Assembly (NCBI GenBank): GCA_013115135.1
Contig: JABANP010000209.1
Coordinates: forward strand, 1 to 64,000
Direction of reading: 5' to 3'
DNA: 64,000 bases
From: Perkinsus olseni
Taxonomy: Eukaryota; Perkinsozoa; Perkinsida; Perkinsidae
In this document: one piece after another, positions 1 to 64,000 of the stretch
Layout: each line of letters starts with the position of its first letter
Position numbering within the stretch: position 1 is the stretch's first letter
The notes under the pieces: generated by a model
Database searches by the model: none
Told to the model about the DNA's origin: nothing
The model's input: the letters and a program-made list of their open reading frames with translations, nothing else
Program-made: the position numbers and the translations under genes

Positions 1-162
1 GTGATTGCTGTCCCTATGGAGTCGCTCCCCCTTGTGCTACGCTAAGATATCTAGCCTCGCGCTAGTACTATAATTGTAATTGTAATTTATAAGTTAGAAT
101 CAGGCTAACCAAGTCTGTCTCGTGTTAACTCAATAAGCGGGATTGCCCACCAGCACTCAACA
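1..162 (+). repeat. 5' LTR of element 1 (15 bases missing)
   Basis: It matches 5347-5508 without visible difference. It ends in CA at 161-162, and the next bases (TGGCGCTCC) look like a primer-binding site complementary to a tRNA 3' end finishing in CCA. The A of the gag start codon is the last base of the LTR. Confidence 0.95.
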
Positions 163-3100
163 TGGCGCTCCACGATGGGTTAAATTCTGTTTTTATTGAG
201 CTTGCCGAGACTTTGGTTGATGAAATTTTCGTGAAAGGTGTCAACGTGAAGATTGGTGTGGTGGTTCTTCAATTGGTGAATCGTGTTACCGCTCTGTTCG
301 AGCCGGAGGTTCCCGTGTACGCTGACTTGAAAGAGGGGTTGTTGAAAAAGGCCGTTGCTATGATGACCACAGTGATAGGTGATCCGAATGGCAATGAGTT
401 TGTGCGCCGTGCAGTTATGCTTTCGGGGTTTTTCGCTACCTATGTTTTGGCTGAGGTAGTCACCCGTGTGGGGGCGGAGAGACTGCAGGTATCCGAGGAT
501 GATATGAGAAGTTTGCGGCATGATAAGCTCGATGCCGCGAGAGAGTTGAATACGAGCCCGTATAGTATCTTCGTGCCTGGCTTCCTTCAACGTCTGAGAT
601 CTGCAAATGATATTGAAGTGAAGGCACCGGAAGTTGTGCTAAGCCAGGTGAAGCAGGAAAGGCCCAGTACGGCGATTCCTGTGAGTGCGCTCCCTGCTGA
701 GTCCCGTGATAGGCCAGCTGATCAGGTCATGACTGATGATTATGTCTATACGTTGAGAGAGCTCAACACTGTGCTCAAAGAAGTTGATCGTCTGCCTTTG
801 GCGTCTACTTTTACCGGTTTGACCGACTCTCGGTCCTTGAGTGCGTTTAGAAATGAGACTGAGACGCTGGCTAAGTTGAGGCATTGGAGTCCCGCTCATA
901 CTTTCCACTATTTATCGAGGGCTATCTCGCCAGAGGTGTGGCAGATGGTTGGACCTGAGATTGAGAATGAGCTCAGTGGTGTCTGTTATTCTAATGCTAT
1001 CAGTCAGCTATGGTCGAACTTGGCTCAACTGTGTGGTGGTGTCGTGGAAGATGAGAAGATGTTGGATCAGTTACTTGGACTGGTTCAAGATGAGAAGGAG
1101 TCGGTGCTCACTTTCCTGTCGAGAGTGTCTACGTATAGGGACCAATGTCGCAATTCGCATATGCCCTATGATGATAGCTTCTTCATTATGATCAGTCGAA
1201 GAGGCCTGCGTTCTACTGCTCTGGCCAGTCAGACAGCTGCGGTCGTGGCGAATACACGGAACGATTGGGTGCGTACGGTGGCTATGCTTGATCGACGTTC
1301 CAAACAATGCCAGAGTGATGTCGGAAGGTCTCAGCAAGGTGCTGCCGTGATCGACTTGACTGGAGAAGATAAGATTGGTACGGGAATGGTAGCAACAGCG
1401 ACACCAGGTAGTGCTTATCCTCGGGTCCGCCGTTGCTATAATTGCGGGAAAACTGGGCATCTGGCACGGCAGTGTACGGCTGATAAGGGGCCGCGTAAGT
1501 GCTGGAATTGTGGCCAAACTGGACACTTGGCCAGCGCGTGCCCGAATAGAGAAGGAGTGAGCTCGCAAGTGTCTGAGCAAGCTGCCAGTAAGCCGGAGGC
1601 TGTGACTACCAAGGCTGCTGTTGTTAATGATGGCTCTCGTGGTGTGGTGGCCCATGAGGGTGGTGTGGTAGAAACGGTTATTATTCCTTCGAGAACCGTT
1701 ACGTTTCAGAACAGTCATGGTGGTCAAGAAGAAGATGTTGGTGGTGCTATACTTACTGCATGGTGGGAAGGTGTTCCACTACGAGGGTTGGTTGATACAG
1801 GTGCAGCTGATGCCTTATTGTCGTATGAGAGATATTGTGCCTTGCAGTCGTCGAGCGCATCGGTTATTTCTTTGGAGAAGACAAGCTCTTCTATTCAGTT
1901 GGCCGATGGTAGTATGAGGGCAGTTGCTGGGATGGTGAAGTTGGCACTGAGATTCAGTAACGGTGTCACCCTGGTTCATCCTTTTTATGTTGTGCAAGGC
2001 CTATGCCCTTCGGTGATCTGGGGTGTTAAGCTTCTGGCGAGGTTGGGGACTTCCATTACCATCAGTGAGTGTGAACAAGGGGTCCGTATATCAACAAGCT
2101 TCGTGAATGAAGGCCAGAAGAGTAAGCTTTTGTGTGACCAGAGCTCTGATACTACTGTCACGACTGAGTCCGTGGTACCGGATATCCTGGCGGTACGTTG
2201 TTGTGGGGACTCGTATGCAGTCTCGAGTGATATAGAGGAGCTGGCTAGTGAAGAAGCTCCCAGTGAAGTTGAGTCGTACACTCCCAACGGTGAGAATGAT
2301 GAGCCTAAATGTGACTCCTATGTGTTCGATTGGCGCAGGGTGCCAGCAGCGCCAAATTACTTCTACCGTGTACGCGAGGTCCGTGCTGACGATGTGATTG
2401 ACTGTCCAGGGCAGCGGTATGTTTGTGAAGTGAGGCTCCCGAATTTATGTGCTATTGAGGAGACGAAGAAAGTGGTAGACTACAGTTCGGCTCTGTTGTC
2501 TAAGCTGTCGACAGAGCAGAAACGTCTGTATTTTAAAGAGATCGACTCCTACATTGCCAACTCTTGGTGGAAGAGGGAAGAATTGGCTGGGAGTGCAGAG
2601 AAGGGTAACTACTACAACAATGATGATCCTATTATCATCTTTGGTCTACCGCAGAGTAGTCTGAAAAGTACGGTAATGAGGCCGGTAGCGGATTGTCGCC
2701 GCTTGAATAGTCGGATGGAGAAGGCCAGCTATGCTGGTGAGAATGTTGGTGCTATCTTGAGTGAGATTGCTCTTGCAGTGAACGCTGTTAGCGAGACGAA
2801 TAATGAGACTGATCATGATGATGGTGTATGCATGGCTTGTCTCGATATAAGCCGTGCATTTTATCGGCTGCGTCTGTGTAGTTCCTCCGGTTGCCCGACC
2901 CGCCTTTGGTTGAGAACTTGTCATAAATGGTACAGCACTAGTCGATTAATATTTGGCCTAGCGGCTGGGCCAAGTGGGTTAGAAGCGTTCGTCCTGAGAA
3001 TATTGGCCTTAGCTAAGCAGGCAGGCGTTTTGGACGGCGTGTACTCGTGGGCCTATCTTGATGATCTGACTTTGATAGGGACATCATCGAAAGTGAGACG

Positions 3101-4478
3101 TGCTGTGCTCGTGATAAGGGAGTTGGCTGCGCTCCATGGTCTGCCGATTCCAGCTTCCAAAACTGTGATATTATGCTCTCATGGTTCGTCCTTGCGATCG
3201 CGGCATTTGGGTGTTTTCTGGGATGTGGCCGAGCAGCACCTCACCGTCAGCTGTGCTACTTTCGAGAAGCCGGTCGTGAAGGAGAAGTTCAGCAAGCGAC
3301 AGCTATTCAGTGTAGTGGGAAAATGGCATGACGGCTTGCGCCGTCATCCAGAATGGAGTCTCGCTGCAGATACGTGCAGAATGATTGCTGGTCGATGGAC
3401 TTTGGCGTGGGATAAGCCGCATCCGTTGTCGGCTGAGGAGAAGAAGGTATTGACGACTGCTTTTGCGATGGTGGAAGATGGGATCGTGTCTCATTCCCAT
3501 AACCTTCCGGTGAGATGTGGTACCACTATCGTGGCTCAGTGTGATGCGTCGACTGTGGGGTACGGGTGGTTATGGTTCCTAGAAGGTGCAGACCAACAAC
3601 CACTGTGTATGCGGGCAAGATGGTGGAAAGGTGGTAGAAGGTTCTGGCATATAAATCGAAAAGAACTCTTCTGTATAGTGGAACTGCTCCTATCCTTGTC
3701 GGACCTCGCCTTGGACAAGTATGGTATCAAGTGTGTTAAGGTCGAGACCGATAGCCGAGTTGCTTGTTGTTGGTTACAGGGAGGTTCCTTCAAGTCCGTT
3801 ACTCGTAGCCAAGAACGTGTTGCTATCGGGAGGCTCCTGATGTTAGCTGCTGAAGCGCAGGCCAAGTTGAAGGGTGTGACTTTCTCCGTCTCTCATATTG
3901 GAACGGAGGAGAACGCTCGTGCCGATAAGTTATCTCGAATGGGCACTGATATGAGCCCTCTGTTGGAGGAGATATTGAGCTCGACAGATCGGGCGCAGAG
4001 GGCGCGGGTGGTGAGAACCAATGTGCAGAAGGTTCCGGTGGGTCATGAGCTCTCCGACTTGTTTGAACGCCAACAGAAAGATCCCCTATTGATCGGTCTG
4101 GTGAAACGTTGTCAACAAGCTCCGAAGAATGAGATTATTGATAATGGTTCTGTTTTCCGACTTCAGGAACGTGACGGGATCCGAGTACTTGTACGAGTGG
4201 TACGCACTGCTGGAGTACCGGTCGACCAGTTTCGTACAGTGTTAGTACATCCTGTAGTGGAGAGTGAGCTCAAGCACTTGGTTGAGGAGTATCATGATCG
4301 TATTGGTCATTTGAATGACCGTGCGACGAGATGGCATGTGTCCCGTGACTGGTGGTGGCCCGGCATGCGCTCTATGATTAAGCGAATATGCCGTGGTTGT
4401 AAGCGTTGTGGTGATGTCCTACTACAACGACCATTCTCGGTGTGCCCTGATAACGTGCTAGACTATGCGGAGTGTTGA
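162..4478 (+). CDS. Gag-Pol polyprotein, gag through integrase zinc finger (element 1)
   Basis: This is a 1438-residue polyprotein. Residues 1-420 are a Gag-like region. Two CCHC zinc knuckles start at C425 and C447, typical of nucleocapsid. An aspartic protease follows with motif DTGA at D545. The reverse transcriptase has the motif A aspartate near D895 and YLDD at 965-968, where most Ty3/gypsy elements have YVDD or YIDD. RNase H begins at D1128 (DAS) and keeps the downstream E and D residues and an ADKLSR segment. An H2C2 integrase zinc finger lies near residues 1378-1420. The frame then stops, and the integrase core continues in the -1 frame with a 7-base overlap. The ATG straddles the LTR/internal boundary, so the primer-binding site is read as codons. 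The frameshift may be a mutation, a sequence error or recoding; I see no classic slippery heptamer. Confidence 0.93.
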   Translation: MALHDGLNSVFIELAETLVDEIFVKGVNVKIGVVVLQLVNRVTALFEPEVPVYADLKEGLLKKAVAMMTTVIGDPNGNEFVRRAVMLSGFFATYVLAEVVTRVGAERLQVSEDDMRSLRHDKLDAARELNTSPYSIFVPGFLQRLRSANDIEVKAPEVVLSQVKQERPSTAIPVSALPAESRDRPADQVMTDDYVYTLRELNTVLKEVDRLPLASTFTGLTDSRSLSAFRNETETLAKLRHWSPAHTFHYLSRAISPEVWQMVGPEIENELSGVCYSNAISQLWSNLAQLCGGVVEDEKMLDQLLGLVQDEKESVLTFLSRVSTYRDQCRNSHMPYDDSFFIMISRRGLRSTALASQTAAVVANTRNDWVRTVAMLDRRSKQCQSDVGRSQQGAAVIDLTGEDKIGTGMVATATPGSAYPRVRRCYNCGKTGHLARQCTADKGPRKCWNCGQTGHLASACPNREGVSSQVSEQAASKPEAVTTKAAVVNDGSRGVVAHEGGVVETVIIPSRTVTFQNSHGGQEEDVGGAILTAWWEGVPLRGLVDTGAADALLSYERYCALQSSSASVISLEKTSSSIQLADGSMRAVAGMVKLALRFSNGVTLVHPFYVVQGLCPSVIWGVKLLARLGTSITISECEQGVRISTSFVNEGQKSKLLCDQSSDTTVTTESVVPDILAVRCCGDSYAVSSDIEELASEEAPSEVESYTPNGENDEPKCDSYVFDWRRVPAAPNYFYRVREVRADDVIDCPGQRYVCEVRLPNLCAIEETKKVVDYSSALLSKLSTEQKRLYFKEIDSYIANSWWKREELAGSAEKGNYYNNDDPIIIFGLPQSSLKSTVMRPVADCRRLNSRMEKASYAGENVGAILSEIALAVNAVSETNNETDHDDGVCMACLDISRAFYRLRLCSSSGCPTRLWLRTCHKWYSTSRLIFGLAAGPSGLEAFVLRILALAKQAGVLDGVYSWAYLDDLTLIGTSSKVRRAVLVIRELAALHGLPIPASKTVILCSHGSSLRSRHLGVFWDVAEQHLTVSCATFEKPVVKEKFSKRQLFSVVGKWHDGLRRHPEWSLAADTCRMIAGRWTLAWDKPHPLSAEEKKVLTTAFAMVEDGIVSHSHNLPVRCGTTIVAQCDASTVGYGWLWFLEGADQQPLCMRARWWKGGRRFWHINRKELFCIVELLLSLSDLALDKYGIKCVKVETDSRVACCWLQGGSFKSVTRSQERVAIGRLLMLAAEAQAKLKGVTFSVSHIGTEENARADKLSRMGTDMSPLLEEILSSTDRAQRARVVRTNVQKVPVGHELSDLFERQQKDPLLIGLVKRCQQAPKNEIIDNGSVFRLQERDGIRVLVRVVRTAGVPVDQFRTVLVHPVVESELKHLVEEYHDRIGHLNDRATRWHVSRDWWWPGMRSMIKRICRGCKRCGDVLLQRPFSVCPDNVLDYAEC

Positions 4479-5293
4479 AAGCCCCGTGGCAGATGGTTTC
4501 GGCAGACCTATGTGGTCCTCTGCCAGCGTCGAGAGGCTGCACATATTGTTTGGTCTTGTGTGATCACTTTTCACGGTATACGGTGGTGAAGGGTCTCAAG
4601 AGCTCGAGTGCTAAAGACCTGGTATCAGTGCTGATGGATGTCTGCTCTTCCTTTGGTTTCATGAAGGAGTTACGGTCCGACAGAGCAGGTTGTTTCTCGT
4701 CGAAGTATACGCGAGAATGCCTTGGCCGTCATAATGTTCGAGTCCATCTCATCAACCCCCGTAGTCCGTTTTCGAATGCTTTAGTCGAAAGACGGATGAG
4801 AGAGGTTAAACAGGTGTTCAAGTTGTATGGGGTCAGAAGGTCGGGAAGATGGATTGATCAAGTGCCGAGTGTCCTGCGGAGATTGAATAATGTGGTATTG
4901 CCGGAACCGCTGAATACTACACCATTCGAACTGATGTTTGGGCGAAGTTTTTTGCCTCGGCCAGGACAGCCTGATCAAGTAGAGTCCCCGAGTCCTTCTG
5001 ATGAAGAATGCCGTGAGCGGAGTGATAATTTGATGATTACTAGAGATTGGGTGACGAAGATGAGAGATATGCGTGAGAAGGAGCCGTCACGGTTGCGTCA
5101 AGCTTCGGTAGCCGTTGGTATGAAAGTTTTGGTTCGTATGGCCACTGGCTGGGTTGGTCCTTTTGTCGTTAAGGCAGTTTTATCAGACCGAGCTACGGTG
5201 ACTATCTCTGATAAGTTTCTAGTGGAGAAGTCGGAGCATCGTGCGAATCTGCGTCCATATTATGGAGCAGATGATGTAGTTGCTTTTTCGTAG
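4472..5293 (+). CDS. Integrase catalytic core (element 1, separate frame)
   Basis: About 273 residues carry the retroviral-type integrase core. The catalytic triad is D12, D70 and E106, with 35 residues between the second D and the E (the classic DD35E spacing). The C-terminal part contains a KVLVRMATGWVGPF segment like the SH3-like/GPY-type integrase C-terminus. The GTG at 4472 is only the nominal start: the frame is open into the overlap with gag-pol, so the product is probably made as an extension of the upstream polyprotein if it is made at all. It joins the two-base staggered cuts of target and element DNA during insertion. The stop lies 30 bases upstream of the polypurine tract. Confidence 0.9.
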   Translation: MLKAPWQMVSADLCGPLPASRGCTYCLVLCDHFSRYTVVKGLKSSSAKDLVSVLMDVCSSFGFMKELRSDRAGCFSSKYTRECLGRHNVRVHLINPRSPFSNALVERRMREVKQVFKLYGVRRSGRWIDQVPSVLRRLNNVVLPEPLNTTPFELMFGRSFLPRPGQPDQVESPSPSDEECRERSDNLMITRDWVTKMRDMREKEPSRLRQASVAVGMKVLVRMATGWVGPFVVKAVLSDRATVTISDKFLVEKSEHRANLRPYYGADDVVAFS

Positions 5294-5322
5294 TTATGTT
5301 GTGATTGATCTGATGATCAATC

Positions 5323-5331
5323 AGGGGGGGA
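5323..5331 (+). other. Polypurine tract of element 1
   Basis: A run of seven G with flanking A residues lies directly upstream of the 3' LTR. This is the position where plus-strand DNA synthesis is primed in LTR retrotransposons. Confidence 0.8.
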
Positions 5332-5508
5332 TGTGAAGATCGTTGTGTGATTGCTGTCCCTATGGAGTCGCTCCCCCTTGTGCTACGCTAAGATATCTAG
5401 CCTCGCGCTAGTACTATAATTGTAATTGTAATTTATAAGTTAGAATCAGGCTAACCAAGTCTGTCTCGTGTTAACTCAATAAGCGGGATTGCCCACCAGC
5501 ACTCAACA
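5332..5508 (+). repeat. 3' LTR of element 1 (177 bp, complete)
   Basis: It begins TGTGAAG after the polypurine tract and ends CAACA, giving TG...CA ends. From 5509 the sequence is the viral L fragment, continuing exactly where the uninterrupted copies read after the motif C codons. Confidence 0.95.
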
Positions 5509-5937
5509 ACCACTCTGGTCCTGGTTAGGCTTCCTGATTACATCCCGATAGGAGAGGAGGAGGGACCACTAGCGCGCAGGGTAGTGTCTGAGGCCGCCCA
5601 GCGATTCATGACAGAGTTGATTCACATCTCTGATGTTATGGGTAAACCGTTCAAGCCCATGGAGACCTGGCTGGACGACGAGTTGTACTTATTTGGGAAA
5701 TAGTGGGTGCTGCGGGACACCATCTTGCCCCAGGTTCTTAAGAAAGTGTCCAAGGTTAATAATGAGAGCGCCCTGTCTATTCAGGGCCTGGATGAGGAAA
5801 TAGGTCTCGTGAACTCGGGCTGCTATGATGCCCTCAAGTGTGCACAGGACCCAGCGCCGGCCCTGATGGTACGTGCACTGCGGGCCGGCCCGCTGCTGAT
5901 GCAGGAGCTCCACGAGAACAGTGTAACCGGCGAAGAG
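5509..5937 (+). pseudogene. Negative-strand RNA virus L-protein (RdRp) fragment, copy 0
   Basis: This fragment corresponds to the end of the polymerase core in copies A and B, from just after motif C. The same TAG as in the other copies falls at 5701-5703. Sequence matching the L family (an LPQVLKKVSK segment, like the motif E region of mononegavirus L) continues in frame after it. The upstream part was separated by element 1 and lies left of the window. The sequence ends at about 5937, where it meets the 5' end of a tRNA-Pro gene (agaccacacag). Confidence 0.88.
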
Positions 5938-6205
5938 AGACCACACAGTCGAATGGGCATAACTTATGCCGCATAAGGCAGTAATAGTAGCGCTGCCAAA
6001 TGGAAAATAATCAAGACCGACTGCCACTGCCGTACCTCACCATATGCAGCCTCATGCTACCAACAATCAGCGACGACAAAGGTCCGATATTCATCAGGTG
6101 AATTTCAGCTTGATCCTTCTCCTACACCACAATGTTCTACTTCCACGCGTTATATGAGTAAATGCTATCGAAGCAACTATATCTAGCCGAACAACAAGCA
6201 CAAGA
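5938..6205. repeat. Inter-tRNA spacer repeat
   Basis: This segment begins with the last bases of a split tRNA-Pro. It is then homologous to 9145-9378, 12780-13047, 22786-23055 and 45857-46097. In the arrangement without virus (45,785-46,169) the same spacer lies between two tRNA-Pro genes. No gene is seen in it. Confidence 0.8.
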
Positions 6206-6277
6206 GGGCTGTGCCGAGAATTGAACTCGGGACCTCTCGCACCCTAAGCGAGAATCATACCACTAGACCACACAGCC
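6206..6277 (-). tRNA. tRNA-Pro (AGG)
   Basis: This is a 72-base cloverleaf on the minus strand. The acceptor GGCTGTG pairs with CACAGCC, the D-arm carries TGGTCTAGTGG, the anticodon stem CTCGC/GCGAG encloses the loop TTAGGGT (anticodon AGG), and the T-arm reads CCGAG-TTCAATT-CTCGG. It closely resembles eukaryotic tRNA-Pro. Internal A and B boxes are intact, so Pol III transcription is likely. Confidence 0.95.
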
Positions 6278-7188
6278 AGATGCGTACAAGACAACCGCCG
6301 CTAATCGCATACCAGGTGAATGAGAACCAGTCATAGTGGTACCCCTGGCCTGGTTTGCCGGGTGTCTGCGCAACTCGAGCTCCACTTCTAGAATGACTCG
6401 GAAAAACCACGGCAAAGGCGAAGGCAGGGAGGGCGAAGGGACCACTGAGTACCTCGTTAGAACTGGGAATCAATCGCTCAATGATCGGGAGATCAATAAT
6501 CTCACGCCACCGATCAACAGCCTTGCCTTGTTCTGCACTTTGCGTAGAATCTGGCATTAGGCATATCCCGCGTAACCGTTGCACCGGCCGTTTTATCGAT
6601 CCACGGCACCTAAGCTTTTTGTTCACCGCGTGCAGCATTCAATTCCACAGCCTCCTTTCTTTCGCTGACAGACGGTCCTCGCGCTCCTGACAACAGGCCG
6701 TCTGAGGTGCGCGTACACATCGAATGGGTACAACTGTGGCGGAGTTCGATCGGTACTTGAGTACTGGGTATACATGAACGGTTCATGCAATCGAACTGTG
6801 TTCATACTAGCTTTACCTCACTAGCTGCACATCACTAACTGCACTCTCTCTCTTTTGGCTAGTCTGCGCCTTAACCGCTCGAACTCGCTCATTACTTCGG
6901 CACCGTCTCACAGCCAGGCCCGCCTCAACGGGAACCCCGCGAGAGGAATCCCCACATACACAACCACAGCACATCGGATCGACGTCATCGAGCATAATGG
7001 CGCTCACTCCTTGCAAGGAGACGCCAGGCGCGCTCTTTCGAGTAGCTCGAAAAATCGTTTCCAACCACTTTGATGGCGGTTATGTTGTTCCCCGAGGGGT
7101 CAGTAGCAGAGCAGAGCATGAGAACAGACTGGCGGTAGTGCGCAATCCTCCCATCTCGCGTCCAGCGCTTCCTCATACTTGCGTAATC
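6278..7188. other. Repeated flank between tRNA-Pro and secreted-protein gene, no gene seen
   Basis: This stretch is nearly identical to 13120-14031 and 23128-24040 and more distantly matches 30113-30830. Open frames on both strands here are inconsistent between copies. The part next to 7189 probably includes the promoter and 5' leader of the secreted-protein gene, but I see no defined element. Confidence 0.6.
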
Positions 7189-8073
7189 ATGGCGGTCATC
7201 CATTACAGCCTGATAGGTCTCCTCTCGGCCACTCTTGCGGAGGCCGCAGCCCTACGTAGCACCTCCGAGAAGATCTTCCCAACCCCGAGGTCGAATGTCA
7301 CCGAATGGGACGAAGCTTTCATGGACCAAGACGTAAGAATTCCTCTCTGTGTTGAGAGAGCTAGGCGCAGCTCTCCAAGAACTGCCCTCATAAGACCCGA
7401 TAGAATTGATGACTGCGATGATGACCGCGATGATGACTACATCAGTAGTTTCGTCTTTGCAGATATTCGTATTCGAAGGCTATGCGGGCTGTTCCATTCT
7501 GATGGGTAGATTTCTCGGCAAGTCTCCGTCTTTCCACTTCGCCCTTGATAAAAACGCAGAGGTTGTGGAGACTACATTCGAAGATGAAGATGGAAAAGAA
7601 TATGAATTGTAAGTTTCGTAATGGGCTACGGAAAACCGAGCGAATGATTATCACTGATAATCAATTGGTGATTGGTGATGATCGATCTCTCCTCACTTTT
7701 TAGCGTTAAAGAACATTACAGCGGGGGGTTCTACGGCTCAGTAGGACGACGATTCCGTGGTGAAAAGATAGTTGCTAGCGGAGTCCAAGGGGGATGGGAG
7801 CTGCTGGAGAAGGCTGATTTATTGCCCTTGACACATCTTCCGCCAGAAGCTAAGGAGGTTCTCAAGCAAAACCTAGATTGGAACCCGAAGCGACACCAGC
7901 TATCGAAGGAGAACTGTCTCGCCATGGCGGAGGCTATTCTAAATAATCCTCCGTCCGGATATAAGAACAGGAAACCGGAATCTTGGATACCCCAGTTTTA
8001 CAGGAAGAATGCCCACAAAATGAGGGAAATCGTGGGCGACATGAAGAATGCGCGTGTGATATCCAGTGATTGA
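7189..8073 (+). CDS. Secreted protein, three exons, unknown function (family S1, intact copy)
   Basis: Exons are 7189-7332, 7463-7608 and 7704-8073, joined by introns of 130 and 95 bases with GT...AG ends (GTAAGA...GCAG and GTAAGT...TTTTAG). The phases agree and give 219 residues. Residues 1-21 form a signal peptide with a hydrophobic core (IHYSLIGLLSATLAEAA), so the product probably enters the secretory pathway. The mature part has an acidic stretch near the end of exon 2 and a basic, aromatic-rich C-terminal half. I do not recognise a domain. A frameshifted paralogue lies at 44091-44967, and exon-1-only copies lie at 14032 and 24041, so the gene belongs to the duplicated unit. The exon model rests on conserved frames and splice sites, not transcripts. 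Confidence 0.75.
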
Positions 8074-9072
8074 AGGAATACTGCTGATCTCAATTCTACT
8101 GGGCTCGCTTATCTATTTATCGCCATCCCCTATCCCATATGTATCGCCATGTTTGTGTTTGTTCGACTAAGAAAATGATCTTCCGTGTTGAAAGTGCTGA
8201 CGGAAATCCGTAGTAACGACCAGATGGCTGCATGGTCATTGCGGACTCGGAGAGCAAACGCTAACGAATCGGTAACCCATCCACCAGAGATCGTCAGGAT
8301 CGTCATCCAATCAGCTGCTGCATCGTCATCCTGGATCACATGTCGAAGTACGTGTGATTGTGTAGTCTCAAAAAGGACCTACCTCTCGGCGTTATCAGCT
8401 CTCGGTCGTACTGTATTGGTGAAGCCAGCAATGACGAGTATATCTATCGCCATCCCTTACCCTATATCCAAAACACTGCCAGATTCCGTCTCATGAGTAT
8501 TCGATCCTTGTCGGGAGGAATCTTCGATTATAATTCGACTCGATGAAGGGCGACCATGGTAGATAATCGCCTCGAATTGGGATTCTATGTGAACGGATGT
8601 TCTATACTCTACCCACCGATATTCTTCTATTGGAAGCAACCTGCCTTGAACCATGTAGTCGTCTCTCCTCAGTTCTAACTTCGGAACTCGACATAGGGAG
8701 TCGGGAGGCCAAGTAAAGAGTTGGCGCGCTGACTTGGCGCGAATGCGGGCCGCTAGCTAATATAGCTAATCTGTCTACTTCATCTACTGCGCACGACGTC
8801 ACGCTGTCTCCTTCTCAACGATTCCACCACAAACCACCCTCTCCTCATTGACCTACCTTTCCCCTTCCAGGCGGTGAAAGCCGACTGGATTAGGGCCTAT
8901 TAACGAGGCGATTCTTGGAATCCAAGAATCAGCAAGAATCCAAGACTTGGATGGGAGTGACGTGGAGCCGGCAGCTCTTGCGGGTGGTCGTTGTTATTGT
9001 TCAAGGCGTAACGATGACATTACGAACTGTATTTAGGGATTTGAAGGGAAGGAAAGGAAACATATCTTACAA
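8074..9072. other. Downstream flank of S1 gene, no gene seen
   Basis: This flank is homologous to 44968-45784 apart from a 183-base insertion at 8653-8835. Open frames are short and not convincingly conserved. Confidence 0.6.
8653..8835. mobile_element. 183-bp insertion with AACC target duplication
   Basis: The paralogous flank at about 45,545 lacks this segment. There a single AACC joins the two sides; here AACC occurs at 8649-8652 and 8832-8835. No clear terminal inverted repeat or coding capacity is seen, so the class of element is unknown. Confidence 0.55.
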
Positions 9073-9144
9073 GGGCAGTACCGAGAATTGAACTCGGGAC
9101 CTCTCGCACCCTAAGCGAGAAACATACCACTAGACCACACAGCC
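9073..9144 (-). pseudogene. tRNA-Pro pseudogene
   Basis: It has the same 72-base layout as the other tRNA-Pro genes. Changes in the 3' acceptor strand (GGCTGTG no longer pairs with TACTGCC) and one in the anticodon-stem flank break the cloverleaf. It is followed by the usual spacer. Confidence 0.8.
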
Positions 9145-9378
9145 GAATAGGCAGTAATAGTAGCGCTGCCAGATGAAAAATAATCATGACCGACTGCCCC
9201 TGCCGTACCTCACCATATGCAGCCTCATGCTACCAACAATCAGCGACGACAACGGTCCGATATTCATCAGATGAATTTCATCTTGAACCTTGTCATACAC
9301 CACAATGTTCTACTTCCACTCGTTATATGGGTAAATGCTATCCAAGCAACTATATCTGGCCGAATAACAAGCGGAAGA

Positions 9379-9447
9379 GGGCTGTGCCGAGAATGAACTC
9401 GGGATCTCGCCGCCCAAGCGCCGTTCTTGCCGCTAGACCACGAGACG
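9379..9447 (-). pseudogene. Chimeric tRNA: tRNA-Pro 3' half joined to a foreign tRNA 5' half (unit A)
   Basis: The 3' half matches tRNA-Pro, and the 5' half (acceptor CGTCTCG, D-arm TGGTCTAGCGG, anticodon region GGCGCTTGGGCGG) does not. The acceptor arms and two anticodon-stem pairs do not match. This copy has lost three bases relative to 19367-19438. Confidence 0.7.
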
Positions 9448-10144
9448 GGAAAGAGAGCAGCAAAAGCGAAGCGAGTCTCGCTTCGGCGATGTCATCGCCG
9501 TGACGAGCCCCTAGTTCGCCCTTCTGCCAGCGGGCTGCCAGCAGGCTCCCGAGTGCGGTCAGAGCCTTTATGCCTTGTGGCTTGCGTGCTGCAGAGTCTG
9601 CACGCGCCACATACTACTCGAAGAGTCTTCGACGAAGACGGCTTCGGGTGCTCGGCAGGTCGCAGGCTGTGACTCACAGCTCCCTGCTGCTGCTGACCGG
9701 CGGTGCCGGTTGCCGGTTTGCAGTTTCTGGGAGCGTCGTCCAGCGAGACGAGGACATGCGAAGAGAAGTATCCCGGGTGGGTGCGGGATGGAAAAAAAAT
9801 CGAGCGCCGAGGAGCCGTCCCTGAGGAAGCGCCCCCTAGCGATACTTTGTCGTCGGCCCGAGCGTTTCATAGTAATAAGCACTGGGCGCGCGAGTTGTCA
9901 CGTTGTGTTCCTTCGCGCAAGGTTCGGGGAGGCTGTCCCCGAAGCGTCCTGATTTCTGCGGGTTTTGACCGGTTGATAGTCCGGCACATCGCAGCCTGCG
10001 GCTGCGCCTTGCCTTCCTATCAACCTTGCAAAAAGATTAATAAAGCACGTATGGATGCGATTTTTCTTGGATGAAATAGAGCCGAGGAAGCTCTATTTCA
10101 CTATATTTTGAGCCCCACACTTTCAAAGCCCCAACGCCTCGGCG
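9448..10144. other. Conserved stretch between chimeric tRNA and viral L frame
   Basis: About 700 bases almost identical to 19439-20135. GC-rich overlapping frames are open on both strands, but none is recognisable. It arrived with the viral segment, because the virus-free locus lacks it. It could be viral non-coding or upstream sequence, or captured host RNA. An AT-rich inverted repeat (gaaatagagc / gctctatttc) lies at about 10,074-10,101. Confidence 0.5.
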
Positions 10145-12779
10145 ATGACAGCCAAGGAAGTCGAGGACATAGCCTGCGAGGTGCTTGAGAGGAACCCCAT
10201 CTCAAGGGTTAGGCTGGATTTTGAGCTTATCGCTCTCACAGTCCAGCTCCATTTGGACATTAGCCCCGAGCAGAATGACCTACTACGTATGGTGACCAGG
10301 GACAACTTCCTATCGTTGAGACTAGCTAAGGCTAAGGCCATGCATCAAGACATGCGAGAGGGTGCTAAAGTCGCATGTAAGAAACAGCTGGAACAGTTAT
10401 GGGCCTTCTACCCCGGTCTACCCGGGGACGTGGGATCCAACCTAATCAGACGGGACATCATTGAACGACTTGAGTTTGAGTGGGAGGTGGCTGCCGAGAA
10501 TGCGCTCCAGGAGCTAACCCCAGTCTGGAATTTGGCATACATTGTGTTCGAGTGCATGGACAAAGGCGTTGTGACACCTATGACGGCCACAGCCAATTCA
10601 GGTGGCCCTGACTACCAGGTGGTGATGTTCCCTTGGTCCTTGTTTACCGTCCTCGTGTACACGGACCGTGGCGTCAGGCACTCATTCGTGACTCACCGGC
10701 AGGAGATGCTCAACGTGAAGGAGCTTCTAGAGGCTCGTGTCATGGCTAAGTTCACCGCTGCGTGTCAGCACAGTCGTGATCCAGAGTCAACCATGCCATC
10801 CCCTGACCTCCTGGACGAGTTCCACGACATCGGGGACGAGGTGTTAATCGTTCAGGGCCCAAACGGTTGCGGTTTCGTGAAACAGCTGGAGCCACTGATA
10901 GTCGCCGAGGCTAACAGTTAGCCGCTAACTCTAGGTCATCGAAGTTGTCAACCCGGGACGACTTCAAGCGGGTGGCTGTGAGGCAGACCTTGGCAGACTG
11001 CTCCGCCGTTCGGGACCTGGAGGATCATGAAGGGTCTCATATGGTGTTAGCTAACGAGAAGGATGAGGAGGTTGAAGTTTTCTCATGTTCGTATCAATTG
11101 ATTCTAGGGGCCATTCAACGCATTCATTACCTATTAGCCAGGTGCCCTGGCATTGAGCCGCTATGGGACTTCCATGGCCTGGTGAAATCGTCCTGGGGCT
11201 ACGGTCGGCCAGATGAGGTTGCCTCCTTCGCCAAGGCCCAGCGACTTATGACGGCATATGAGCCAGAGACGGCGGCAGGAGCGGATCTAGTCAATGAGGC
11301 CACAGGGCTGCTGCGCCAAAAGTTCGCTATCTCATTCCTCCAGCGGCACGGCAGACTGCCTGGCGTGACGAGCGTCTCTGATGGTGACTTGCGTGATGCC
11401 TGGAACCAGCCCATAGTGCCTTTGCAGGCGTGGGCTCCTGTGCGGTTCGACCATGTCCTGCCCTTCGACACAACCCCTGACACGGCATCCCTTATGGGGG
11501 ACAAGGCCATAGCCTTACACCTCGACGACATCTACCACGTGTATGATGCTAGGGTGACTGGGTACACCCCGCCGGGCAGGGCACGCACTGACAGGCGCCA
11601 GTTGATGCAGCTGTTGGCTGAGCCCAGCCTAGATGCCGGTGATGCGGCTCACGACTTCGCCACCGCGCGCATAGACCCCACCAGCTTGGTCTTTATGTTG
11701 AAGACCAAGGAGCGCCAGCCCAACCCCGTTGAGGAGCGGGAGTTCGGGTACACGACCATACGGAATAGGTTGGCTTTATCAACGGCTGAGCGAAACGTCC
11801 AACGGAGCTTCTTCGACTACGTTCCTGAGATCATGCTTGGTAAAACTGCCACGGCAGTGGACCAGGACTTAGAGCGTCGTGACGCGCCTGATAGGTGCCT
11901 ATCCTTCAACGTCAACCTCGATTATAAAAAGTGGTGCCAGGAGAAGACTGAGTGGAATACTCGAGGGACCACTCAGTTCTTGAACGACATATTCGGCACA
12001 AGCATCTATCAGGCGATTCACCCGTTCTACGGGTCCGTCGTATACATATCGGCTGACCCAGCCCTACCCCCCGCCTGAACTGGTTTTTACTGAGGCAGAG
12101 TCTGCGCTCCCTCAGTATGAGAAGGATGAGCTAGCTAGGGCTAAGATAAAGCAGTGGCTGGACGCAAAGGTGGCGGAGGCGAGCCGGCACTGGATGGGGG
12201 ATCAAACGGGCATGAGCTTCATGAGTGATACACGCGGGGTTGAGGGTCAATGTCAAAAGGTATGGACCGTGGACACGTTCGCAGACGTGAGCCTTGCTGC
12301 CCACCGGTGCGGCTTTAATGCACGAATACGAGGCTCAGGTGATAACGTAACCACTCTGGTCCTGGTTAGGCTTCCTGATTACATCCCGATAGGAGAGGAG
12401 GAGGGACCACTAGCGCGCAGGGTAGTGTCTGAGGCCGCCCAGCGATTCATGACAGAGTTGATTTACATCTCTGATGTTATGGGTAAACCGTTCAAGCCCA
12501 TGGAGACCTGGCTGGACGACGAGTTGTACTTATTTGGGAAATAGTGGGTGCTGCGGGACACCATCTTGCCCCCAGGTTCTTAAGAAAGTGTCCAAGGTTA
12601 ATAATGAGAGCGCCCTGTCTATTCAGGGCCTGGATGAGGAAATAGGTCTCGTGAACTCGGGCTGCTATGATGCCCTCAAGTGTGCACAGGACCCAGCGCC
12701 GGCCCTGATGGTACGTGCACTGCGGGCCGGCCCGCTGCTGATGCAGGAGCTCCACGAGAACAGTGTAACCGGCGAAGAG
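10145..12779 (+). pseudogene. Endogenous negative-strand RNA virus L protein (RdRp), copy A, broken
   Basis: This copy is homologous to copy B throughout, and three lesions separate it. About 14 extra bases at about 10,914-10,927 create a stop and a frameshift around the palindromic GCTAACAGTTAGC. Thirty in-frame bases are missing near 11,417. One extra C in a C-run near 12,070 shifts the frame just after motif A. The remaining open pieces are 10145-10921, 10945-12078 and about 12170-12544. Motif B (VEGQCQK) and motif C (GDNV) remain readable in the last piece, as does the same TAG (12542-12544) that ends copy B. The segment ends at about 12,779 against the 5' end of a tRNA-Pro. Confidence 0.9.
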
Positions 12780-13047
12780 AGACCACACAGTCGAATGGGC
12801 ATAACTTATGCCGCATAAGGCAGTAATAGTAGCGCTGCCAAATGGAAAATAATCAAGACCGACTGCCACTGCCGTACCTCACCATATGCAGCCTCATGCT
12901 ACCAACAATCAGCGACGACAAAGGTCCGATATTCATCAGGTGAATTTCAGCTTGATCCTTCTCCTACACCACAATGTTCTACTTCCACTCGTTATATGAG
13001 TAAATGCTATCGAAGCAACTATATCTAGCCGAACAACAAGCACAAGA
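12780..13047. repeat. Inter-tRNA spacer repeat (unit A)
   Basis: It starts with the 5' end of the split tRNA-Pro (agaccacacag, one base changed after it) and continues as the same spacer as 5938-6205. Confidence 0.8.
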
Positions 13048-13119
13048 GGGCTGTGCCGAGAATTGAACTCGGGACCTCTCGCACCCTAAGCGAGAATCAT
13101 ACCACTAGACCACACAGCC
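13048..13119 (-). tRNA. tRNA-Pro (AGG), unit A
   Basis: The sequence is identical to the 6206-6277 copy: full cloverleaf, anticodon AGG, intact A and B boxes. Confidence 0.95.
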
Positions 13120-14031
13120 AGATGCGTACAAGACAACCGCCGCTAATCGCATACCAGGTGAATGAGAACCAGTCATAGTGGTACCCCTGGCCTGGTTTGC
13201 CGGGTGTCTGCGCAACTCGAGCTCCATTTCTAGAATGACTCGGAAAAACCACAGCAAAGGCGAAGGCAGGGAGGGCGAAGGGACCACTGAGTACCTCGTT
13301 AGAACTGGGAATCAATCGCTCAATGATCGGGAGATCAATAATCTCACGCCACCGATCAACAGCCTTGCCTTGTTCTGCACTTTGCGTAGAATCTGGCATT
13401 AGGCATATCCCGCGTAACCGTTGCACCGGCCGTTTTATCGATCCACGGCACCTAAGCTTTTTGTTCACCGCGTGCAGCATTCAATTCCACAGCCTCCTTT
13501 CTTTCGCTGACAGACGGTCCTTGCTCTCCTGACAACAGGCCGTCTGAGGTGCGCGTACACATCGAATGGGTACAACTGTGGCGGAGTTCGATCGGTACTT
13601 GAGTACTGGGTATACATGAACGGTTCATGCAATCGAACTGTGTTCATACTAGCTTTACCTCACTAGCTGCACATCACTAACTGCACTCTCTCTCTTTTGG
13701 CTAGTCTGCGCCTTAACCGCTCGAACTCGCTCATTACTTCGGCACCGTCTCACAGCCAGGCCCGCCTCAACGGGAACCCCGCGAGAGGAATCCCCACATA
13801 CACAACCACAGCACATCGGATCGACGTCATCGAGCATAATGGCGCTCACTCCTTGCAAGGAGACGCCAGGCGCGCTCTTTCGAGTAGCTCGAAAAATCGT
13901 TTCCAACCACTTTGATGGCGGTTATGTTGTTCCCCGAGGGGTCAGTAGCAGAGCAGAGCATGAGAACAGGCTCGCAGTAGTGGCGCAATCCTCCCATCTC
14001 GCGTCCAGCGCTTCCTCATACTTGCGTAATC
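13120..14031. other. Repeated flank, no gene seen (unit A)
   Basis: Counterpart of 6278-7188 and 23128-24040. Confidence 0.6.
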
Positions 14032-14221
14032 ATGGCGGTCATCCACTACAGCCTGATAGGTCTCTTCTCGGCCACTCTTGCGGAGGCCGCAGCCCTACGT
14101 AGCACCTCCGAGAAGATCTTCCCAACCCCGAGGTCGAATGTCACCGAATGGGACGAAGCTTTCATGGACCAAGACGTAAGAATTCCTCTCTGCGTTGAGA
14201 GAGCTACAGTACGCGCAATCT
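14032..14221 (+). pseudogene. S1 secreted-protein gene, exon 1 only (unit A)
   Basis: Exon 1 with its signal peptide (14032-14175) and the 5' splice site are present. Homology to the intact gene stops in intron 1 at about 14,210, where unrelated sequence follows. Read through, the frame stops after 63 residues. Exons 2 and 3 are missing from the unit. Confidence 0.75.
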
Positions 14222-15799
14222 AAAGAGACAGTTTCGTGTCACCGGCATAGCTTTTTACCTAGAGCTCATATGGACCTGAAATTTCGGATATGAGCTCTCC
14301 TAACATTGTTATATTGTTTAAACATGTCACCGATCGAATTATCGAACAAAAAATTTTTGGTGCATTTTTCACCTCATCGGGCTTATCGTCAATCATGGAA
14401 ATATGACATAGGTCATCTGGCATCGTCCTGACATCGTTCTGTTGACGACAGGCCGCCATCAAGGACGTCAGAGCTATCGAAGGAACGTCTATCTGGTGCA
14501 CCACTGGTATACTCCCAGCTTCAGTGGAGGCAACAACGTGATAACGCCAAGGACAGCCTCGAGGATACCAGATGAGGCGATCATCGCTGCCGATAACCCC
14601 GCGCAGGGCTATTCTGCATGATGCCTGAGCAGCAGTGGTCCAGTAGGTTCGGGCAACCATCGTAGGAGTTGCAGGCCAACTCATGCTAACAGCGAGCCAG
14701 CAGCTAGCATGCAAATTACATAACGTAATGAGCTAATTGAGCTCAGGCAGCCAAGTTCTGGTGATGCCCGTCATATCAATGGATTGAATTTCTCTGGAGT
14801 CAAAAGTCGAGAGTCTTTACCTGGAATGCTCGCTGGCTTAGCAGTGAATAGAGTAGCCAATACTCGACAAATGACCCTGGCGGCTTGCCGCCAACGGCAG
14901 TCTCCTCTCATTGGACCACTACGCACGCCAGGTTTAGTGAGTCTAGCGCCGCAAAGGTGATCCAGAGGCTCCAAAAAGGGACGACAGATAAGAGCAGAGA
15001 TATCCAGGACTCCTGGAAACTAGATTATTATCATCGGCTATGATAGCCGATTCTAGCCGCTAGAAGGCGGAGCCAGTGAATTTCACTGAAGGTTTATCCT
15101 TGAATTGCCCCTGTCTCCGGTACGGCGAAAGCCGCATCAGCTCCAGTTGTTAGGGAGCCGTATCGCGTCTCTCAATTGAGGAGTAACTTGCTCTGAAGGT
15201 TCGCGCTTCGAATGGATACAGTCGTCACCTGACAGTTGAGGCGGAGAAGCTCCCCTATCCTGCAACACGGCCGGTGACTCGCCGCTGACGCGAATATCAC
15301 ACTATATCGCGCAGCTCTCTCGCCACCCAAGCGCCATTGTTTGTGCTAGACCACACAGCTGGACAATAACACAACAACCACCAGCAGCATCCTACCTCCT
15401 TCGCAGACTCCACAGGAGACTCGGGCAGCAACTGCCCATCTTGAACACACTGTACCCACCTCTCCAGAGCCTGACTTCAAAAAATACTTCGACCAAACAC
15501 ATTCCTGGTAGTTCACTTTTAGAGACTCCCTAACAACCATGGATGCTCTCTTATCTGATAATACCTCTGATACCTTAAGGTATCTTAATACCTTAATATC
15601 TTTTTCCACTCATCGCCGGACGATGAGAACTCAATTATTCCAGTAAAGTTCCAGTAGAGTATCGCAGTATTATTTACTGGGAGGTGTGGCGGATTTACCC
15701 GGGTTAAAACCTCACAAACCCGGACGAATACACCCACAGATGAACGATTATATTGCTGGATTTTTCGACATAGCTCTAGAAGATTCCGGAAACAGATGA
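14222..15799. other. Unit-specific sequence, no gene seen; 192-bp segment absent from unit B
   Basis: It matches 24233-25600 of unit B except that 15194-15385 has no counterpart there. The extra segment ends in a degenerate tRNA-Pro 5' half (about 15,321-15,358, with ctagaccacacagct). It is either an insertion in A or a deletion in B; I see no target duplication. Confidence 0.5.
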
Positions 15800-17859
15800 C
15801 TCTGAAATTACCCGGTCATATGAAATGATGCCATCACAAAAAGGCCCACAAGAATTTCCCAAATTCCTCGCGCGAGTTCAAGATACTCTCCCAGCCTGAT
15901 ACCTCTCTCCTGTGGGGACGAATGATCGAAGAGCATCGGGGCCGCCAAGCCACACTCTGAAAGCTCCTTAGCAATTCTTGATACCTGAAATCCACCAAAT
16001 CCTGGAAGCCGACATACCCACTTGTCACGAGATAAAAGCACACACAAGGAAGCGCTGGAACGTTTTCCGACAAATTTTTCACCAACGCTGAAAGTTCGAC
16101 TTCGTCGCTGAAAGTCTATTCACTGCCAAGGCCCGGATTTCCTGCTCTGGTCGGAATCATCGGAGGCCCTCCGACGGAGGGTCTAATAGAATACTCTCGG
16201 CTAAGCCAACTTCCACTCAGGATTCAACGCGAAGAACCACCGGGCGTTCACGGTCACTCTGAGAATCCTAGAAAAGTTGCATACGAAAATGTACCATCGT
16301 GAAGTTCCAGACCCCAGCGGAGCACCACTATTCTGTATATGGCATGGTCACGCGTATCCATTGACTTGCGTAAGGCAAGGATCGACCTTGGATACGCCCC
16401 CGGCTACCCGTTCTCCGCCCTCCTTTCCAGCTTCCTTGCGCTGCATCCAGAAAGCGAGCTCATCGTAAGGAATCACTATCTACCCAAAGAAGCGCCACTT
16501 GCACTCTTGCATTTCCTCAACGCCATTTACATTATCAATATTATCCTCGTCGAAGTTCTCACTCAATGAGCCTCGACTAATACAAGCTTCAAGCCCAGAT
16601 ACCAACTCCTCGCTGAACGCAGCAAAATGAACCTCAACCCGCAGCCGGAAGATTCTCACATCGACCTGCCAACTGCCGAATCGCCGAGTAACTAAAAAGA
16701 AAACACGAAATAATTCCACTGGCTGATAAATATCTACTGAAATGAGCAAACCGGGACGCTCTGGCGCCAAAAATTCGACGTTACTGAATTTTCCGAACGT
16801 GAAAAAATTTGATTTGTCTCCACAATAATTTTGATATTTTTTACCCAGGGTAAGCTCGCTCGAAAGATATTTTACTTTTATACTCCCTAGAATATCGTCA
16901 CGGTAGTATCCAAACTCGACCACAGTCAATCGCGAGTAGGTCCCCTTACGAGTACAAGATTCCAAATTAGAATCTTTAAAAGGTTCCCACTAACCCTTGC
17001 CGACCTTCGAGTAAGCCTCTCTCAGGACACCCCGCAGTCCCCTCATCGGGTGGGTAACATCCACAGTGGTAGTGACGACTCGCCTGCTCATCGTCCCCGC
17101 CGCAAGCTCACCAACGCCGGTTTTGATGAAGGCAACCGCGACTGAATGAATCGATCGATTAACGTGTCCGTAGGTCCAATGCTACCTCCAAGCTTTGAGG
17201 GGATATCCCCGTATCTTGTCGAAAGACAGACATTGCGGAACTCCCCAGAGATCCCCGTCTCGTGTGCTTGCTCATACGCAAAGAGAATCTGCGAGATGGA
17301 CTGAGCCTCGCAGTTTTTTGGACAGTTGCGAGACACCAAAATGATAAGCATGCTATTGTTACCACGAACCACTGCTACTGTCGTCTCTCTTATGGCTGAT
17401 CCTGGTGGTGAACCAGAGAATGCACGCGCACACCAGTCTTTTGTACTTGCGTACCCCTTCTCCGTAATACGTTTTTATGTCGTCCTCGACAGTTGGGCAA
17501 CGATTCGAACAGGTAAAATATCATCGAACGTTCGTGAAGACTCGACAGAAGTTCATCACAAAACGAGCCGCTTCGGTCGACAACGGCACAGTTTTTTCCT
17601 ATTTTCTTTCGCCACTAGCCAACAGATTCGCCCACAAGATTTCTCACCTTAGTATTGAGATCCTCTAAGAACTTCTCCAGCTCGCCGTTGGACTCAGGAT
17701 TCGACCTACACCGTATCTTGCACGCTTGACAGTCGCACGCTCTGACCTGAAGATTCCTCTGTCCTTCTGAGAGATGCCCAGCAGCGCCATGCAAGCCTCC
17801 ACGATGAATTCCTTCCTCGGGTCGGGTTGCGCGGTGTCGAGGGAATTATAATTAACCAT
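15800..17859 (-). pseudogene. Decayed copy of multi-exon unknown gene (unit A)
   Basis: It is homologous to 25400-28014. A start codon at 17859 and coding-like stretches (for example 16480-16965) remain. The stretch at about 16,150-16,280 carries two in-frame TAG codons (complements of 16183-16185 and 16201-16203) where the unit B copy has Ser and Thr-Lys. About 300 bases of the B copy, including its most downstream coding-like part, are absent near 15,600. The function is unknown. Confidence 0.5.
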
Positions 17860-19366
17860 GGTTAAAAGCTAGAAGTATCTTTGTTCATGATGGCACGGGA
17901 CAGAAACGGTTAACTTTCATGGATCTTGAAATTTTCGTATTGTAACTGAGATTTGGCAGAGCGCTACGCAACGAGCTTCGTTCTAACAGGCACACAAACC
18001 GCGAGCAGTCCGATGAAAAAGTTCAAAAAAACCTCCGAAGACGTCGGCGTAGCACTCTGATGAGTCTGTATTGACCGCAGCCAGAAACTAGTATCATAGT
18101 GGTTGGACTGTCAGAAGGGCGCCAACTTGACCTCGTGCGTATCTTGCAATGCTCAACGTAAGATACTCGAACACAATACCGCCAATATGAGCACCGACTT
18201 CCTGATACAGACATTTACATGCATCAGGATAGGCCAGAGCTGTCCGTTAGAGAATCTAACGGTTACACGCTCGCATATCCAGGCGAGCGATTCCGGAAAG
18301 ATACCTTGGCGTGCCCCGACGCTTCGCACATCGCCAACTAAGGCTTCTTACCTGCCTTCCTGGGAAGGTCGAAAGAACTTCAGCCTTCCCTCGAGATGTC
18401 GTAGAGAAACGATGGGTTGCGGTCACGGGAAGAGGTGGACGAGTTAGCCAGCCACTGATCTACTCTGGACTATTCGAAATTACAGGATGAGTGATCATCA
18501 CTGCGTTAACGATGACACCGAGACGACCCCTGCGGGGACGCCGCAGACTAGGGGACACGCAAGGAGGACCACCTGTCCCTTCCAGACATCGATGATGACG
18601 CAGGACTCAACGCGAGTGGGCTTCCTTGAAAGGCAAATTTATACTGAGAGCGACTCTTGCCTGGGGATTCGAGCGTCGCAAACTATATAGGTTTACTGGG
18701 AATATAGGATTTGAGGAATTGAATATAACTCACGGTTCACATAACCTTGAAAGATTATGCGCATGGGCCGAGCGTGTTACGAGAGGAAAAGTCGTAGGGT
18801 TAAAGATGGAGGACAACGCGATCATCTGCGAAGGGAGATCAAGTCCAGGTGATCAAGGGAGCAACAGGTTGAATGAAAGCGGCCGATTGAATGGGATAGG
18901 ACGTAACAACGTAGATCTGTACACGGAGTTTTACCGAGTATCGAAATGTGAGCGTTGCACCGCCTCTAGGCCCCAACGAAGGAAGCAGGATAGTGAGAGA
19001 GCCCCCAGGAGATAGTTTTGGAACGAACTCCCGGCAGCCTCATAGTTGCTCTACTCAAAATATATCGCCTGGAATTGGCTGACAGTCGCCTCGTAGGGCG
19101 CGCGCTTCTCCATTTTCAGAAATTAGTTAATCAATAAACATATAGTATCGCCATTATTCAAGCAAAGTCCATTTCTGATCAAGTCAACAGTTTCAAAGTG
19201 TATGCGACATCTAGCGTTGAAATTTAGGGCACCGCATCTTCCCTAGAGCGTGCCTGTGTCTCACGTTGTAACCTCTGCCATGTAGCTCGAGAATCTACGG
19301 AACGTGTGAGGTCATTCTTTGATGTCTGCCGGGAGTTGGATATCCAAGCAGACGATGATACAAGAA
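17860..19366. other. End of unit A, no supported gene
   Basis: It matches 28015-30040 minus the two insertions seen in B. Plus-strand frames such as about 18,626-19,015 have counterparts in B but no recognisable domain or clear splice structure. Confidence 0.45.
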
Positions 19367-19438
19367 GAGCTGTGCCGAGAATTGAACTCGGGACCTCTCG
19401 CCGCCCAAGCGCCGTTCTTGCCGCTAGACCACGAGACG
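19367..19438 (-). pseudogene. Chimeric tRNA (unit B), 72 bases
   Basis: It is exactly as long as tRNA-Pro. The 3' half equals tRNA-Pro (T-arm and variable region), while the 5' half differs. Only three anticodon-stem pairs form and the acceptor does not close, so it is probably non-functional. It marks the left junction of the viral insert. Confidence 0.7.
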
Positions 19439-20135
19439 GGAAAGAGAGCAGCAAAAGCGAAGCGAGTCTAGCTTCGGCGATGTCATCGCCGTGACGAGCC
19501 CCTAGTTCGCCCTTCTGCCAGCGGGCTGCCAGCAGGCTCCCGAGTGCGGTCAGAGCCTTTATGCCTTGTGGCTTGCGTGCTGCAGAGTCTGCACGCGCCA
19601 CATACTACTCGAAGAGTCTTCGACGAAGACGGCTTCGGGTGCTCGGCAGGTCGCAGGCTGTGACTCACAGCTCCCTGCTGCTGCTGACCGGCGGTGCCGG
19701 TTGCCGGTTTGCAGTTTCTGGGAGCGTCGTCCAGCGAGACGAGGACATGCGAAGAGAAGTATCCCGGGTGGGTGCGGGATGGAAAAAAAATCGAGCGCCG
19801 AGGAGCCGTCCCTGAGGAAGCGCCCCCTAGCGATACTTTGTCGTCGGCCCGAGCGTTTCATAGTAATAAGCACTGGGCGCGCGAGTTGTCACGTTGTGTT
19901 CCTTCGCGCAAGGTTCGGGGAGGCTGTCCCCGAAGCGTCCTGATTTCTGCGGGTTTTGACCGGTTGATAGTCCGGCACATCGCAGCCTGCGGCTGCGCCT
20001 TGCCTTCCTATCAACCTTGCAAAAAAATTAATAAAGCACGTATGGATGCGATTTTTCTTGGATGAAATAGAGCCGAGGAAGCTCTATTTCACTATATTTT
20101 GAGCCCCATATTTTCAAAGCCCCAACGCCTCGGCG
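19439..20135. other. Conserved stretch upstream of viral L frame (unit B)
   Basis: Counterpart of 9448-10144, nearly identical. No recognisable gene is present. Confidence 0.5.
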
Positions 20136-22550
20136 ATGACAGCCAAGGAAGTCGAGGACATAGCCTGCGAGGTGCTTGAGAGGAACCCCATCTCAAGGGT
20201 TAGGCTGGATTTTGAGCTTATCGCTCTCACAGTCCAGCTCCATTTGGACATTAGCCCCGAGCAGAATGACCTACTACGTATGGTGACCAGGGACAACTTC
20301 CTATCGTTGAGACTAGCTAAGGCTAAGGCCATGCATCAAGACATGCGAGAGGGTGCTAAAGTCGCATGTAAGAAACAGCTGGAACAGTTATGGGCCTTCT
20401 ACCCCGGTCTACCCGGGGACGTGGGATCCAACCTAATCAGACGGGACATCATTGAACGACTTGAGTTTGAGTGGGAGGTGGCTGCCGAGAATGCGCTCCA
20501 GGAGCTAACCCCAGTCTGGAATTTGGCATACATTGTGTTCGAGTGCATGGACAAAGGCGTTGTGACACCTATGACGGCCACAGCCAATTCAGGTGGCCCT
20601 GACTACCAGGTGGTGATGTTCCCTTGGTCCTTGTTTACCGTCCTCGTGTACACGGACCGTGGCGTCAGGCACTCATTCGTGACTCACCGGCAGGAGATGC
20701 TCAACGTGAAGGAGCTTCTAGAGGCTCGTGTCATGGCTAAGTTCACCGCTGCGTGTCAGCACAGTCGTGATCCAGAGTCAACCATGCCATCCCCTGACCT
20801 CCTGGACGAGTTCCACGACATCGGGGACGAGGTGTTAAGCGTTCAGGGCCCAAACGGTTGCGGTTTCGTGAAACAGCTGGAGCCACTGATAGTCGCCGAG
20901 GCTAACTCTAGGTCACCGAAGTTGTCAACCCGGGACGACTTCAAGCGGGTGGCTGTGAGGCAGACCTTGGCAGACTGCTCCGCCGTTCGGGACCTGGAGG
21001 ATCATGAAGGGTCTCATATGGTGTTAACTAACGAGAAGGATGAGGAGGTTGAAGTTTTCTCATGTTCGTATCAATTGATTCTAGGGGCCATTCAACGCAT
21101 TCATTACCTATTAGCCAGGTGCCCTGGCATTGAGCCGCTATGGGACTTCCATGGCCTGGTGAAATCGTCCTGGGGCTACGGTCGGCCAGATGAGGTTGCC
21201 TCCTTCGCCAAGGCCCAGCGACTTATGACGGCATATGAGCCAGAGACGGCGGCAGGAGCGGATCTAGTCAATGAGGCCACAGGGCTGCTGCGCCAAAAGT
21301 TCGCTATCTCATTCCTCCAGCGGCACGGCAGACTGCCTGGCGTGACGAGCGTCTCTGATGGTGACTTGCGTGATGCCTGGAACCAGCCCATAGTCAGGGG
21401 GTTGGCGGCCCGTCTGGCTGCAGTGCCTTTGCAGGCGTGGGCTCCTGTGCGGTTCGACCATGTCCTGCCCTTCGACACAACCCCTGACACGGCATCCCTT
21501 ATGGGGGACAAGGCCATAGCCTTACACCTCGACGACATCTACCACGTGTATGATGCTAGGGTGACTGGGTACACCCCGCCGGGCAGGGCACGCACTGACA
21601 GGCGCCAGTTGATGCAGCTGTTGGCTGAGCCCAGCCTAGATGCTGGTGATGCGGCTCACGACTTCGCCACCGCGCGCATAGACCCCACCAGCTTGGTCTT
21701 TATGTTGAAGACCAAGAAGCGCCAGCCCAACCCCGTTGAGGAGCGGGAGTTCGGGTACACGACCATACGGAATAGGTTGGCTTTATCAACGGCTGAGCGA
21801 AACGTCCAACGGAGCTTCTTCGACTACGTTCCTGAGATCATGCTTGGTAAAACTGCCACGGCAGTGGACCAGGACTTAGAGCGTCGTGACGCGCCTGATA
21901 GGTGCCTATCCTTCAACGTCAACCTCGATTATAAAAAGTGGTGCCAGGAGAAGACTGAGTGGAATACTCGAGGGACCACTCAGTTCTTGAACGACATATT
22001 CGGCACAAGCATCTATCAGGCGATTCACCCGTTCTACGGGTCCGTCGTATACATATCGGCTGACCCAGCCCTACCCCCGCCTGAACTGGTTTTTACTGAG
22101 GCAGAGTCTGCGCTCCCTCAGTATGAGAAGGATGAGCTAGCTAGGGCTAAGATAAAGCAGTGGCTGGACGCAAAGGTGGCGGAGGCGAGCCGGCACTGGA
22201 TGGGGGATCAAACGGGCATGAGCTTCATGAGTGATACACGCGGGGTTGAGGGTCAATGTCAAAAGGTATGGACCGTGGACACGTTCGCAGATGTGAGCCT
22301 TGCTGCCCACCGGTGCGGCTTTAATGCACGAATACGAGGCTCAGGTGATAACGTAACCACTCTGGTCCTGGTTAGGCTTCCTGATTACATCCCGATAGGA
22401 GAGGAGGAGGGACCACTAGCGCGCAGGGTAGTGTCTGAGGCCGCCCAGCGATTCATGACAGAGTTGATTTACATCTCTGATGTTATGGGTAAACCGTTCA
22501 AGCCCATGGAGACCTGGCTGGACGACGAGTTGTACTTATTTGGGAAATAG
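20136..22550 (+). CDS. Endogenous Mononegavirales-like L protein, N-terminal domain and RdRp core (copy B, 804 codons open)
   Basis: In the virus the L protein copies and transcribes the RNA genome. This frame covers the N-terminal domain and polymerase core. The conserved blocks occur in order: a pre-motif A LKTKKR block at about 524-529; motif A with D598 (LDYKKWC); motif B RGVEGQCQKVW at 702-712; and motif C GDN at 737-739, followed by V where the family normally has Q (GDNQ). The frame stops at TAG (22548-22550). L-like sequence (LPQVLKKVSK) continues in frame after it until an extra C near 22,678. Full L proteins are about 2,000 residues; capping, connector and methyltransferase domains are absent. 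The start is the first ATG. The stop is shared by all three copies. It is not a telomerase or a retroelement RT, since those carry YxDD. Whether it is transcribed is unknown. Confidence 0.88.
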   Translation: MTAKEVEDIACEVLERNPISRVRLDFELIALTVQLHLDISPEQNDLLRMVTRDNFLSLRLAKAKAMHQDMREGAKVACKKQLEQLWAFYPGLPGDVGSNLIRRDIIERLEFEWEVAAENALQELTPVWNLAYIVFECMDKGVVTPMTATANSGGPDYQVVMFPWSLFTVLVYTDRGVRHSFVTHRQEMLNVKELLEARVMAKFTAACQHSRDPESTMPSPDLLDEFHDIGDEVLSVQGPNGCGFVKQLEPLIVAEANSRSPKLSTRDDFKRVAVRQTLADCSAVRDLEDHEGSHMVLTNEKDEEVEVFSCSYQLILGAIQRIHYLLARCPGIEPLWDFHGLVKSSWGYGRPDEVASFAKAQRLMTAYEPETAAGADLVNEATGLLRQKFAISFLQRHGRLPGVTSVSDGDLRDAWNQPIVRGLAARLAAVPLQAWAPVRFDHVLPFDTTPDTASLMGDKAIALHLDDIYHVYDARVTGYTPPGRARTDRRQLMQLLAEPSLDAGDAAHDFATARIDPTSLVFMLKTKKRQPNPVEEREFGYTTIRNRLALSTAERNVQRSFFDYVPEIMLGKTATAVDQDLERRDAPDRCLSFNVNLDYKKWCQEKTEWNTRGTTQFLNDIFGTSIYQAIHPFYGSVVYISADPALPPPELVFTEAESALPQYEKDELARAKIKQWLDAKVAEASRHWMGDQTGMSFMSDTRGVEGQCQKVWTVDTFADVSLAAHRCGFNARIRGSGDNVTTLVLVRLPDYIPIGEEEGPLARRVVSEAAQRFMTELIYISDVMGKPFKPMETWLDDELYLFGK

Positions 22551-22785
22551 TGGGTGCTGCGGGACACCATCTTGCCCCAGGTTCTTAAGAAAGTGTCCAA
22601 GGTTAATAATGAGAGCGCCCTGTCTATTCAGGGCCTGGATGAGGAAATAGGTCTCGTGAACTCGGGCTGCTATGATGCCCCTCAAGTGTGCACAGGACCC
22701 AGCGCCGGCCCTGATGGTACGTGCACTGCGGGCCGGCCCGCTGCTGATGCAGGAGCTCCACGAGAACAGTGTAACCGGCGAAGAG
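22551..22785 (+). pseudogene. L-protein remnant after the TAG (copy B)
   Basis: It continues the L homology (motif E-like region) beyond the stop. It carries one extra C compared with copies 0 and A, which shifts the frame near 22,678. It ends at about 22,785 where the 5' end of tRNA-Pro (agaccacacag) resumes. Confidence 0.8.
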
Positions 22786-23055
22786 AGACCACACAGTCGA
22801 ATGGGCATAACTTATGCCGCATAAGGCAGTAATAGTAGCGCTGCCAAATGGAAAATAATCAAGACCGACTGCCACTGCCGTACTCTCACCATATGCAGCC
22901 TCATGCTACCAACAATCAGCGACGACAAAGGTCCGATATTCATCAGGTGAATTTCAGCTTGATCCTTCTCCTACACCACAATGTTCTACTTCCACTCGTT
23001 ATATGAGTAAAATGCTATCGAAGCAACTATATCTAGCCGAACAACAAGCACAAGA
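22786..23055. repeat. Inter-tRNA spacer repeat (unit B)
   Basis: Same as 12780-13047, with single-base indels. Confidence 0.8.
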
Positions 23056-23127
23056 GGGCTGTGCCGAGAATTGAACTCGGGACCTCTCGCACCCTAAGCG
23101 AGAATCATACCACTAGACCACACAGCC
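23056..23127 (-). tRNA. tRNA-Pro (AGG), unit B
   Basis: Identical in sequence to the 6206-6277 copy, with intact cloverleaf and internal promoter boxes. Confidence 0.95.
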
Positions 23128-24040
23128 AGATGCGTACAAGACAACCGCCGCTAATCGCATACCAGGTGAATGAGAACCAGTCATAGTGGTACCCCTGGCC
23201 TGGTTTGCCGGGTGTCTGCGCAACTCGAGCTCCATTTCTAGAATGACTCGGAAAAACCACAGCAAAGGCGAAGGCAGGGAGGGCGAAGGGACCACTGAGT
23301 ACCTCGTTAGAACTGGGAATCAATCGCTCAATGATCGGGAGATCAATAATCTCACGCCACCGATCAACAGCCTTGCCTTGTTCTGCACTTTGCGTAGAAT
23401 CTGGCATTAGGCATATCCCGCGTAACCGTTGCACCGGCCGTTTTATCGATCCACGGCACCTAAGCTTTTTGTTCACCGCGTGCAGCATTCAATTCCACAG
23501 CCTCCTTTCTTTCGCTGACAGACGGTCCTTGCTCTCCTGACAACAGGCCGTCTGAGGTGCGCGTACACATCGAATGGGTACAACTGTGGCGGAGTTCGAT
23601 CGGTACTTGAGTACTGGGTATACATGAACGGTTCATGCAATCGAACTGTGTTCATACTAGCTTTACCTCACTAGCTGCACATCACTAACTGCACTCTCTC
23701 TTTTTGGCTAGTCTGCGCCTTAACCGCTCGAACTCGCTCATTACTTCGGCACCGTCTCACAGCCAGGCCCGCCTCAACGGGAACCCCGCGAGAGGAATCC
23801 CCACATACACAACCACAGCACATCGGATCGACGTCATCGAGCATAATGGCGCTCACTCCTTGCAAAGGGAGACGCCAGGCGCGCTCTTTCGAGTAGCTCG
23901 AAAAATCGTTTCCAACCACTTTGATGGCGGTTATGTTGTTCCCCGAGGGGTCAGTAGCAGAGCAGAGCATGAGAACAGGCTCGCAGTAGTGGCGCAATCC
24001 TCCCATCTCGCGTCCAGCGCTTCCTCATACTTGCGTAATC
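23128..24040. other. Repeated flank, no gene seen (unit B)
   Basis: Counterpart of 6278-7188 and 13120-14031. Confidence 0.6.
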
Positions 24041-24232
24041 ATGGCGGTCATCCACTACAGCCTGATAGGTCTCTTCTCGGCCACTCTTGCGGAGGCCGCA
24101 GCCCTACGTAGCACCTCCGAGAAGATCTTCCCAACCCCGAGGTCGAATGTCACCGAATGGGACGAAGCTTTCATGGACCAAGACGTAAGAATTCCTCTCT
24201 GCGTTGAGAGAGCTACAGTACGCGCAATCTAA
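24041..24232 (+). pseudogene. S1 secreted-protein gene, exon 1 only (unit B)
   Basis: Same truncated structure as 14032-14221: signal-peptide exon, 5' splice site, then unrelated sequence. The truncation therefore predates the tandem duplication. Confidence 0.75.
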
Positions 24233-25399
24233 AGAGACAGTTTCGTGTCACCGGCATAGCTTTTTTTACCTAGAGCTCGTATGGACCTGAAATTTTCGGA
24301 TATGAGCTCTCCTAACATTGTTATATTGTTTAAACATGTCACCGATCGAATTATCGAACAAAAATTTTTGGTGCATTTTTCACCTCATCGGGCTTATCGT
24401 CAATCATGGAAATATGACATAGGTCATCTGGCATCGTCCTGACATCGTTCTGTTGACGACAGGCCGCCATCAAGGACGTCAGAGCTATCGAAGGAACGTC
24501 TATCTGGTGCACCACTGGTATACTCCCAGCTTCAGTGGAGGCAACAACGTGATAACGCCAAGGACAGCCTCGAGGATACCAGATGAGGGCGATCATCGCT
24601 GCCGATAACCCCGCGCAGGGCTATTCTGCATGATGCCTGAGCAGCAGTGGTCCAGTAGGTTCGGGCAACCATCGTAGGAGTTGCAGGCCAACTCATGCTA
24701 ACAGCGAGCCAGCAGCTAGCATGCAAATTACATAACGTAATGAGCTAATTGAGCTCAGGCAGCCAAGTTCTGGTGATGCCCGTCATATCAATGGATTGAA
24801 TTTCTCTGGAGTCAAAAGTCGAGAGTCTTTACCTGGAATGCTCGCTGGCTTAGCAGTGAATAGAGTAGCCAATACTCGACAAATGACCCTGGCGGCTTGC
24901 CGCCAACGGCAGTCTCCTCTCATTGGACCACTACGCACGCCAGGTTTAGTGAGTCTAGCGCCGCAAAGGTGATCCAGAGGCTCCAAAAAGGGACGACAGA
25001 TAAGAGCAGAGATATCCAGGACTCCTGGAAACTAGATTATTATCATCGGCTATGATAGCCGATTCTAGCCGCTAGAGCGGAGCCAGTGAATTTCACTGAA
25101 GGTTTATCCTTGAATTGCCCCTGTCTCCGCAGTACGGCGAAAGCCGCATCAAGCTCCAGTTGTTAGGGGAGCCGTATCGCGTCTCTCAATTGAGGAGTAA
25201 CTTGGCAGCATCCTACCTCCTTCGCAGACTCCACAGGAGACTCGGGCAGCAACTGCCCATCTTGAACACACTGTACCCACCTCTCCAGAGCCTGACTTCA
25301 AAAAATACTTCGACCAAACACATTCCTGGTAGTTCACTTTTAGAGACTCCCTAACAACCATGGATGCTCTCTTATCTGATAATACCTCTGATACCTTAA
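24233..25399. other. Unit B sequence without supported gene
   Basis: It matches 14222-15570 of unit A without the 192-bp segment. A nested AT-rich inverted repeat lies at about 25,390-25,424 (GATACCTTAAGGTATC is a perfect palindrome). Confidence 0.5.
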
Positions 25400-28014
25400 G
25401 GTATCTTAATACCTTAAGATACCTCTGCCAAATGCCAGGATACTTCAGCACATATCTTATAAGATATGACCATCAACAGCCTGAGCAACAGACAGGTCGG
25501 CCTAGCTTTACCGAGTATCTTACCGTTTCATTCTCTCTACTGGATAAGGCGGGTTGATCTTCTCATCCAAACTGATATTCTCCAACAGCGGCAGCACTCC
25601 TTCGATCGCGGTGTAAAGAGCCGCTAAGGACGACTGTCCTGACATGATGAAACGAGATAGCGAAAATGTGGTGAAAATCCGTGATGAGCTATGATCGACC
25701 TTGGATATGCCGCGCCTGGTTGGGTGCCTTTCGGATATCTTTTCCACTCATCGCCGGACGATGAGAACTCAATTATTCCAGTAAAGTATAGTATCGCAAT
25801 ATTATTTACGGGGAGATGTGAGGGATTTACCCGGGTTAAAACGTCACAAACCCGGACAAATACACCCACAGATGAACGATTATATTGCTTTATCTTCGAC
25901 ATAACACTAGAAGGTTCCGGAAACAGATGACTCTGAAACCACCCGGTCATATGAAATGATGCCATCACAAAAAGGCCCACAAGAATTTTCCAAATTCCTC
26001 GCGCGAGTTTAAGATACTCTCCCAACCTGATACCTCTCTCCTGTGGAAACGAATGATCGAAGAGCATCGGGGCCGCCAAGCCACACTCTGAAAGCTCCTT
26101 AGCGAACCTAGATACCTGAAATCCACCAAATCCTGGAAGCCAACATACCCACTTGTCACGAGATAAAGTCACACACAAGGAAGCGCTGGAACGTTTTCCG
26201 ACAAATTTTTCACCAACGCTGAAAGTTCAACTTCGTCGCTGAAAGCCTATTCACTGCCAAGGCCCGGATTTCCCGCTCTGGTCGGAATCATCGGAGGCCC
26301 TCCGACGAAGGGTCGAATAGAATACTCTCTGCTTAGTCAACTTCCACTCAGGATTCAACGCGAAGAACCACCGGGCGTTCACGGTCACTCTGAGAATCCT
26401 AGAAAAGTTGCATACGAAAATGTACCATCGTGAAGTTCCAGACCCCAGCGGAGCACCACTATTCTGTATATGGCATGGTCACGCGTATCCATCAACTTGC
26501 GTAAGGCAAGGATCGACCTTGGATACGTTCCAATACTCCCGGCTACCCGTTCTCCGCCCTCCTTCCCAGCTTCCCTGCGCTGCGTCCAGAAAGCGAGCTC
26601 ATCGTAAGGAATCACTATCTACCAAAAGAAGCGCCACTTGCAATCTTGCATTTCCTCAACGCCATTCACATTATCAATATTATCCTCGTCGAAGTTCTCA
26701 CTCAATGAGCCTCGACTAATGCAAGCTTCAAGCCCAGATACCAACTCCTCGCTGAAAGCAGCAAAATGAAACTCAACCCGCAGCCGGAAGATTCTCACAT
26801 CGACCTGCCGACTTCCGAATCGCCGAGTAACTAAAAAGAAAACACGAAATAATTTCACGCGTCGATGAATATCTACTGGAATGAGCAAACCGAGACGCTC
26901 TGGCGCCAAAAATTTGACGTTACTGAATTTTCCGAACGTAAAAAAATTTGATTTGTCTCCATAATAATTTTGATATTTTTTACCCAGGGTAAGCTCAAGC
27001 TCAAAAGATATTTTACTTTTATACTCTATAATATCGTCACGGTAGTATCCAAACTCGACCACAGTCAATCGCGAGTAGGTCCCCTTACGAGTACAAGATT
27101 CCAAATTAGAATCTTCAAAAGATTCCCACTAACCCTTGCCGACCTTCGAGTAAGCCTCTCTCAGGACACCCCGCAGTCCCCTCATCGGGTGGGTAACATC
27201 CACAGTGGTAGTGACGACTCGCCTGCTCATCGTCCCCGCCGCAAGCTCACCAACGCCGGTTTTGATGAAGGCAACCGCGACTGAATGAATCGATCGATTA
27301 ACGTGTCCGTAGGTCCAATGCTACCTCCAAGCTTTGAGGGGATATCCCCGTATCTTGTCGAAAGACAGACATTGCGGAACTCCCCAGAGATCCCCGTCTC
27401 GTGTGCTTGCTCATACGCGAATAGAATCTGCGAGATGGACTGAGCCTCGCAGTTTTTTGGACAGTTGCGAGACACCAAAATGATAAGCATGCTATTGTTA
27501 CCACGAACCACTGCTACTGTCGTCTCTCTTATGGCTGATCCTGGCGGTGAACCAGAGAATGCACGCGCACAGCACTGCTGTGACAGCAGTCTTTTGTACT
27601 TGCGTACCCCTTCTCCGTAATACGTCTTTATGTCGTCTTCGACAGTTAGGCCACGATTCGAACAGGTAAAATATCATCGAACGTTCGTGAAGACTCGACA
27701 GAAGTTCATCACAAAACGAGCCGCTTCGGTCGACAACTGCAGAAATTTTTTTCCTATTTTCTTTCACCACTAGCCAGCAGATTCGCCCACAAGATTTCTC
27801 ACCTTAGTATTGAAATCCTCCAAGAACTTCTCCAGCTCGCCATTCGACTCGGGATTCGACCTACACCGTATCTTGCACGCTTGACAGTCGCACGCTCTGA
27901 CCTAAAGATTCCTCTGTCCTTCTGAGAGATGCCCAACAGCGCCATGCAAGCCTCCACGATGAACTCCTTTCTCGGGTCGGGTTGCGCGGTGTTGAAGGAA
28001 TGATAGTTAGCCAT
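25400..28014 (-). CDS. Multi-exon gene of unknown function (unit B, apparently intact)
   Basis: The start codon is at 28014 (MANYHSFNTAQPDPRKEF...), followed by a Cys-rich stretch (CDCQACKIRC) readable in another frame, presumably after an intron. Further coding-like stretches on the same strand are 26619-27104 (acidic, ending in a DEDNIDNVNGVEEM segment), about 26,385-26,615, about 26,260-26,405 (TVNARWFFALNPEWK) and 25,624-26,178. They are separated by T-rich segments with GT...AG ends. I cannot fix every exon border, so the span is approximate. The unit A copy has stops where this one is open, supporting coding here. I recognise no domain and assign no function. Confidence 0.45.
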
Positions 28015-28508
28015 GGTTAAAAGCTAGAAGTATCTTTGGTTATGATGGCACGGGACAGAAAAGGTTAACTTTCATGAATCTTCCAATTTCCGTATTGTAA
28101 CTGAGATTTGGCAGAGCGCTACGCAACGAGCTTCGCTCTAACATGCACACAAACTGCGAGCAGTCCAATTAAAAAGTTCAAAAACGTCCGCGGACGTCGG
28201 CGTAGCACTCTGATGAGTCTACATTAACCGCAGCCAGAAACTAGTATTATAGTGGTTGGACTGTCAAAAGGGCGCCAACTTGACCTCGTGCGTATCTTGC
28301 AATGCTCAACGTAAGATACTCGAACACAATGCCACCAATATGAGCCACGACTTTCTGATACAGACATTTACGTGCATCGGTCGCACCGCGGAGCTTAGAG
28401 AATCTAATAACGGTTACACGCTCGCATGTCAAGGCGAGCGATACAGGAAAATACAGGAAAAATATCTAGGCGCGCCCCGACGCTTTGCACATCGCCAACT
28501 AAAGATTC

Positions 28509-28793
28509 TCATCTGCTGTTTTCAAGGAGCACAGAGTTGTCGTCTGGTCTGCGGATCTTAATGCATCGTAGATCACGACGGAACCTTCTGTCTTGCGCAC
28601 CGTAGTGGGCGAGCGTGTCTATAGTATAAGATATATAGACTCTATACTACTCACTATTGATTGGTAGCCTGTGCTGCTTGCGGGCGATGTTTGTCTGTCT
28701 GTTTGGCTGGCTAAGGCCATTGATAAACGCTTCGCTTGTGATCCGTATAAGCTACCGTGCCAGACGTGTATAATTCCGTTTCCACTCAAAAAA
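28509..28793 (+). mobile_element. SINE-like poly(A)-tailed insertion
   Basis: A 285-base segment present only in unit B. It is bounded by a 12-base direct repeat, aactaaagattc, at 28497-28508 and 28794-28805, and its right end is an A-run. Unit A carries a single, slightly diverged copy of the target near 18,336. A long target duplication plus an A-tail is the signature of LINE-mediated retroposition. No tRNA promoter boxes are visible. Confidence 0.65.
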
Positions 28794-29038
28794 AACTAAA
28801 GATTCCTACCTGCCTTCCTGGGAAGGTCGAAAGAACTTCAGCCTTCCCTCGAGATGCCGATAAGAAATGGTGGGTTGTGGTCACGAGAAGACGTGGGCGA
28901 GTTAGCCACCCACTGATCTACTTTTTCACTACTCTGGGCTATTCGAAATTACAGGCTGAGTATCATCACTGCGATAACGATGACACCGAGACGACCCGGA
29001 GGTCGCAGACTAGGGGACACGCAAGTAGGACCACCTGT

Positions 29039-29229
29039 TGTTGCTCCTGGTCGCTCTCATAGTCAACCCAACGCCTCGGTGATGTAGCTTGTGGTAGTGA
29101 TAATGACAGGGGGATCAACAAAAGGTATTGCACCAATCTATCTTGTACTTGCGTGCTACAGCTAATGTAAAATGCTGAAGAATCACAAGGTAACAAGTTG
29201 GTACCATACTGAGTCCGCGTACAGCAACA
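29039..29229. mobile_element. Probable MITE (191 bp)
   Basis: Its ends are the inverted repeat TGTTGCT...AGCAACA. It is flanked by CTGT at 29035-29038 and 29230-29233. Unit A has the empty site with a single CTGT. It has no coding capacity, as expected for a non-autonomous DNA transposon. Confidence 0.65.
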
Positions 29230-30040
29230 CTGTCCCTTCCAGACATCGATAATGACGCAGGACTGAACGCAAGTGGGCTCACTTGAAAGGGAAATTAAAA
29301 CTGAGAGCGTCTCTTGCCTGGGTATTCTATCGTCGAAACTATATAGGTTCACTGCGAGTATAGGATTTGAGGAATTAAATAAAACTCACGGTTCACATAA
29401 CCTTGAAAGATTCTGCGCATGGGCCGAGCATGTTACGAGAGAGAAAGTCGTAGGGTTAAAGATGCAGGACAACGCGATCATCTGCGAAGGGAGATCAAGT
29501 CCGGATGATCAAGGGAACAACAAATTGAATGAAAACGGCTGATTGAATGGGATGGGACGTAACAACGTAGATCTGTACATGGCGTGTATCGAAGTGTGAG
29601 CGTTGCACCGTCTCTAGGCCCCAATGAAGGAAGCAGGATAGTGTAAGAACGAGTTCTGTTTTGTAACGAGTAGTGAACGAGTAACGTGTAGTTTTGGAAC
29701 GAACTCCCGGCAGCTCCATAGCTGTCCTACTCAAAAATATCGCCTGGAATTGGCCGATAGTCACCTCGTAGGGCGCGCGCTCCTCCAGTTTCAGCAATTA
29801 GTTGATGAATGGAACATATAGCATCGCCATCATTCAAGAGAAGTCCATTTCTGGTCGAGTCAACAGTTTCGAAGTATGCGACATCTAGCGTTAAAATTTA
29901 GGACACCGCATCTTCCCTAGATCGTACCTGTGCCTCACGTTGTAACCTCTGCCATGTACCTCGAGAATCTGCGGAACGTACGAGGTCATTTTGTGATGTC
30001 TGCCTCGAGTTGGATATCCAAGCAGACGATGATACAAGAA

Positions 30041-30112
30041 GGGCTGTGCCGAGAATTGAACTCGGGACCTCTCGCACCCTAAGCGAGAATCATACCACTA
30101 GACCACACAGCC
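30041..30112 (-). tRNA. tRNA-Pro (AGG), at end of unit B
   Basis: Same sequence as the other intact copies. It sits exactly at the right boundary of the tandem duplication. Confidence 0.95.
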
Positions 30113-30838
30113 AGATGCGCATAAAACAACTACCGCTAATGGCATACCAGGTAGATGAAAACCAGTCGCAGTGGTACGCTTGGCCTGGCTTGTTGGGCAT
30201 CTTCGCAGCTAGAACTCCACTTCTAAAATGACTCGGCAAGACCGCTGCGAACGCGAAGGCAGGAAGGGCGCTGAGTCCACTGAGTGCCTCGTTGAGAGTT
30301 GGGAGTTAATCACTACAATAACTTGCTTAATGATCAGCATATCAATATTTTCATGCCACAGGTCAACAGCCTTAGCTTATTGGCACTTTTCCTAGAATCT
30401 GGACTCAAGCATATCCCGCTTAACCGTTGCACCAGCCGTTCTATCTATGGCACACAAACTTTCCGTTCACCACGTGCAGCAGTCAATTCCACAGTCTCTT
30501 ATCTTTCACTGACAGATGGTCCTTGCTCTCCTGACAACAGGCCGTCTGAAGTACGCGTACATATCGAATGGGTACAACTGTGGCGGAGTTCGATCGGTAC
30601 TTGAGCACTGGGTATACATGAACGGTTCATGCAATCAAATGTGCTCATATTAGCTTTACCTCACTAACTGCACATCACTAATTCTCTCTCTCTCTTTTGG
30701 CTAGTCTGCGCTTTACCCGCTCGAACTCGCTCATTACGAGCTTAATTTACTTCGGCACCGTCTCACAGCCAGGCCCGCCTCAACGGGAACCCCGCGAGAG
30801 AGATCTCCCCACATACACCACCGTGTCACATCGACCCG
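30113..30838. other. Diverged repeat flank, no gene seen
   Basis: It is a diverged counterpart of 6278-6990, cut at its right end by the BEL/Pao-like element. The other side of the break resumes at 43881. Confidence 0.6.
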
Positions 30839-31063
30839 AATTCCGTGCAGAGAGGAAGTAGACACCAGATACCAACGCAACACAACCACGGGAGGTTGTG
30901 ATGAGGTAATTGCAGTGAATATACAATAGTTTGTTGATTCTAGCGAGACGGAGACAACAGTGAAATGCTGGGCGAACTAAGACCTTCGTCAAAGATACAC
31001 CTCAGCGCATCTTGCTCACTTATGAAGTCTCAACGCGGCTGAGTTGATGGGTTCAGGGAACTC
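30839..31063 (-). repeat. 3' LTR of element 3
   Basis: It matches 43656-43880 over 225 bases with one difference (T/C near 30,966). Its ends are not TG...CA. Confidence 0.9.
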
Positions 31064-31143
31064 TCCCGCCGCGAATTGAATATACGATAATAATAAGATA
31101 TAATCGGTCAATCGTTATCACCGTGGCCCTTCATCATCTCGGC

Positions 31144-31384
31144 TTAAAGAGGCAAGTAGTCAGGGATAACCACCTCCGTCACGTCCCTCGGGGAAGCTGA
31201 TACACCGGAACTTAGATCAGCGTCGACAGCGCCTGGCGACGATGCCGAAGAGCAGCCTGGAGCGATGAATGTGGGAGGCCACGGAGCTGGCTGGTCTGGC
31301 ACATGTTTCTGGCGGGCCGGAAGCGACGGCGGCCAATGAGGGGTTACAGGCTTCGGAAGCGGTGATTGGAGGGCTGATTTAGGT
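31144..31384 (-). CDS. C-terminal tail of element 3 integrase polyprotein
   Basis: Read on the minus strand, an open Pro/Ser/Ala-rich frame continues from the repeat region (interrupted by element 2) to a TAA at 31144-31146. It lies about 80 bases before the LTR. It is the end of the polyprotein separated from the rest by the nested insertion. Confidence 0.55.
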
Positions 31385-31654
31385 AGTGGAGTGCAAAGTC
31401 TAGGCTAGTGAAGTATGTTCCACTTAAGCCATTTGGCCGCGTGGTTAACTTGTATACTTGCGAACCGAAAGACCCCGGGTTCAATCCCCAGGTCTGACTC
31501 ATGCGCTATACTGTCTCCGGCTACAGCTGATAAAGCCAATAATCGATCAAGCTAAATTAGCTGTAACACCATTGATTGTACTACTGAAACGGTTAACTCA
31601 GTAATCTAGAGATTTCTTGTATTTCCTTATGTCCTCTCCCGCTTTGCGTTCAAT
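31385..31654 (+). repeat. 5' LTR of element 2, containing a tRNA-like segment
   Basis: It matches 35839-36108 without visible difference. It contains the gag start codon (31629) and, at about 31,427-31,500, a tRNA-like segment. A likely primer-binding site, TGGTGCCCAGACTCC, follows at once. Confidence 0.92.
31434..31487 (+). promoter_or_regulatory. Pol III-type A box and B box inside the LTR
   Basis: TGGCCGCGTGG at 31434-31444 fits an A box, and GGTTCAATCC at 31478-31487 fits a B box, at tRNA-like spacing. The T-arm stem keeps four of five pairs; the acceptor and anticodon stems do not close. The same pair occurs in the 3' LTR at 35888-35898 and 35932-35941. Confidence 0.55.
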
Positions 31655-33419
31655 TGGTGCCCAGACTCCTGGCTCTTCGAGTGAGAGTTCTGGTAGCGCG
31701 AGTGCACCTCGCGCACACCAACTTCGCCGTCTCTCTGATTTCTACAGTGAAGACGAAGATGACGTCAGAGACGTCAGCATTGACCTCGATCACGATGATG
31801 ACGAGGCATTGCTTCCACTAGACGATGAGTTCGCTCATCGCAGTGATAGTGAGCTGGATGATAGAGATCCTCCTCAGCAAAAGGTTGGTGATACCCCTCA
31901 CCAAGAGGGTGGTACTCCTCCTCGGAAAGGTAAAGCGCCTGAAAAGCGTAAGGTGGTTTTGGATGATACCAAGCCATCGCCTCTAGCCGGGACTTCCAAA
32001 GCTCGGCGGATGATCGAACTTCGTAAGAACGCCGTCAAGTTCAGCGGTGGTGCCGACGAAGATGTTGAAGAATGGTTGGACAAGCTGGATATGATTGCCG
32101 GTCCTGAAGGTTTCAACCTTGACTACTATGACCAGGCTGTTCTCCTCAAGTTATCGGTCTCTGGTCCGGCGTATCAGGCTGCCAAGATGGTCCCGTGTGA
32201 GCAGAAGTCCATCGATCCTTCCAGGAAGCGGTACTTGGCCCGGCTACGATCCGAACTACGAAAGCGGTTTGGTTCGAGCCCTGACAAGGCTGCTGCCCGC
32301 TTGAGAAGTGTCAGCTTCAACGACTACACATCGGTTGATGAGTATGCTACTGCCGTGAGTCGCCTAGTGCGACAGAGCTTTAGCAATATTCACAACAGAT
32401 GCCAGGGTGAGATCATGAAGCTGTTCTTCTACAGTGGTCTACCACACGATCATCCAGCAAGCTCAGCCATCAAGCCGTTCTGCCTTGACCCTACCAAGTC
32501 TTATGAGCAAATCATTACTCGCGCGAGGCTATCATTTGATAACCTCAGTCAACCGCGAGTAGCCGCACCTGGTGTGCGAAGGTTTGACTTTAAGTCTGGC
32601 AAGGGCAAGGGTGGTAAAGGCGGTAAAGGCAAAGGAAAGAGAAGCCGTGAAGGAGGCCAATCGGTGAAGCGCTGTGAGTTTTGCAATAAGACCAATCACA
32701 CGATTGAAACGTGTAGATTCCTTGCTAAAGCAAGAATGGCTTTGAAAGTAAGCAACCTCGGGAAGCGGTTTCATGTATTAGATTCTCCGATGCCGCTGTT
32801 ACTTCAGACTGAGTATAATCTCATTTGCCTTGTCGATTCAGGATCAAGTGACTCAATCATAACTCGATCGGCATTAAGCAAGGTTGGTAGAGGTTGTAGT
32901 TCAGTTGAAGGTCACCAGGTTGCATTATCGACCATTAAAGGTCCTCAGTTGTGTACCATCGCAAAGATCCCTGCTACTGTGTTGAGTTGTAACAATGATA
33001 TACGGAACACTATACCTGTATTAGTCGTTGATGCAGATCACATAGTACACGTGGGTGACTATAGAGTTGATATAATTCTAGGATGTGATTGGATAACGAT
33101 GCACTCTCCTGTAGTATTCGAGAGCACGCATTACACTGAGCCTATAATAGCCGCTTCACCGGCATTAGCCTCTGGCGCAGATTCTCAGATTAGAATAGAT
33201 GAACAAACTGGGAACAGAATCACAGCTACTATTGATGAACCTGATTTCATTGCTCGTAGACTGACTGATGGTGATGGTAAATCTGTTTGGCAAGTGGAAT
33301 GGAAGTGGATTGATAATAAAGCTCCTCCAGGAGCATTCCGTCCTCCCACTTATGAAAAGCAGATGGAATCACTGAGTCAATCACAGTTAGATACATGGCA
33401 AACGGAAATCAAAAATTGA
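31629..33419 (+). CDS. Gag-protease of element 2, with start of RT
   Basis: About 596 residues from the ATG at 31629, inside the LTR. An acidic N-terminus is followed by a Gag core, a Lys/Gly-rich basic stretch, one CCHC knuckle (CEFCNKTNHTIETC) and an aspartic protease with DSGS and a later ILGCDW segment. The frame reaches the start of the RT domain and stops at TGA (33417-33419). The same frame is open beyond it, so this is a single nonsense codon or a readthrough site. Confidence 0.88.
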   Translation: MSSPALRSIGAQTPGSSSESSGSASAPRAHQLRRLSDFYSEDEDDVRDVSIDLDHDDDEALLPLDDEFAHRSDSELDDRDPPQQKVGDTPHQEGGTPPRKGKAPEKRKVVLDDTKPSPLAGTSKARRMIELRKNAVKFSGGADEDVEEWLDKLDMIAGPEGFNLDYYDQAVLLKLSVSGPAYQAAKMVPCEQKSIDPSRKRYLARLRSELRKRFGSSPDKAAARLRSVSFNDYTSVDEYATAVSRLVRQSFSNIHNRCQGEIMKLFFYSGLPHDHPASSAIKPFCLDPTKSYEQIITRARLSFDNLSQPRVAAPGVRRFDFKSGKGKGGKGGKGKGKRSREGGQSVKRCEFCNKTNHTIETCRFLAKARMALKVSNLGKRFHVLDSPMPLLLQTEYNLICLVDSGSSDSIITRSALSKVGRGCSSVEGHQVALSTIKGPQLCTIAKIPATVLSCNNDIRNTIPVLVVDADHIVHVGDYRVDIILGCDWITMHSPVVFESTHYTEPIIAASPALASGADSQIRIDEQTGNRITATIDEPDFIARRLTDGDGKSVWQVEWKWIDNKAPPGAFRPPTYEKQMESLSQSQLDTWQTEIKN

Positions 33420-33983
33420 GAATCTCAAGGCTTCATACAAGAGGTCAAAAGATCTGATTTGAAGGGAACATTGACTCTAATGGGAGTCGCGCAAGAACAC
33501 AAAATCACAACTCCTTGCCGTCCTGTTATAGACTTTAAGCCTCTAAATAATCAGATCCATTCATATCCCAATTCGGGTGACCATGTTACCGTCGACGATA
33601 CATTACGCCGATGGAGAGCGAACTATACACGTGATGGTAAATCGATAGATAGCTGGGTATTGATAGATATAAAGAAAGCATACCTTTGCGTACGCATGAG
33701 CCCTAAATGCGCGGCATATCAAGGCCTCATCATAAGAGATGAGAAAGGATCAACAAGATACATGCGATTGGATCGCTTAGGATTTGGCATTAATATTGCT
33801 CCAAAAGTACTGAGAAGTATCATAAGATATATTCTCTGCGAGGAAGGTCTCGAAAGCCCGATAGATATGTTCGTAGATGATATGCGAGTACCAACTGAGC
33901 ATGTAGATCAGTTGCGCGAAGCATTACATAGGAACGGGTTTCCAACAAAGACCCAGAGAGCAGTAGCTCAGCACGGATTTTAG
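33420..33983 (+). CDS. Reverse transcriptase of element 2 (continuation after TGA)
   Basis: It continues the frame of the gag-protease. Visible RT features are CRPVIDFKPLN, the motif A segment LIDIKKAYL and the motif C segment FVDD. It ends at TAG (33981-33983). RNase H lies in another frame starting at 33992. Confidence 0.85.
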   Translation, partial: ESQGFIQEVKRSDLKGTLTLMGVAQEHKITTPCRPVIDFKPLNNQIHSYPNSGDHVTVDDTLRRWRANYTRDGKSIDSWVLIDIKKAYLCVRMSPKCAAYQGLIIRDEKGSTRYMRLDRLGFGINIAPKVLRSIIRYILCEEGLESPIDMFVDDMRVPTEHVDQLREALHRNGFPTKTQRAVAQHGF

Positions 33984-33991
33984 GATTACAA

Positions 33992-35821
33992 ATGACTGGT
34001 GCGAATAGATGGAAACGACGAAGTGATATCCAGCCCATTGCTGGCTTCACCTATCGTGATCTTCGTTCGTGGGTGGCCACGATAGCATCATCTCATTATC
34101 CTGTCCTAGGATGGCTCTCGCCAGCAGCCAGAGCGCTGGAGAGACTGAGTGTTATTGCCAATCCGAGCGCAACTTCGCCCGATCCTTTGCCTGATGACAT
34201 TGTGACGAAAGCACATAAATTGTACTCAGACATTGTACTACGAGGAGATCCAGCTACTGGATTCTTCCGAGTAGATCCCTCGCAGCCATGGTCTTTGTAC
34301 ACAGATGCTTCGGCGGACGCAATCGGTGCATGCTTATATTTTGGGTCGCAATTAGTCGAAGATAAATCTTGGCTACGAGCCACGAAAGACATTCGGCCTA
34401 TCGATACAGTAGAGCTAGAAGCAGGCTTGAGAGGTCTGAACGACCTAACGGTTCCTTGGATAAGAGCCTTAGGAATTAAAACTGGTCTTGCACTTACAGT
34501 GTATGTCGATAACAAGCCAGTCCTAGGCCAACTTTCTAGGAAGAAACTCAGCCATTGGGTTGCATCCAAGGGTCTTGCATCAGGTGCAGCGGAGGTTAGG
34601 CTACAAATGATAGACGACCTCGTACAGCTGTATAAAATAGACGTAACGTTCAGATACATAGCCAGTGGTGAGAACCCTGCGGATGAACGATCACGAATAC
34701 CTGATTATCTAAAATGGCCCAAACCATCAAGGCGTGAGTTGAAAGCGAAGCCTGAGTCTCATACTTTAGCAGCAGCTACTCGTTCCCATGAATGGCAGGA
34801 CGTGAGTACGTGTGAGAATGGCTATCTGATTATCCCACCTGGTCACGTGAAACAATTTGTAGAAGATAATCACGACCATGAAGGTGCAGAAGCTCTATAT
34901 CAAAGACTTCGCAAATGGGTAAAATCAGAACCAGGGTTCCGAGCAATATGCCGAGAGGTTGTTGCTCAGTGTGACGTTTGTAAACGTGCCAAGGCACATC
35001 CGAACCAGAACACGGATGGACTAGATCCTGAGACAGGAAAGAAGAGGAAACGTGATGACGTTGAAAAACGCGCAACACGCAAGTCTTTCATTCCATTCAA
35101 TAAAGTCCATATTGATGTAGTCGGAAACTACAGAGTTGTTTCTGGTAAGAAGTCATTCTTCGTCGTCACACTAGTGGATAGTGCCACTGGATATGCTCTG
35201 GGCAAGGCCACGAAATCGGCGCCCGTGGGTGAAGACATAGAGGTTCTATTGAGCCATATGTTAGAGACCTTTCACACAACCCCTTTGGTTGTCTGGTCTG
35301 ACTCCGGTGCGAATCTGGTTTCGAAACGAGTTGAGGCATTTCTGTTGAAACATGATATTTTACATTACACGACTGCGAAGAATACTTCGCTGAGTAATGG
35401 AAAAGTAGAAAGGTTTCATAGAACACTCAACGAGTACCTCCGTACTCATGCCTCCCACGATGAAATTGGCTGGCCTGAATTCACCAGACTAGTCAAAAAG
35501 AGAGTGACGAAGTATAATACAACCCCTTACCATGGCGTGTCTGCGCATGAGAAGGTATTTAGGTTTTCACCTAACTGTGAACCTTACCGTCCAGTGCAGT
35601 CACGCGACGAGTGGGATGAACTTTGTCATGAAAACAAAGAAGAATGGGGACGAGGACTGGAACCCGGTACTTGTGTATTTTACCGGAATCCCAGACCGTC
35701 GAATAAACTCTCCGATCGCTGGTTGGATGCAGTGATTGAAGAACGAGTTGGCCCCAAGGCGTATAAGCTAGAAGGCCTGCCCGGCAAGTTCGACTTGAAG
35801 GATATCAAGCTGCTTAAGTGA
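33992..35821 (+). CDS. RNase H and integrase of element 2
   Basis: About 609 residues. RNase H has TDAS, an ELEAGL glutamate, a VDNKPVLGQL aspartate and NPADERSR. It is followed by a HHCC integrase zinc finger (ending CDVCKRAKAH) and a DDE integrase core: HIDVVG, SDSGANL and NGKVERFH. A basic C-terminal region follows. The frame ends at the polypurine tract. Confidence 0.9.
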   Translation: MTGANRWKRRSDIQPIAGFTYRDLRSWVATIASSHYPVLGWLSPAARALERLSVIANPSATSPDPLPDDIVTKAHKLYSDIVLRGDPATGFFRVDPSQPWSLYTDASADAIGACLYFGSQLVEDKSWLRATKDIRPIDTVELEAGLRGLNDLTVPWIRALGIKTGLALTVYVDNKPVLGQLSRKKLSHWVASKGLASGAAEVRLQMIDDLVQLYKIDVTFRYIASGENPADERSRIPDYLKWPKPSRRELKAKPESHTLAAATRSHEWQDVSTCENGYLIIPPGHVKQFVEDNHDHEGAEALYQRLRKWVKSEPGFRAICREVVAQCDVCKRAKAHPNQNTDGLDPETGKKRKRDDVEKRATRKSFIPFNKVHIDVVGNYRVVSGKKSFFVVTLVDSATGYALGKATKSAPVGEDIEVLLSHMLETFHTTPLVVWSDSGANLVSKRVEAFLLKHDILHYTTAKNTSLSNGKVERFHRTLNEYLRTHASHDEIGWPEFTRLVKKRVTKYNTTPYHGVSAHEKVFRFSPNCEPYRPVQSRDEWDELCHENKEEWGRGLEPGTCVFYRNPRPSNKLSDRWLDAVIEERVGPKAYKLEGLPGKFDLKDIKLLK

Positions 35822-35838
35822 AAAGAGAGAAGGGGACG
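35821..35838 (+). other. Polypurine tract of element 2
   Basis: Purine-only run (apart from one C near its end) directly before the 3' LTR. Confidence 0.75.
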
Positions 35839-36108
35839 AGTGGAGTGCAAAGTCTAGGCTAGTGAAGTATGTTCCACTTAAGCCATTTGGCCGCGTGGTT
35901 AACTTGTATACTTGCGAACCGAAAGACCCCGGGTTCAATCCCCAGGTCTGACTCATGCGCTATACTGTCTCCGGCTACAGCTGATAAAGCCAATAATCGA
36001 TCAAGCTAAATTAGCTGTAACACCATTGATTGTACTACTGAAACGGTTAACTCAGTAATCTAGAGATTTCTTGTATTTCCTTATGTCCTCTCCCGCTTTG
36101 CGTTCAAT
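35839..36108 (+). repeat. 3' LTR of element 2
   Basis: Same as the 5' LTR, including the tRNA-like A/B-box segment. It is followed by the right copy of the TAGGT target duplication. Confidence 0.92.
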
Positions 36109-36600
36109 TTAGGTCTTGAGGATATTGACTGAGGAACCGCCTTGGGAGCCAGCGTAGGTCTCGAGGATACCGACTGAGGAACCGCCTTAGGAGTCAGCGC
36201 AGGTCTCGAGGATACCGACTGAGGAACCGCCTTAGGGGCCAGCGTAGGTCTCGAGGATACCGACTGAGGAACCGCCTTAGGGGCCAGCGCAGGTCTCGAG
36301 GATACCGACTGAGGAACCGCCTTAGGAGTCAGCGCAGGTCTCGAGGATACCGACTGAGGAACCGCCTTAGGGGCCAGCGCAGGTCTCGAGGATACCGACT
36401 GAGGAACCGCCTTAGAGGGCCAGCGTAGGTCTCGAGGATACCGACTGAGGAACCGCCTTGGGAGCCAGCGTAGGTCTCGAGGATACCGACTGAGGAACCG
36501 CCTTAGGGGCCAGCGTAGGTCTCGAGGATACCGACTGAGGGGCCGCCTTAGGAGTCAGCGCAGGTCTCGAGGATACCGACTGAGGAACCGCCTTGGGGGG
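36109..36600 (-). repeat. 45-bp coding tandem repeats in element 3 integrase tail
   Basis: About eleven copies of a 45-base unit, 15 codons each (APKAVPQSVSSRPTL-like, minus strand), with a few substitutions. One unit near 36,411-36,416 carries an extra base, which ends the integrase frame early. Element 2 is inserted in the last repeat. Confidence 0.9.
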
Positions 36601-38079
36601 AGCAAAGGGCCCCAGAGACGATGGCACATCGATCGCAGTGTTACCAGGCGAGGGGGGCGGCCACTTCGGGGCGACTCGGGGGGGAGGAGGCAGTATGGTG
36701 ATAGGAGGAAGGCCGTCCAAACTCCAGGGGCAAGGCGGTTCTGTAGGTTCGGTGTCCACGAAGTCGTTCTTGGGTACCTTGACTAAGTTGCCGACCCACG
36801 CTCGGAATCGAGAACCGTTTGGGCTGACAAGTACCGCAGTTGCCCGACCAGACTCAAGCTCGGCCACTTCGTAAGGACCTTGCACGCGAGAGGCAAGCTT
36901 GGAAGCAGAGGAGGCACTGGTGAGGTGATACACCTTATCTTGAACTTTAAGGTCGCACTCTCGTCCTTGATCGGCCAACACCCTCGCACGTGAAGTCGCT
37001 CGGTAGGTGCACCAATGCTGGAGGTAGTCCAACAGCTTCAGCCGATACGATGCCCTAGCTTCGTTACGGAGGTGATGTGCTTCTTGTGGGCTCGAAAACG
37101 ATGCCATCTTGTTGATGATATCGTCAGATGAGGGGTCCCCGCCGTAGTAAGCCGACTCGGAGAAATACGGGAAAGCCAACATTCTTGGTGATAGCCAGGT
37201 CGACGAGTCGTAAGGGCTTCCGTTGAGAACGTCGATACATTCGAACACCAAGGTATGCCAAGGCTTTCTTGAAGAGGATGTCTCACCATAGTCGCCGCTG
37301 TCGTTGATGCAGGCCCGTAAGCACCGAGTCACCTCGCGGTGGCCTCGCTCCCAGAGACAAAGGAGAGGGCTATAGATTGGCGCGAAGCAATGGACTATAT
37401 GCTTACTACGACACCATCTCTGCGTAAGGGTGGCGACGAACTTGGCATCGTTATCTGAGCATATAATGCTCGGATAAATAGACCCGCTGAAAGTGGCTTC
37501 AAGGCACTCGCACACAGCACTTGCCGTTACTGCGCCTCTGATGGCGCAGCCCTTGAGGAACCCTGTGGCCATGCAGGTTATCAGGAGCATAGCAGATACA
37601 TCGTTCTGCAGTTGCTGTCGATGTGCTTGACCGTCCGACCGTAAGCCTGGTAAGTAGAGGTCGATGCCGACGACCATGAAGGGCCGCAGGCTTTGCACGT
37701 TTCGGGAACCAGCCGAGGACCGAAATGTGCGAAGGGCGTGGGCCCGTGTGCAAGGCAAACAAGTCGCCAAAGCAGATCTCACAGTCGCTTCCATCCTTTT
37801 CCAGAAGTACTCCAGTGATAACCGGGCTGCAAGCTTCTTGGTGCCAAGATGGTTCCACTGCACATGTCTGGTGACGATCAGACGATAGGCAAGCTTCCGA
37901 CCAGCACCGGATGCGATGAGCACTCGCTGCTTGACAGTGTCACCGACTGGAGTCTGCAGCACGATGCGGAAGAGCCGGTCCCTCTCATCTAGCAACACTC
38001 GCAGCTGAGCAGCTAGAAGTGTAACACAAGGTCCGGGGATATTGGACTGGGATGGAGAGGGTGTGAACGGGCGATACGC
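36412..38079 (-). CDS. Integrase of element 3 (BEL/Pao-like)
   Basis: The open minus-strand frame reaches up to a TAA at about 38,080. It starts with an LLDERDRLFRI segment, then an HHCC zinc finger (HVQWNHLG ... CLPCTRAH) and an integrase core with VVGIDLYLPG, ICSDNDAKF and LWERGHRE supplying D, D and E. A C-terminal basic/Trp segment and a Pro-rich tail made of 15-residue repeats follow. A one-base insertion in the repeats stops the frame at 36412; in the other frame it would continue across element 2 to 31144. Confidence 0.85.
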   Translation of the reverse strand, partial: AYRPFTPSPSQSNIPGPCVTLLAAQLRVLLDERDRLFRIVLQTPVGDTVKQRVLIASGAGRKLAYRLIVTRHVQWNHLGTKKLAARLSLEYFWKRMEATVRSALATCLPCTRAHALRTFRSSAGSRNVQSLRPFMVVGIDLYLPGLRSDGQAHRQQLQNDVSAMLLITCMATGFLKGCAIRGAVTASAVCECLEATFSGSIYPSIICSDNDAKFVATLTQRWCRSKHIVHCFAPIYSPLLCLWERGHREVTRCLRACINDSGDYGETSSSRKPWHTLVFECIDVLNGSPYDSSTWLSPRMLAFPYFSESAYYGGDPSSDDIINKMASFSSPQEAHHLRNEARASYRLKLLDYLQHWCTYRATSRARVLADQGRECDLKVQDKVYHLTSASSASKLASRVQGPYEVAELESGRATAVLVSPNGSRFRAWVGNLVKVPKNDFVDTEPTEPPCPWSLDGLPPITILPPPPRVAPKWPPPSPGNTAIDVPSSLGPFAPPKAVPQSVSSRPALTPKAAPQSVSSRPTLAPKAVPQSVSSRPTLAPKAVPQSVSSRPTLAL

Positions 38080-40201
38080 TTAGTCTCGTACAATGAGCGG
38101 TCCACAGGGCAATAGAACATATCGCTGGGTCGTGGACTTGAGGGACATGCGCGGGGGAGGTCAGGCAGGGGTAGAAGGACAGAGGATGAGGAACGCGCGA
38201 TGACGATGTGGAGGGTTTGTGCGGCCCGGGCAGCTCTCCGATGGAGAAGGCTGCCCGGGCCGCACCATTGCCGTTGTGACTTTGTGGTTGAGCATTGCCT
38301 CAGCAGGTTGCGTGGTTAAGGGAACTTAATTGTACGCGTCATTCGTACCAGCAAACATGTCATGCCCATCTTGCGGAGAAAACCGATAGGCGACAAATGC
38401 GACGCAGTACCTCATAACTCAACCAGCAACTGTTTGACCGAAGCACCTGCTGTGCCTGCGTTCCGTTTCGTAGTAATGGTACATGGCAGGGACTTATTCG
38501 TAAGTCGGAAGCATCCAGCAATCAGAGCTGTACGGAGGGCTACTAACAGAGTCGAGTTCGGAACCCAAACACCGAAGCCCAACCCGGCTGATGGCGTGCG
38601 CTTTGTTGTTCATGTTAGCGCGCGCCCCCAAACACGATTTTCGCAGTTAGCGCTGCATCCAACGCGATTCAGTCTCCCAGACAGTAGGATGTGGATCTAA
38701 TTGCCGTTGGGGATATTCGTGCGAATTTTCGTGCGAAATACGTCTTATTTGAGGCTTGCACGGCGTGCGGACGAAAATTGTGAAACGTGCACCATTTTGG
38801 CAGCGGAGCGTAGTTCTGTCTCTTTTGTGCGCCACGTCACCTGAATTTTCCATGAGAAATGGTTGGTCTGTGGTGTGGATGTTTTCGTTTGACATGAGCC
38901 TTTACAGGATTACTCATGTGCATGGTAGGAGTACTCGTGCACAGTTTGAGAAAATTTCATAGGCTAATTTCGAAAATCGCTCCGATTCGATGCAGATGTA
39001 ATATGGTTGTTTCCGGTGGCAGAGACCACCCGCGCTCGCCCTAGGCCCTCGCGGGGCCCTTCCCGCTCGGGCTAACATTTGTGAGGTACCCCGCATGGAA
39101 CTCGCCCTCCGTTCACCCAGAGGCTTCGGGAGGGTTCAAGCTTGACGCCTGCCCTTGAACTTGCCGAATTGTGAAGACGCAAAATAGTTGAAAGGAGAGA
39201 CTGAAGAGCGTAGAGAGGCCTACCTGCACTGCCTCGAAGACGCAGTCGCGCAAACCAATAATACTTCCATTGTTATCAGAACAAATAGACCCACTCAAAA
39301 TGCACGCCGATACTCCATAACTATTACTCTAAAAGTAATGAAGCGGCCAGCGGCCGATTGCGAGAATTATGTAACAAAAAAACTTTGTTGAAGTACGAAA
39401 ATCGAAACGATGGTTCTCCCTTCGGGCGAGGCTGACGCCTCGACGAACCATCTCGTCATTTCTTGCTGGCAAGAAGATGCTGCAGCTCGCTTATAAGTCG
39501 TTTGAAAGCTCCAAGCTAAGACCACGTGCAGGTGAGATCCACGTAGTGGGCCAGTAGGCAGATATATAGCGAACTTGCGCTCAAAATTAGCACTCGAAGA
39601 ACATGCGAGCGAGGAATTGTCAGAGCTGCTTGGAGCAGCCTGCTTCGAACCAGGGAAGCAGCTGCATAATACATCGGCGTATGGTCAGTGTTTTAAAATA
39701 GGTGGGATAGGAGCAAAAACAAAGTAAACATGACATAGTGAAGAGAACCTTCGATTGTTAGGACCCCAGAGGAAGTATGCACAACAGCACGTATCGCGAA
39801 AAAAGGTCGTCGCCGCGGCGGGAATGAGCGAGGTCTTCCTGCACGCGGGAAATTAGAACTTTGTGACACGAGGCGTGCGCTATATGCAGAGCAGTTTGTG
39901 CGTCGCAATGCGCACAATGTGCGACGCCGTGACGCAGCGGCGCGCGCTTTTTGAGCAAAGAAATGCAAGTGCGCAAGCGGAGGAGACGTGACAGGAACCA
40001 TGGTTTGTGGTTAATGTGAGTGTCAAAACATTTCGATTCGCATCGGGATAGTAGGAATAAACTTTGACGGACCATATTGAATGATTTGGAAGGTTTGAAT
40101 AAATTGTAATGGGTAGGAGCAAAGATAATATATAGGAACGGGGGGCCTAAGCACGATAGGTTCCGGCCAGGAATGCCCGGAAGTTGTTTCTAGCGCTCGC
40201 C
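38080..40201. other. 2.1-kb unexplained segment between RNase H and integrase of element 3
   Basis: BEL/Pao elements normally run straight from RNase H into integrase, so this looks like an insertion or replaced segment. The upstream frame ends with an LLGE-containing segment and the downstream frame resumes with LLDE, which may mark the breakpoints. No coding sequence is recognised. It holds a long perfect hairpin (38219-38265) and a smaller nested one at about 39,408-39,451. Confidence 0.5.
38219..38265. other. Perfect 16-bp-stem hairpin
   Basis: Arm GTGCGGCCCGGGCAGC (38219-38234) is the exact reverse complement of 38250-38265. The 15-base loop contains a further TCTCC/GGAGA stem. Confidence 0.85.
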
Positions 40202-43200
40202 CTAAATTAGGACCCTCCCCCAATTGGCTCGCGGAGGTCTTTGACTCCAATTGTGGATGTGTTCACCAAGGAGGAAACAGGAAGAGGCTCGACGGATCCT
40301 TTCGACCGAAAAGGGCGGACGCACGGTCCCATCACGTAGAAATGCCGCGATAGCGCCGTAGAATGCATCTTGCTCGACCAGCTTCTGCAACTCCACGTCG
40401 ATGCCGGCTTCTTCCTCCCGAGTCATGACGGGGAGGCGGTCGTCCTGCCGAAAGGGCGGCGGCATAGGTCCAGGCCGGGCCTGCACCTGAGTAGTAGCAA
40501 CAGACAGAAGCGCAGAGTCCGCGGTCTCGAACAAGTCCACGGTCTCATCTTGGTACCAGCTCGAGGACGCCGCCGAGGGGTCATTGTCGAAAGACTCAGT
40601 CGCAGTTGGGGGCACATAGCGGGGTTTATCGGAAGGCCTATCCAGCAAGAGCTCCAGTAGACGAAGTTGAGACTTGGTCGGGGAAGTAGGGATGCACCTC
40701 GAAGCACTGTCGGCTAGGTTCAAGGCCGACGGTACGTGTAATACCGTCACCGGGACGACACACCGCAATAAGTAGTCACGGATACGAATCAACCTGGTGA
40801 GATCGCCTTCCGAGAAGCGGTGCTTGCCTTTCTTGCCGATGTGTAGGGCCGCCTCTTCCCTGCTCCTGCTCGAGAGCCAGGATAGTCTTTGAATGTTTAT
40901 GAGGTTGTCGCTCAAGATGTAGATCTCCACATTGTGATGAATGTCCAAAGAGAGAGTCGTACACAGGTAAAGAGCTTCAGCAGCACCTTGGACCAGTGCA
41001 TGCAATTCCTTGCGGGGAATGGTGGCCTCCATTGTATTAACCGAAGTCGAGGCCCGCCGAGCGACGGGAAACATCCCTCCTCTCGCCCTCAGCCTAGGGC
41101 TGAGGGGAAGGCCCGAGAGCCTGGTACGGGTGTCGGTAGCCCACGCAACCCCACTCGCATCACAGCTGATGATGATACGGCAAGGAGTGTCGCAGAAGGG
41201 TCCAGAGTGGACGGGGATATACCGCGGCGTCGGTGCGGCTGTTCTCGCCATCTGAAGCCAGGCGTTAGCCTCATTGATCAGCTCGGTAGGAACTGAGCGG
41301 TGCCAGGACTCGTCTACGGTAACCCCAGGGGCGTTAGCGGCGATGACCACCTTCCGCCAAATAGCTCGAGCGTACATACTCAGCTCGATGTGACGGCCCA
41401 AAGGGTCATAGTGTGAGGCCAGGCATTTGCTCAAGTCTCTCTTAGTGGCGCCACAGCAGAGGTCCGGAACATCGATAGTTGTACATAGACGGTCGTCCCG
41501 AAGCCTGTACCCCAACAAAGGTGCATCAACGTCCTCCTGCCAGGACTCATTCTCCTTGCCATCAGCATAGGTAAATCCCCGAAATTCCGCAACCCCTGTG
41601 GAGATGGACTTGGACCACAGCAGCTGCCGAACGTGGTGGAGCCCCCAGGACCAGTCGTCGACGTAGTCACGCCATCCCAAATCACGAGGAATAGTGGACG
41701 AGAGTGCACCGAGGATATCCGGGGAGTCCGAGAAGGCTGCTACGAGTACGGGCCGTGCGTAGTCGAAGTCGGGAGCTTTGTAGATATCAGGCAACGTTCT
41801 CGGAGCAAACCCGTCTAGATCCGTGGTGGCGAAGGAGGGTACTAGCCTTGTATGCAGGTCTCGGCTCTCGAGGGCGATGCATGCCGTCGAGAGTTCGAGG
41901 CCGCCTGGGCTGGGAGAGGCACCGAAGGGCATGGCACACCACACAACCAGAATGTAATGACCCGTGTCCGGACACTTCAGTATAGTGCAGCACAAGCCAG
42001 ATGATCTCGACGTCAGTAGGACTTGGTTGAAGGCCTTGGCCAAGTCGGCCACCACCGGCTGCGTGCAGACGAAGGTCAAGTAATGTAGCAAATCCCATCT
42101 CGTACTGTTGGGCTTCACCAGGGCTTTATTGACCTCTCGACAGTCGTAGACTATCCTACAAGGGGTGCTCTGGCTGCTCGTTTTGATGACGAACTGACTG
42201 GGGCTGAAGACCGGATGATGCCTCCGCAGCCAGTCTCCTTGAGAGAGATGAGTATCCTTTATCAGACTGTTGTTGCGATAGAGATGGGAGATCGCCTGTG
42301 GTGAAGGAGGGCGAGATAAGGACCGGAGAGTCATGGTGCTGACGTAGCCCGAGCTAGTGAGCTTCAGAAAGGCATCTCTGATGAGGCGGAGCTCGGTTGG
42401 CGTTTTGCGGTTGGTAGACCTTCTGGCTCTTGCCACTGTCGGCCCCCAACCAGAGCCTCCCAATAACTCCAGCTTCTCTGATTGAAAGTCGACGGCGTAC
42501 CTCCCTGACCTGGTTGGCTCGATCTGAATGGCATCTGCGGGGGTCACTGCGCTAAGCTCACAACCTGGCCCATGCGCCAGAGCTGCTAGATGTGATGGTG
42601 GAAGATTACCATCCTCGTCGAGTGAAGAGTCATTGACGTCGACATGTCGAGGGGGTGAATAGGACAAATCACCATCACCATCACCGGCACTGGCAGCTCG
42701 AGCGGTCCCAGACAAGTCGGCGGGGTTGGCGTCGGAGGCGATCATGGTGAGCGGGGCGCCATAAGGCTGGGGGCGGTGAGAAAGCTGTGGAGTGCCACCG
42801 TCCGAGTTAGGAATGGCTAGGTAGCCGGGAACGTAAGCAGCTTGGCCATGGGCGGCCTGTTGCTGGGATGACCTACCGCGGGGGTCAGCGGCAATAGCGT
42901 GGACCGAAGGGAGGCCACCATTGTCGGCGAAGGTGATGGTGTTAACCGCAGGGGCCTTGGTATGGTTATAGGATTCCTGGTCGAGGCCCGGACCGTTCAG
43001 CTCGACCTGTGGGCTTGTGATGAGACCGTAGGGGTTCTTTCGAGTGCCACCGTTGGCGCCGAGGTCATTCGTGCCTCCCGAGACGGCAGAGTATTCAGGA
43101 GTCTGCTGAGGCAGGTTACCGCCGTGGCTACAAAGAGAGGTACCGACTGACTTGATGTTGTCGCTTACGGTAGCTAGAGGCACCGTCGGCAGTTTGGGAG

Positions 43201-43645
43201 AGATGCTGGGGCATACGGAATCATCACCACTGTGCGTCTTCGGAGGGGTGGTCATGGGCAGATCCAGTAGGGATAGCTCGTTTACAGGCTGAGGTTCTGG
43301 AGTAGTTCTTGATCTAGAAGCCGCCACCTGGTCCGATGGATCCTGGGAAGCTGAGTCCGCGTGGTTCGCCGCGTCAACCTGGACAGTGCCCGTGTCGCCG
43401 GGGAGGAGCTGCGCGGTCTGGGCCGCGGCACCAGTAGGTAGTGCCATGGTACCATCTATAACGCCAGTAGCAAGCATCGCGGGATCATTCACGCCTCGGA
43501 TAGATAGCAACGTGACGTTGTTCACGGGGTTGTTAGCAGGAACTGCCGACTGCGGCTGTCCGGGCAGCACCTGATGCTCGGCTGAGGTCGATGGTGTAAA
43601 CCTGGGGGAGCGTCTGAGCTCCCGAGATGGTAGGAAGTTGGCCAT
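40202..43645 (-). CDS. Gag-like region, RT and RNase H of element 3 (BEL/Pao-like)
   Basis: About 1147 residues from the ATG at 43645, ten bases inside the LTR boundary. The first third is Pro/Ser/Thr-rich without a zinc knuckle or recognisable protease. RT follows with IVYDCREVNKAL, a motif A VADLAKAFNQ and YVDD. After it come the ASHYDPLGR-type linker and RNase H with ISCDASG, a KELHALVQGA glutamate, LSDNL and a final NLADSASR. The C-terminal 25 or so residues after the LLGE segment are probably read into foreign sequence. Confidence 0.85.
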   Translation of the reverse strand: MANFLPSRELRRSPRFTPSTSAEHQVLPGQPQSAVPANNPVNNVTLLSIRGVNDPAMLATGVIDGTMALPTGAAAQTAQLLPGDTGTVQVDAANHADSASQDPSDQVAASRSRTTPEPQPVNELSLLDLPMTTPPKTHSGDDSVCPSISPKLPTVPLATVSDNIKSVGTSLCSHGGNLPQQTPEYSAVSGGTNDLGANGGTRKNPYGLITSPQVELNGPGLDQESYNHTKAPAVNTITFADNGGLPSVHAIAADPRGRSSQQQAAHGQAAYVPGYLAIPNSDGGTPQLSHRPQPYGAPLTMIASDANPADLSGTARAASAGDGDGDLSYSPPRHVDVNDSSLDEDGNLPPSHLAALAHGPGCELSAVTPADAIQIEPTRSGRYAVDFQSEKLELLGGSGWGPTVARARRSTNRKTPTELRLIRDAFLKLTSSGYVSTMTLRSLSRPPSPQAISHLYRNNSLIKDTHLSQGDWLRRHHPVFSPSQFVIKTSSQSTPCRIVYDCREVNKALVKPNSTRWDLLHYLTFVCTQPVVADLAKAFNQVLLTSRSSGLCCTILKCPDTGHYILVVWCAMPFGASPSPGGLELSTACIALESRDLHTRLVPSFATTDLDGFAPRTLPDIYKAPDFDYARPVLVAAFSDSPDILGALSSTIPRDLGWRDYVDDWSWGLHHVRQLLWSKSISTGVAEFRGFTYADGKENESWQEDVDAPLLGYRLRDDRLCTTIDVPDLCCGATKRDLSKCLASHYDPLGRHIELSMYARAIWRKVVIAANAPGVTVDESWHRSVPTELINEANAWLQMARTAAPTPRYIPVHSGPFCDTPCRIIISCDASGVAWATDTRTRLSGLPLSPRLRARGGMFPVARRASTSVNTMEATIPRKELHALVQGAAEALYLCTTLSLDIHHNVEIYILSDNLINIQRLSWLSSRSREEAALHIGKKGKHRFSEGDLTRLIRIRDYLLRCVVPVTVLHVPSALNLADSASRCIPTSPTKSQLRLLELLLDRPSDKPRYVPPTATESFDNDPSAASSSWYQDETVDLFETADSALLSVATTQVQARPGPMPPPFRQDDRLPVMTREEEAGIDVELQKLVEQDAFYGAIAAFLRDGTVRPPFSVERIRRASSCFLLGEHIHNWSQRPPRANWGRVLI

Positions 43646-43655
43646 CCCGGTAGAA

Positions 43656-43880
43656 AATTCCGTGCAGAGAGGAAGTAGACACCAGATACCAACGCAACAC
43701 AACCACGGGAGGTTGTGATGAGGTAATTGCAGTGAATATACAATAGTTTGTTGATTCTAGCGAGACGGAGACAACAGTGAAACGCTGGGCGAACTAAGAC
43801 CTTCGTCAAAGATACACCTCAGCGCATCTTGCTCACTTATGAAGTCTCAACGCGGCTGAGTTGATGGGTTCAGGGAACTC
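43656..43880 (-). repeat. 5' LTR of element 3
   Basis: Partner of 30839-31063. To its right (43881) the host repeat resumes. Confidence 0.9.
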
Positions 43881-44090
43881 CCGACGTCATCGATCACAAG
43901 GGCGCTCACTCCTCGCAAGGAGACGCCAGGCGCGCTCTTTCGAGTAGCTCGAAAAATCGTTTCCAACCACTTTGATGGGGGTTATGTTGTTCCCCGAAGG
44001 GTCAGTAGCAGAGCAGAGCATGAGAACAGACTGGCGGTAGTGCGCAATCCTCCCATCTCGCGTCCAGCGCTTCCTCATACTTGCGTAATC

Positions 44091-44967
44091 ATGGCGGTCA
44101 TCCACTACAGCCTGATAGGTCTCCTCTCGGCCACTCTTGCGGAGGCCGCAGCCCTACGTAGCACCTCCAGTAAGATCTTCCCAACCCCGAGGTCGAATGT
44201 CACCGAATGGAAGAAAGCTTTCATGGACCAAGACGTGAGGATTCCTCTCTGTGTTGAGAGAGCTAGGCGTAGCTCTTCAGAAACTGTCCTCATAACAGCT
44301 GATAGAATTGATGACTGCGATGATGACTACATCATTAGTTTCTTCTTTGCAGATATTCATCTTCGAAGGCCATGCGGGCTGTGACATTATGATGGGTAGA
44401 TTTATCGTCAAGTCTCCGTCTTTTCTCTTTCGCTCTTGATAAAAACGCAGAGGTTGTGAAGACTACATTCAAGGACGAAGATGGAAAAGAATATGAATTG
44501 TAAGTTTCGTAATGAGCTGTGGAGAACCGTGCAAATGATTATCAGCGATAATCCATCACCAATGATTGGTGATGACCAATGCCTCCTCACTTTTTAGCGT
44601 TAAAGAACATCACAGCGGGGGGTTCTACGGCTCAGTAGGACGACGATGCCGTGGAAAAAAGATAGTTGCTAGAGGAGTCCAAGGGGGATGGGAGCTGCTG
44701 GAGGAGGCTGGATTATTGCCCTTGACCCATCTTCCGCCAGAAGCTAAGGAGGTTCTCAAGGAAAACCTAGAATGGGACCTGAAACGACACCAGCTATCGA
44801 AGAGGAACTGTCTCGCCATGGCGGAGGTTATTCTCAATAATCCTCCGTCCGGATATAAGAACAGGAAACCCGAATCTTGGATACCCCAGTTTTACAGGAA
44901 GAATGCCCACAAAATGAGGGATATCGTGGGCGACATGAAGAATGCGCGTGTGATATTCAGTGATTGA
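44091..44967 (+). pseudogene. S1 secreted-protein gene, second copy, frameshifted
   Basis: Exons correspond to those of the intact gene: 44091-44234, 44353-44499 and 44598-44967, with the same splice sites. Exon 2 is 147 instead of 146 bases because of one extra base at about 44,421-44,440, which leads to a stop (TGA). Exon 1 (signal peptide) and the 122-residue exon 3 are otherwise open and well conserved, so the loss is recent or the extra base is a sequence error. Confidence 0.7.
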
Positions 44968-45784
44968 AGGAATACTGCTGATCTCAATTCTACTGGGCTC
45001 GCTTGTCTATTTATCGCCATCCCTTACCCCATATCTATCGCCATGTTTGTGTGTGTTCGACTATGAGAAAATGATCTTCCGTGTTGAAAGTGCTGACGGA
45101 AATCCTTCGTAACGACCAGATGGCTTGCTAATCATTGCGGACTCGGAGAGCAAACCCTAACGAATCGGTAACCCATCCACCAGAGATCTTCAGGACGCCT
45201 ATCAGCTACTGCATCGTCATCCTGGATCACACGTCGAAGTACGTGTGATTGTGTAGTCTCAAAAAAGACCTACCTCTCGGCGTTATCAGCTCTCGGTCGT
45301 ACTTTATCGGTGAAGCCAGCAATGACGAGCGTATCTATCGCCATCCCTTACCTTATATCAAAAATACTGCAAGATTCAGTCTCGTAACTATTCGATCCTT
45401 GTCGGGAGGAATCTTCGATTATAATTCGACTCGATGAAGGGCGATCATGGTAGATAATCGAAGCCTCGAATTGGGATTCTATGTGAACGGATGTTCTATA
45501 CCCTATCCACCGATATTCTTCTATCGGAAGCAACCTGCCTTGAACCACCCTCTCCTCATTGACCTACCTTTCCCCTTCCAGGCGGTGAAAGCCGACTGGA
45601 TTAGGGCCAATTAACGGGGCGATTCTTGGAATCCAAGAATCGCCAAGAATCCAAGACTTGGATGGGAGTGACGTGGAGCCGGCAGCTCTTGCGGGTGGTC
45701 GTTGAAATTGTTCAAGGCGTAACGATGACATTACGTACTGTATTTAGGGATTTGAAGGGAAGGGAAAGGAAACATATCTAACAA
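44968..45784. other. Downstream flank of S1 pseudogene, no gene seen
   Basis: Counterpart of 8074-9072 without the 183-base insertion. Confidence 0.6.
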
Positions 45785-45856
45785 GGGCTGTGCCGAGAAT
45801 TGAACTCGGGACCTCTCGCACCCTAAGCGAGAATCATACCACTAGACCACACAGCC
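45785..45856 (-). tRNA. tRNA-Pro (AGG)
   Basis: Intact cloverleaf, same sequence as the others. With the next tRNA it forms the virus-free version of the locus. Confidence 0.95.
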
Positions 45857-46097
45857 GAATAAGCATATTGTAGTAATAGTAGCGCTGCCAGATGGAAAAT
45901 AATCATGACCGACTGCCCCTGCCATACCTCACCATATGCAGCCTCATGCTACCAACAATCAGCGACGACAACGGTCCGATATTCATCAGATGAATTTCAT
46001 CTTGAACCTTCTCCTACACCACAATGTTCTACTTCCACTCGTTATGTGAGTAAATGCTATACAAGCAACTATATCTGGAAGAACAACAAGCGGAAGA
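45857..46097. repeat. Inter-tRNA spacer (virus-free arrangement)
   Basis: Same spacer as 9145-9378. Here it directly joins two complete tRNA-Pro genes. Confidence 0.8.
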
Positions 46098-46169
46098 GGG
46101 CTGTGCCGAGAATTGAACTCGGGACCTCTCGCACCCTAAGCGAGAATCATACCACTAGACCACACAGCC
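46098..46169 (-). tRNA. tRNA-Pro (AGG)
   Basis: Intact copy; the last tRNA-Pro in the window and the right limit of the duplicated region. Confidence 0.95.
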
Positions 46170-46799
46170 GAACATATACCCTACACGCACTATCAAGATG
46201 CTACCTAATTAAAAGCCTCCGAGGCATGGGACAATCTAAAAAACTGTACCTCTCCGCTTAACACCTAACCTCCTGAAAATTCCTCATACATATGTCTCCC
46301 GCAAGAGGCATCGTAAGACTCTGAAAGCTCTCCTGCCGGCGACTTTATAACGCCCAGTGGTGGTAACGACCCAACAGGCCATGGTCTCCGCAATGCTTAC
46401 GTCACTAGGCTTCCCATCCGCGAGGCTTGGGTCAGAATTTGATCTGGCCAGAACTTCACAATGATAGTGCCGTCACTGAGGTTCATCCCGACCTCTACGC
46501 CAGCCCGAATCCAGACTCCGTCCGGCCACATCCCGTGTTGCTGGCGAGATCCGACTGTGTGTCATCGACACACGAAGATAATGATACGTCCGAGATCAAT
46601 TCCGAGGACGCAAGACGAACAACAAACCACCTAACTTAGTGCTGCTCGTGGGAAACTGTCCAAGTCAAAATTGAGCACCATAAACACAAATACAGCCCCG
46701 TAATTATTGATTAACTATCAACCCAACTCGTAAAGACTCAGCTGAAATAAACCTATACCAGTCTCAGAAACACTCTAACGACCATACGTTCCAATTAAC
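46170..46799. other. Intergenic region downstream of MAM33 gene
   Basis: No gene is seen. It presumably contains the 3' UTR of the MAM33 gene at its right side. Confidence 0.6.
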
Positions 46800-48088
46800 T
46801 TAGTTTCCACCGACAACCTGCAAACACACATAACAAAACTCCGCGCGAAAAACACAGCTTACCGCCTTGAGCTGAGATAGCCATCTCATGTACTCCCTCT
46901 GTTCCTTATCAAGCGCCGTAGCGTCAATGAAGTCGCACACAGCGTCAGTCAGGCCGACCTCAGCAAGATACTCATCAAACGCTTCCTGCATGTTGTCATC
47001 GAGATCCTCGAATTCAGGCCCGTTGTAGCTTGACGCAGATTCCTTTTCGGCGACCGAAGTGAAGGCACGGCAGTTTCCGACGACATAACGATGACCCTCA
47101 CCAGCAGCAGTACCTGGGAAGAATCACATAGCTTAGACGAAGCCCGAAAATGAAATTCGGATCCTAGATCACACCGAGCAGGCCAGCGAAGAGCATGAGG
47201 AAAGAAGTCAAAGCGCCAACAATCGGACACTCGGAAAAATCGACAAAACAACAATAACGGTAGAGGCGACGACCCGCTATAGTGCCTTACTGCAGTAAAA
47301 GATCAATCCTTGACCAGCCTTATTCTCGACGGTCACAGTGAAATCAGTTGCCTCGGCGGGCTCCATGTTCTCCTCACCCTGGGCATTAACCATCATTCGT
47401 TGATCGAACCTCGAGCGACCTACCCTCCATGCCGTCGAAGCCAGCGTCGTTGAAGGGGCTGGTGAGCTGCCACTCGACGACAGCGGTCTTGTCTCCTGGG
47501 AGCTGTCGGGTGATACTCATGTTCACGTCTCCCTCAACCTCTTGGAACTTCCAAGTCTGGTCGGCCAAGAACTGCTTGCAGATGGCGGGCTGCTCGTAAC
47601 TACAGGGAAAAATAGATTATGCCGTTGATGACGACTTTCGGAAAAATGGTGACCGAAGAACACAAAAGTAAGAAATAAAATTCGTGTCAACGTCAACGTC
47701 AGCGACGTTGCAAATCATAACCAGTCATGACAGAGCGACTACCGCAATGACCGGGAAAACGTGGATCATAGGGTCAAGGGAACCGAAGAAAGAACAGAAC
47801 AAGAGAGAACGCAACACTACATGAAGACAGAATGACGATTAACGAGGGGAGTGCGGAGTAGAGCTTACGATTCTTTTTCGTGTTGAAGTTCAGATCCGAG
47901 GGACTTGTTCAACTTAGCGCATGCAGGACTGGAGAAGGCCACCGATGACATGCGCATGAGACCTGAAAGCACGAAGCAACATCGTGAAACGCAAGGATCG
48001 ACCCAAGATACTTACCTAAGGAGCGAGCAGCAACAGCTCGAGTGGCCACGACGGGAGCGTACTTGACGGCAACTCGGGAGATCATCAT
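46800..48088 (-). CDS. Mitochondrial MAM33/p32 (C1QBP-like) protein, five exons
   Basis: Exons in transcript order are 48088-48016, 47962-47869, 47599-47291, 47113-46863 and 46817-46800. Phases match and the introns have GT...AG ends (about 53, 269, 177 and 45 bases). The product is about 247 residues. The N-terminus (MMISRVAVKYAPVVATRAVAARS) is basic and amphipathic, a typical mitochondrial presequence. The body has the family hallmarks: an acidic C-terminal half with YNGPEFEDLDDNMQEAF, then KEQREYMRWLSQLK. MAM33/p32 proteins form acidic trimers in the mitochondrial matrix and support mitochondrial translation. Exon 3 needs one base fewer to stay in frame; the likely spot is the CCC at 47423-47425. 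This is either a sequence error or a recent lesion. Confidence 0.88.
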
Positions 48089-48648
48089 TATTGAATGTAA
48101 TTGGAAGTTCACACTAGAAAACACACGACGATTCTGCAAGCAATCGAGCCACCCTCGCTGAACTACCACCGCGAACGAGCGTTGATCAAAGTGCTACTTG
48201 CGCGCGCGTGCGTCATGTAGATCTCGCACGCCCGGATAATCGATATCATTTCGTTGTGTCTCTCGGCGCATCTTTGATCTTCATCTCTTACACGAATGAC
48301 CAAAGTGTTCTCGTGAAAGTTGTGCGACTTTGTGACTCTCGGAAGTAGGGAGTTAATCAATCTGGGATGAGAAACTGTGCAGGAAGTTTTTTATCAAAGT
48401 ATCTTGAGGTTACTCATGTAAGATACAAAATAGTCGCCGTGGACGATTCGCGGTTAAGCTGTTTTAACAACGATACCCGTCGGACCATCCAGTCAAGTGG
48501 TGGGCCGAATCTGTGCGTTTCATCGATCGATCTAACATGGGCTGCCCTAAAATTACGACCCCGATACTAGCACCTCGATTAACGAACCCAACTTCCTCTA
48601 CCGCCCGTTCCCGTTCTATGGCTCGCTCCACTTTCCTAGCGTACGGAC
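48089..48648. promoter_or_regulatory. Intergenic region between divergent genes
   Basis: It lies between the start codons of the minus-strand MAM33 gene and the plus-strand EF-hand gene, so both promoters should be here. I see no defined motif. Confidence 0.4.
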
Positions 48649-49570
48649 ATGGCCAGGTTAGAGACGATGGTGAAACCCCTGCCTAGCAAATCGAAAGTCG
48701 CAAGAACGGGAATAGTTCAGTGCAATTGGTTTGAGCGGTATCTCCACAGGGAGGCGATCCAGGTTCGAGTCTATGGGAAGGGTTTTGAATTTTCGTTTTT
48801 AGTGGCATCCTGTTTCCCTCCCAATGGTACAGGTGGGCTTCACGGAGGAAGTTGAATTGGCTCGGGTTGAAGTAAGTCCGATTGGTTTGATGCAGATTGA
48901 TGACGCCGTTGATTCACCAGAATCTTAATCCTCACAACAGACAAGAGTACCTCGAGCGGGTGTTCGCCAAGTTTGATACGGTAAGATAGTATCTTTGCTC
49001 GACTCTGGCAAGATATGAACAAGGTCGAGTTGAAGACTTTGTTGATTAGGATGGCAGTGGTGAGATTGAGTACCCCGAGCTTCTTGCAGCCATGCGATTC
49101 CTTGGGATCCAGACCAACTCATTTATCGTTAAGAAACTATTCGCAGACATGGACCAAGTGAGAACGTCACCTGCCGGGATCGATCCGGGGACCTTTCGAT
49201 CGTCAGGACAAATCCGGTACCATTGACGTAGAAGAGTTCATAGAATTCTTCTTCAAAGTTAAGAGGTTGGATGATCTCAAAGAGGAGTTGACGTACCGGC
49301 GGAAGCAGTATATCTTCCGACACAGAATTCTCAACATGTAAGACAACATCGGAATTTTCCGGGGAAAAGAAATTTTTCGAAACATTTTCAAAAATGGGTA
49401 AAATAGAAATGCAAATTAATTAATATCCTCGAAAGCGTCGCTACCGGGAATCGAACCCGGGCTGCCTCATGATCAGGTACATCGTTGTCCTCTTCATCAC
49501 TGTCTTCATCCTAGTAATCATCTACCTCTCCGATGTGGCAACTTCTGGCTCCTCCGCAATTGAAGAGTAG
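48649..49570 (+). CDS. EF-hand protein with C-terminal membrane segment, six exons
   Basis: Exons are 48649-48737, 48803-48871, 48896-48980, 49050-49157, 49207-49337 and 49477-49570. All phases agree and give 191 residues. Two EF-hand loops are visible: one assembled across an intron (FDT|DGSGEIEYPE) and one at DMDQ|DKSGTIDVEEF, so it should bind calcium. The last exon encodes a hydrophobic stretch (YIVVLFITVFILVIIYL), then a TAG. A membrane-anchored calcium-binding protein is inferred. Splice sites are GTATCT...TTTAG, GTAAGT...GCAG, GTAAGA...TTAG, GTGAGA...CAG and GTAAGA...CAG. The second intron would be only 24 bases; read through, it has an in-frame TAA. Four of the five introns are under 70 bases, and three carry tRNA T-arm-like sequence. 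Confidence 0.72.
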
Positions 49571-50061
49571 CGATAATAATTTCGTGGCGCGCGACACATT
49601 TTCTTCCCTCGGCAGTGCTCCCGAAGAGAAGTCCTCAACCCCGCCCATCTTAGTGGCGATCATAGCCCTCGGCGGCCTCCTCGTCGTCACAATCTCGTAC
49701 GTCGTTATTGCTCCCATTATAATGATGAAGTAAGAGTATCTTTTCATACCAACTTTTTCACAACTCATCGCTCGCTCTGGGTAAGAAACGCTTTTCCAGA
49801 AATTTTCAGGAACAACGGAGAAGATTTCCGCATCAGCAATTTCGCCATCGCTCCTTCGGTTTCCAGTTAAGGGTAAAATTTTCAATAATTTCGTATTTTT
49901 TCCTTTTTTCTTTTTCTCGTGACCGGACCATGCACAGAAACGACCGTATTTTTTATCGGAAAAAATCTTCATTTCTTTCGAATATTTTCTTTTCAGGTAC
50001 AAAAAACGTCAGGACGAAAAAAGCGGCGAACCAAACTATTTTACTCGCCAGCGTTCTGTTG
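49533..50061 (+). CDS. Possible single-pass membrane protein (uncertain)
   Basis: A frame starts with ATG at 49533, overlapping the end of the EF-hand gene. It has a hydrophobic segment (PILVAIIALGGLLVVTISYVVIAPII) and a 5' splice site after 49729. A matching exon at 49997-50061 encodes a basic, polar tail (YKKRQDEKSGEPNYFTRQRS). This could be a separate type I membrane protein or further exons of the EF-hand gene by alternative splicing. I cannot decide. Confidence 0.35.
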
Positions 50062-51122
50062 GTAATAAATGGTAGCACTCTAGCGGAGCGAAGCTCTCCT
50101 CAACCAGACCTTTGCCGAAATCAGAGCTACTTCGAGCGAGCTAACTCCTGGCAAGTGCAAGGATTCGATGGTGGGCAGAGGGCGCGAGTTCCATCCCTGG
50201 TGGAGGTATTCTCCGGTATATCAGGTTCCGCGGCGAGATCGAGTTTTCAGGGCAAAAATAATGATGATAAGGTGAGTGGGGGGTATTTGCATTTATCGAC
50301 ATGCGAGATTTATGCTACTTTCCCATTATCAACCGCTACGCGACTTCGCCGATCCACATTGAAGCTGCCTGTGAAATAATAGTTTTTTAACCCTCCCGTA
50401 ATGAGTGGACGGCGAAAATTCTTCTGAGAGGAGCCGAGAATTCATAGCATTGGCATGATCACAGAGGTTCTATTGAAAACAATAGTAAACTCAACATTAA
50501 AGCCAAGAGTCTGACGGACTATTTCGTTCTTGGCCAGCTTCAACCTAGGATACCCTCCTCGATTGCAGTACGCGGCCGCTGAATCGTCACGCGCCACGAA
50601 ATTATCTCCCTGCTCAGGTGCACAGGTCCTTCGTCCGCCAGGCGTCGGGATTGTCTGCGGCGGGCCCGACGGTTTTACCGCAACTGCAAATTCAACGTAG
50701 GGGAAAATTTCCTGAAAATATCCTAAATTTTCCGGGACTTTTTTTATTTTCTTAGCTTTCACGGGATTCCACCCTAACGGTAACAAGGCGTCACGGTTGG
50801 AAGGGCCGACGAGATGTTTTAACCCATTGAACATGAAAAAATATGCCTGGCAACCTCCGCCTCCTAGGGGGGTTTAATTTACCTCGGTGTTCAATGCTGG
50901 CGAGTAGAGTTGGGGGAGGGGTGCTACCTGACCTCGTCTGTATCTTGCGCGGGTGAGATAAAGATACGTCGGCGAAGCCGAGCGGAAGTTGCCCGTGGAT
51001 TTTCGTTCCCATATGACTCGTCTCAATGCCGCCGATGAGAACAGTAAATGCGAAACGACAGCGAAGCTCATAGTAATCGCGATACGAAAAGCGCTCGCCC
51101 AGTTGATCGATTATGTTCGTAG
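50062..51122. other. No supported gene; may hold 5' exons of the WW/B-box gene
   Basis: Several coding-like stretches exist (for example about 50,130-50,270) but I could not place exons. A segment near 50,927-50,950 resembles 18,121-18,150 and 28,274-28,300 (TGACCTCGT..GTATCTTGC). Confidence 0.35.
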
Positions 51123-53753
51123 GGAGTGGATCTTCAAGAAGAAGCCCACTTTCATTGGATTGTCGACTTGGCAGCGCACTGCAGCCTTCCACCGGAATGG
51201 AAAGCGTTTGCGGAGGAGAGCACGGGTCAAGTGGCGTATTATCATCCGAGGTTGAAGGTGGGAGAATATCTTTAGGTTGACCTGATGTTTTATGTGAATA
51301 TCTTTTCAGCTGCTTCAAAAGATTCATCCGATGTTAGCAAGATTCAAGCATCTCGTGGATAAACAGAGGGAGTTCATCGAAAAAAATGAGAGGTAAATTT
51401 TTCGACTAATTGTGTATTTGAAAAATTATGGCAATCTTAGGATTTCCCGATTTTCAGACCGACCGGGCAGATGGCGGAGGAAAAGATGCTCGGCCAAATT
51501 TCGATTCTACTAGGAGAATCGATGAACCGCGCTCACCGGTAGGTATCGAACCCGTACAGGTTCGAATCCCGACAGGTGTATTTTTCCTGTCAGAGAACTG
51601 CCCCCCGCAACCCCTGAGATCGTGGAGTCGCTTTGCATTCTCCTCAACATCAATTCCGTGGCGGACTATCACTTGGCGGGGGTTGTCAAGCATTCGCTAG
51701 ACGAGTAGGAAGCTTGTTCGGGTCAAAAGATATTCTTTCGGCTGCGCAAAGATACTCTGCAAAGATACAATTCAATTGCTTCGTGCTACCGTTACAGCTA
51801 TAACCGATTTTTGGTAATTTCTAAAGTCACTCCTGGACATTCCTTATTATCAGCATCATTCTGATACCACACCGTCCCCTATTGACTTTTCTCTTCGCGG
51901 TCCAGTCAGAACAGTTCCTCTAGGGAATTGCGCGGGGCTATTTGGGAGTGGACGAAGAGATTCTTGACAGGGAGAAGCTCATAGGAAGCGCAGCTTCATT
52001 GAGACCGTCCATATTTCCATGCGCTGCGCGAGCATGCAGAAGGCAGCTTTCTTCACTGTCATTAACGTCGTTCGAGGCCAACAAAAAAAATTGCTATTTC
52101 TTCTACTGGCTGGGGTGAAAACACGCGCAGAAAAATTTAGTTTTCGCGGTTGAAAGAATTTGCTTTTAATTGTTTCCTCATTTTTCATCAGATTTGTCGA
52201 GCGACAATATGCGCTCACGAGTATGATCGACAGTCCATGCACTCCGGTGGGGTTCGTGAGAACTATCAGACGAGAACAGGTGACGGACCGTCGTCGTGAT
52301 TTGCGAAAGGTGTGGTATTATAAGCAGATTCGCCGGGAAGTGACCGACAAACACGAAGACGTAGTCATCTGTCAAGGTCAGTCCTTCTGATCGAGTAGGT
52401 AATTTCAAAGAATCTTTCAGAATGCGAAGAGCTTGCTGCGGCCCTCAAGTGCGATCCATGCAAAGATTTTTTCTGTCGGGGGTGCTTCGAGAAAACTCAC
52501 GCGACGGGGAACCGAAAGAAGCATCTTACCGTTGGTGGGTGCGGAGGTGTTGAGCGTTTTTCGAACTCGAAAATTCTTCTCGTTGAATGCCGTCATTCGA
52601 CTGAAACCATATCAACAACGGGTCGCACGAACTGTCTTATTGAATCCTGCAAGAAAGCGAATCGCCTTGTTACACTTTCCATGGATCTCGGTGCGAATGA
52701 AGGAGAATTACTCGAAAAAATGGGTAAAACTTGAGATGTGGGATAAGTCGTTATTACTGTGGGTTAAAGCGTAGGTCGTTATATATTATTACTCCCTACG
52801 GTTCTCTCTAGCGAATAATAAAAGAAAAGATTCTTTTGGTTGGATTTCGGATCGATTTTCCGAGCGAATGAAGGAGTATCAAAAAAGATACCCTCATCGG
52901 ACGGGGATCTTGATGAGTTGGTTTGTTCTCAGAACTTGATCAGCAGATATGCGGAGCGTGTCGAAGGAAAGTTGCCGATTCTGTTGTCGCCTCCGGGACA
53001 CCGACAGAACAGTAGGTTGAAGGACGGTCTCGCACGCCTGCACGTGGACAAAAAAATTCTAAATTTTTGAGGATTTTTACAGGTATTTTTGCGACGAGTG
53101 CTACTCCAAGGCAATTAAAGAAACGCCGGATTTGCCAAAATTACCGAAGAAAATAATTAAAGGGTTGAAGTGTTTCGAGTGTGAGCTCAGCGACCGGCAG
53201 CGTGTCGCCCGAGGATCGACCCAAGATACGGTAGGTGTGGTATTGGGTTGCATTGCCGGATGATGCTCTTCTATCGGGATTGTTTTCAGAGCAGGGAGGC
53301 GACGATTATTTGCGAAGAATGCTGGGATTTGTTTTGCCCGGAGGTATCTTTCGAGAATCTGAAATCTTCGCTGTGCGCAGACTGGGTATCTTAGTGTTTT
53401 ATCGAGCTTCATGGCAAGGGTCGGCGAGCTAATCATGTGCAGTTGACCATCGATGATAAGGGAGAGATGTGGCGGGGTGGAGTGAAGGTAAGTCTTCTGG
53501 TGAAGAAGGTCGTGGGTTCGAATCCCAGTGACGGTATTTTCCTGCAGCTCGTCCCAGAGGAAGCTCAACGAGTCCTCGACAAGGCGAGAGAATCTGCAGA
53601 AGGAGGTGCTTGGGTGGCGTTTAAAGATGATCAGTCGAATACGTATTGGTGAGATGCCTCCTGTGGGGTTCGAACCGGGGACCTTTCGCTTACCGCAGGT
53701 ACAACTTCCAAGACAAGTTCACAACAACAGTGAATCCCTATGCTAGTGCATGA
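51123..53753 (+). CDS. WW-domain and B-box zinc-finger protein, multi-exon (5' end not found)
   Basis: Exons with matching phases are 51123-51257, 51310-51392, 51458-51538 and 51594 onward; later ones are 52192-52376, 52421 to about 52,725, about 53,390-53,487, 53548-53648 and 53699-53753 (stop TGA). The first exon has a WW-type segment (SLPPEWKAFAEESTG ... YYHP) preceded by an HFHWIVDLA helix, an arrangement also seen in CEP164-like proteins. A later exon has a B-box-like zinc finger (CDPCKDFFCRGCFEKTH ... KKH), with more CxxC pairs near 53,090-53,180 and 53,300. The last exons encode a second WW-like segment (WVAFKDDQSNTYWYNF). In-frame TAG at 51706-51708 means an intron there is unresolved, or that two genes are present. 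A scaffolding role is inferred only from the domains. Confidence 0.6.
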
Positions 53754-53874
53754 CGGATGTATTCTCAGAATTGTTGAGTTATCTCACTTCTCCCTATAAT
53801 CGTTCTTTCGAAAGTGCGTGAAAAATTCACACATGATTCTCCCTCCAGTATTTTCCGTCCCCTGCCAGTACGAC

Positions 53875-54114
53875 ATGCGACTATTCATCTGCCTGTTCAT
53901 CATCATCTTCACCGTCGCCCTCAGCGTTCCGATAGATCCCGTCGACGGCAGGGATGCCACAGGAGCGCTGCGGCCCAATTCCCTTGCCATCCCCAACCCT
54001 ATACGGGTCGAACGACCGGATGACGGCAACTCGTCCGCAGCGGATGGTAGCTCTAGAGATACTCAAGGGGGCGCGAGAGGTGGTGAGGAGTCGCCCATGA
54101 GCATATCCAGCTGA
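53875..54114 (+). CDS. Small secreted protein (79 aa)
   Basis: The protein begins with a strong signal peptide (MRLFICLFIIIFTVALSVP). The mature part is about 60 residues, rich in Gly, Ser, Asp and Arg, with no cysteine and no recognised domain. The ATG chosen gives the signal peptide; an upstream in-frame start (53818) would bury it. A poly(A)-signal-like AATAAA at about 54,280 follows. Confidence 0.6.
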   Translation: MRLFICLFIIIFTVALSVPIDPVDGRDATGALRPNSLAIPNPIRVERPDDGNSSAADGSSRDTQGGARGGEESPMSISS

Positions 54115-54303
54115 GATGTCGATAGCTGTTGACATTATAGATAACGCAACATGACAACTTGAGCCGAGATGGCTACGTTAGTAACCGACCTCTCCTCTAG
54201 AACCTCTAATGGCAATAGCTGACACCAAGACTACACTATCTTGCACTCTTGCTATTCCTCTGTAATCGATGTATAAGAAATAAAGACGTACTATGGAGAA
54301 AAA

Positions 54304-54338
54304 AGCACGCAAGCACAAAAGACTTGTGCAGGCGTGCT
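54304..54338. other. Interrupted hairpin downstream of secreted gene
   Basis: AGCACGC pairs with GCGTGCT, enclosing GCACAA/TTGTGC around a 5-base loop. It lies just after an AATAAA-like signal, so it may mark the end of the transcript. Confidence 0.5.
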
Positions 54339-54451
54339 GTCCCTAGTGTATCACAGGGAGTATCCATAGAAGTAGAGATAATAGTCAGACGGTAACAGAC
54401 GATAGGTGGTTGAATCTTCTGCTTATGGTAACAAATGCAGCAGTTGCCGAT

Positions 54452-55258
54452 ATGTCCTTACCCTACACTCCATGCGTTCTGGGCGCCTGGTTCTGCGGCA
54501 CGGCCTTCTCCTTTATATTCTCGATGGTGGTTCGGGCTCTTTCTGACACCTCTAGCTACACTATCGCCCTCACGTCCTTCACGGTCGTCGTTGTAGCAAC
54601 TGCAGCTATTGCAGGTCAGTCGAAATCGGAATTTATTCCTTCATGCATTCCCGTCAGGTGTCCTCATAGAAACGCCTTCCGACACTTCAAGGCCCAGTCG
54701 TGCCATCACCAGTATTATCATCGGAACCCTCGTCGCCTCCGCAACTTGCCACATCTCGGTCGCCCTCCTGATGCCAACGATCGCAGTTGGCGTTCCCGAG
54801 GTCGGGCTCTTCGGTGAGTTTCCGCCAGAGGCAAGTTCCTCCCCTTTGACGACTCAATTCTTCAGTTCAGTGTTGTCTCGTTTCCTCTGGAGGGATACTA
54901 TCCTGGGTGAGCATCTTGTGTGGGATTCCTTTCCAACTGCCTTGCGGTCAGGCACTACGACGACGGATCTTCTTCAAAAACCAGGTCCGACGGGGGAGGG
55001 AGCCTCCATAATAAAGACGGACCGTCATGCTTCTTCGTGTAATCTTGAGACTTATGTTTCGTTCGACACCAAAGTCTGGTACAGCTTACAGAGTCTCAAG
55101 ACTGAGATCACGAAAATAAAATCAGTGCAGCTCGAGCGCGTGTTTGCTCACAACACCTCTGCGTTGTTGTCGCGGCGAAGGCACTTCCGACCAACCGAGC
55201 TCGTTTGCCTTCCTCAAGTGCTCGGGGCTCGCCTCTGCGTCGGGGTCACAGGTGTCTG
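54452..55258 (+). CDS. Multi-pass membrane protein (about four segments), 3' part uncertain
   Basis: Exon 1 (54452-54614) and exon 2 (54658-54813) are joined by a 43-base intron (GTCAGT...GTCAG) with agreeing phases. They encode four hydrophobic segments in about 107 residues (AWFCGTAFSFIFSMVV, IALTSFTVVVVATAAIAG, SIIIGTLVASATCHI, VALLMPTIAVGV). Another 5' splice site (GTGAGT) follows at 54814. The downstream exons up to about 55,258 are not resolved. I recognise no family. Confidence 0.5.
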
Positions 55259-55645
55259 AAGGGAGTGATTCCGACTCGAAGCTCCTTTCGTCGCCGATCT
55301 CGCGGACACAAGTGCCACTAATGACTGTTATGTTTACGCGGTCTGTTTATCGAGCAAGTTCGAATCTCGCCTCAGAAGCAGCCTGAGAGACGGGAATGAT
55401 ACCTAAGCGTTCACCCATCCCAACCCGCCCAAAAGGAAGGACTTAGAATTACATCATTGGAGTTTCAACCGATAACGCTCACCACTCCAAGCGGGCGGAC
55501 CGGCATCGGAATGCTTCGCTACTCAACGCAAATTCACGGGTGTACAACAGACAACGTAATCATCACACGTTACCACCACATCGTTATGTTGTCATCATAC
55601 GAATATCATCTTTTCTTTTGCTCTCAAATCTTCGAGGTCGCAATG

Positions 55646-55966
55646 TCACTGCGTTTCTTTCATGCTGCCATAGTCGCTAACAGCGAACAGTGACGGCTGG
55701 GTATAGCGATCGTCGCTCAAAGTATGGAACTGATCGGCACTTTCGGGCTGCAGCTCTTTGTCGATAGAAAATATCCCTTCTGGACCATCATCGTTGTCAA
55801 ACTCTTCGTAAGGTCTTCTCTTCGTGATGGACGGCAAGCAGCGCCCCAGAGAGTCCAACGCGCAGGATATGCCCTTCCACAGCCTCTTCCTCAAACTTGG
55901 TTTACCCGTCCTTCCATACACGGTGCAAATCACGCAGGCGATTAAAAATGCTCGTAGAGGTGGCAT
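55646..55966 (-). CDS. Small secreted protein (106 aa)
   Basis: It begins with a signal peptide (MPPLRAFLIACVICTVYG), then a basic stretch with two cysteines and an acidic C-terminal part. No domain is recognised. Its ATG lies one base after the stop codon of the upstream secreted frame on the same strand. Confidence 0.55.
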   Translation of the reverse strand: MPPLRAFLIACVICTVYGRTGKPSLRKRLWKGISCALDSLGRCLPSITKRRPYEEFDNDDGPEGIFSIDKELQPESADQFHTLSDDRYTQPSLFAVSDYGSMKETQ

Positions 55967-55967
55967 T

Positions 55968-56444
55968 TTAATATCCGAGATAAAGCGGGGGGAATTGGAA
56001 ATCCTCTACCGCGCGAGACGTGGTGAGACCAATAGAGATTCGCCTTGGGCGAGCTGGTCGCCTCGGGCCGAGCCCCGAAGGAGGAAATCGACTTCGAGCG
56101 GGAGCGATGGCCCTCGATTCGCCACTGACGGCTATGTCCCCAGGGTCACCTGCGTGACTGGTTGTTGGAGACGATGTGGTAGTCAAGCCGCCCTCCAACA
56201 CGCGTTGTAGGTCTCCGTGGCCTACGCTACCAGCGACCACGTTGTGAGCTTCATCAGCACTACCACTAATCTGATCAGCACCGGTGTAGGGACGGTTTTT
56301 GTCAGTAGTGGTAGTGTGGTCACAGTTGTTATAGGCTGGCTGAGCCTCGACCTGCGGAGCTCCAGGAACCGTCGAGACCTTCTCCGCAGTGCACATCGAT
56401 AAATAGAGGTAGAGGAAGGCGGAGATAACGAAGGTGCGAATCAT
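55968..56444 (-). CDS. Secreted protein (158 aa)
   Basis: The ATG at 56444 gives a signal peptide (MIRTFVISAFLYLYLSMCTA). The mature part is rich in Thr, Ser, Gly and Pro with an Arg/Pro-rich stretch near residue 125. No domain is recognised. The frame is open further upstream, but only this start yields a signal peptide. Confidence 0.55.
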   Translation of the reverse strand: MIRTFVISAFLYLYLSMCTAEKVSTVPGAPQVEAQPAYNNCDHTTTTDKNRPYTGADQISGSADEAHNVVAGSVGHGDLQRVLEGGLTTTSSPTTSHAGDPGDIAVSGESRAIAPARSRFPPSGLGPRRPARPRRISIGLTTSRAVEDFQFPPLYLGY

Positions 56445-57419
56445 TATCACGATTGACGTGAGGGAAACGGAAAAAACACTGAAAAGATGTACTCGACGCA
56501 TACGTGCAAATGCGAATCTGGAGATAACGCGGGATTGCAAGCATATACGAGAAGCAAAAGGCAGCGAGACAACTAGATACGATCCAACCTCGTACTGTGG
56601 GCCGAGCTCAATGTTCAAACTGATGCAGCGAGAAATAGTTGTATAAGCTCTATCCGATAGAGTGATGCGAGATATCTTGCGCGTCATCGAAACGCTCGCA
56701 GGGTTATGCGTGCACATTTTTTGTGACACTCTTCCGCGTGCGTAAATGAGACTAACTGAAACTTTCATGGCTGGCTCAAATTCCCGATGTGGCGTAAGTG
56801 GCTCCCAGTAGCAGTAACTCCCGGGCCATTCTCTCGTAAGCCTTATGCGATCCTCATTCTCTCCCTTTAGAAGATAGAAGAAAGATGTCGATCACTTGTA
56901 GTTGCGTTGAATACTGCCAGAAGTCTCCATCCAATTCGCGTAGTACAGCCAAACGACGCAATTTAATCATAATGGCTGTCTGCCGGTGATGTTCAATAAG
57001 CCGCGTGCTCCTATTCCCATCACACTCGGCCTTTTATATGTGAAACTACACGACAGTGCGAAGCGGAAAACCTGAGTCATGTGGGAGTTACTCGTAACTA
57101 AGTGTAATCCTTCTCTAGCAGGCCGTGGGAATGGTATGGGTGCTTGGAACCTCGCCATCTGCAACGCTAACCTTTGCAGAGGTGGTGCACATCTTCTCGC
57201 TCTACAAGGGGTTGGATCTATCGGCTGTCCTACAGTCACTCCACGGAGCTTCGTTGTGGCCCATTCCTTATCCAGCATAGCCTCGAATATAAACAGCTTG
57301 AGGTGTCCGAGTTGAGAACCTGCAGCTCGTGAAGCAACAGGCCGATTGAGAACACAACACCCTAGTTTTGCCGTCTGGAATTCAATTTTTTCATTTGTTG
57401 TCTTCTTGTCACCCGCCAC
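56445..57419. other. No firmly supported gene
   Basis: Overlapping frames at 56967-57419 (minus) and 57079-57315 (plus) have no recognised domain. Minus-strand splice-like sites suggest exons of the gene starting at 57521. Confidence 0.35.
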
Positions 57420-57521
57420 TTAGCTTCTCATCGGGGCAAGATGCGTGATATGTCCATATGCTCCTATTATCATAAGGTAAATGGAAAGAAGTGAGAGTTG
57501 AAGAAGCCAGAGGCTGAACAT
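57420..57521 (-). CDS. Possible signal-peptide exon (uncertain)
   Basis: A 33-codon frame encodes a very hydrophobic start (MFSLWLLQLSLLSIYLMIIGAY) fitting a signal peptide. If real it is exon 1 of a minus-strand gene continuing left of 57,420; downstream exons are not established. Confidence 0.3.
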   Translation of the reverse strand: MFSLWLLQLSLLSIYLMIIGAYGHITHLAPMRS

Positions 57522-59862
57522 GGTTATTTCGCAGATCGTACGAACGTAACCATCCCAGTAGCCTCTCGCGGAGGCAATGATAAAAGGTGGCTAATATTTG
57601 AATCAAAGGACTAAAATTCAAGTATGTAACCTAGAATGGAAGAGGTGAGTAAACAGCGTAGTTATCAGGAAAAAAATTGAAATCACAGTTAGCTGAACTG
57701 GGATTTCAATGGCCTCTAGAAATACAAAGAGCTGCTTCGAAATCCAGTAGAGAGGAAAGGATCGCAACATGATCAGATGAACTCCGAGCTCCGTGATAAT
57801 TCCGCGGGTAGAATCTCCTGGAGAACGCTCCACAACTTAATTTATAATTATGATGATTATTAACTATCATTACAAATTAATAATCAGTTCACGATAATTT
57901 TGAGCGGTGGGGATCATGTGGTTTCTGTTCTTGTTTGCACTCGCCTCTTTAGTCTTCTCGAGCTAGTCTGCACTGGCCACCTCAGCTCCGTGCAGTTCAC
58001 TCTGTACCAAAGATGTACCATTTTTTAACAACCTTCACATCGTTCGGCTCGACACTGGCCTTTTACTCGTTCATTGGCTTTCTGGTCGATACGTAGCTCG
58101 AGAATGATTCGACCTGAGAGATCACCGAAATGCGCATGGTAAGCGGGCGATGATCGATCCTCCAGTTATGACCTTCGAGGTGGATGCTATTGCTTCCATC
58201 GCTTGAGGTGTGCAGCACATCAGCGATGCATTTCTCCGCGCGAGGGCTCCTACGGTTTGACGACTGTCGACTGAGTTAACTCAACTTAGTATTCATCGTT
58301 AGCCTTCATTTCTGTTCCCGACTACCAACTCCCCACGAATTCCTCCATCACAGCCAACAAGTTAACTGCGATTATCGCAGTGCGAGATATTCTAACAGTA
58401 TCTTGTTCTCCCTTCTCAACATCCTTCACCGTCTATCCCAACCACTGCTGATGAGAGCCTCGCGTTCTTCTTCGATTTCGGCGTGTCCCATAGTAGTAGA
58501 TATACAAGATCAGTAGATGATTACTTCAACTGTTTTTCCAACTATTCTGTATCAGATGTTTGTGTTGACCCTAGCCAGAGCAGATTCTACTGATGCGTCT
58601 CCCCGTTAAACGGGGCCCGTTTTCCTCTATTCTTCTTTTCTGCTGTCTTTGAAACAGGTTCCAACTGCTGTACACCGAGTTCAGGCCGTCCAGTCGTCCC
58701 CGGAGCAGAGGCAGCAATAGTAACTCAGTTATTCCTCAATGACGCTCGGATAACAGACATTAGACAGCTGTAGCTGCGTTTAGCCAAGCTTTAGTCGTCA
58801 ATGAGCGTATCGGTCGTACGCGTCGAGGAGAGGAACCTTCCTGGCGGGTTGGATTCCCAGTATAAAAGTTCTTGTGGAGGCTGATATTCTTGCGAATTTA
58901 AACTACTGGGGCCGTAAATGAAGAACTGCAACGAGAGCCCGCGCGACTCCTGATACCTGATCTCGCGTATGTGCTGTCCGACATCACGCTCGCGTTGATA
59001 TTGTTATTACGCAAAGCCGCATTTCCGCAAAACTAGTGAGCTACGTTATCCTGATTAAATCACACTGTTTCGTTTCGTACGCGCATGGGAGAATTGTGGG
59101 CTGGCCGGGTTAGTGTTTAGTACGAACTGAGTCGTCGCAGTCGTCTCACTCTCTGATTTCCACAGATGGGTGGCCTCTCGGCCCTAACAGGCTCGAACGA
59201 ATTGACAGCACAAGCACACGGTGCTAGTAGTTACGGCTTAGACATTGTGCCTGAGATTACTCCAATTTCGGGAATAAATTTGTTCAATTTGTGCGGCCGG
59301 TAGAGGTTCGTCAACATTAGTGAATGAGATGGACGTCACCTACAAGGCCAGGGCATCAAACGCTGCCGGTAACAGCAGATATGAAAGGTGCCTTCGATAA
59401 TGTCTCACAGCCCGTCTGGGTGCCCGTCTGACTGCATGTCAATGCTACGAAAGTCCCCAACTGAGCGCATCGGCAAGAGTCTAACTAAGCCGGGACCGGC
59501 GTTGGACTATAAACTCACACACACAACCCGCGAGTTGCGTGGCCTGATCCTGACTCAGGAGTCCTCAGGAGGACTGAGGGGCAAATCCGAAAGGTCTATC
59601 CAAGTTCCTTGGTCCACGAAGGATTATCTCCAGGATGAAGTCGTGAATCTGGAGCGGAGAAGGGGTTCCTGAGAGGTGAGAGGCATTCCTCGGAGGATGA
59701 GAATTGACCTTGATAAGTTATAGGAGAGGAATGGCGAGGATGCTCGCCAACAGGATATACTCCACGGTAAAAGGAAGAAGAGTATCTGATCAAGATTATC
59801 TTGGCGCAAGGGTTGGCTTCTTGGCGGGAAGTTCCGACAGTGTCCACCACAAGCACTAAATT
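57522..59862. other. Long stretch with no supported gene
   Basis: A hydrophobic minus-strand frame (57618-57833) and a short plus-strand frame (59388-59672) are present without further support. No repeat or RNA gene is seen. Confidence 0.5.
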
Positions 59863-60473
59863 GTGAGCGTTTCGATCAAGTTGGTCATTTTTGATAGTGC
59901 CCGTACGAATGTTACTATAGGACTGTTGAGAAGCAATCTTGGATGCCCCAGCAACATTCCTCCCGGCCTGGGAGGACTAGATTTCTCCCTCTCTCAGGAA
60001 GAGGCCGGGAGCCCGGAGCGCCAGAGGTCGTCTGTCTCGCCTTCCTTGAGGACTCGCGAAGTCCGCCGTTCTCTTCGAGAACTTCTCGACGAGAAGAGTG
60101 AGGTGTATATAACTCATCATTCGTCCCAAGAAAACGCCGACTTTGGTCCTCGTTTTTTCAAGAAGCGGTTCGACTTTAAGCCTTCCTGCTTCGGGTCCTC
60201 AATGCATATGACGTGTTAGGTGAGGGAGCCAGTATCCTCATCCGCATGGTGGCCCAGTTCCTCGTCGACATGTTCTAGGCGAGCCTCGGCGACCTCGTGC
60301 CCTTCTTCCTCGCTACAGCTGCCAACGATATGTTGCCCGAATTCTGGTTCTCATTTCTCTGATCCCCAAGAGGACGAGGTTGGTTTGCCGTGCTGCTTCT
60401 GCGGTCCCTGTAACACGCGCCTCTTCTTCTGGGACAACGGCACCAGAATGGCCGATGAGTCGGCTGGCATGTG
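59863..60473 (+). CDS. Possible unknown gene, exon structure unresolved
   Basis: Coding-like stretches include a charged, Ser/Arg-rich segment with LRTREVRRSLRELLDEK (59863-60200), a leucine-rich segment in another frame near 60,180-60,280 (LNAYDVLGEGASILIRMVAQ) and a Cys-rich segment (CCFCGPCN) near 60,395. They lie in different frames, so introns must intervene if this is one gene. No family is recognised. Confidence 0.3.
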
Positions 60474-61757
60474 AGAAACCGAAGCCCATGAGGGCGTTGG
60501 GCTAATTCATCGAACGAATCCTGCTTACTCAGTTAGCAAGGCCAGAGGAAACTGACTTCACTGGGGTAAGGATTCTTCAGTTGTGGATTATGCTCTAATT
60601 ACCCCCAATCTGACTGGGCTAATCATTAGGGGTACAGTGACACCCACTTGAGATTGCGGCTTGCACTGCAAGCCTTGCAGTTGTTGTAGTCTTGATAGTG
60701 CCACTGGTAGTGGCAGTCTTGGTAGTAGTGCTTGCAGTAGTTGTAGTCTTCCGAGCTGAGTATCTTGCTCAAATTCTCCTACTCGTCGGACAGCGAAAAA
60801 CGATACTCTGTTCACTCGAGAGCCGACATTAAGTCATGTGATGAAAAAATCGGTTTAGGCCAGACTTCGGCAAGCTGAGAAAACTGTGGCGTTCAAAAGT
60901 CCTCTACCACGACGAAGGAGACTGCGAATCATGTACACGCAGCTGTACTCGCTCACCGCCGAGCTAAGCTTACTCGGCTCCGAAGCATTGATAAAGACCC
61001 GGCCCTGGAACCAGCTGGTGGCCTGCATCTGGAGGTCGGCGCCGGTGAGGGATTCCCTGAGAATTTGCGTGCCGCGGCCTTCAGTCTGCGGGCTACGGAA
61101 ATAGTGACGTAAGTTCAGTCGTTCCTTTCTTTAGCGGATAGCGGGTGAACGGAACGGAGCTTGGCCCGGAACGTGGTGAGATCATCAAAAATACAGTGAC
61201 TATGGATGGAGCCCGAAGCCTCAACCTCGGATCTGCTGGCGAATTTGAAGCTGAACTGCCGAGACCAGCAGTTGCTACTCTCAGGTATGAATGCTCGGAA
61301 TGATCACTCTCAATCGATTTGGGACGGAGGGAGCAGGGACATGCAGAGCGTTTCGGAGGGAGTCACAGGGAATTTCACGGCGTATGGCACAATACTGTGG
61401 GAGAAGTCGGGGACGAAGCAGAGGAAAGACAGAACAACCGAAGAAGACGAACTCACCCGCAACCACAGGAGTGTTGCAAGTGAATGCGCGCGGAATGACT
61501 TCTTCAATATTTACTCCACTATCAACGCAACTCAGTAGGAATTAGTACAGGAAAAAGAGTATTATTAAATCACTACTATAATCTTTCACTCTGTATACGA
61601 TAATCGAACTCAGCCTAGATTAGTCAATTTAAAGATTCAAGAAAATTGTGATGGAGAAATTAATCGGCACATAGTATTAATACTGCTACGAACTCGTCTA
61701 ATACTTTCAGCGAGCCGACGAGTGCCATGCCCTTCACCCTTCACCTGGAGAGTTCTT
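60474..61757. other. No firmly supported gene; possible Thr-rich coding stretch
   Basis: The minus strand at about 60,640-60,760 can encode a Thr/Ala-rich stretch resembling the Thr-rich repeats at 61,760-62,109; it may be an exon of the same gene. Confidence 0.3.
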
Positions 61758-62109
61758 ACCTTCGCAAGCTAGTTTTCGTCGTTGTGGTTAACGACTTGGT
61801 AGTACTAGTAGTTGAGGACTGGGTAGTAGTGGTCGTGGTAGATTTGGTCGTTGTGGTTGACGACTTGGTAGTGCTAGTAGTTGAGGACTGAGTAGTAGTG
61901 GTCGAGGTCGTGGTGGACTTTGTCGTTGTGGTTGACGACTTGGTAGTGCTAGTAGTTGAGGACTGAGTAGTAGTGGTCGAGGTCGTGGTGGACTTGGTCG
62001 TTGTGGTTGACGACTTGGTAGTACTAGTAGTTGAGGACTGAGTAGTGTGTGTGTGTGTGTAAGCTTTTCCCGTCAACCCAGTCGGGTTTTCTACGGGATT
62101 TGTCGCCAA
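61756..62109 (-). CDS. Thr/Ser-rich repeat protein exon (mucin-like)
   Basis: The minus-strand frame encodes repeats of about 25 residues made of Thr, Ser, Lys and Gln (SSTTSTTKSSTTTTKSTTTS-like), as in heavily O-glycosylated surface proteins. A good 5' splice site (cgaag|GTAAGA, minus strand, near 61,758) follows the repeat, supporting an exon. No signal peptide is seen in the open frame. It could equally be a non-coding minisatellite. Confidence 0.4.
   Translation of the reverse strand: MATNPVENPTGLTGKAYTHTHTTQSSTTSTTKSSTTTTKSTTTSTTTTQSSTTSTTKSSTTTTKSTTTSTTTTQSSTTSTTKSSTTTTKSTTTTTTQSSTTSTTKSLTTTTKTSLRR
61798..62045. repeat. Minisatellite, 66-75 bp unit
   Basis: About three and a half units with few differences, followed by a short (GT)n run at about 62,044-62,059. 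Confidence 0.85.
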
Positions 62110-62248
62110 AAATAAAAAGAAAAGAAAACAAATAGAAAAGAAGGTCGGCTATCTCAGGATATACAGCAGAATGGTACACGGTGGTCGCGAGAGAGAATGG
62201 TAACAGAGCAATTGTAACAGTTAATGGTATATGTATACATACGATTGC

Positions 62249-64000
62249 TTTTTTTTTTTTTTTTTTTTTTTTTTTTTCTTTTTTTTTCTTTTCTTTTTTT
62301 TTTCTTTTCAAAATGAAGACCACGAGTAAGCTAGGATAATCCCAGGCCGTTGCCCTCTGCAGTCTCAACGATACGCTCCAGGAACTTGAGGAAGATCTTG
62401 AAACGAGACTCGGTGATAGACACACTGCCGAGTCCCGTCAACCACTCCGGCCTGGAGTCGGCATAGGTCGGACAGAGAAGGACCACATGAGCCATATCGT
62501 GTTGCTGCCCCGGGCAGACCCTGCATCCCGGGTCATGGTCGGGCTTTAATTTGGAGACGTAGTAGTGCAGTATCTTGGAGTGCCCAGCGAGAAGATTGAG
62601 GACACGTCCATTTTTGTAGTACTTCATAACCTTCTGAACAATGTCCCGTTGGCGTTGCGACTTGACCATCTCCCCTGAGACCAGGATCATTTATGCCCTG
62701 CACCTGTTTGACCTTCTCCGCGGCTATGTACTCCGTCAGCAACGACTTCGTGTGAGCTACTGGTATCGGGACGTCCCTGGCCATCTGCGAGTTAGGTATC
62801 AGGCGAGCTTCATTTGCGCACTGATCGGCCTCGTCATTTCCTGGGATAGTTCCTTCCAGGCTGATGAGACGGAATCCATACAAAGGCGCAGTCTATGCCC
62901 AAACTTTGCAGTGCTTGAACACGGCCTAGGATAACCTGTGTCCAGTGGTCTCTATTCTGGGTTGAGAGGGACTGCAGCGCCGATCTGCAATCCGAGAAAA
63001 GGTACGCAGTGGAGTCGGGCAGCGTCGCTGCATGCTTGATAAGGAACCCCAGCGCCAAGACGAGCGCGTACTGTTCCGCTTGGTACGTCGTAGCGGAGGG
63101 GGGGAGTCGAGCCCTCAGCACTCTTTTGCGTTCCCCTGGTAGATGATAGCTGCAGAGCCGATGGTCTCCTCAGTCGAGGGGACGTAGTTTGGAGTTTCTT
63201 CAGGCGGTTTGCGAGATCCGTCGGTGTAAGCCCTCACCAGTTGGTTTCGCAAGCCTTGTTCTGCTGCGATGGCCTCCTCCTTTCCCAGAATTCTCACCTG
63301 CGGGCAAATCTCCGTTGGTGGCGTGCTGCGCCCCAGGATCTCGTGGTGCGCCGTAGCATCCACCGCCCTCTCCCGTAGTTCCTGGGCCCATTTCCTCTCC
63401 AGCGCCTTGCCTCGTGGTCCCACACTGTACTCCCTGTGGAGTTGCCGCTCAATCGCAAGATTCAAGAGCTCGGTCGATGTGGCCCCCGCAATCTGCCAAA
63501 GTCCGCGACAGGTGTTGTGGAAAGCTCTTTCCAAGCCGGAAGGCGGTCCTAATGGCCATGTTGCCGAGCCGATTCACCATTCGTTTATAGGACACATTTG
63601 CCAGCGAGGGACCCCAGAACTCGATAGCATAGGATACTACCGGTAGCATCACCCGTCTATACAGTTCAAGTATACATGCCGGACCAATGCCGAAGGATGA
63701 CCGTGCGAACCTCGCTAGAGCAAAGCCAATTTTCTTGCTCTTCTCGATTCTTTCGGTTAGATGCTTGATCCATGTGTCATTTCGGTTTAGCCAGACTCCC
63801 AAAAATCCGAAGCTCCTTGCCTTCTCCTTCTGAAGCCGACCTGAGGTTCGTGAGAGATTGACACTTAGATGGATCCATCCGCAGGGCTGTGTAGGCGAAG
63901 GCTCTAGTGAGCTCATACTGGCAGAGGTCCTGGACTTCTTCTGCCGACAGACGCACCTTACACCGAAAACCGACCAACACCGTCACATCATCGGCAAAAG
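62249..64000 (-). mobile_element. Non-LTR (LINE) retrotransposon, decayed, 5' part outside window
   Basis: Read on the minus strand from the window edge, FADD of reverse transcriptase motif C comes first, then the thumb/connection region (FLGVWLNRND...). RNase H follows (YTDGS, an AEQYALVLAL glutamate, SDCRSALQSL, WIPSH and GNDEADQCANEA), then a CCHC-type C-terminus (CRVCPGQQHDMAHVVLLCP). The frame changes at least four times (pieces 63449-63916, 63115-63534, 62834-63121, 62533-62883, 62331-62690), so it is dead. It ends in a poly(A) tract (poly T on plus, 62249-62310), as LINEs do. Confidence 0.88.

Follow-up and report, generated by a model that had tools for sequence, protein, structure and literature searches.

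In this study, we describe an 804-codon open frame in the genome of the protist Perkinsus olseni that is an endogenous viral element, namely a fragment of a Mononegavirales-type L protein. In all probability it is a captured and most likely non-functional piece of an L gene, derived from a Mononegavirales-type virus, as yet undescribed, with Perkinsus as its host. The element itself is already known, having been published in 2025 (Brown & Firth, 2025; PMC12548735). Its viral identity, the stop codon and 3' breakpoint common to its copies, their duplication and their setting among tRNA genes are established. The stretch analysed, called the window below, comprises bases 1-64000 of contig C123 (85871 bases), and three copies of L (A, B and C) lie in it.

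Results

Identity of the open frame

The long frame belongs to copy C, and its features are as follows.

20136..22550, plus strand: copy C, 804-codon open frame covering the N-terminal region and the RdRp of a Mononegavirales-type L protein
21708..21722, plus strand: KTKKR, residues 525-529, which we take to be the basic motif preceding motif A
21927..21929, plus strand: D598 within NLDYKKW (starting at residue 596), presumably the motif A-type aspartate
22239..22271, plus strand: RGVEGQCQKVW, residues 702-712, regarded here as the motif B-type block
22344..22352, plus strand: GDN, residues 737-739, assumed to be the catalytic motif C
22548..22550, plus strand: in-frame TAG closing copy C, which copies A and B of the window carry too; the C69 copy (see below) is open here
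22551..22778, plus strand: L sequence past the TAG up to the common 3' breakpoint, which is placed to within a few bases

Frame and motifs were found exactly where the earlier note had placed them: the polymerase motifs, GDN included, stand in order, and the LPQVLKKVSK that it had read after the stop is encoded past the TAG in the frame of the ORF. Its assignment of the protein to the Mononegavirales-type L polymerases was confirmed. The profile of the Mononegavirales polymerase (PF00946) matches residues 166-804 of the 804 with an E-value of 2.5e-37 and a score of 128.6 bits, against a curated cut-off of 27. All 29 distinct PDB sequences that match up to E 1 are named RNA-directed RNA polymerase (L type), some of them being polymerase fusions with maltose-binding protein; the best has E 7.3e-9 and many weaker ones lie above E 0.001. 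In the PDB alignments, RGVEGQCQKVW falls on GGIEG..QKLWT of solved L chains. From stop to stop the frame spans 815 codons, as against 304 for the longest frame in 200 base-shuffled copies of 18001-25000 (7 kb).

NCBIfam, a bacterial and archaeal library, gave no match for the two proteins that were searched. Structure prediction for the 804 residues, from an alignment of three sequences only, gave a mean pLDDT of 32.9 and a pTM of 0.25, values too low for a usable model or for independent support of the fold. The annotated P. olseni protein P0001 (FOZ60_004815) matches the frame at 97% across its whole length and lacks 21 residues including the GDN motif; its gene model probably puts an intron there.

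Three copies in a tRNA-Pro array

The three copies form a tandem array with tRNA-Pro genes. The features around copy C and the two further copies are listed here.

1..5508, plus strand: LTR retrotransposon inserted in copy A, its left end being the contig end
5509..5930, plus strand: copy A, 3' end of L alone, interrupted by the LTR retrotransposon
10145..12778, plus strand: copy B, frame-broken L copy
19468..20021, no strand assigned: dispersed repeat of about 555 bp upstream of copy C; the flank occurs without the repeat on contigs C17 and C393
20103..20135, plus strand: about 33 nt between the end of host-type similarity and the ATG
22786..23127, minus strand: immediately behind the L breakpoint, what is left of a tRNA-Pro 5' end, then a spacer and a tRNA-Pro(AGG) gene at 23056-23127

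Copy C is open to the TAG, copy B has a broken frame, and an LTR element interrupts copy A. All three carry the TAG and end at one common 3' breakpoint. Copy B is identical to C at 2613 of 2619 aligned bases (two of the six substitutions are synonymous and four non-synonymous); its frame is disrupted by a 14-bp insertion and single-base indels, and it has a 30-bp deletion too. From the L end onward, B and C show 1 mismatch against 14 gap openings over 2856 columns, and single-base indels among the window copies may therefore be assembly errors. The proposal that the open frame survived duplication thus holds for one copy of three (C), but not for B with its 14-bp insertion, nor for A. The retrotransposon in copy A has 162-bp ends that are 100% identical, with reverse transcriptase and integrase domains above the cut-off and RNase H below it. 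Between the two duplicated units (9378-19432 and 19366-30106), divergence per 500 bases is 0-0.6% in the left half and 2-13% in the right half, an unevenness pointing to local gene conversion or else to a further duplication.

Copy C is joined to host DNA on both sides, to tRNA-linked sequence up to 20102 and to a tRNA-Pro repeat from 22786. On its left side, a tRNA-like sequence of C17 and the flank of that sequence match window bases 19362-19455 and 20021-20102, and parts of them also occur on C393; the 5' junction would sit in, or at the edge of, 20103..20135. On the right, DNA similarity to the C69 copy stops at about 22778. Since host sequence reaches 20102 and L ends at about 22778, the viral piece would span about 20103-22778, inside the tRNA gene cluster. 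Within about 8 bases of the L end comes the 5' end of a tRNA-Pro gene with the spacer typical of it. Part of the tRNA-Pro gene at this junction is missing; on contig C364, which lacks L at this place, a spacer 89% identical to this one follows a complete tRNA-Pro gene.

Inspection of both copy C junctions by eye revealed no target-site duplication, poly(A) or retroelement-L chimera, with the caveat that the tRNA-Pro gene at the right junction is incomplete. The capture by a host retroelement put forward in the earlier note is a reasonable general inference. An origin by retroelement template switching, which would have left an LTR-leader-L chimera, was considered and rejected: the repeat at 19468-20021, probably a solo LTR, looks like a separate insertion absent from C17 and C393, and 20021-20102 is tRNA-linked sequence on these two contigs.

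An amplified array at 6206-46169 of the window contains seven tRNA-Pro(AGG) genes, each on the minus strand. When one tRNA-Pro gene with its spacer was used as query, 101 matches were obtained in the genome, mostly to the tRNA part alone and some of them partial; they often stand in tandem (C818, C412, C853, C601). A probable LTR element of about 13 kb (30839-43880) sits within a tRNA-Pro repeat unit; its 225-bp ends are 99.6% identical, and it bears retroelement frames on the plus as well as the minus strand and is probably nested. A conserved hairpin, GAAATAGAGC...GCTCTATTTC, flanks tRNA-Pro-like sequences on three contigs (window 20060-20095; L021 3855-3936; L022 4833-4908).

A second young locus

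Contig C69 (103570 bases) carries a second long L frame.

C69 13688-16562, minus strand: L frame of 910 codons with PF00946 and PF14318

The capping region (PF14318, E 3.1e-11) in this frame is the sole match of that family in the genome; the window copies end, at 22778, before the capping region. Over 375 codons, copy C and the C69 copy share 73% of their DNA and 84.8% of their protein sequence. The differences fall on codon positions 1, 2 and 3 at 72, 27 and 226 of the 375 codons, giving a pN of 0.11 and a pS of 0.89, the latter beyond correction. When an equal number of random substitutions was simulated in 500 runs, mean protein identity was 47% (maximum 54%) with a mean of 9.7 stops, and none of the 500 runs stayed free of stops. 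In the parts of C69 compared with the window (1-9900 and 10500-29900), no common flank was found, DNA similarity being confined to L. The simplest reading of these sequence differences would be two captures, the two related viruses having diverged beforehand while selection maintained the function of the protein; most likely, the C123 and C69 loci diverged as replicating viruses and were then captured separately. The 27 second-position differences in 375 codons would limit the neutral change accumulated after the two captures, taken together, to about 7% at most.

P0003, a protein with the locus tag prefix FOZ63 rather than FOZ60, agrees with the C69 frame at every one of 800 residues. On the 5' side of the frame a retroelement comes next, in the opposite direction. 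C69 also contains a diverged inverted duplication (L010 1-3316 and L037 646-4339; 94-96% identical), one end of which falls at about residue 868 of the L frame, where an inverted copy of the flank starts. Alignments of the frame extend past this start of the inverted copy, to residue 894 (Pfam) and 873 (PDB), and residues 868-910 may be either viral or host sequence.

Decayed relics

With the C69 frame as query, 15 places were found in the genome, itself included: six on C123, two on C69 (one being the edge of the inverted duplication), two on C242, three on C644 and one each on C723 and C24. This count of L loci is a lower bound. By tblastn, the C242 and C644 relics have 40-58% protein identity, with 65% in one 23-residue piece, and their longer stretches contain four stops in C242 and five in C644. 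The matches on C723 and C24 are short: C723 has 45% identity (58% against the C69 frame over 33 residues) and two stops, and C24 matches at 58% of 33 residues. The third codon position differs most in five of five relic stretches, two of which are the same place in the C242/C644 pair. Pfam recognised none of three short relic pieces, which are thus identified solely by resemblance to the C69 frame. C242 and C644 form a duplicated pair that agrees at 92% across 8.9 kb (L035, L036); substitutions between them swing from 1.4% to 10.4% per 500 bases. Judged by their sequence, the best reading of the relics on C242/C644, C723 and C24 is as additional captures of the same virus lineage, older for the most part, which suggests that this lineage was captured more than once.

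Search for the virus and its other genes

Three scans of viral contigs (4, 61 and 0 pattern matches) confirmed no exogenous relative, and the virus itself is for this reason inferred. Three protein searches for more distant relatives, under a length limit on candidates that kept full-length L proteins from appearing, returned the same three P. olseni proteins alone; in two of these searches the 7999 best-sharing candidates were scored. The methyltransferase region (PF14314) had no match in the genome and none in 14 controls, and the N families PF06407 and PF00945 likewise had none in the genome, with silent controls. Because the controls were silent, these absences say little.

Discussion

An RNA virus needs reverse transcription to enter DNA, and capture by a host retroelement is plausible here. 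In the sequence of events that we propose, a host retroelement enzyme would have reverse transcribed L RNA, and a piece beginning close to the start of the L message and ending a little beyond the polymerase core would have been joined into the tRNA-Pro cluster. The inserted piece would then have acquired the TAG, and tandem duplication and gene conversion within the array would have produced copies A, B and C, of which A would afterwards have been split by the retrotransposon. From the pattern of differences, a related virus would have been captured separately on C69, and other relatives may have given rise to the decayed pieces on C242/C644, C723 and C24. The frame of copy C presumably is still open mainly owing to recent capture, and the locus most likely does nothing at present and is a fairly recent fossil.

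The earlier note had left a choice between recent origin and retained function. A truncated L frame that is expressed and kept by the host, for instance as a decoy or small-RNA source against related viruses, has little probability. It would account for the long frames at two loci (804 and 910 codons) that keep their polymerase motifs, for the strong skew of the C123/C69 differences towards synonymous sites and for the recurrence of the C69 frame, without a difference in 800 residues, under another set of locus tags. However, viruses that diverged prior to their capture would be equally expected to show the synonymous skew, and the compared parts of C69 revealed no common flank. The stop and the 3' cut are common to the three window copies, two of which are broken, and the two synonymous and four non-synonymous substitutions between B and C are too few for showing selection. 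Polymerase function is disfavoured because of the stop, the truncation common to the three copies and the absence of a complete L at either locus. A decoy or small-RNA-source role for the L frame is unsupported. There is at best a slight chance that a mononegavirus lineage specific to Perkinsus circulated for long, was captured at least three times and left youngest truncated L frames which the host keeps for defence against viruses, whether as decoy proteins or as a source of small RNAs. Of the two options, a fairly recent capture is the probable one, and retained function is not supported, given the common TAG, the common 3' truncation and the broken copies A and B.

Slightly less probable again is a single old capture that was duplicated in the host, the C69 and C123 copies having diverged in the genome without selection. 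Both loci do carry L of one kind within a single genome, but neutral change predicts about 47% protein identity and about 10 stops per 375 codons, whereas the real values are 85% and none, and no common flank was found in the compared parts of C69. An old host duplication held under selection could in principle also relate the two loci. That cDNA of a virus in the culture was assembled into the contig by contamination or misassembly is hardly credible: the excess of gap openings over mismatches between B and C (14 against 1 in 2856 columns) does suggest assembly errors, but three copies are embedded among tRNA genes and retroelements, the C69 locus occurs again in a second locus-tag set, the decayed relics carry stops and the published elements are reported from three assemblies (PMC12548735).

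The reading we favour remains that of captured L fragments of a virus of Perkinsus. Little is known of negative-strand RNA viruses of Perkinsus. The fossil series consists of two young loci, 85% identical to each other in protein, and of relics at about 40-58%; it points to repeated infection of this mollusc parasite, and the fossil L sequences may serve as probes for a living virus.

Comparison with known elements

Brown & Firth (2025; PMC12548735) describe nine Mononegavirales-like endogenous viral sequences in three P. olseni assemblies, at least 82% identical among themselves (section 11), with similarity to PF00946 and PF14318 and nearest to Lispiviridae at about 23% identity. According to the same text, no RNA virus of the phylum of Perkinsus has been described except one toti-like fragment. 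The view that the frame derives from an undescribed virus of a unicellular host is borne out in that it is a Mononegavirales-type L fragment in a protist, the P. olseni elements being already published (PMC12548735). Among the papers listed by our searches of the open-licence literature, we saw no other on Mononegavirales elements in Perkinsus.

The published elements are like the present ones in species, gene and Pfam families. The longest contig in that publication, JABANP010000160.1, has 103570 nt, as C69 has here, and the published set probably includes proteins from contig C123. The L protein of Lispiviridae is a Mononegavirales L like the P. olseni frame, but differs at about 23% identity in the same account (PMC12548735). 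The elements of arthropods and of Pomphorhynchus laevis treated there are likewise Mononegavirales polymerase fragments in host assemblies, with several per species in P. laevis (PMC12548735). They belong to other host groups and were absent among the matches obtained here from candidates limited in length and number. Section 11 of that report describes the P. olseni sequences and makes no mention of the tandem array, the tRNA setting, the separate captures or the 40-58% relics (PMC12548735). What this study adds to the known element is thus its capture history, that is separate captures, older relics and amplification in a tRNA gene array.
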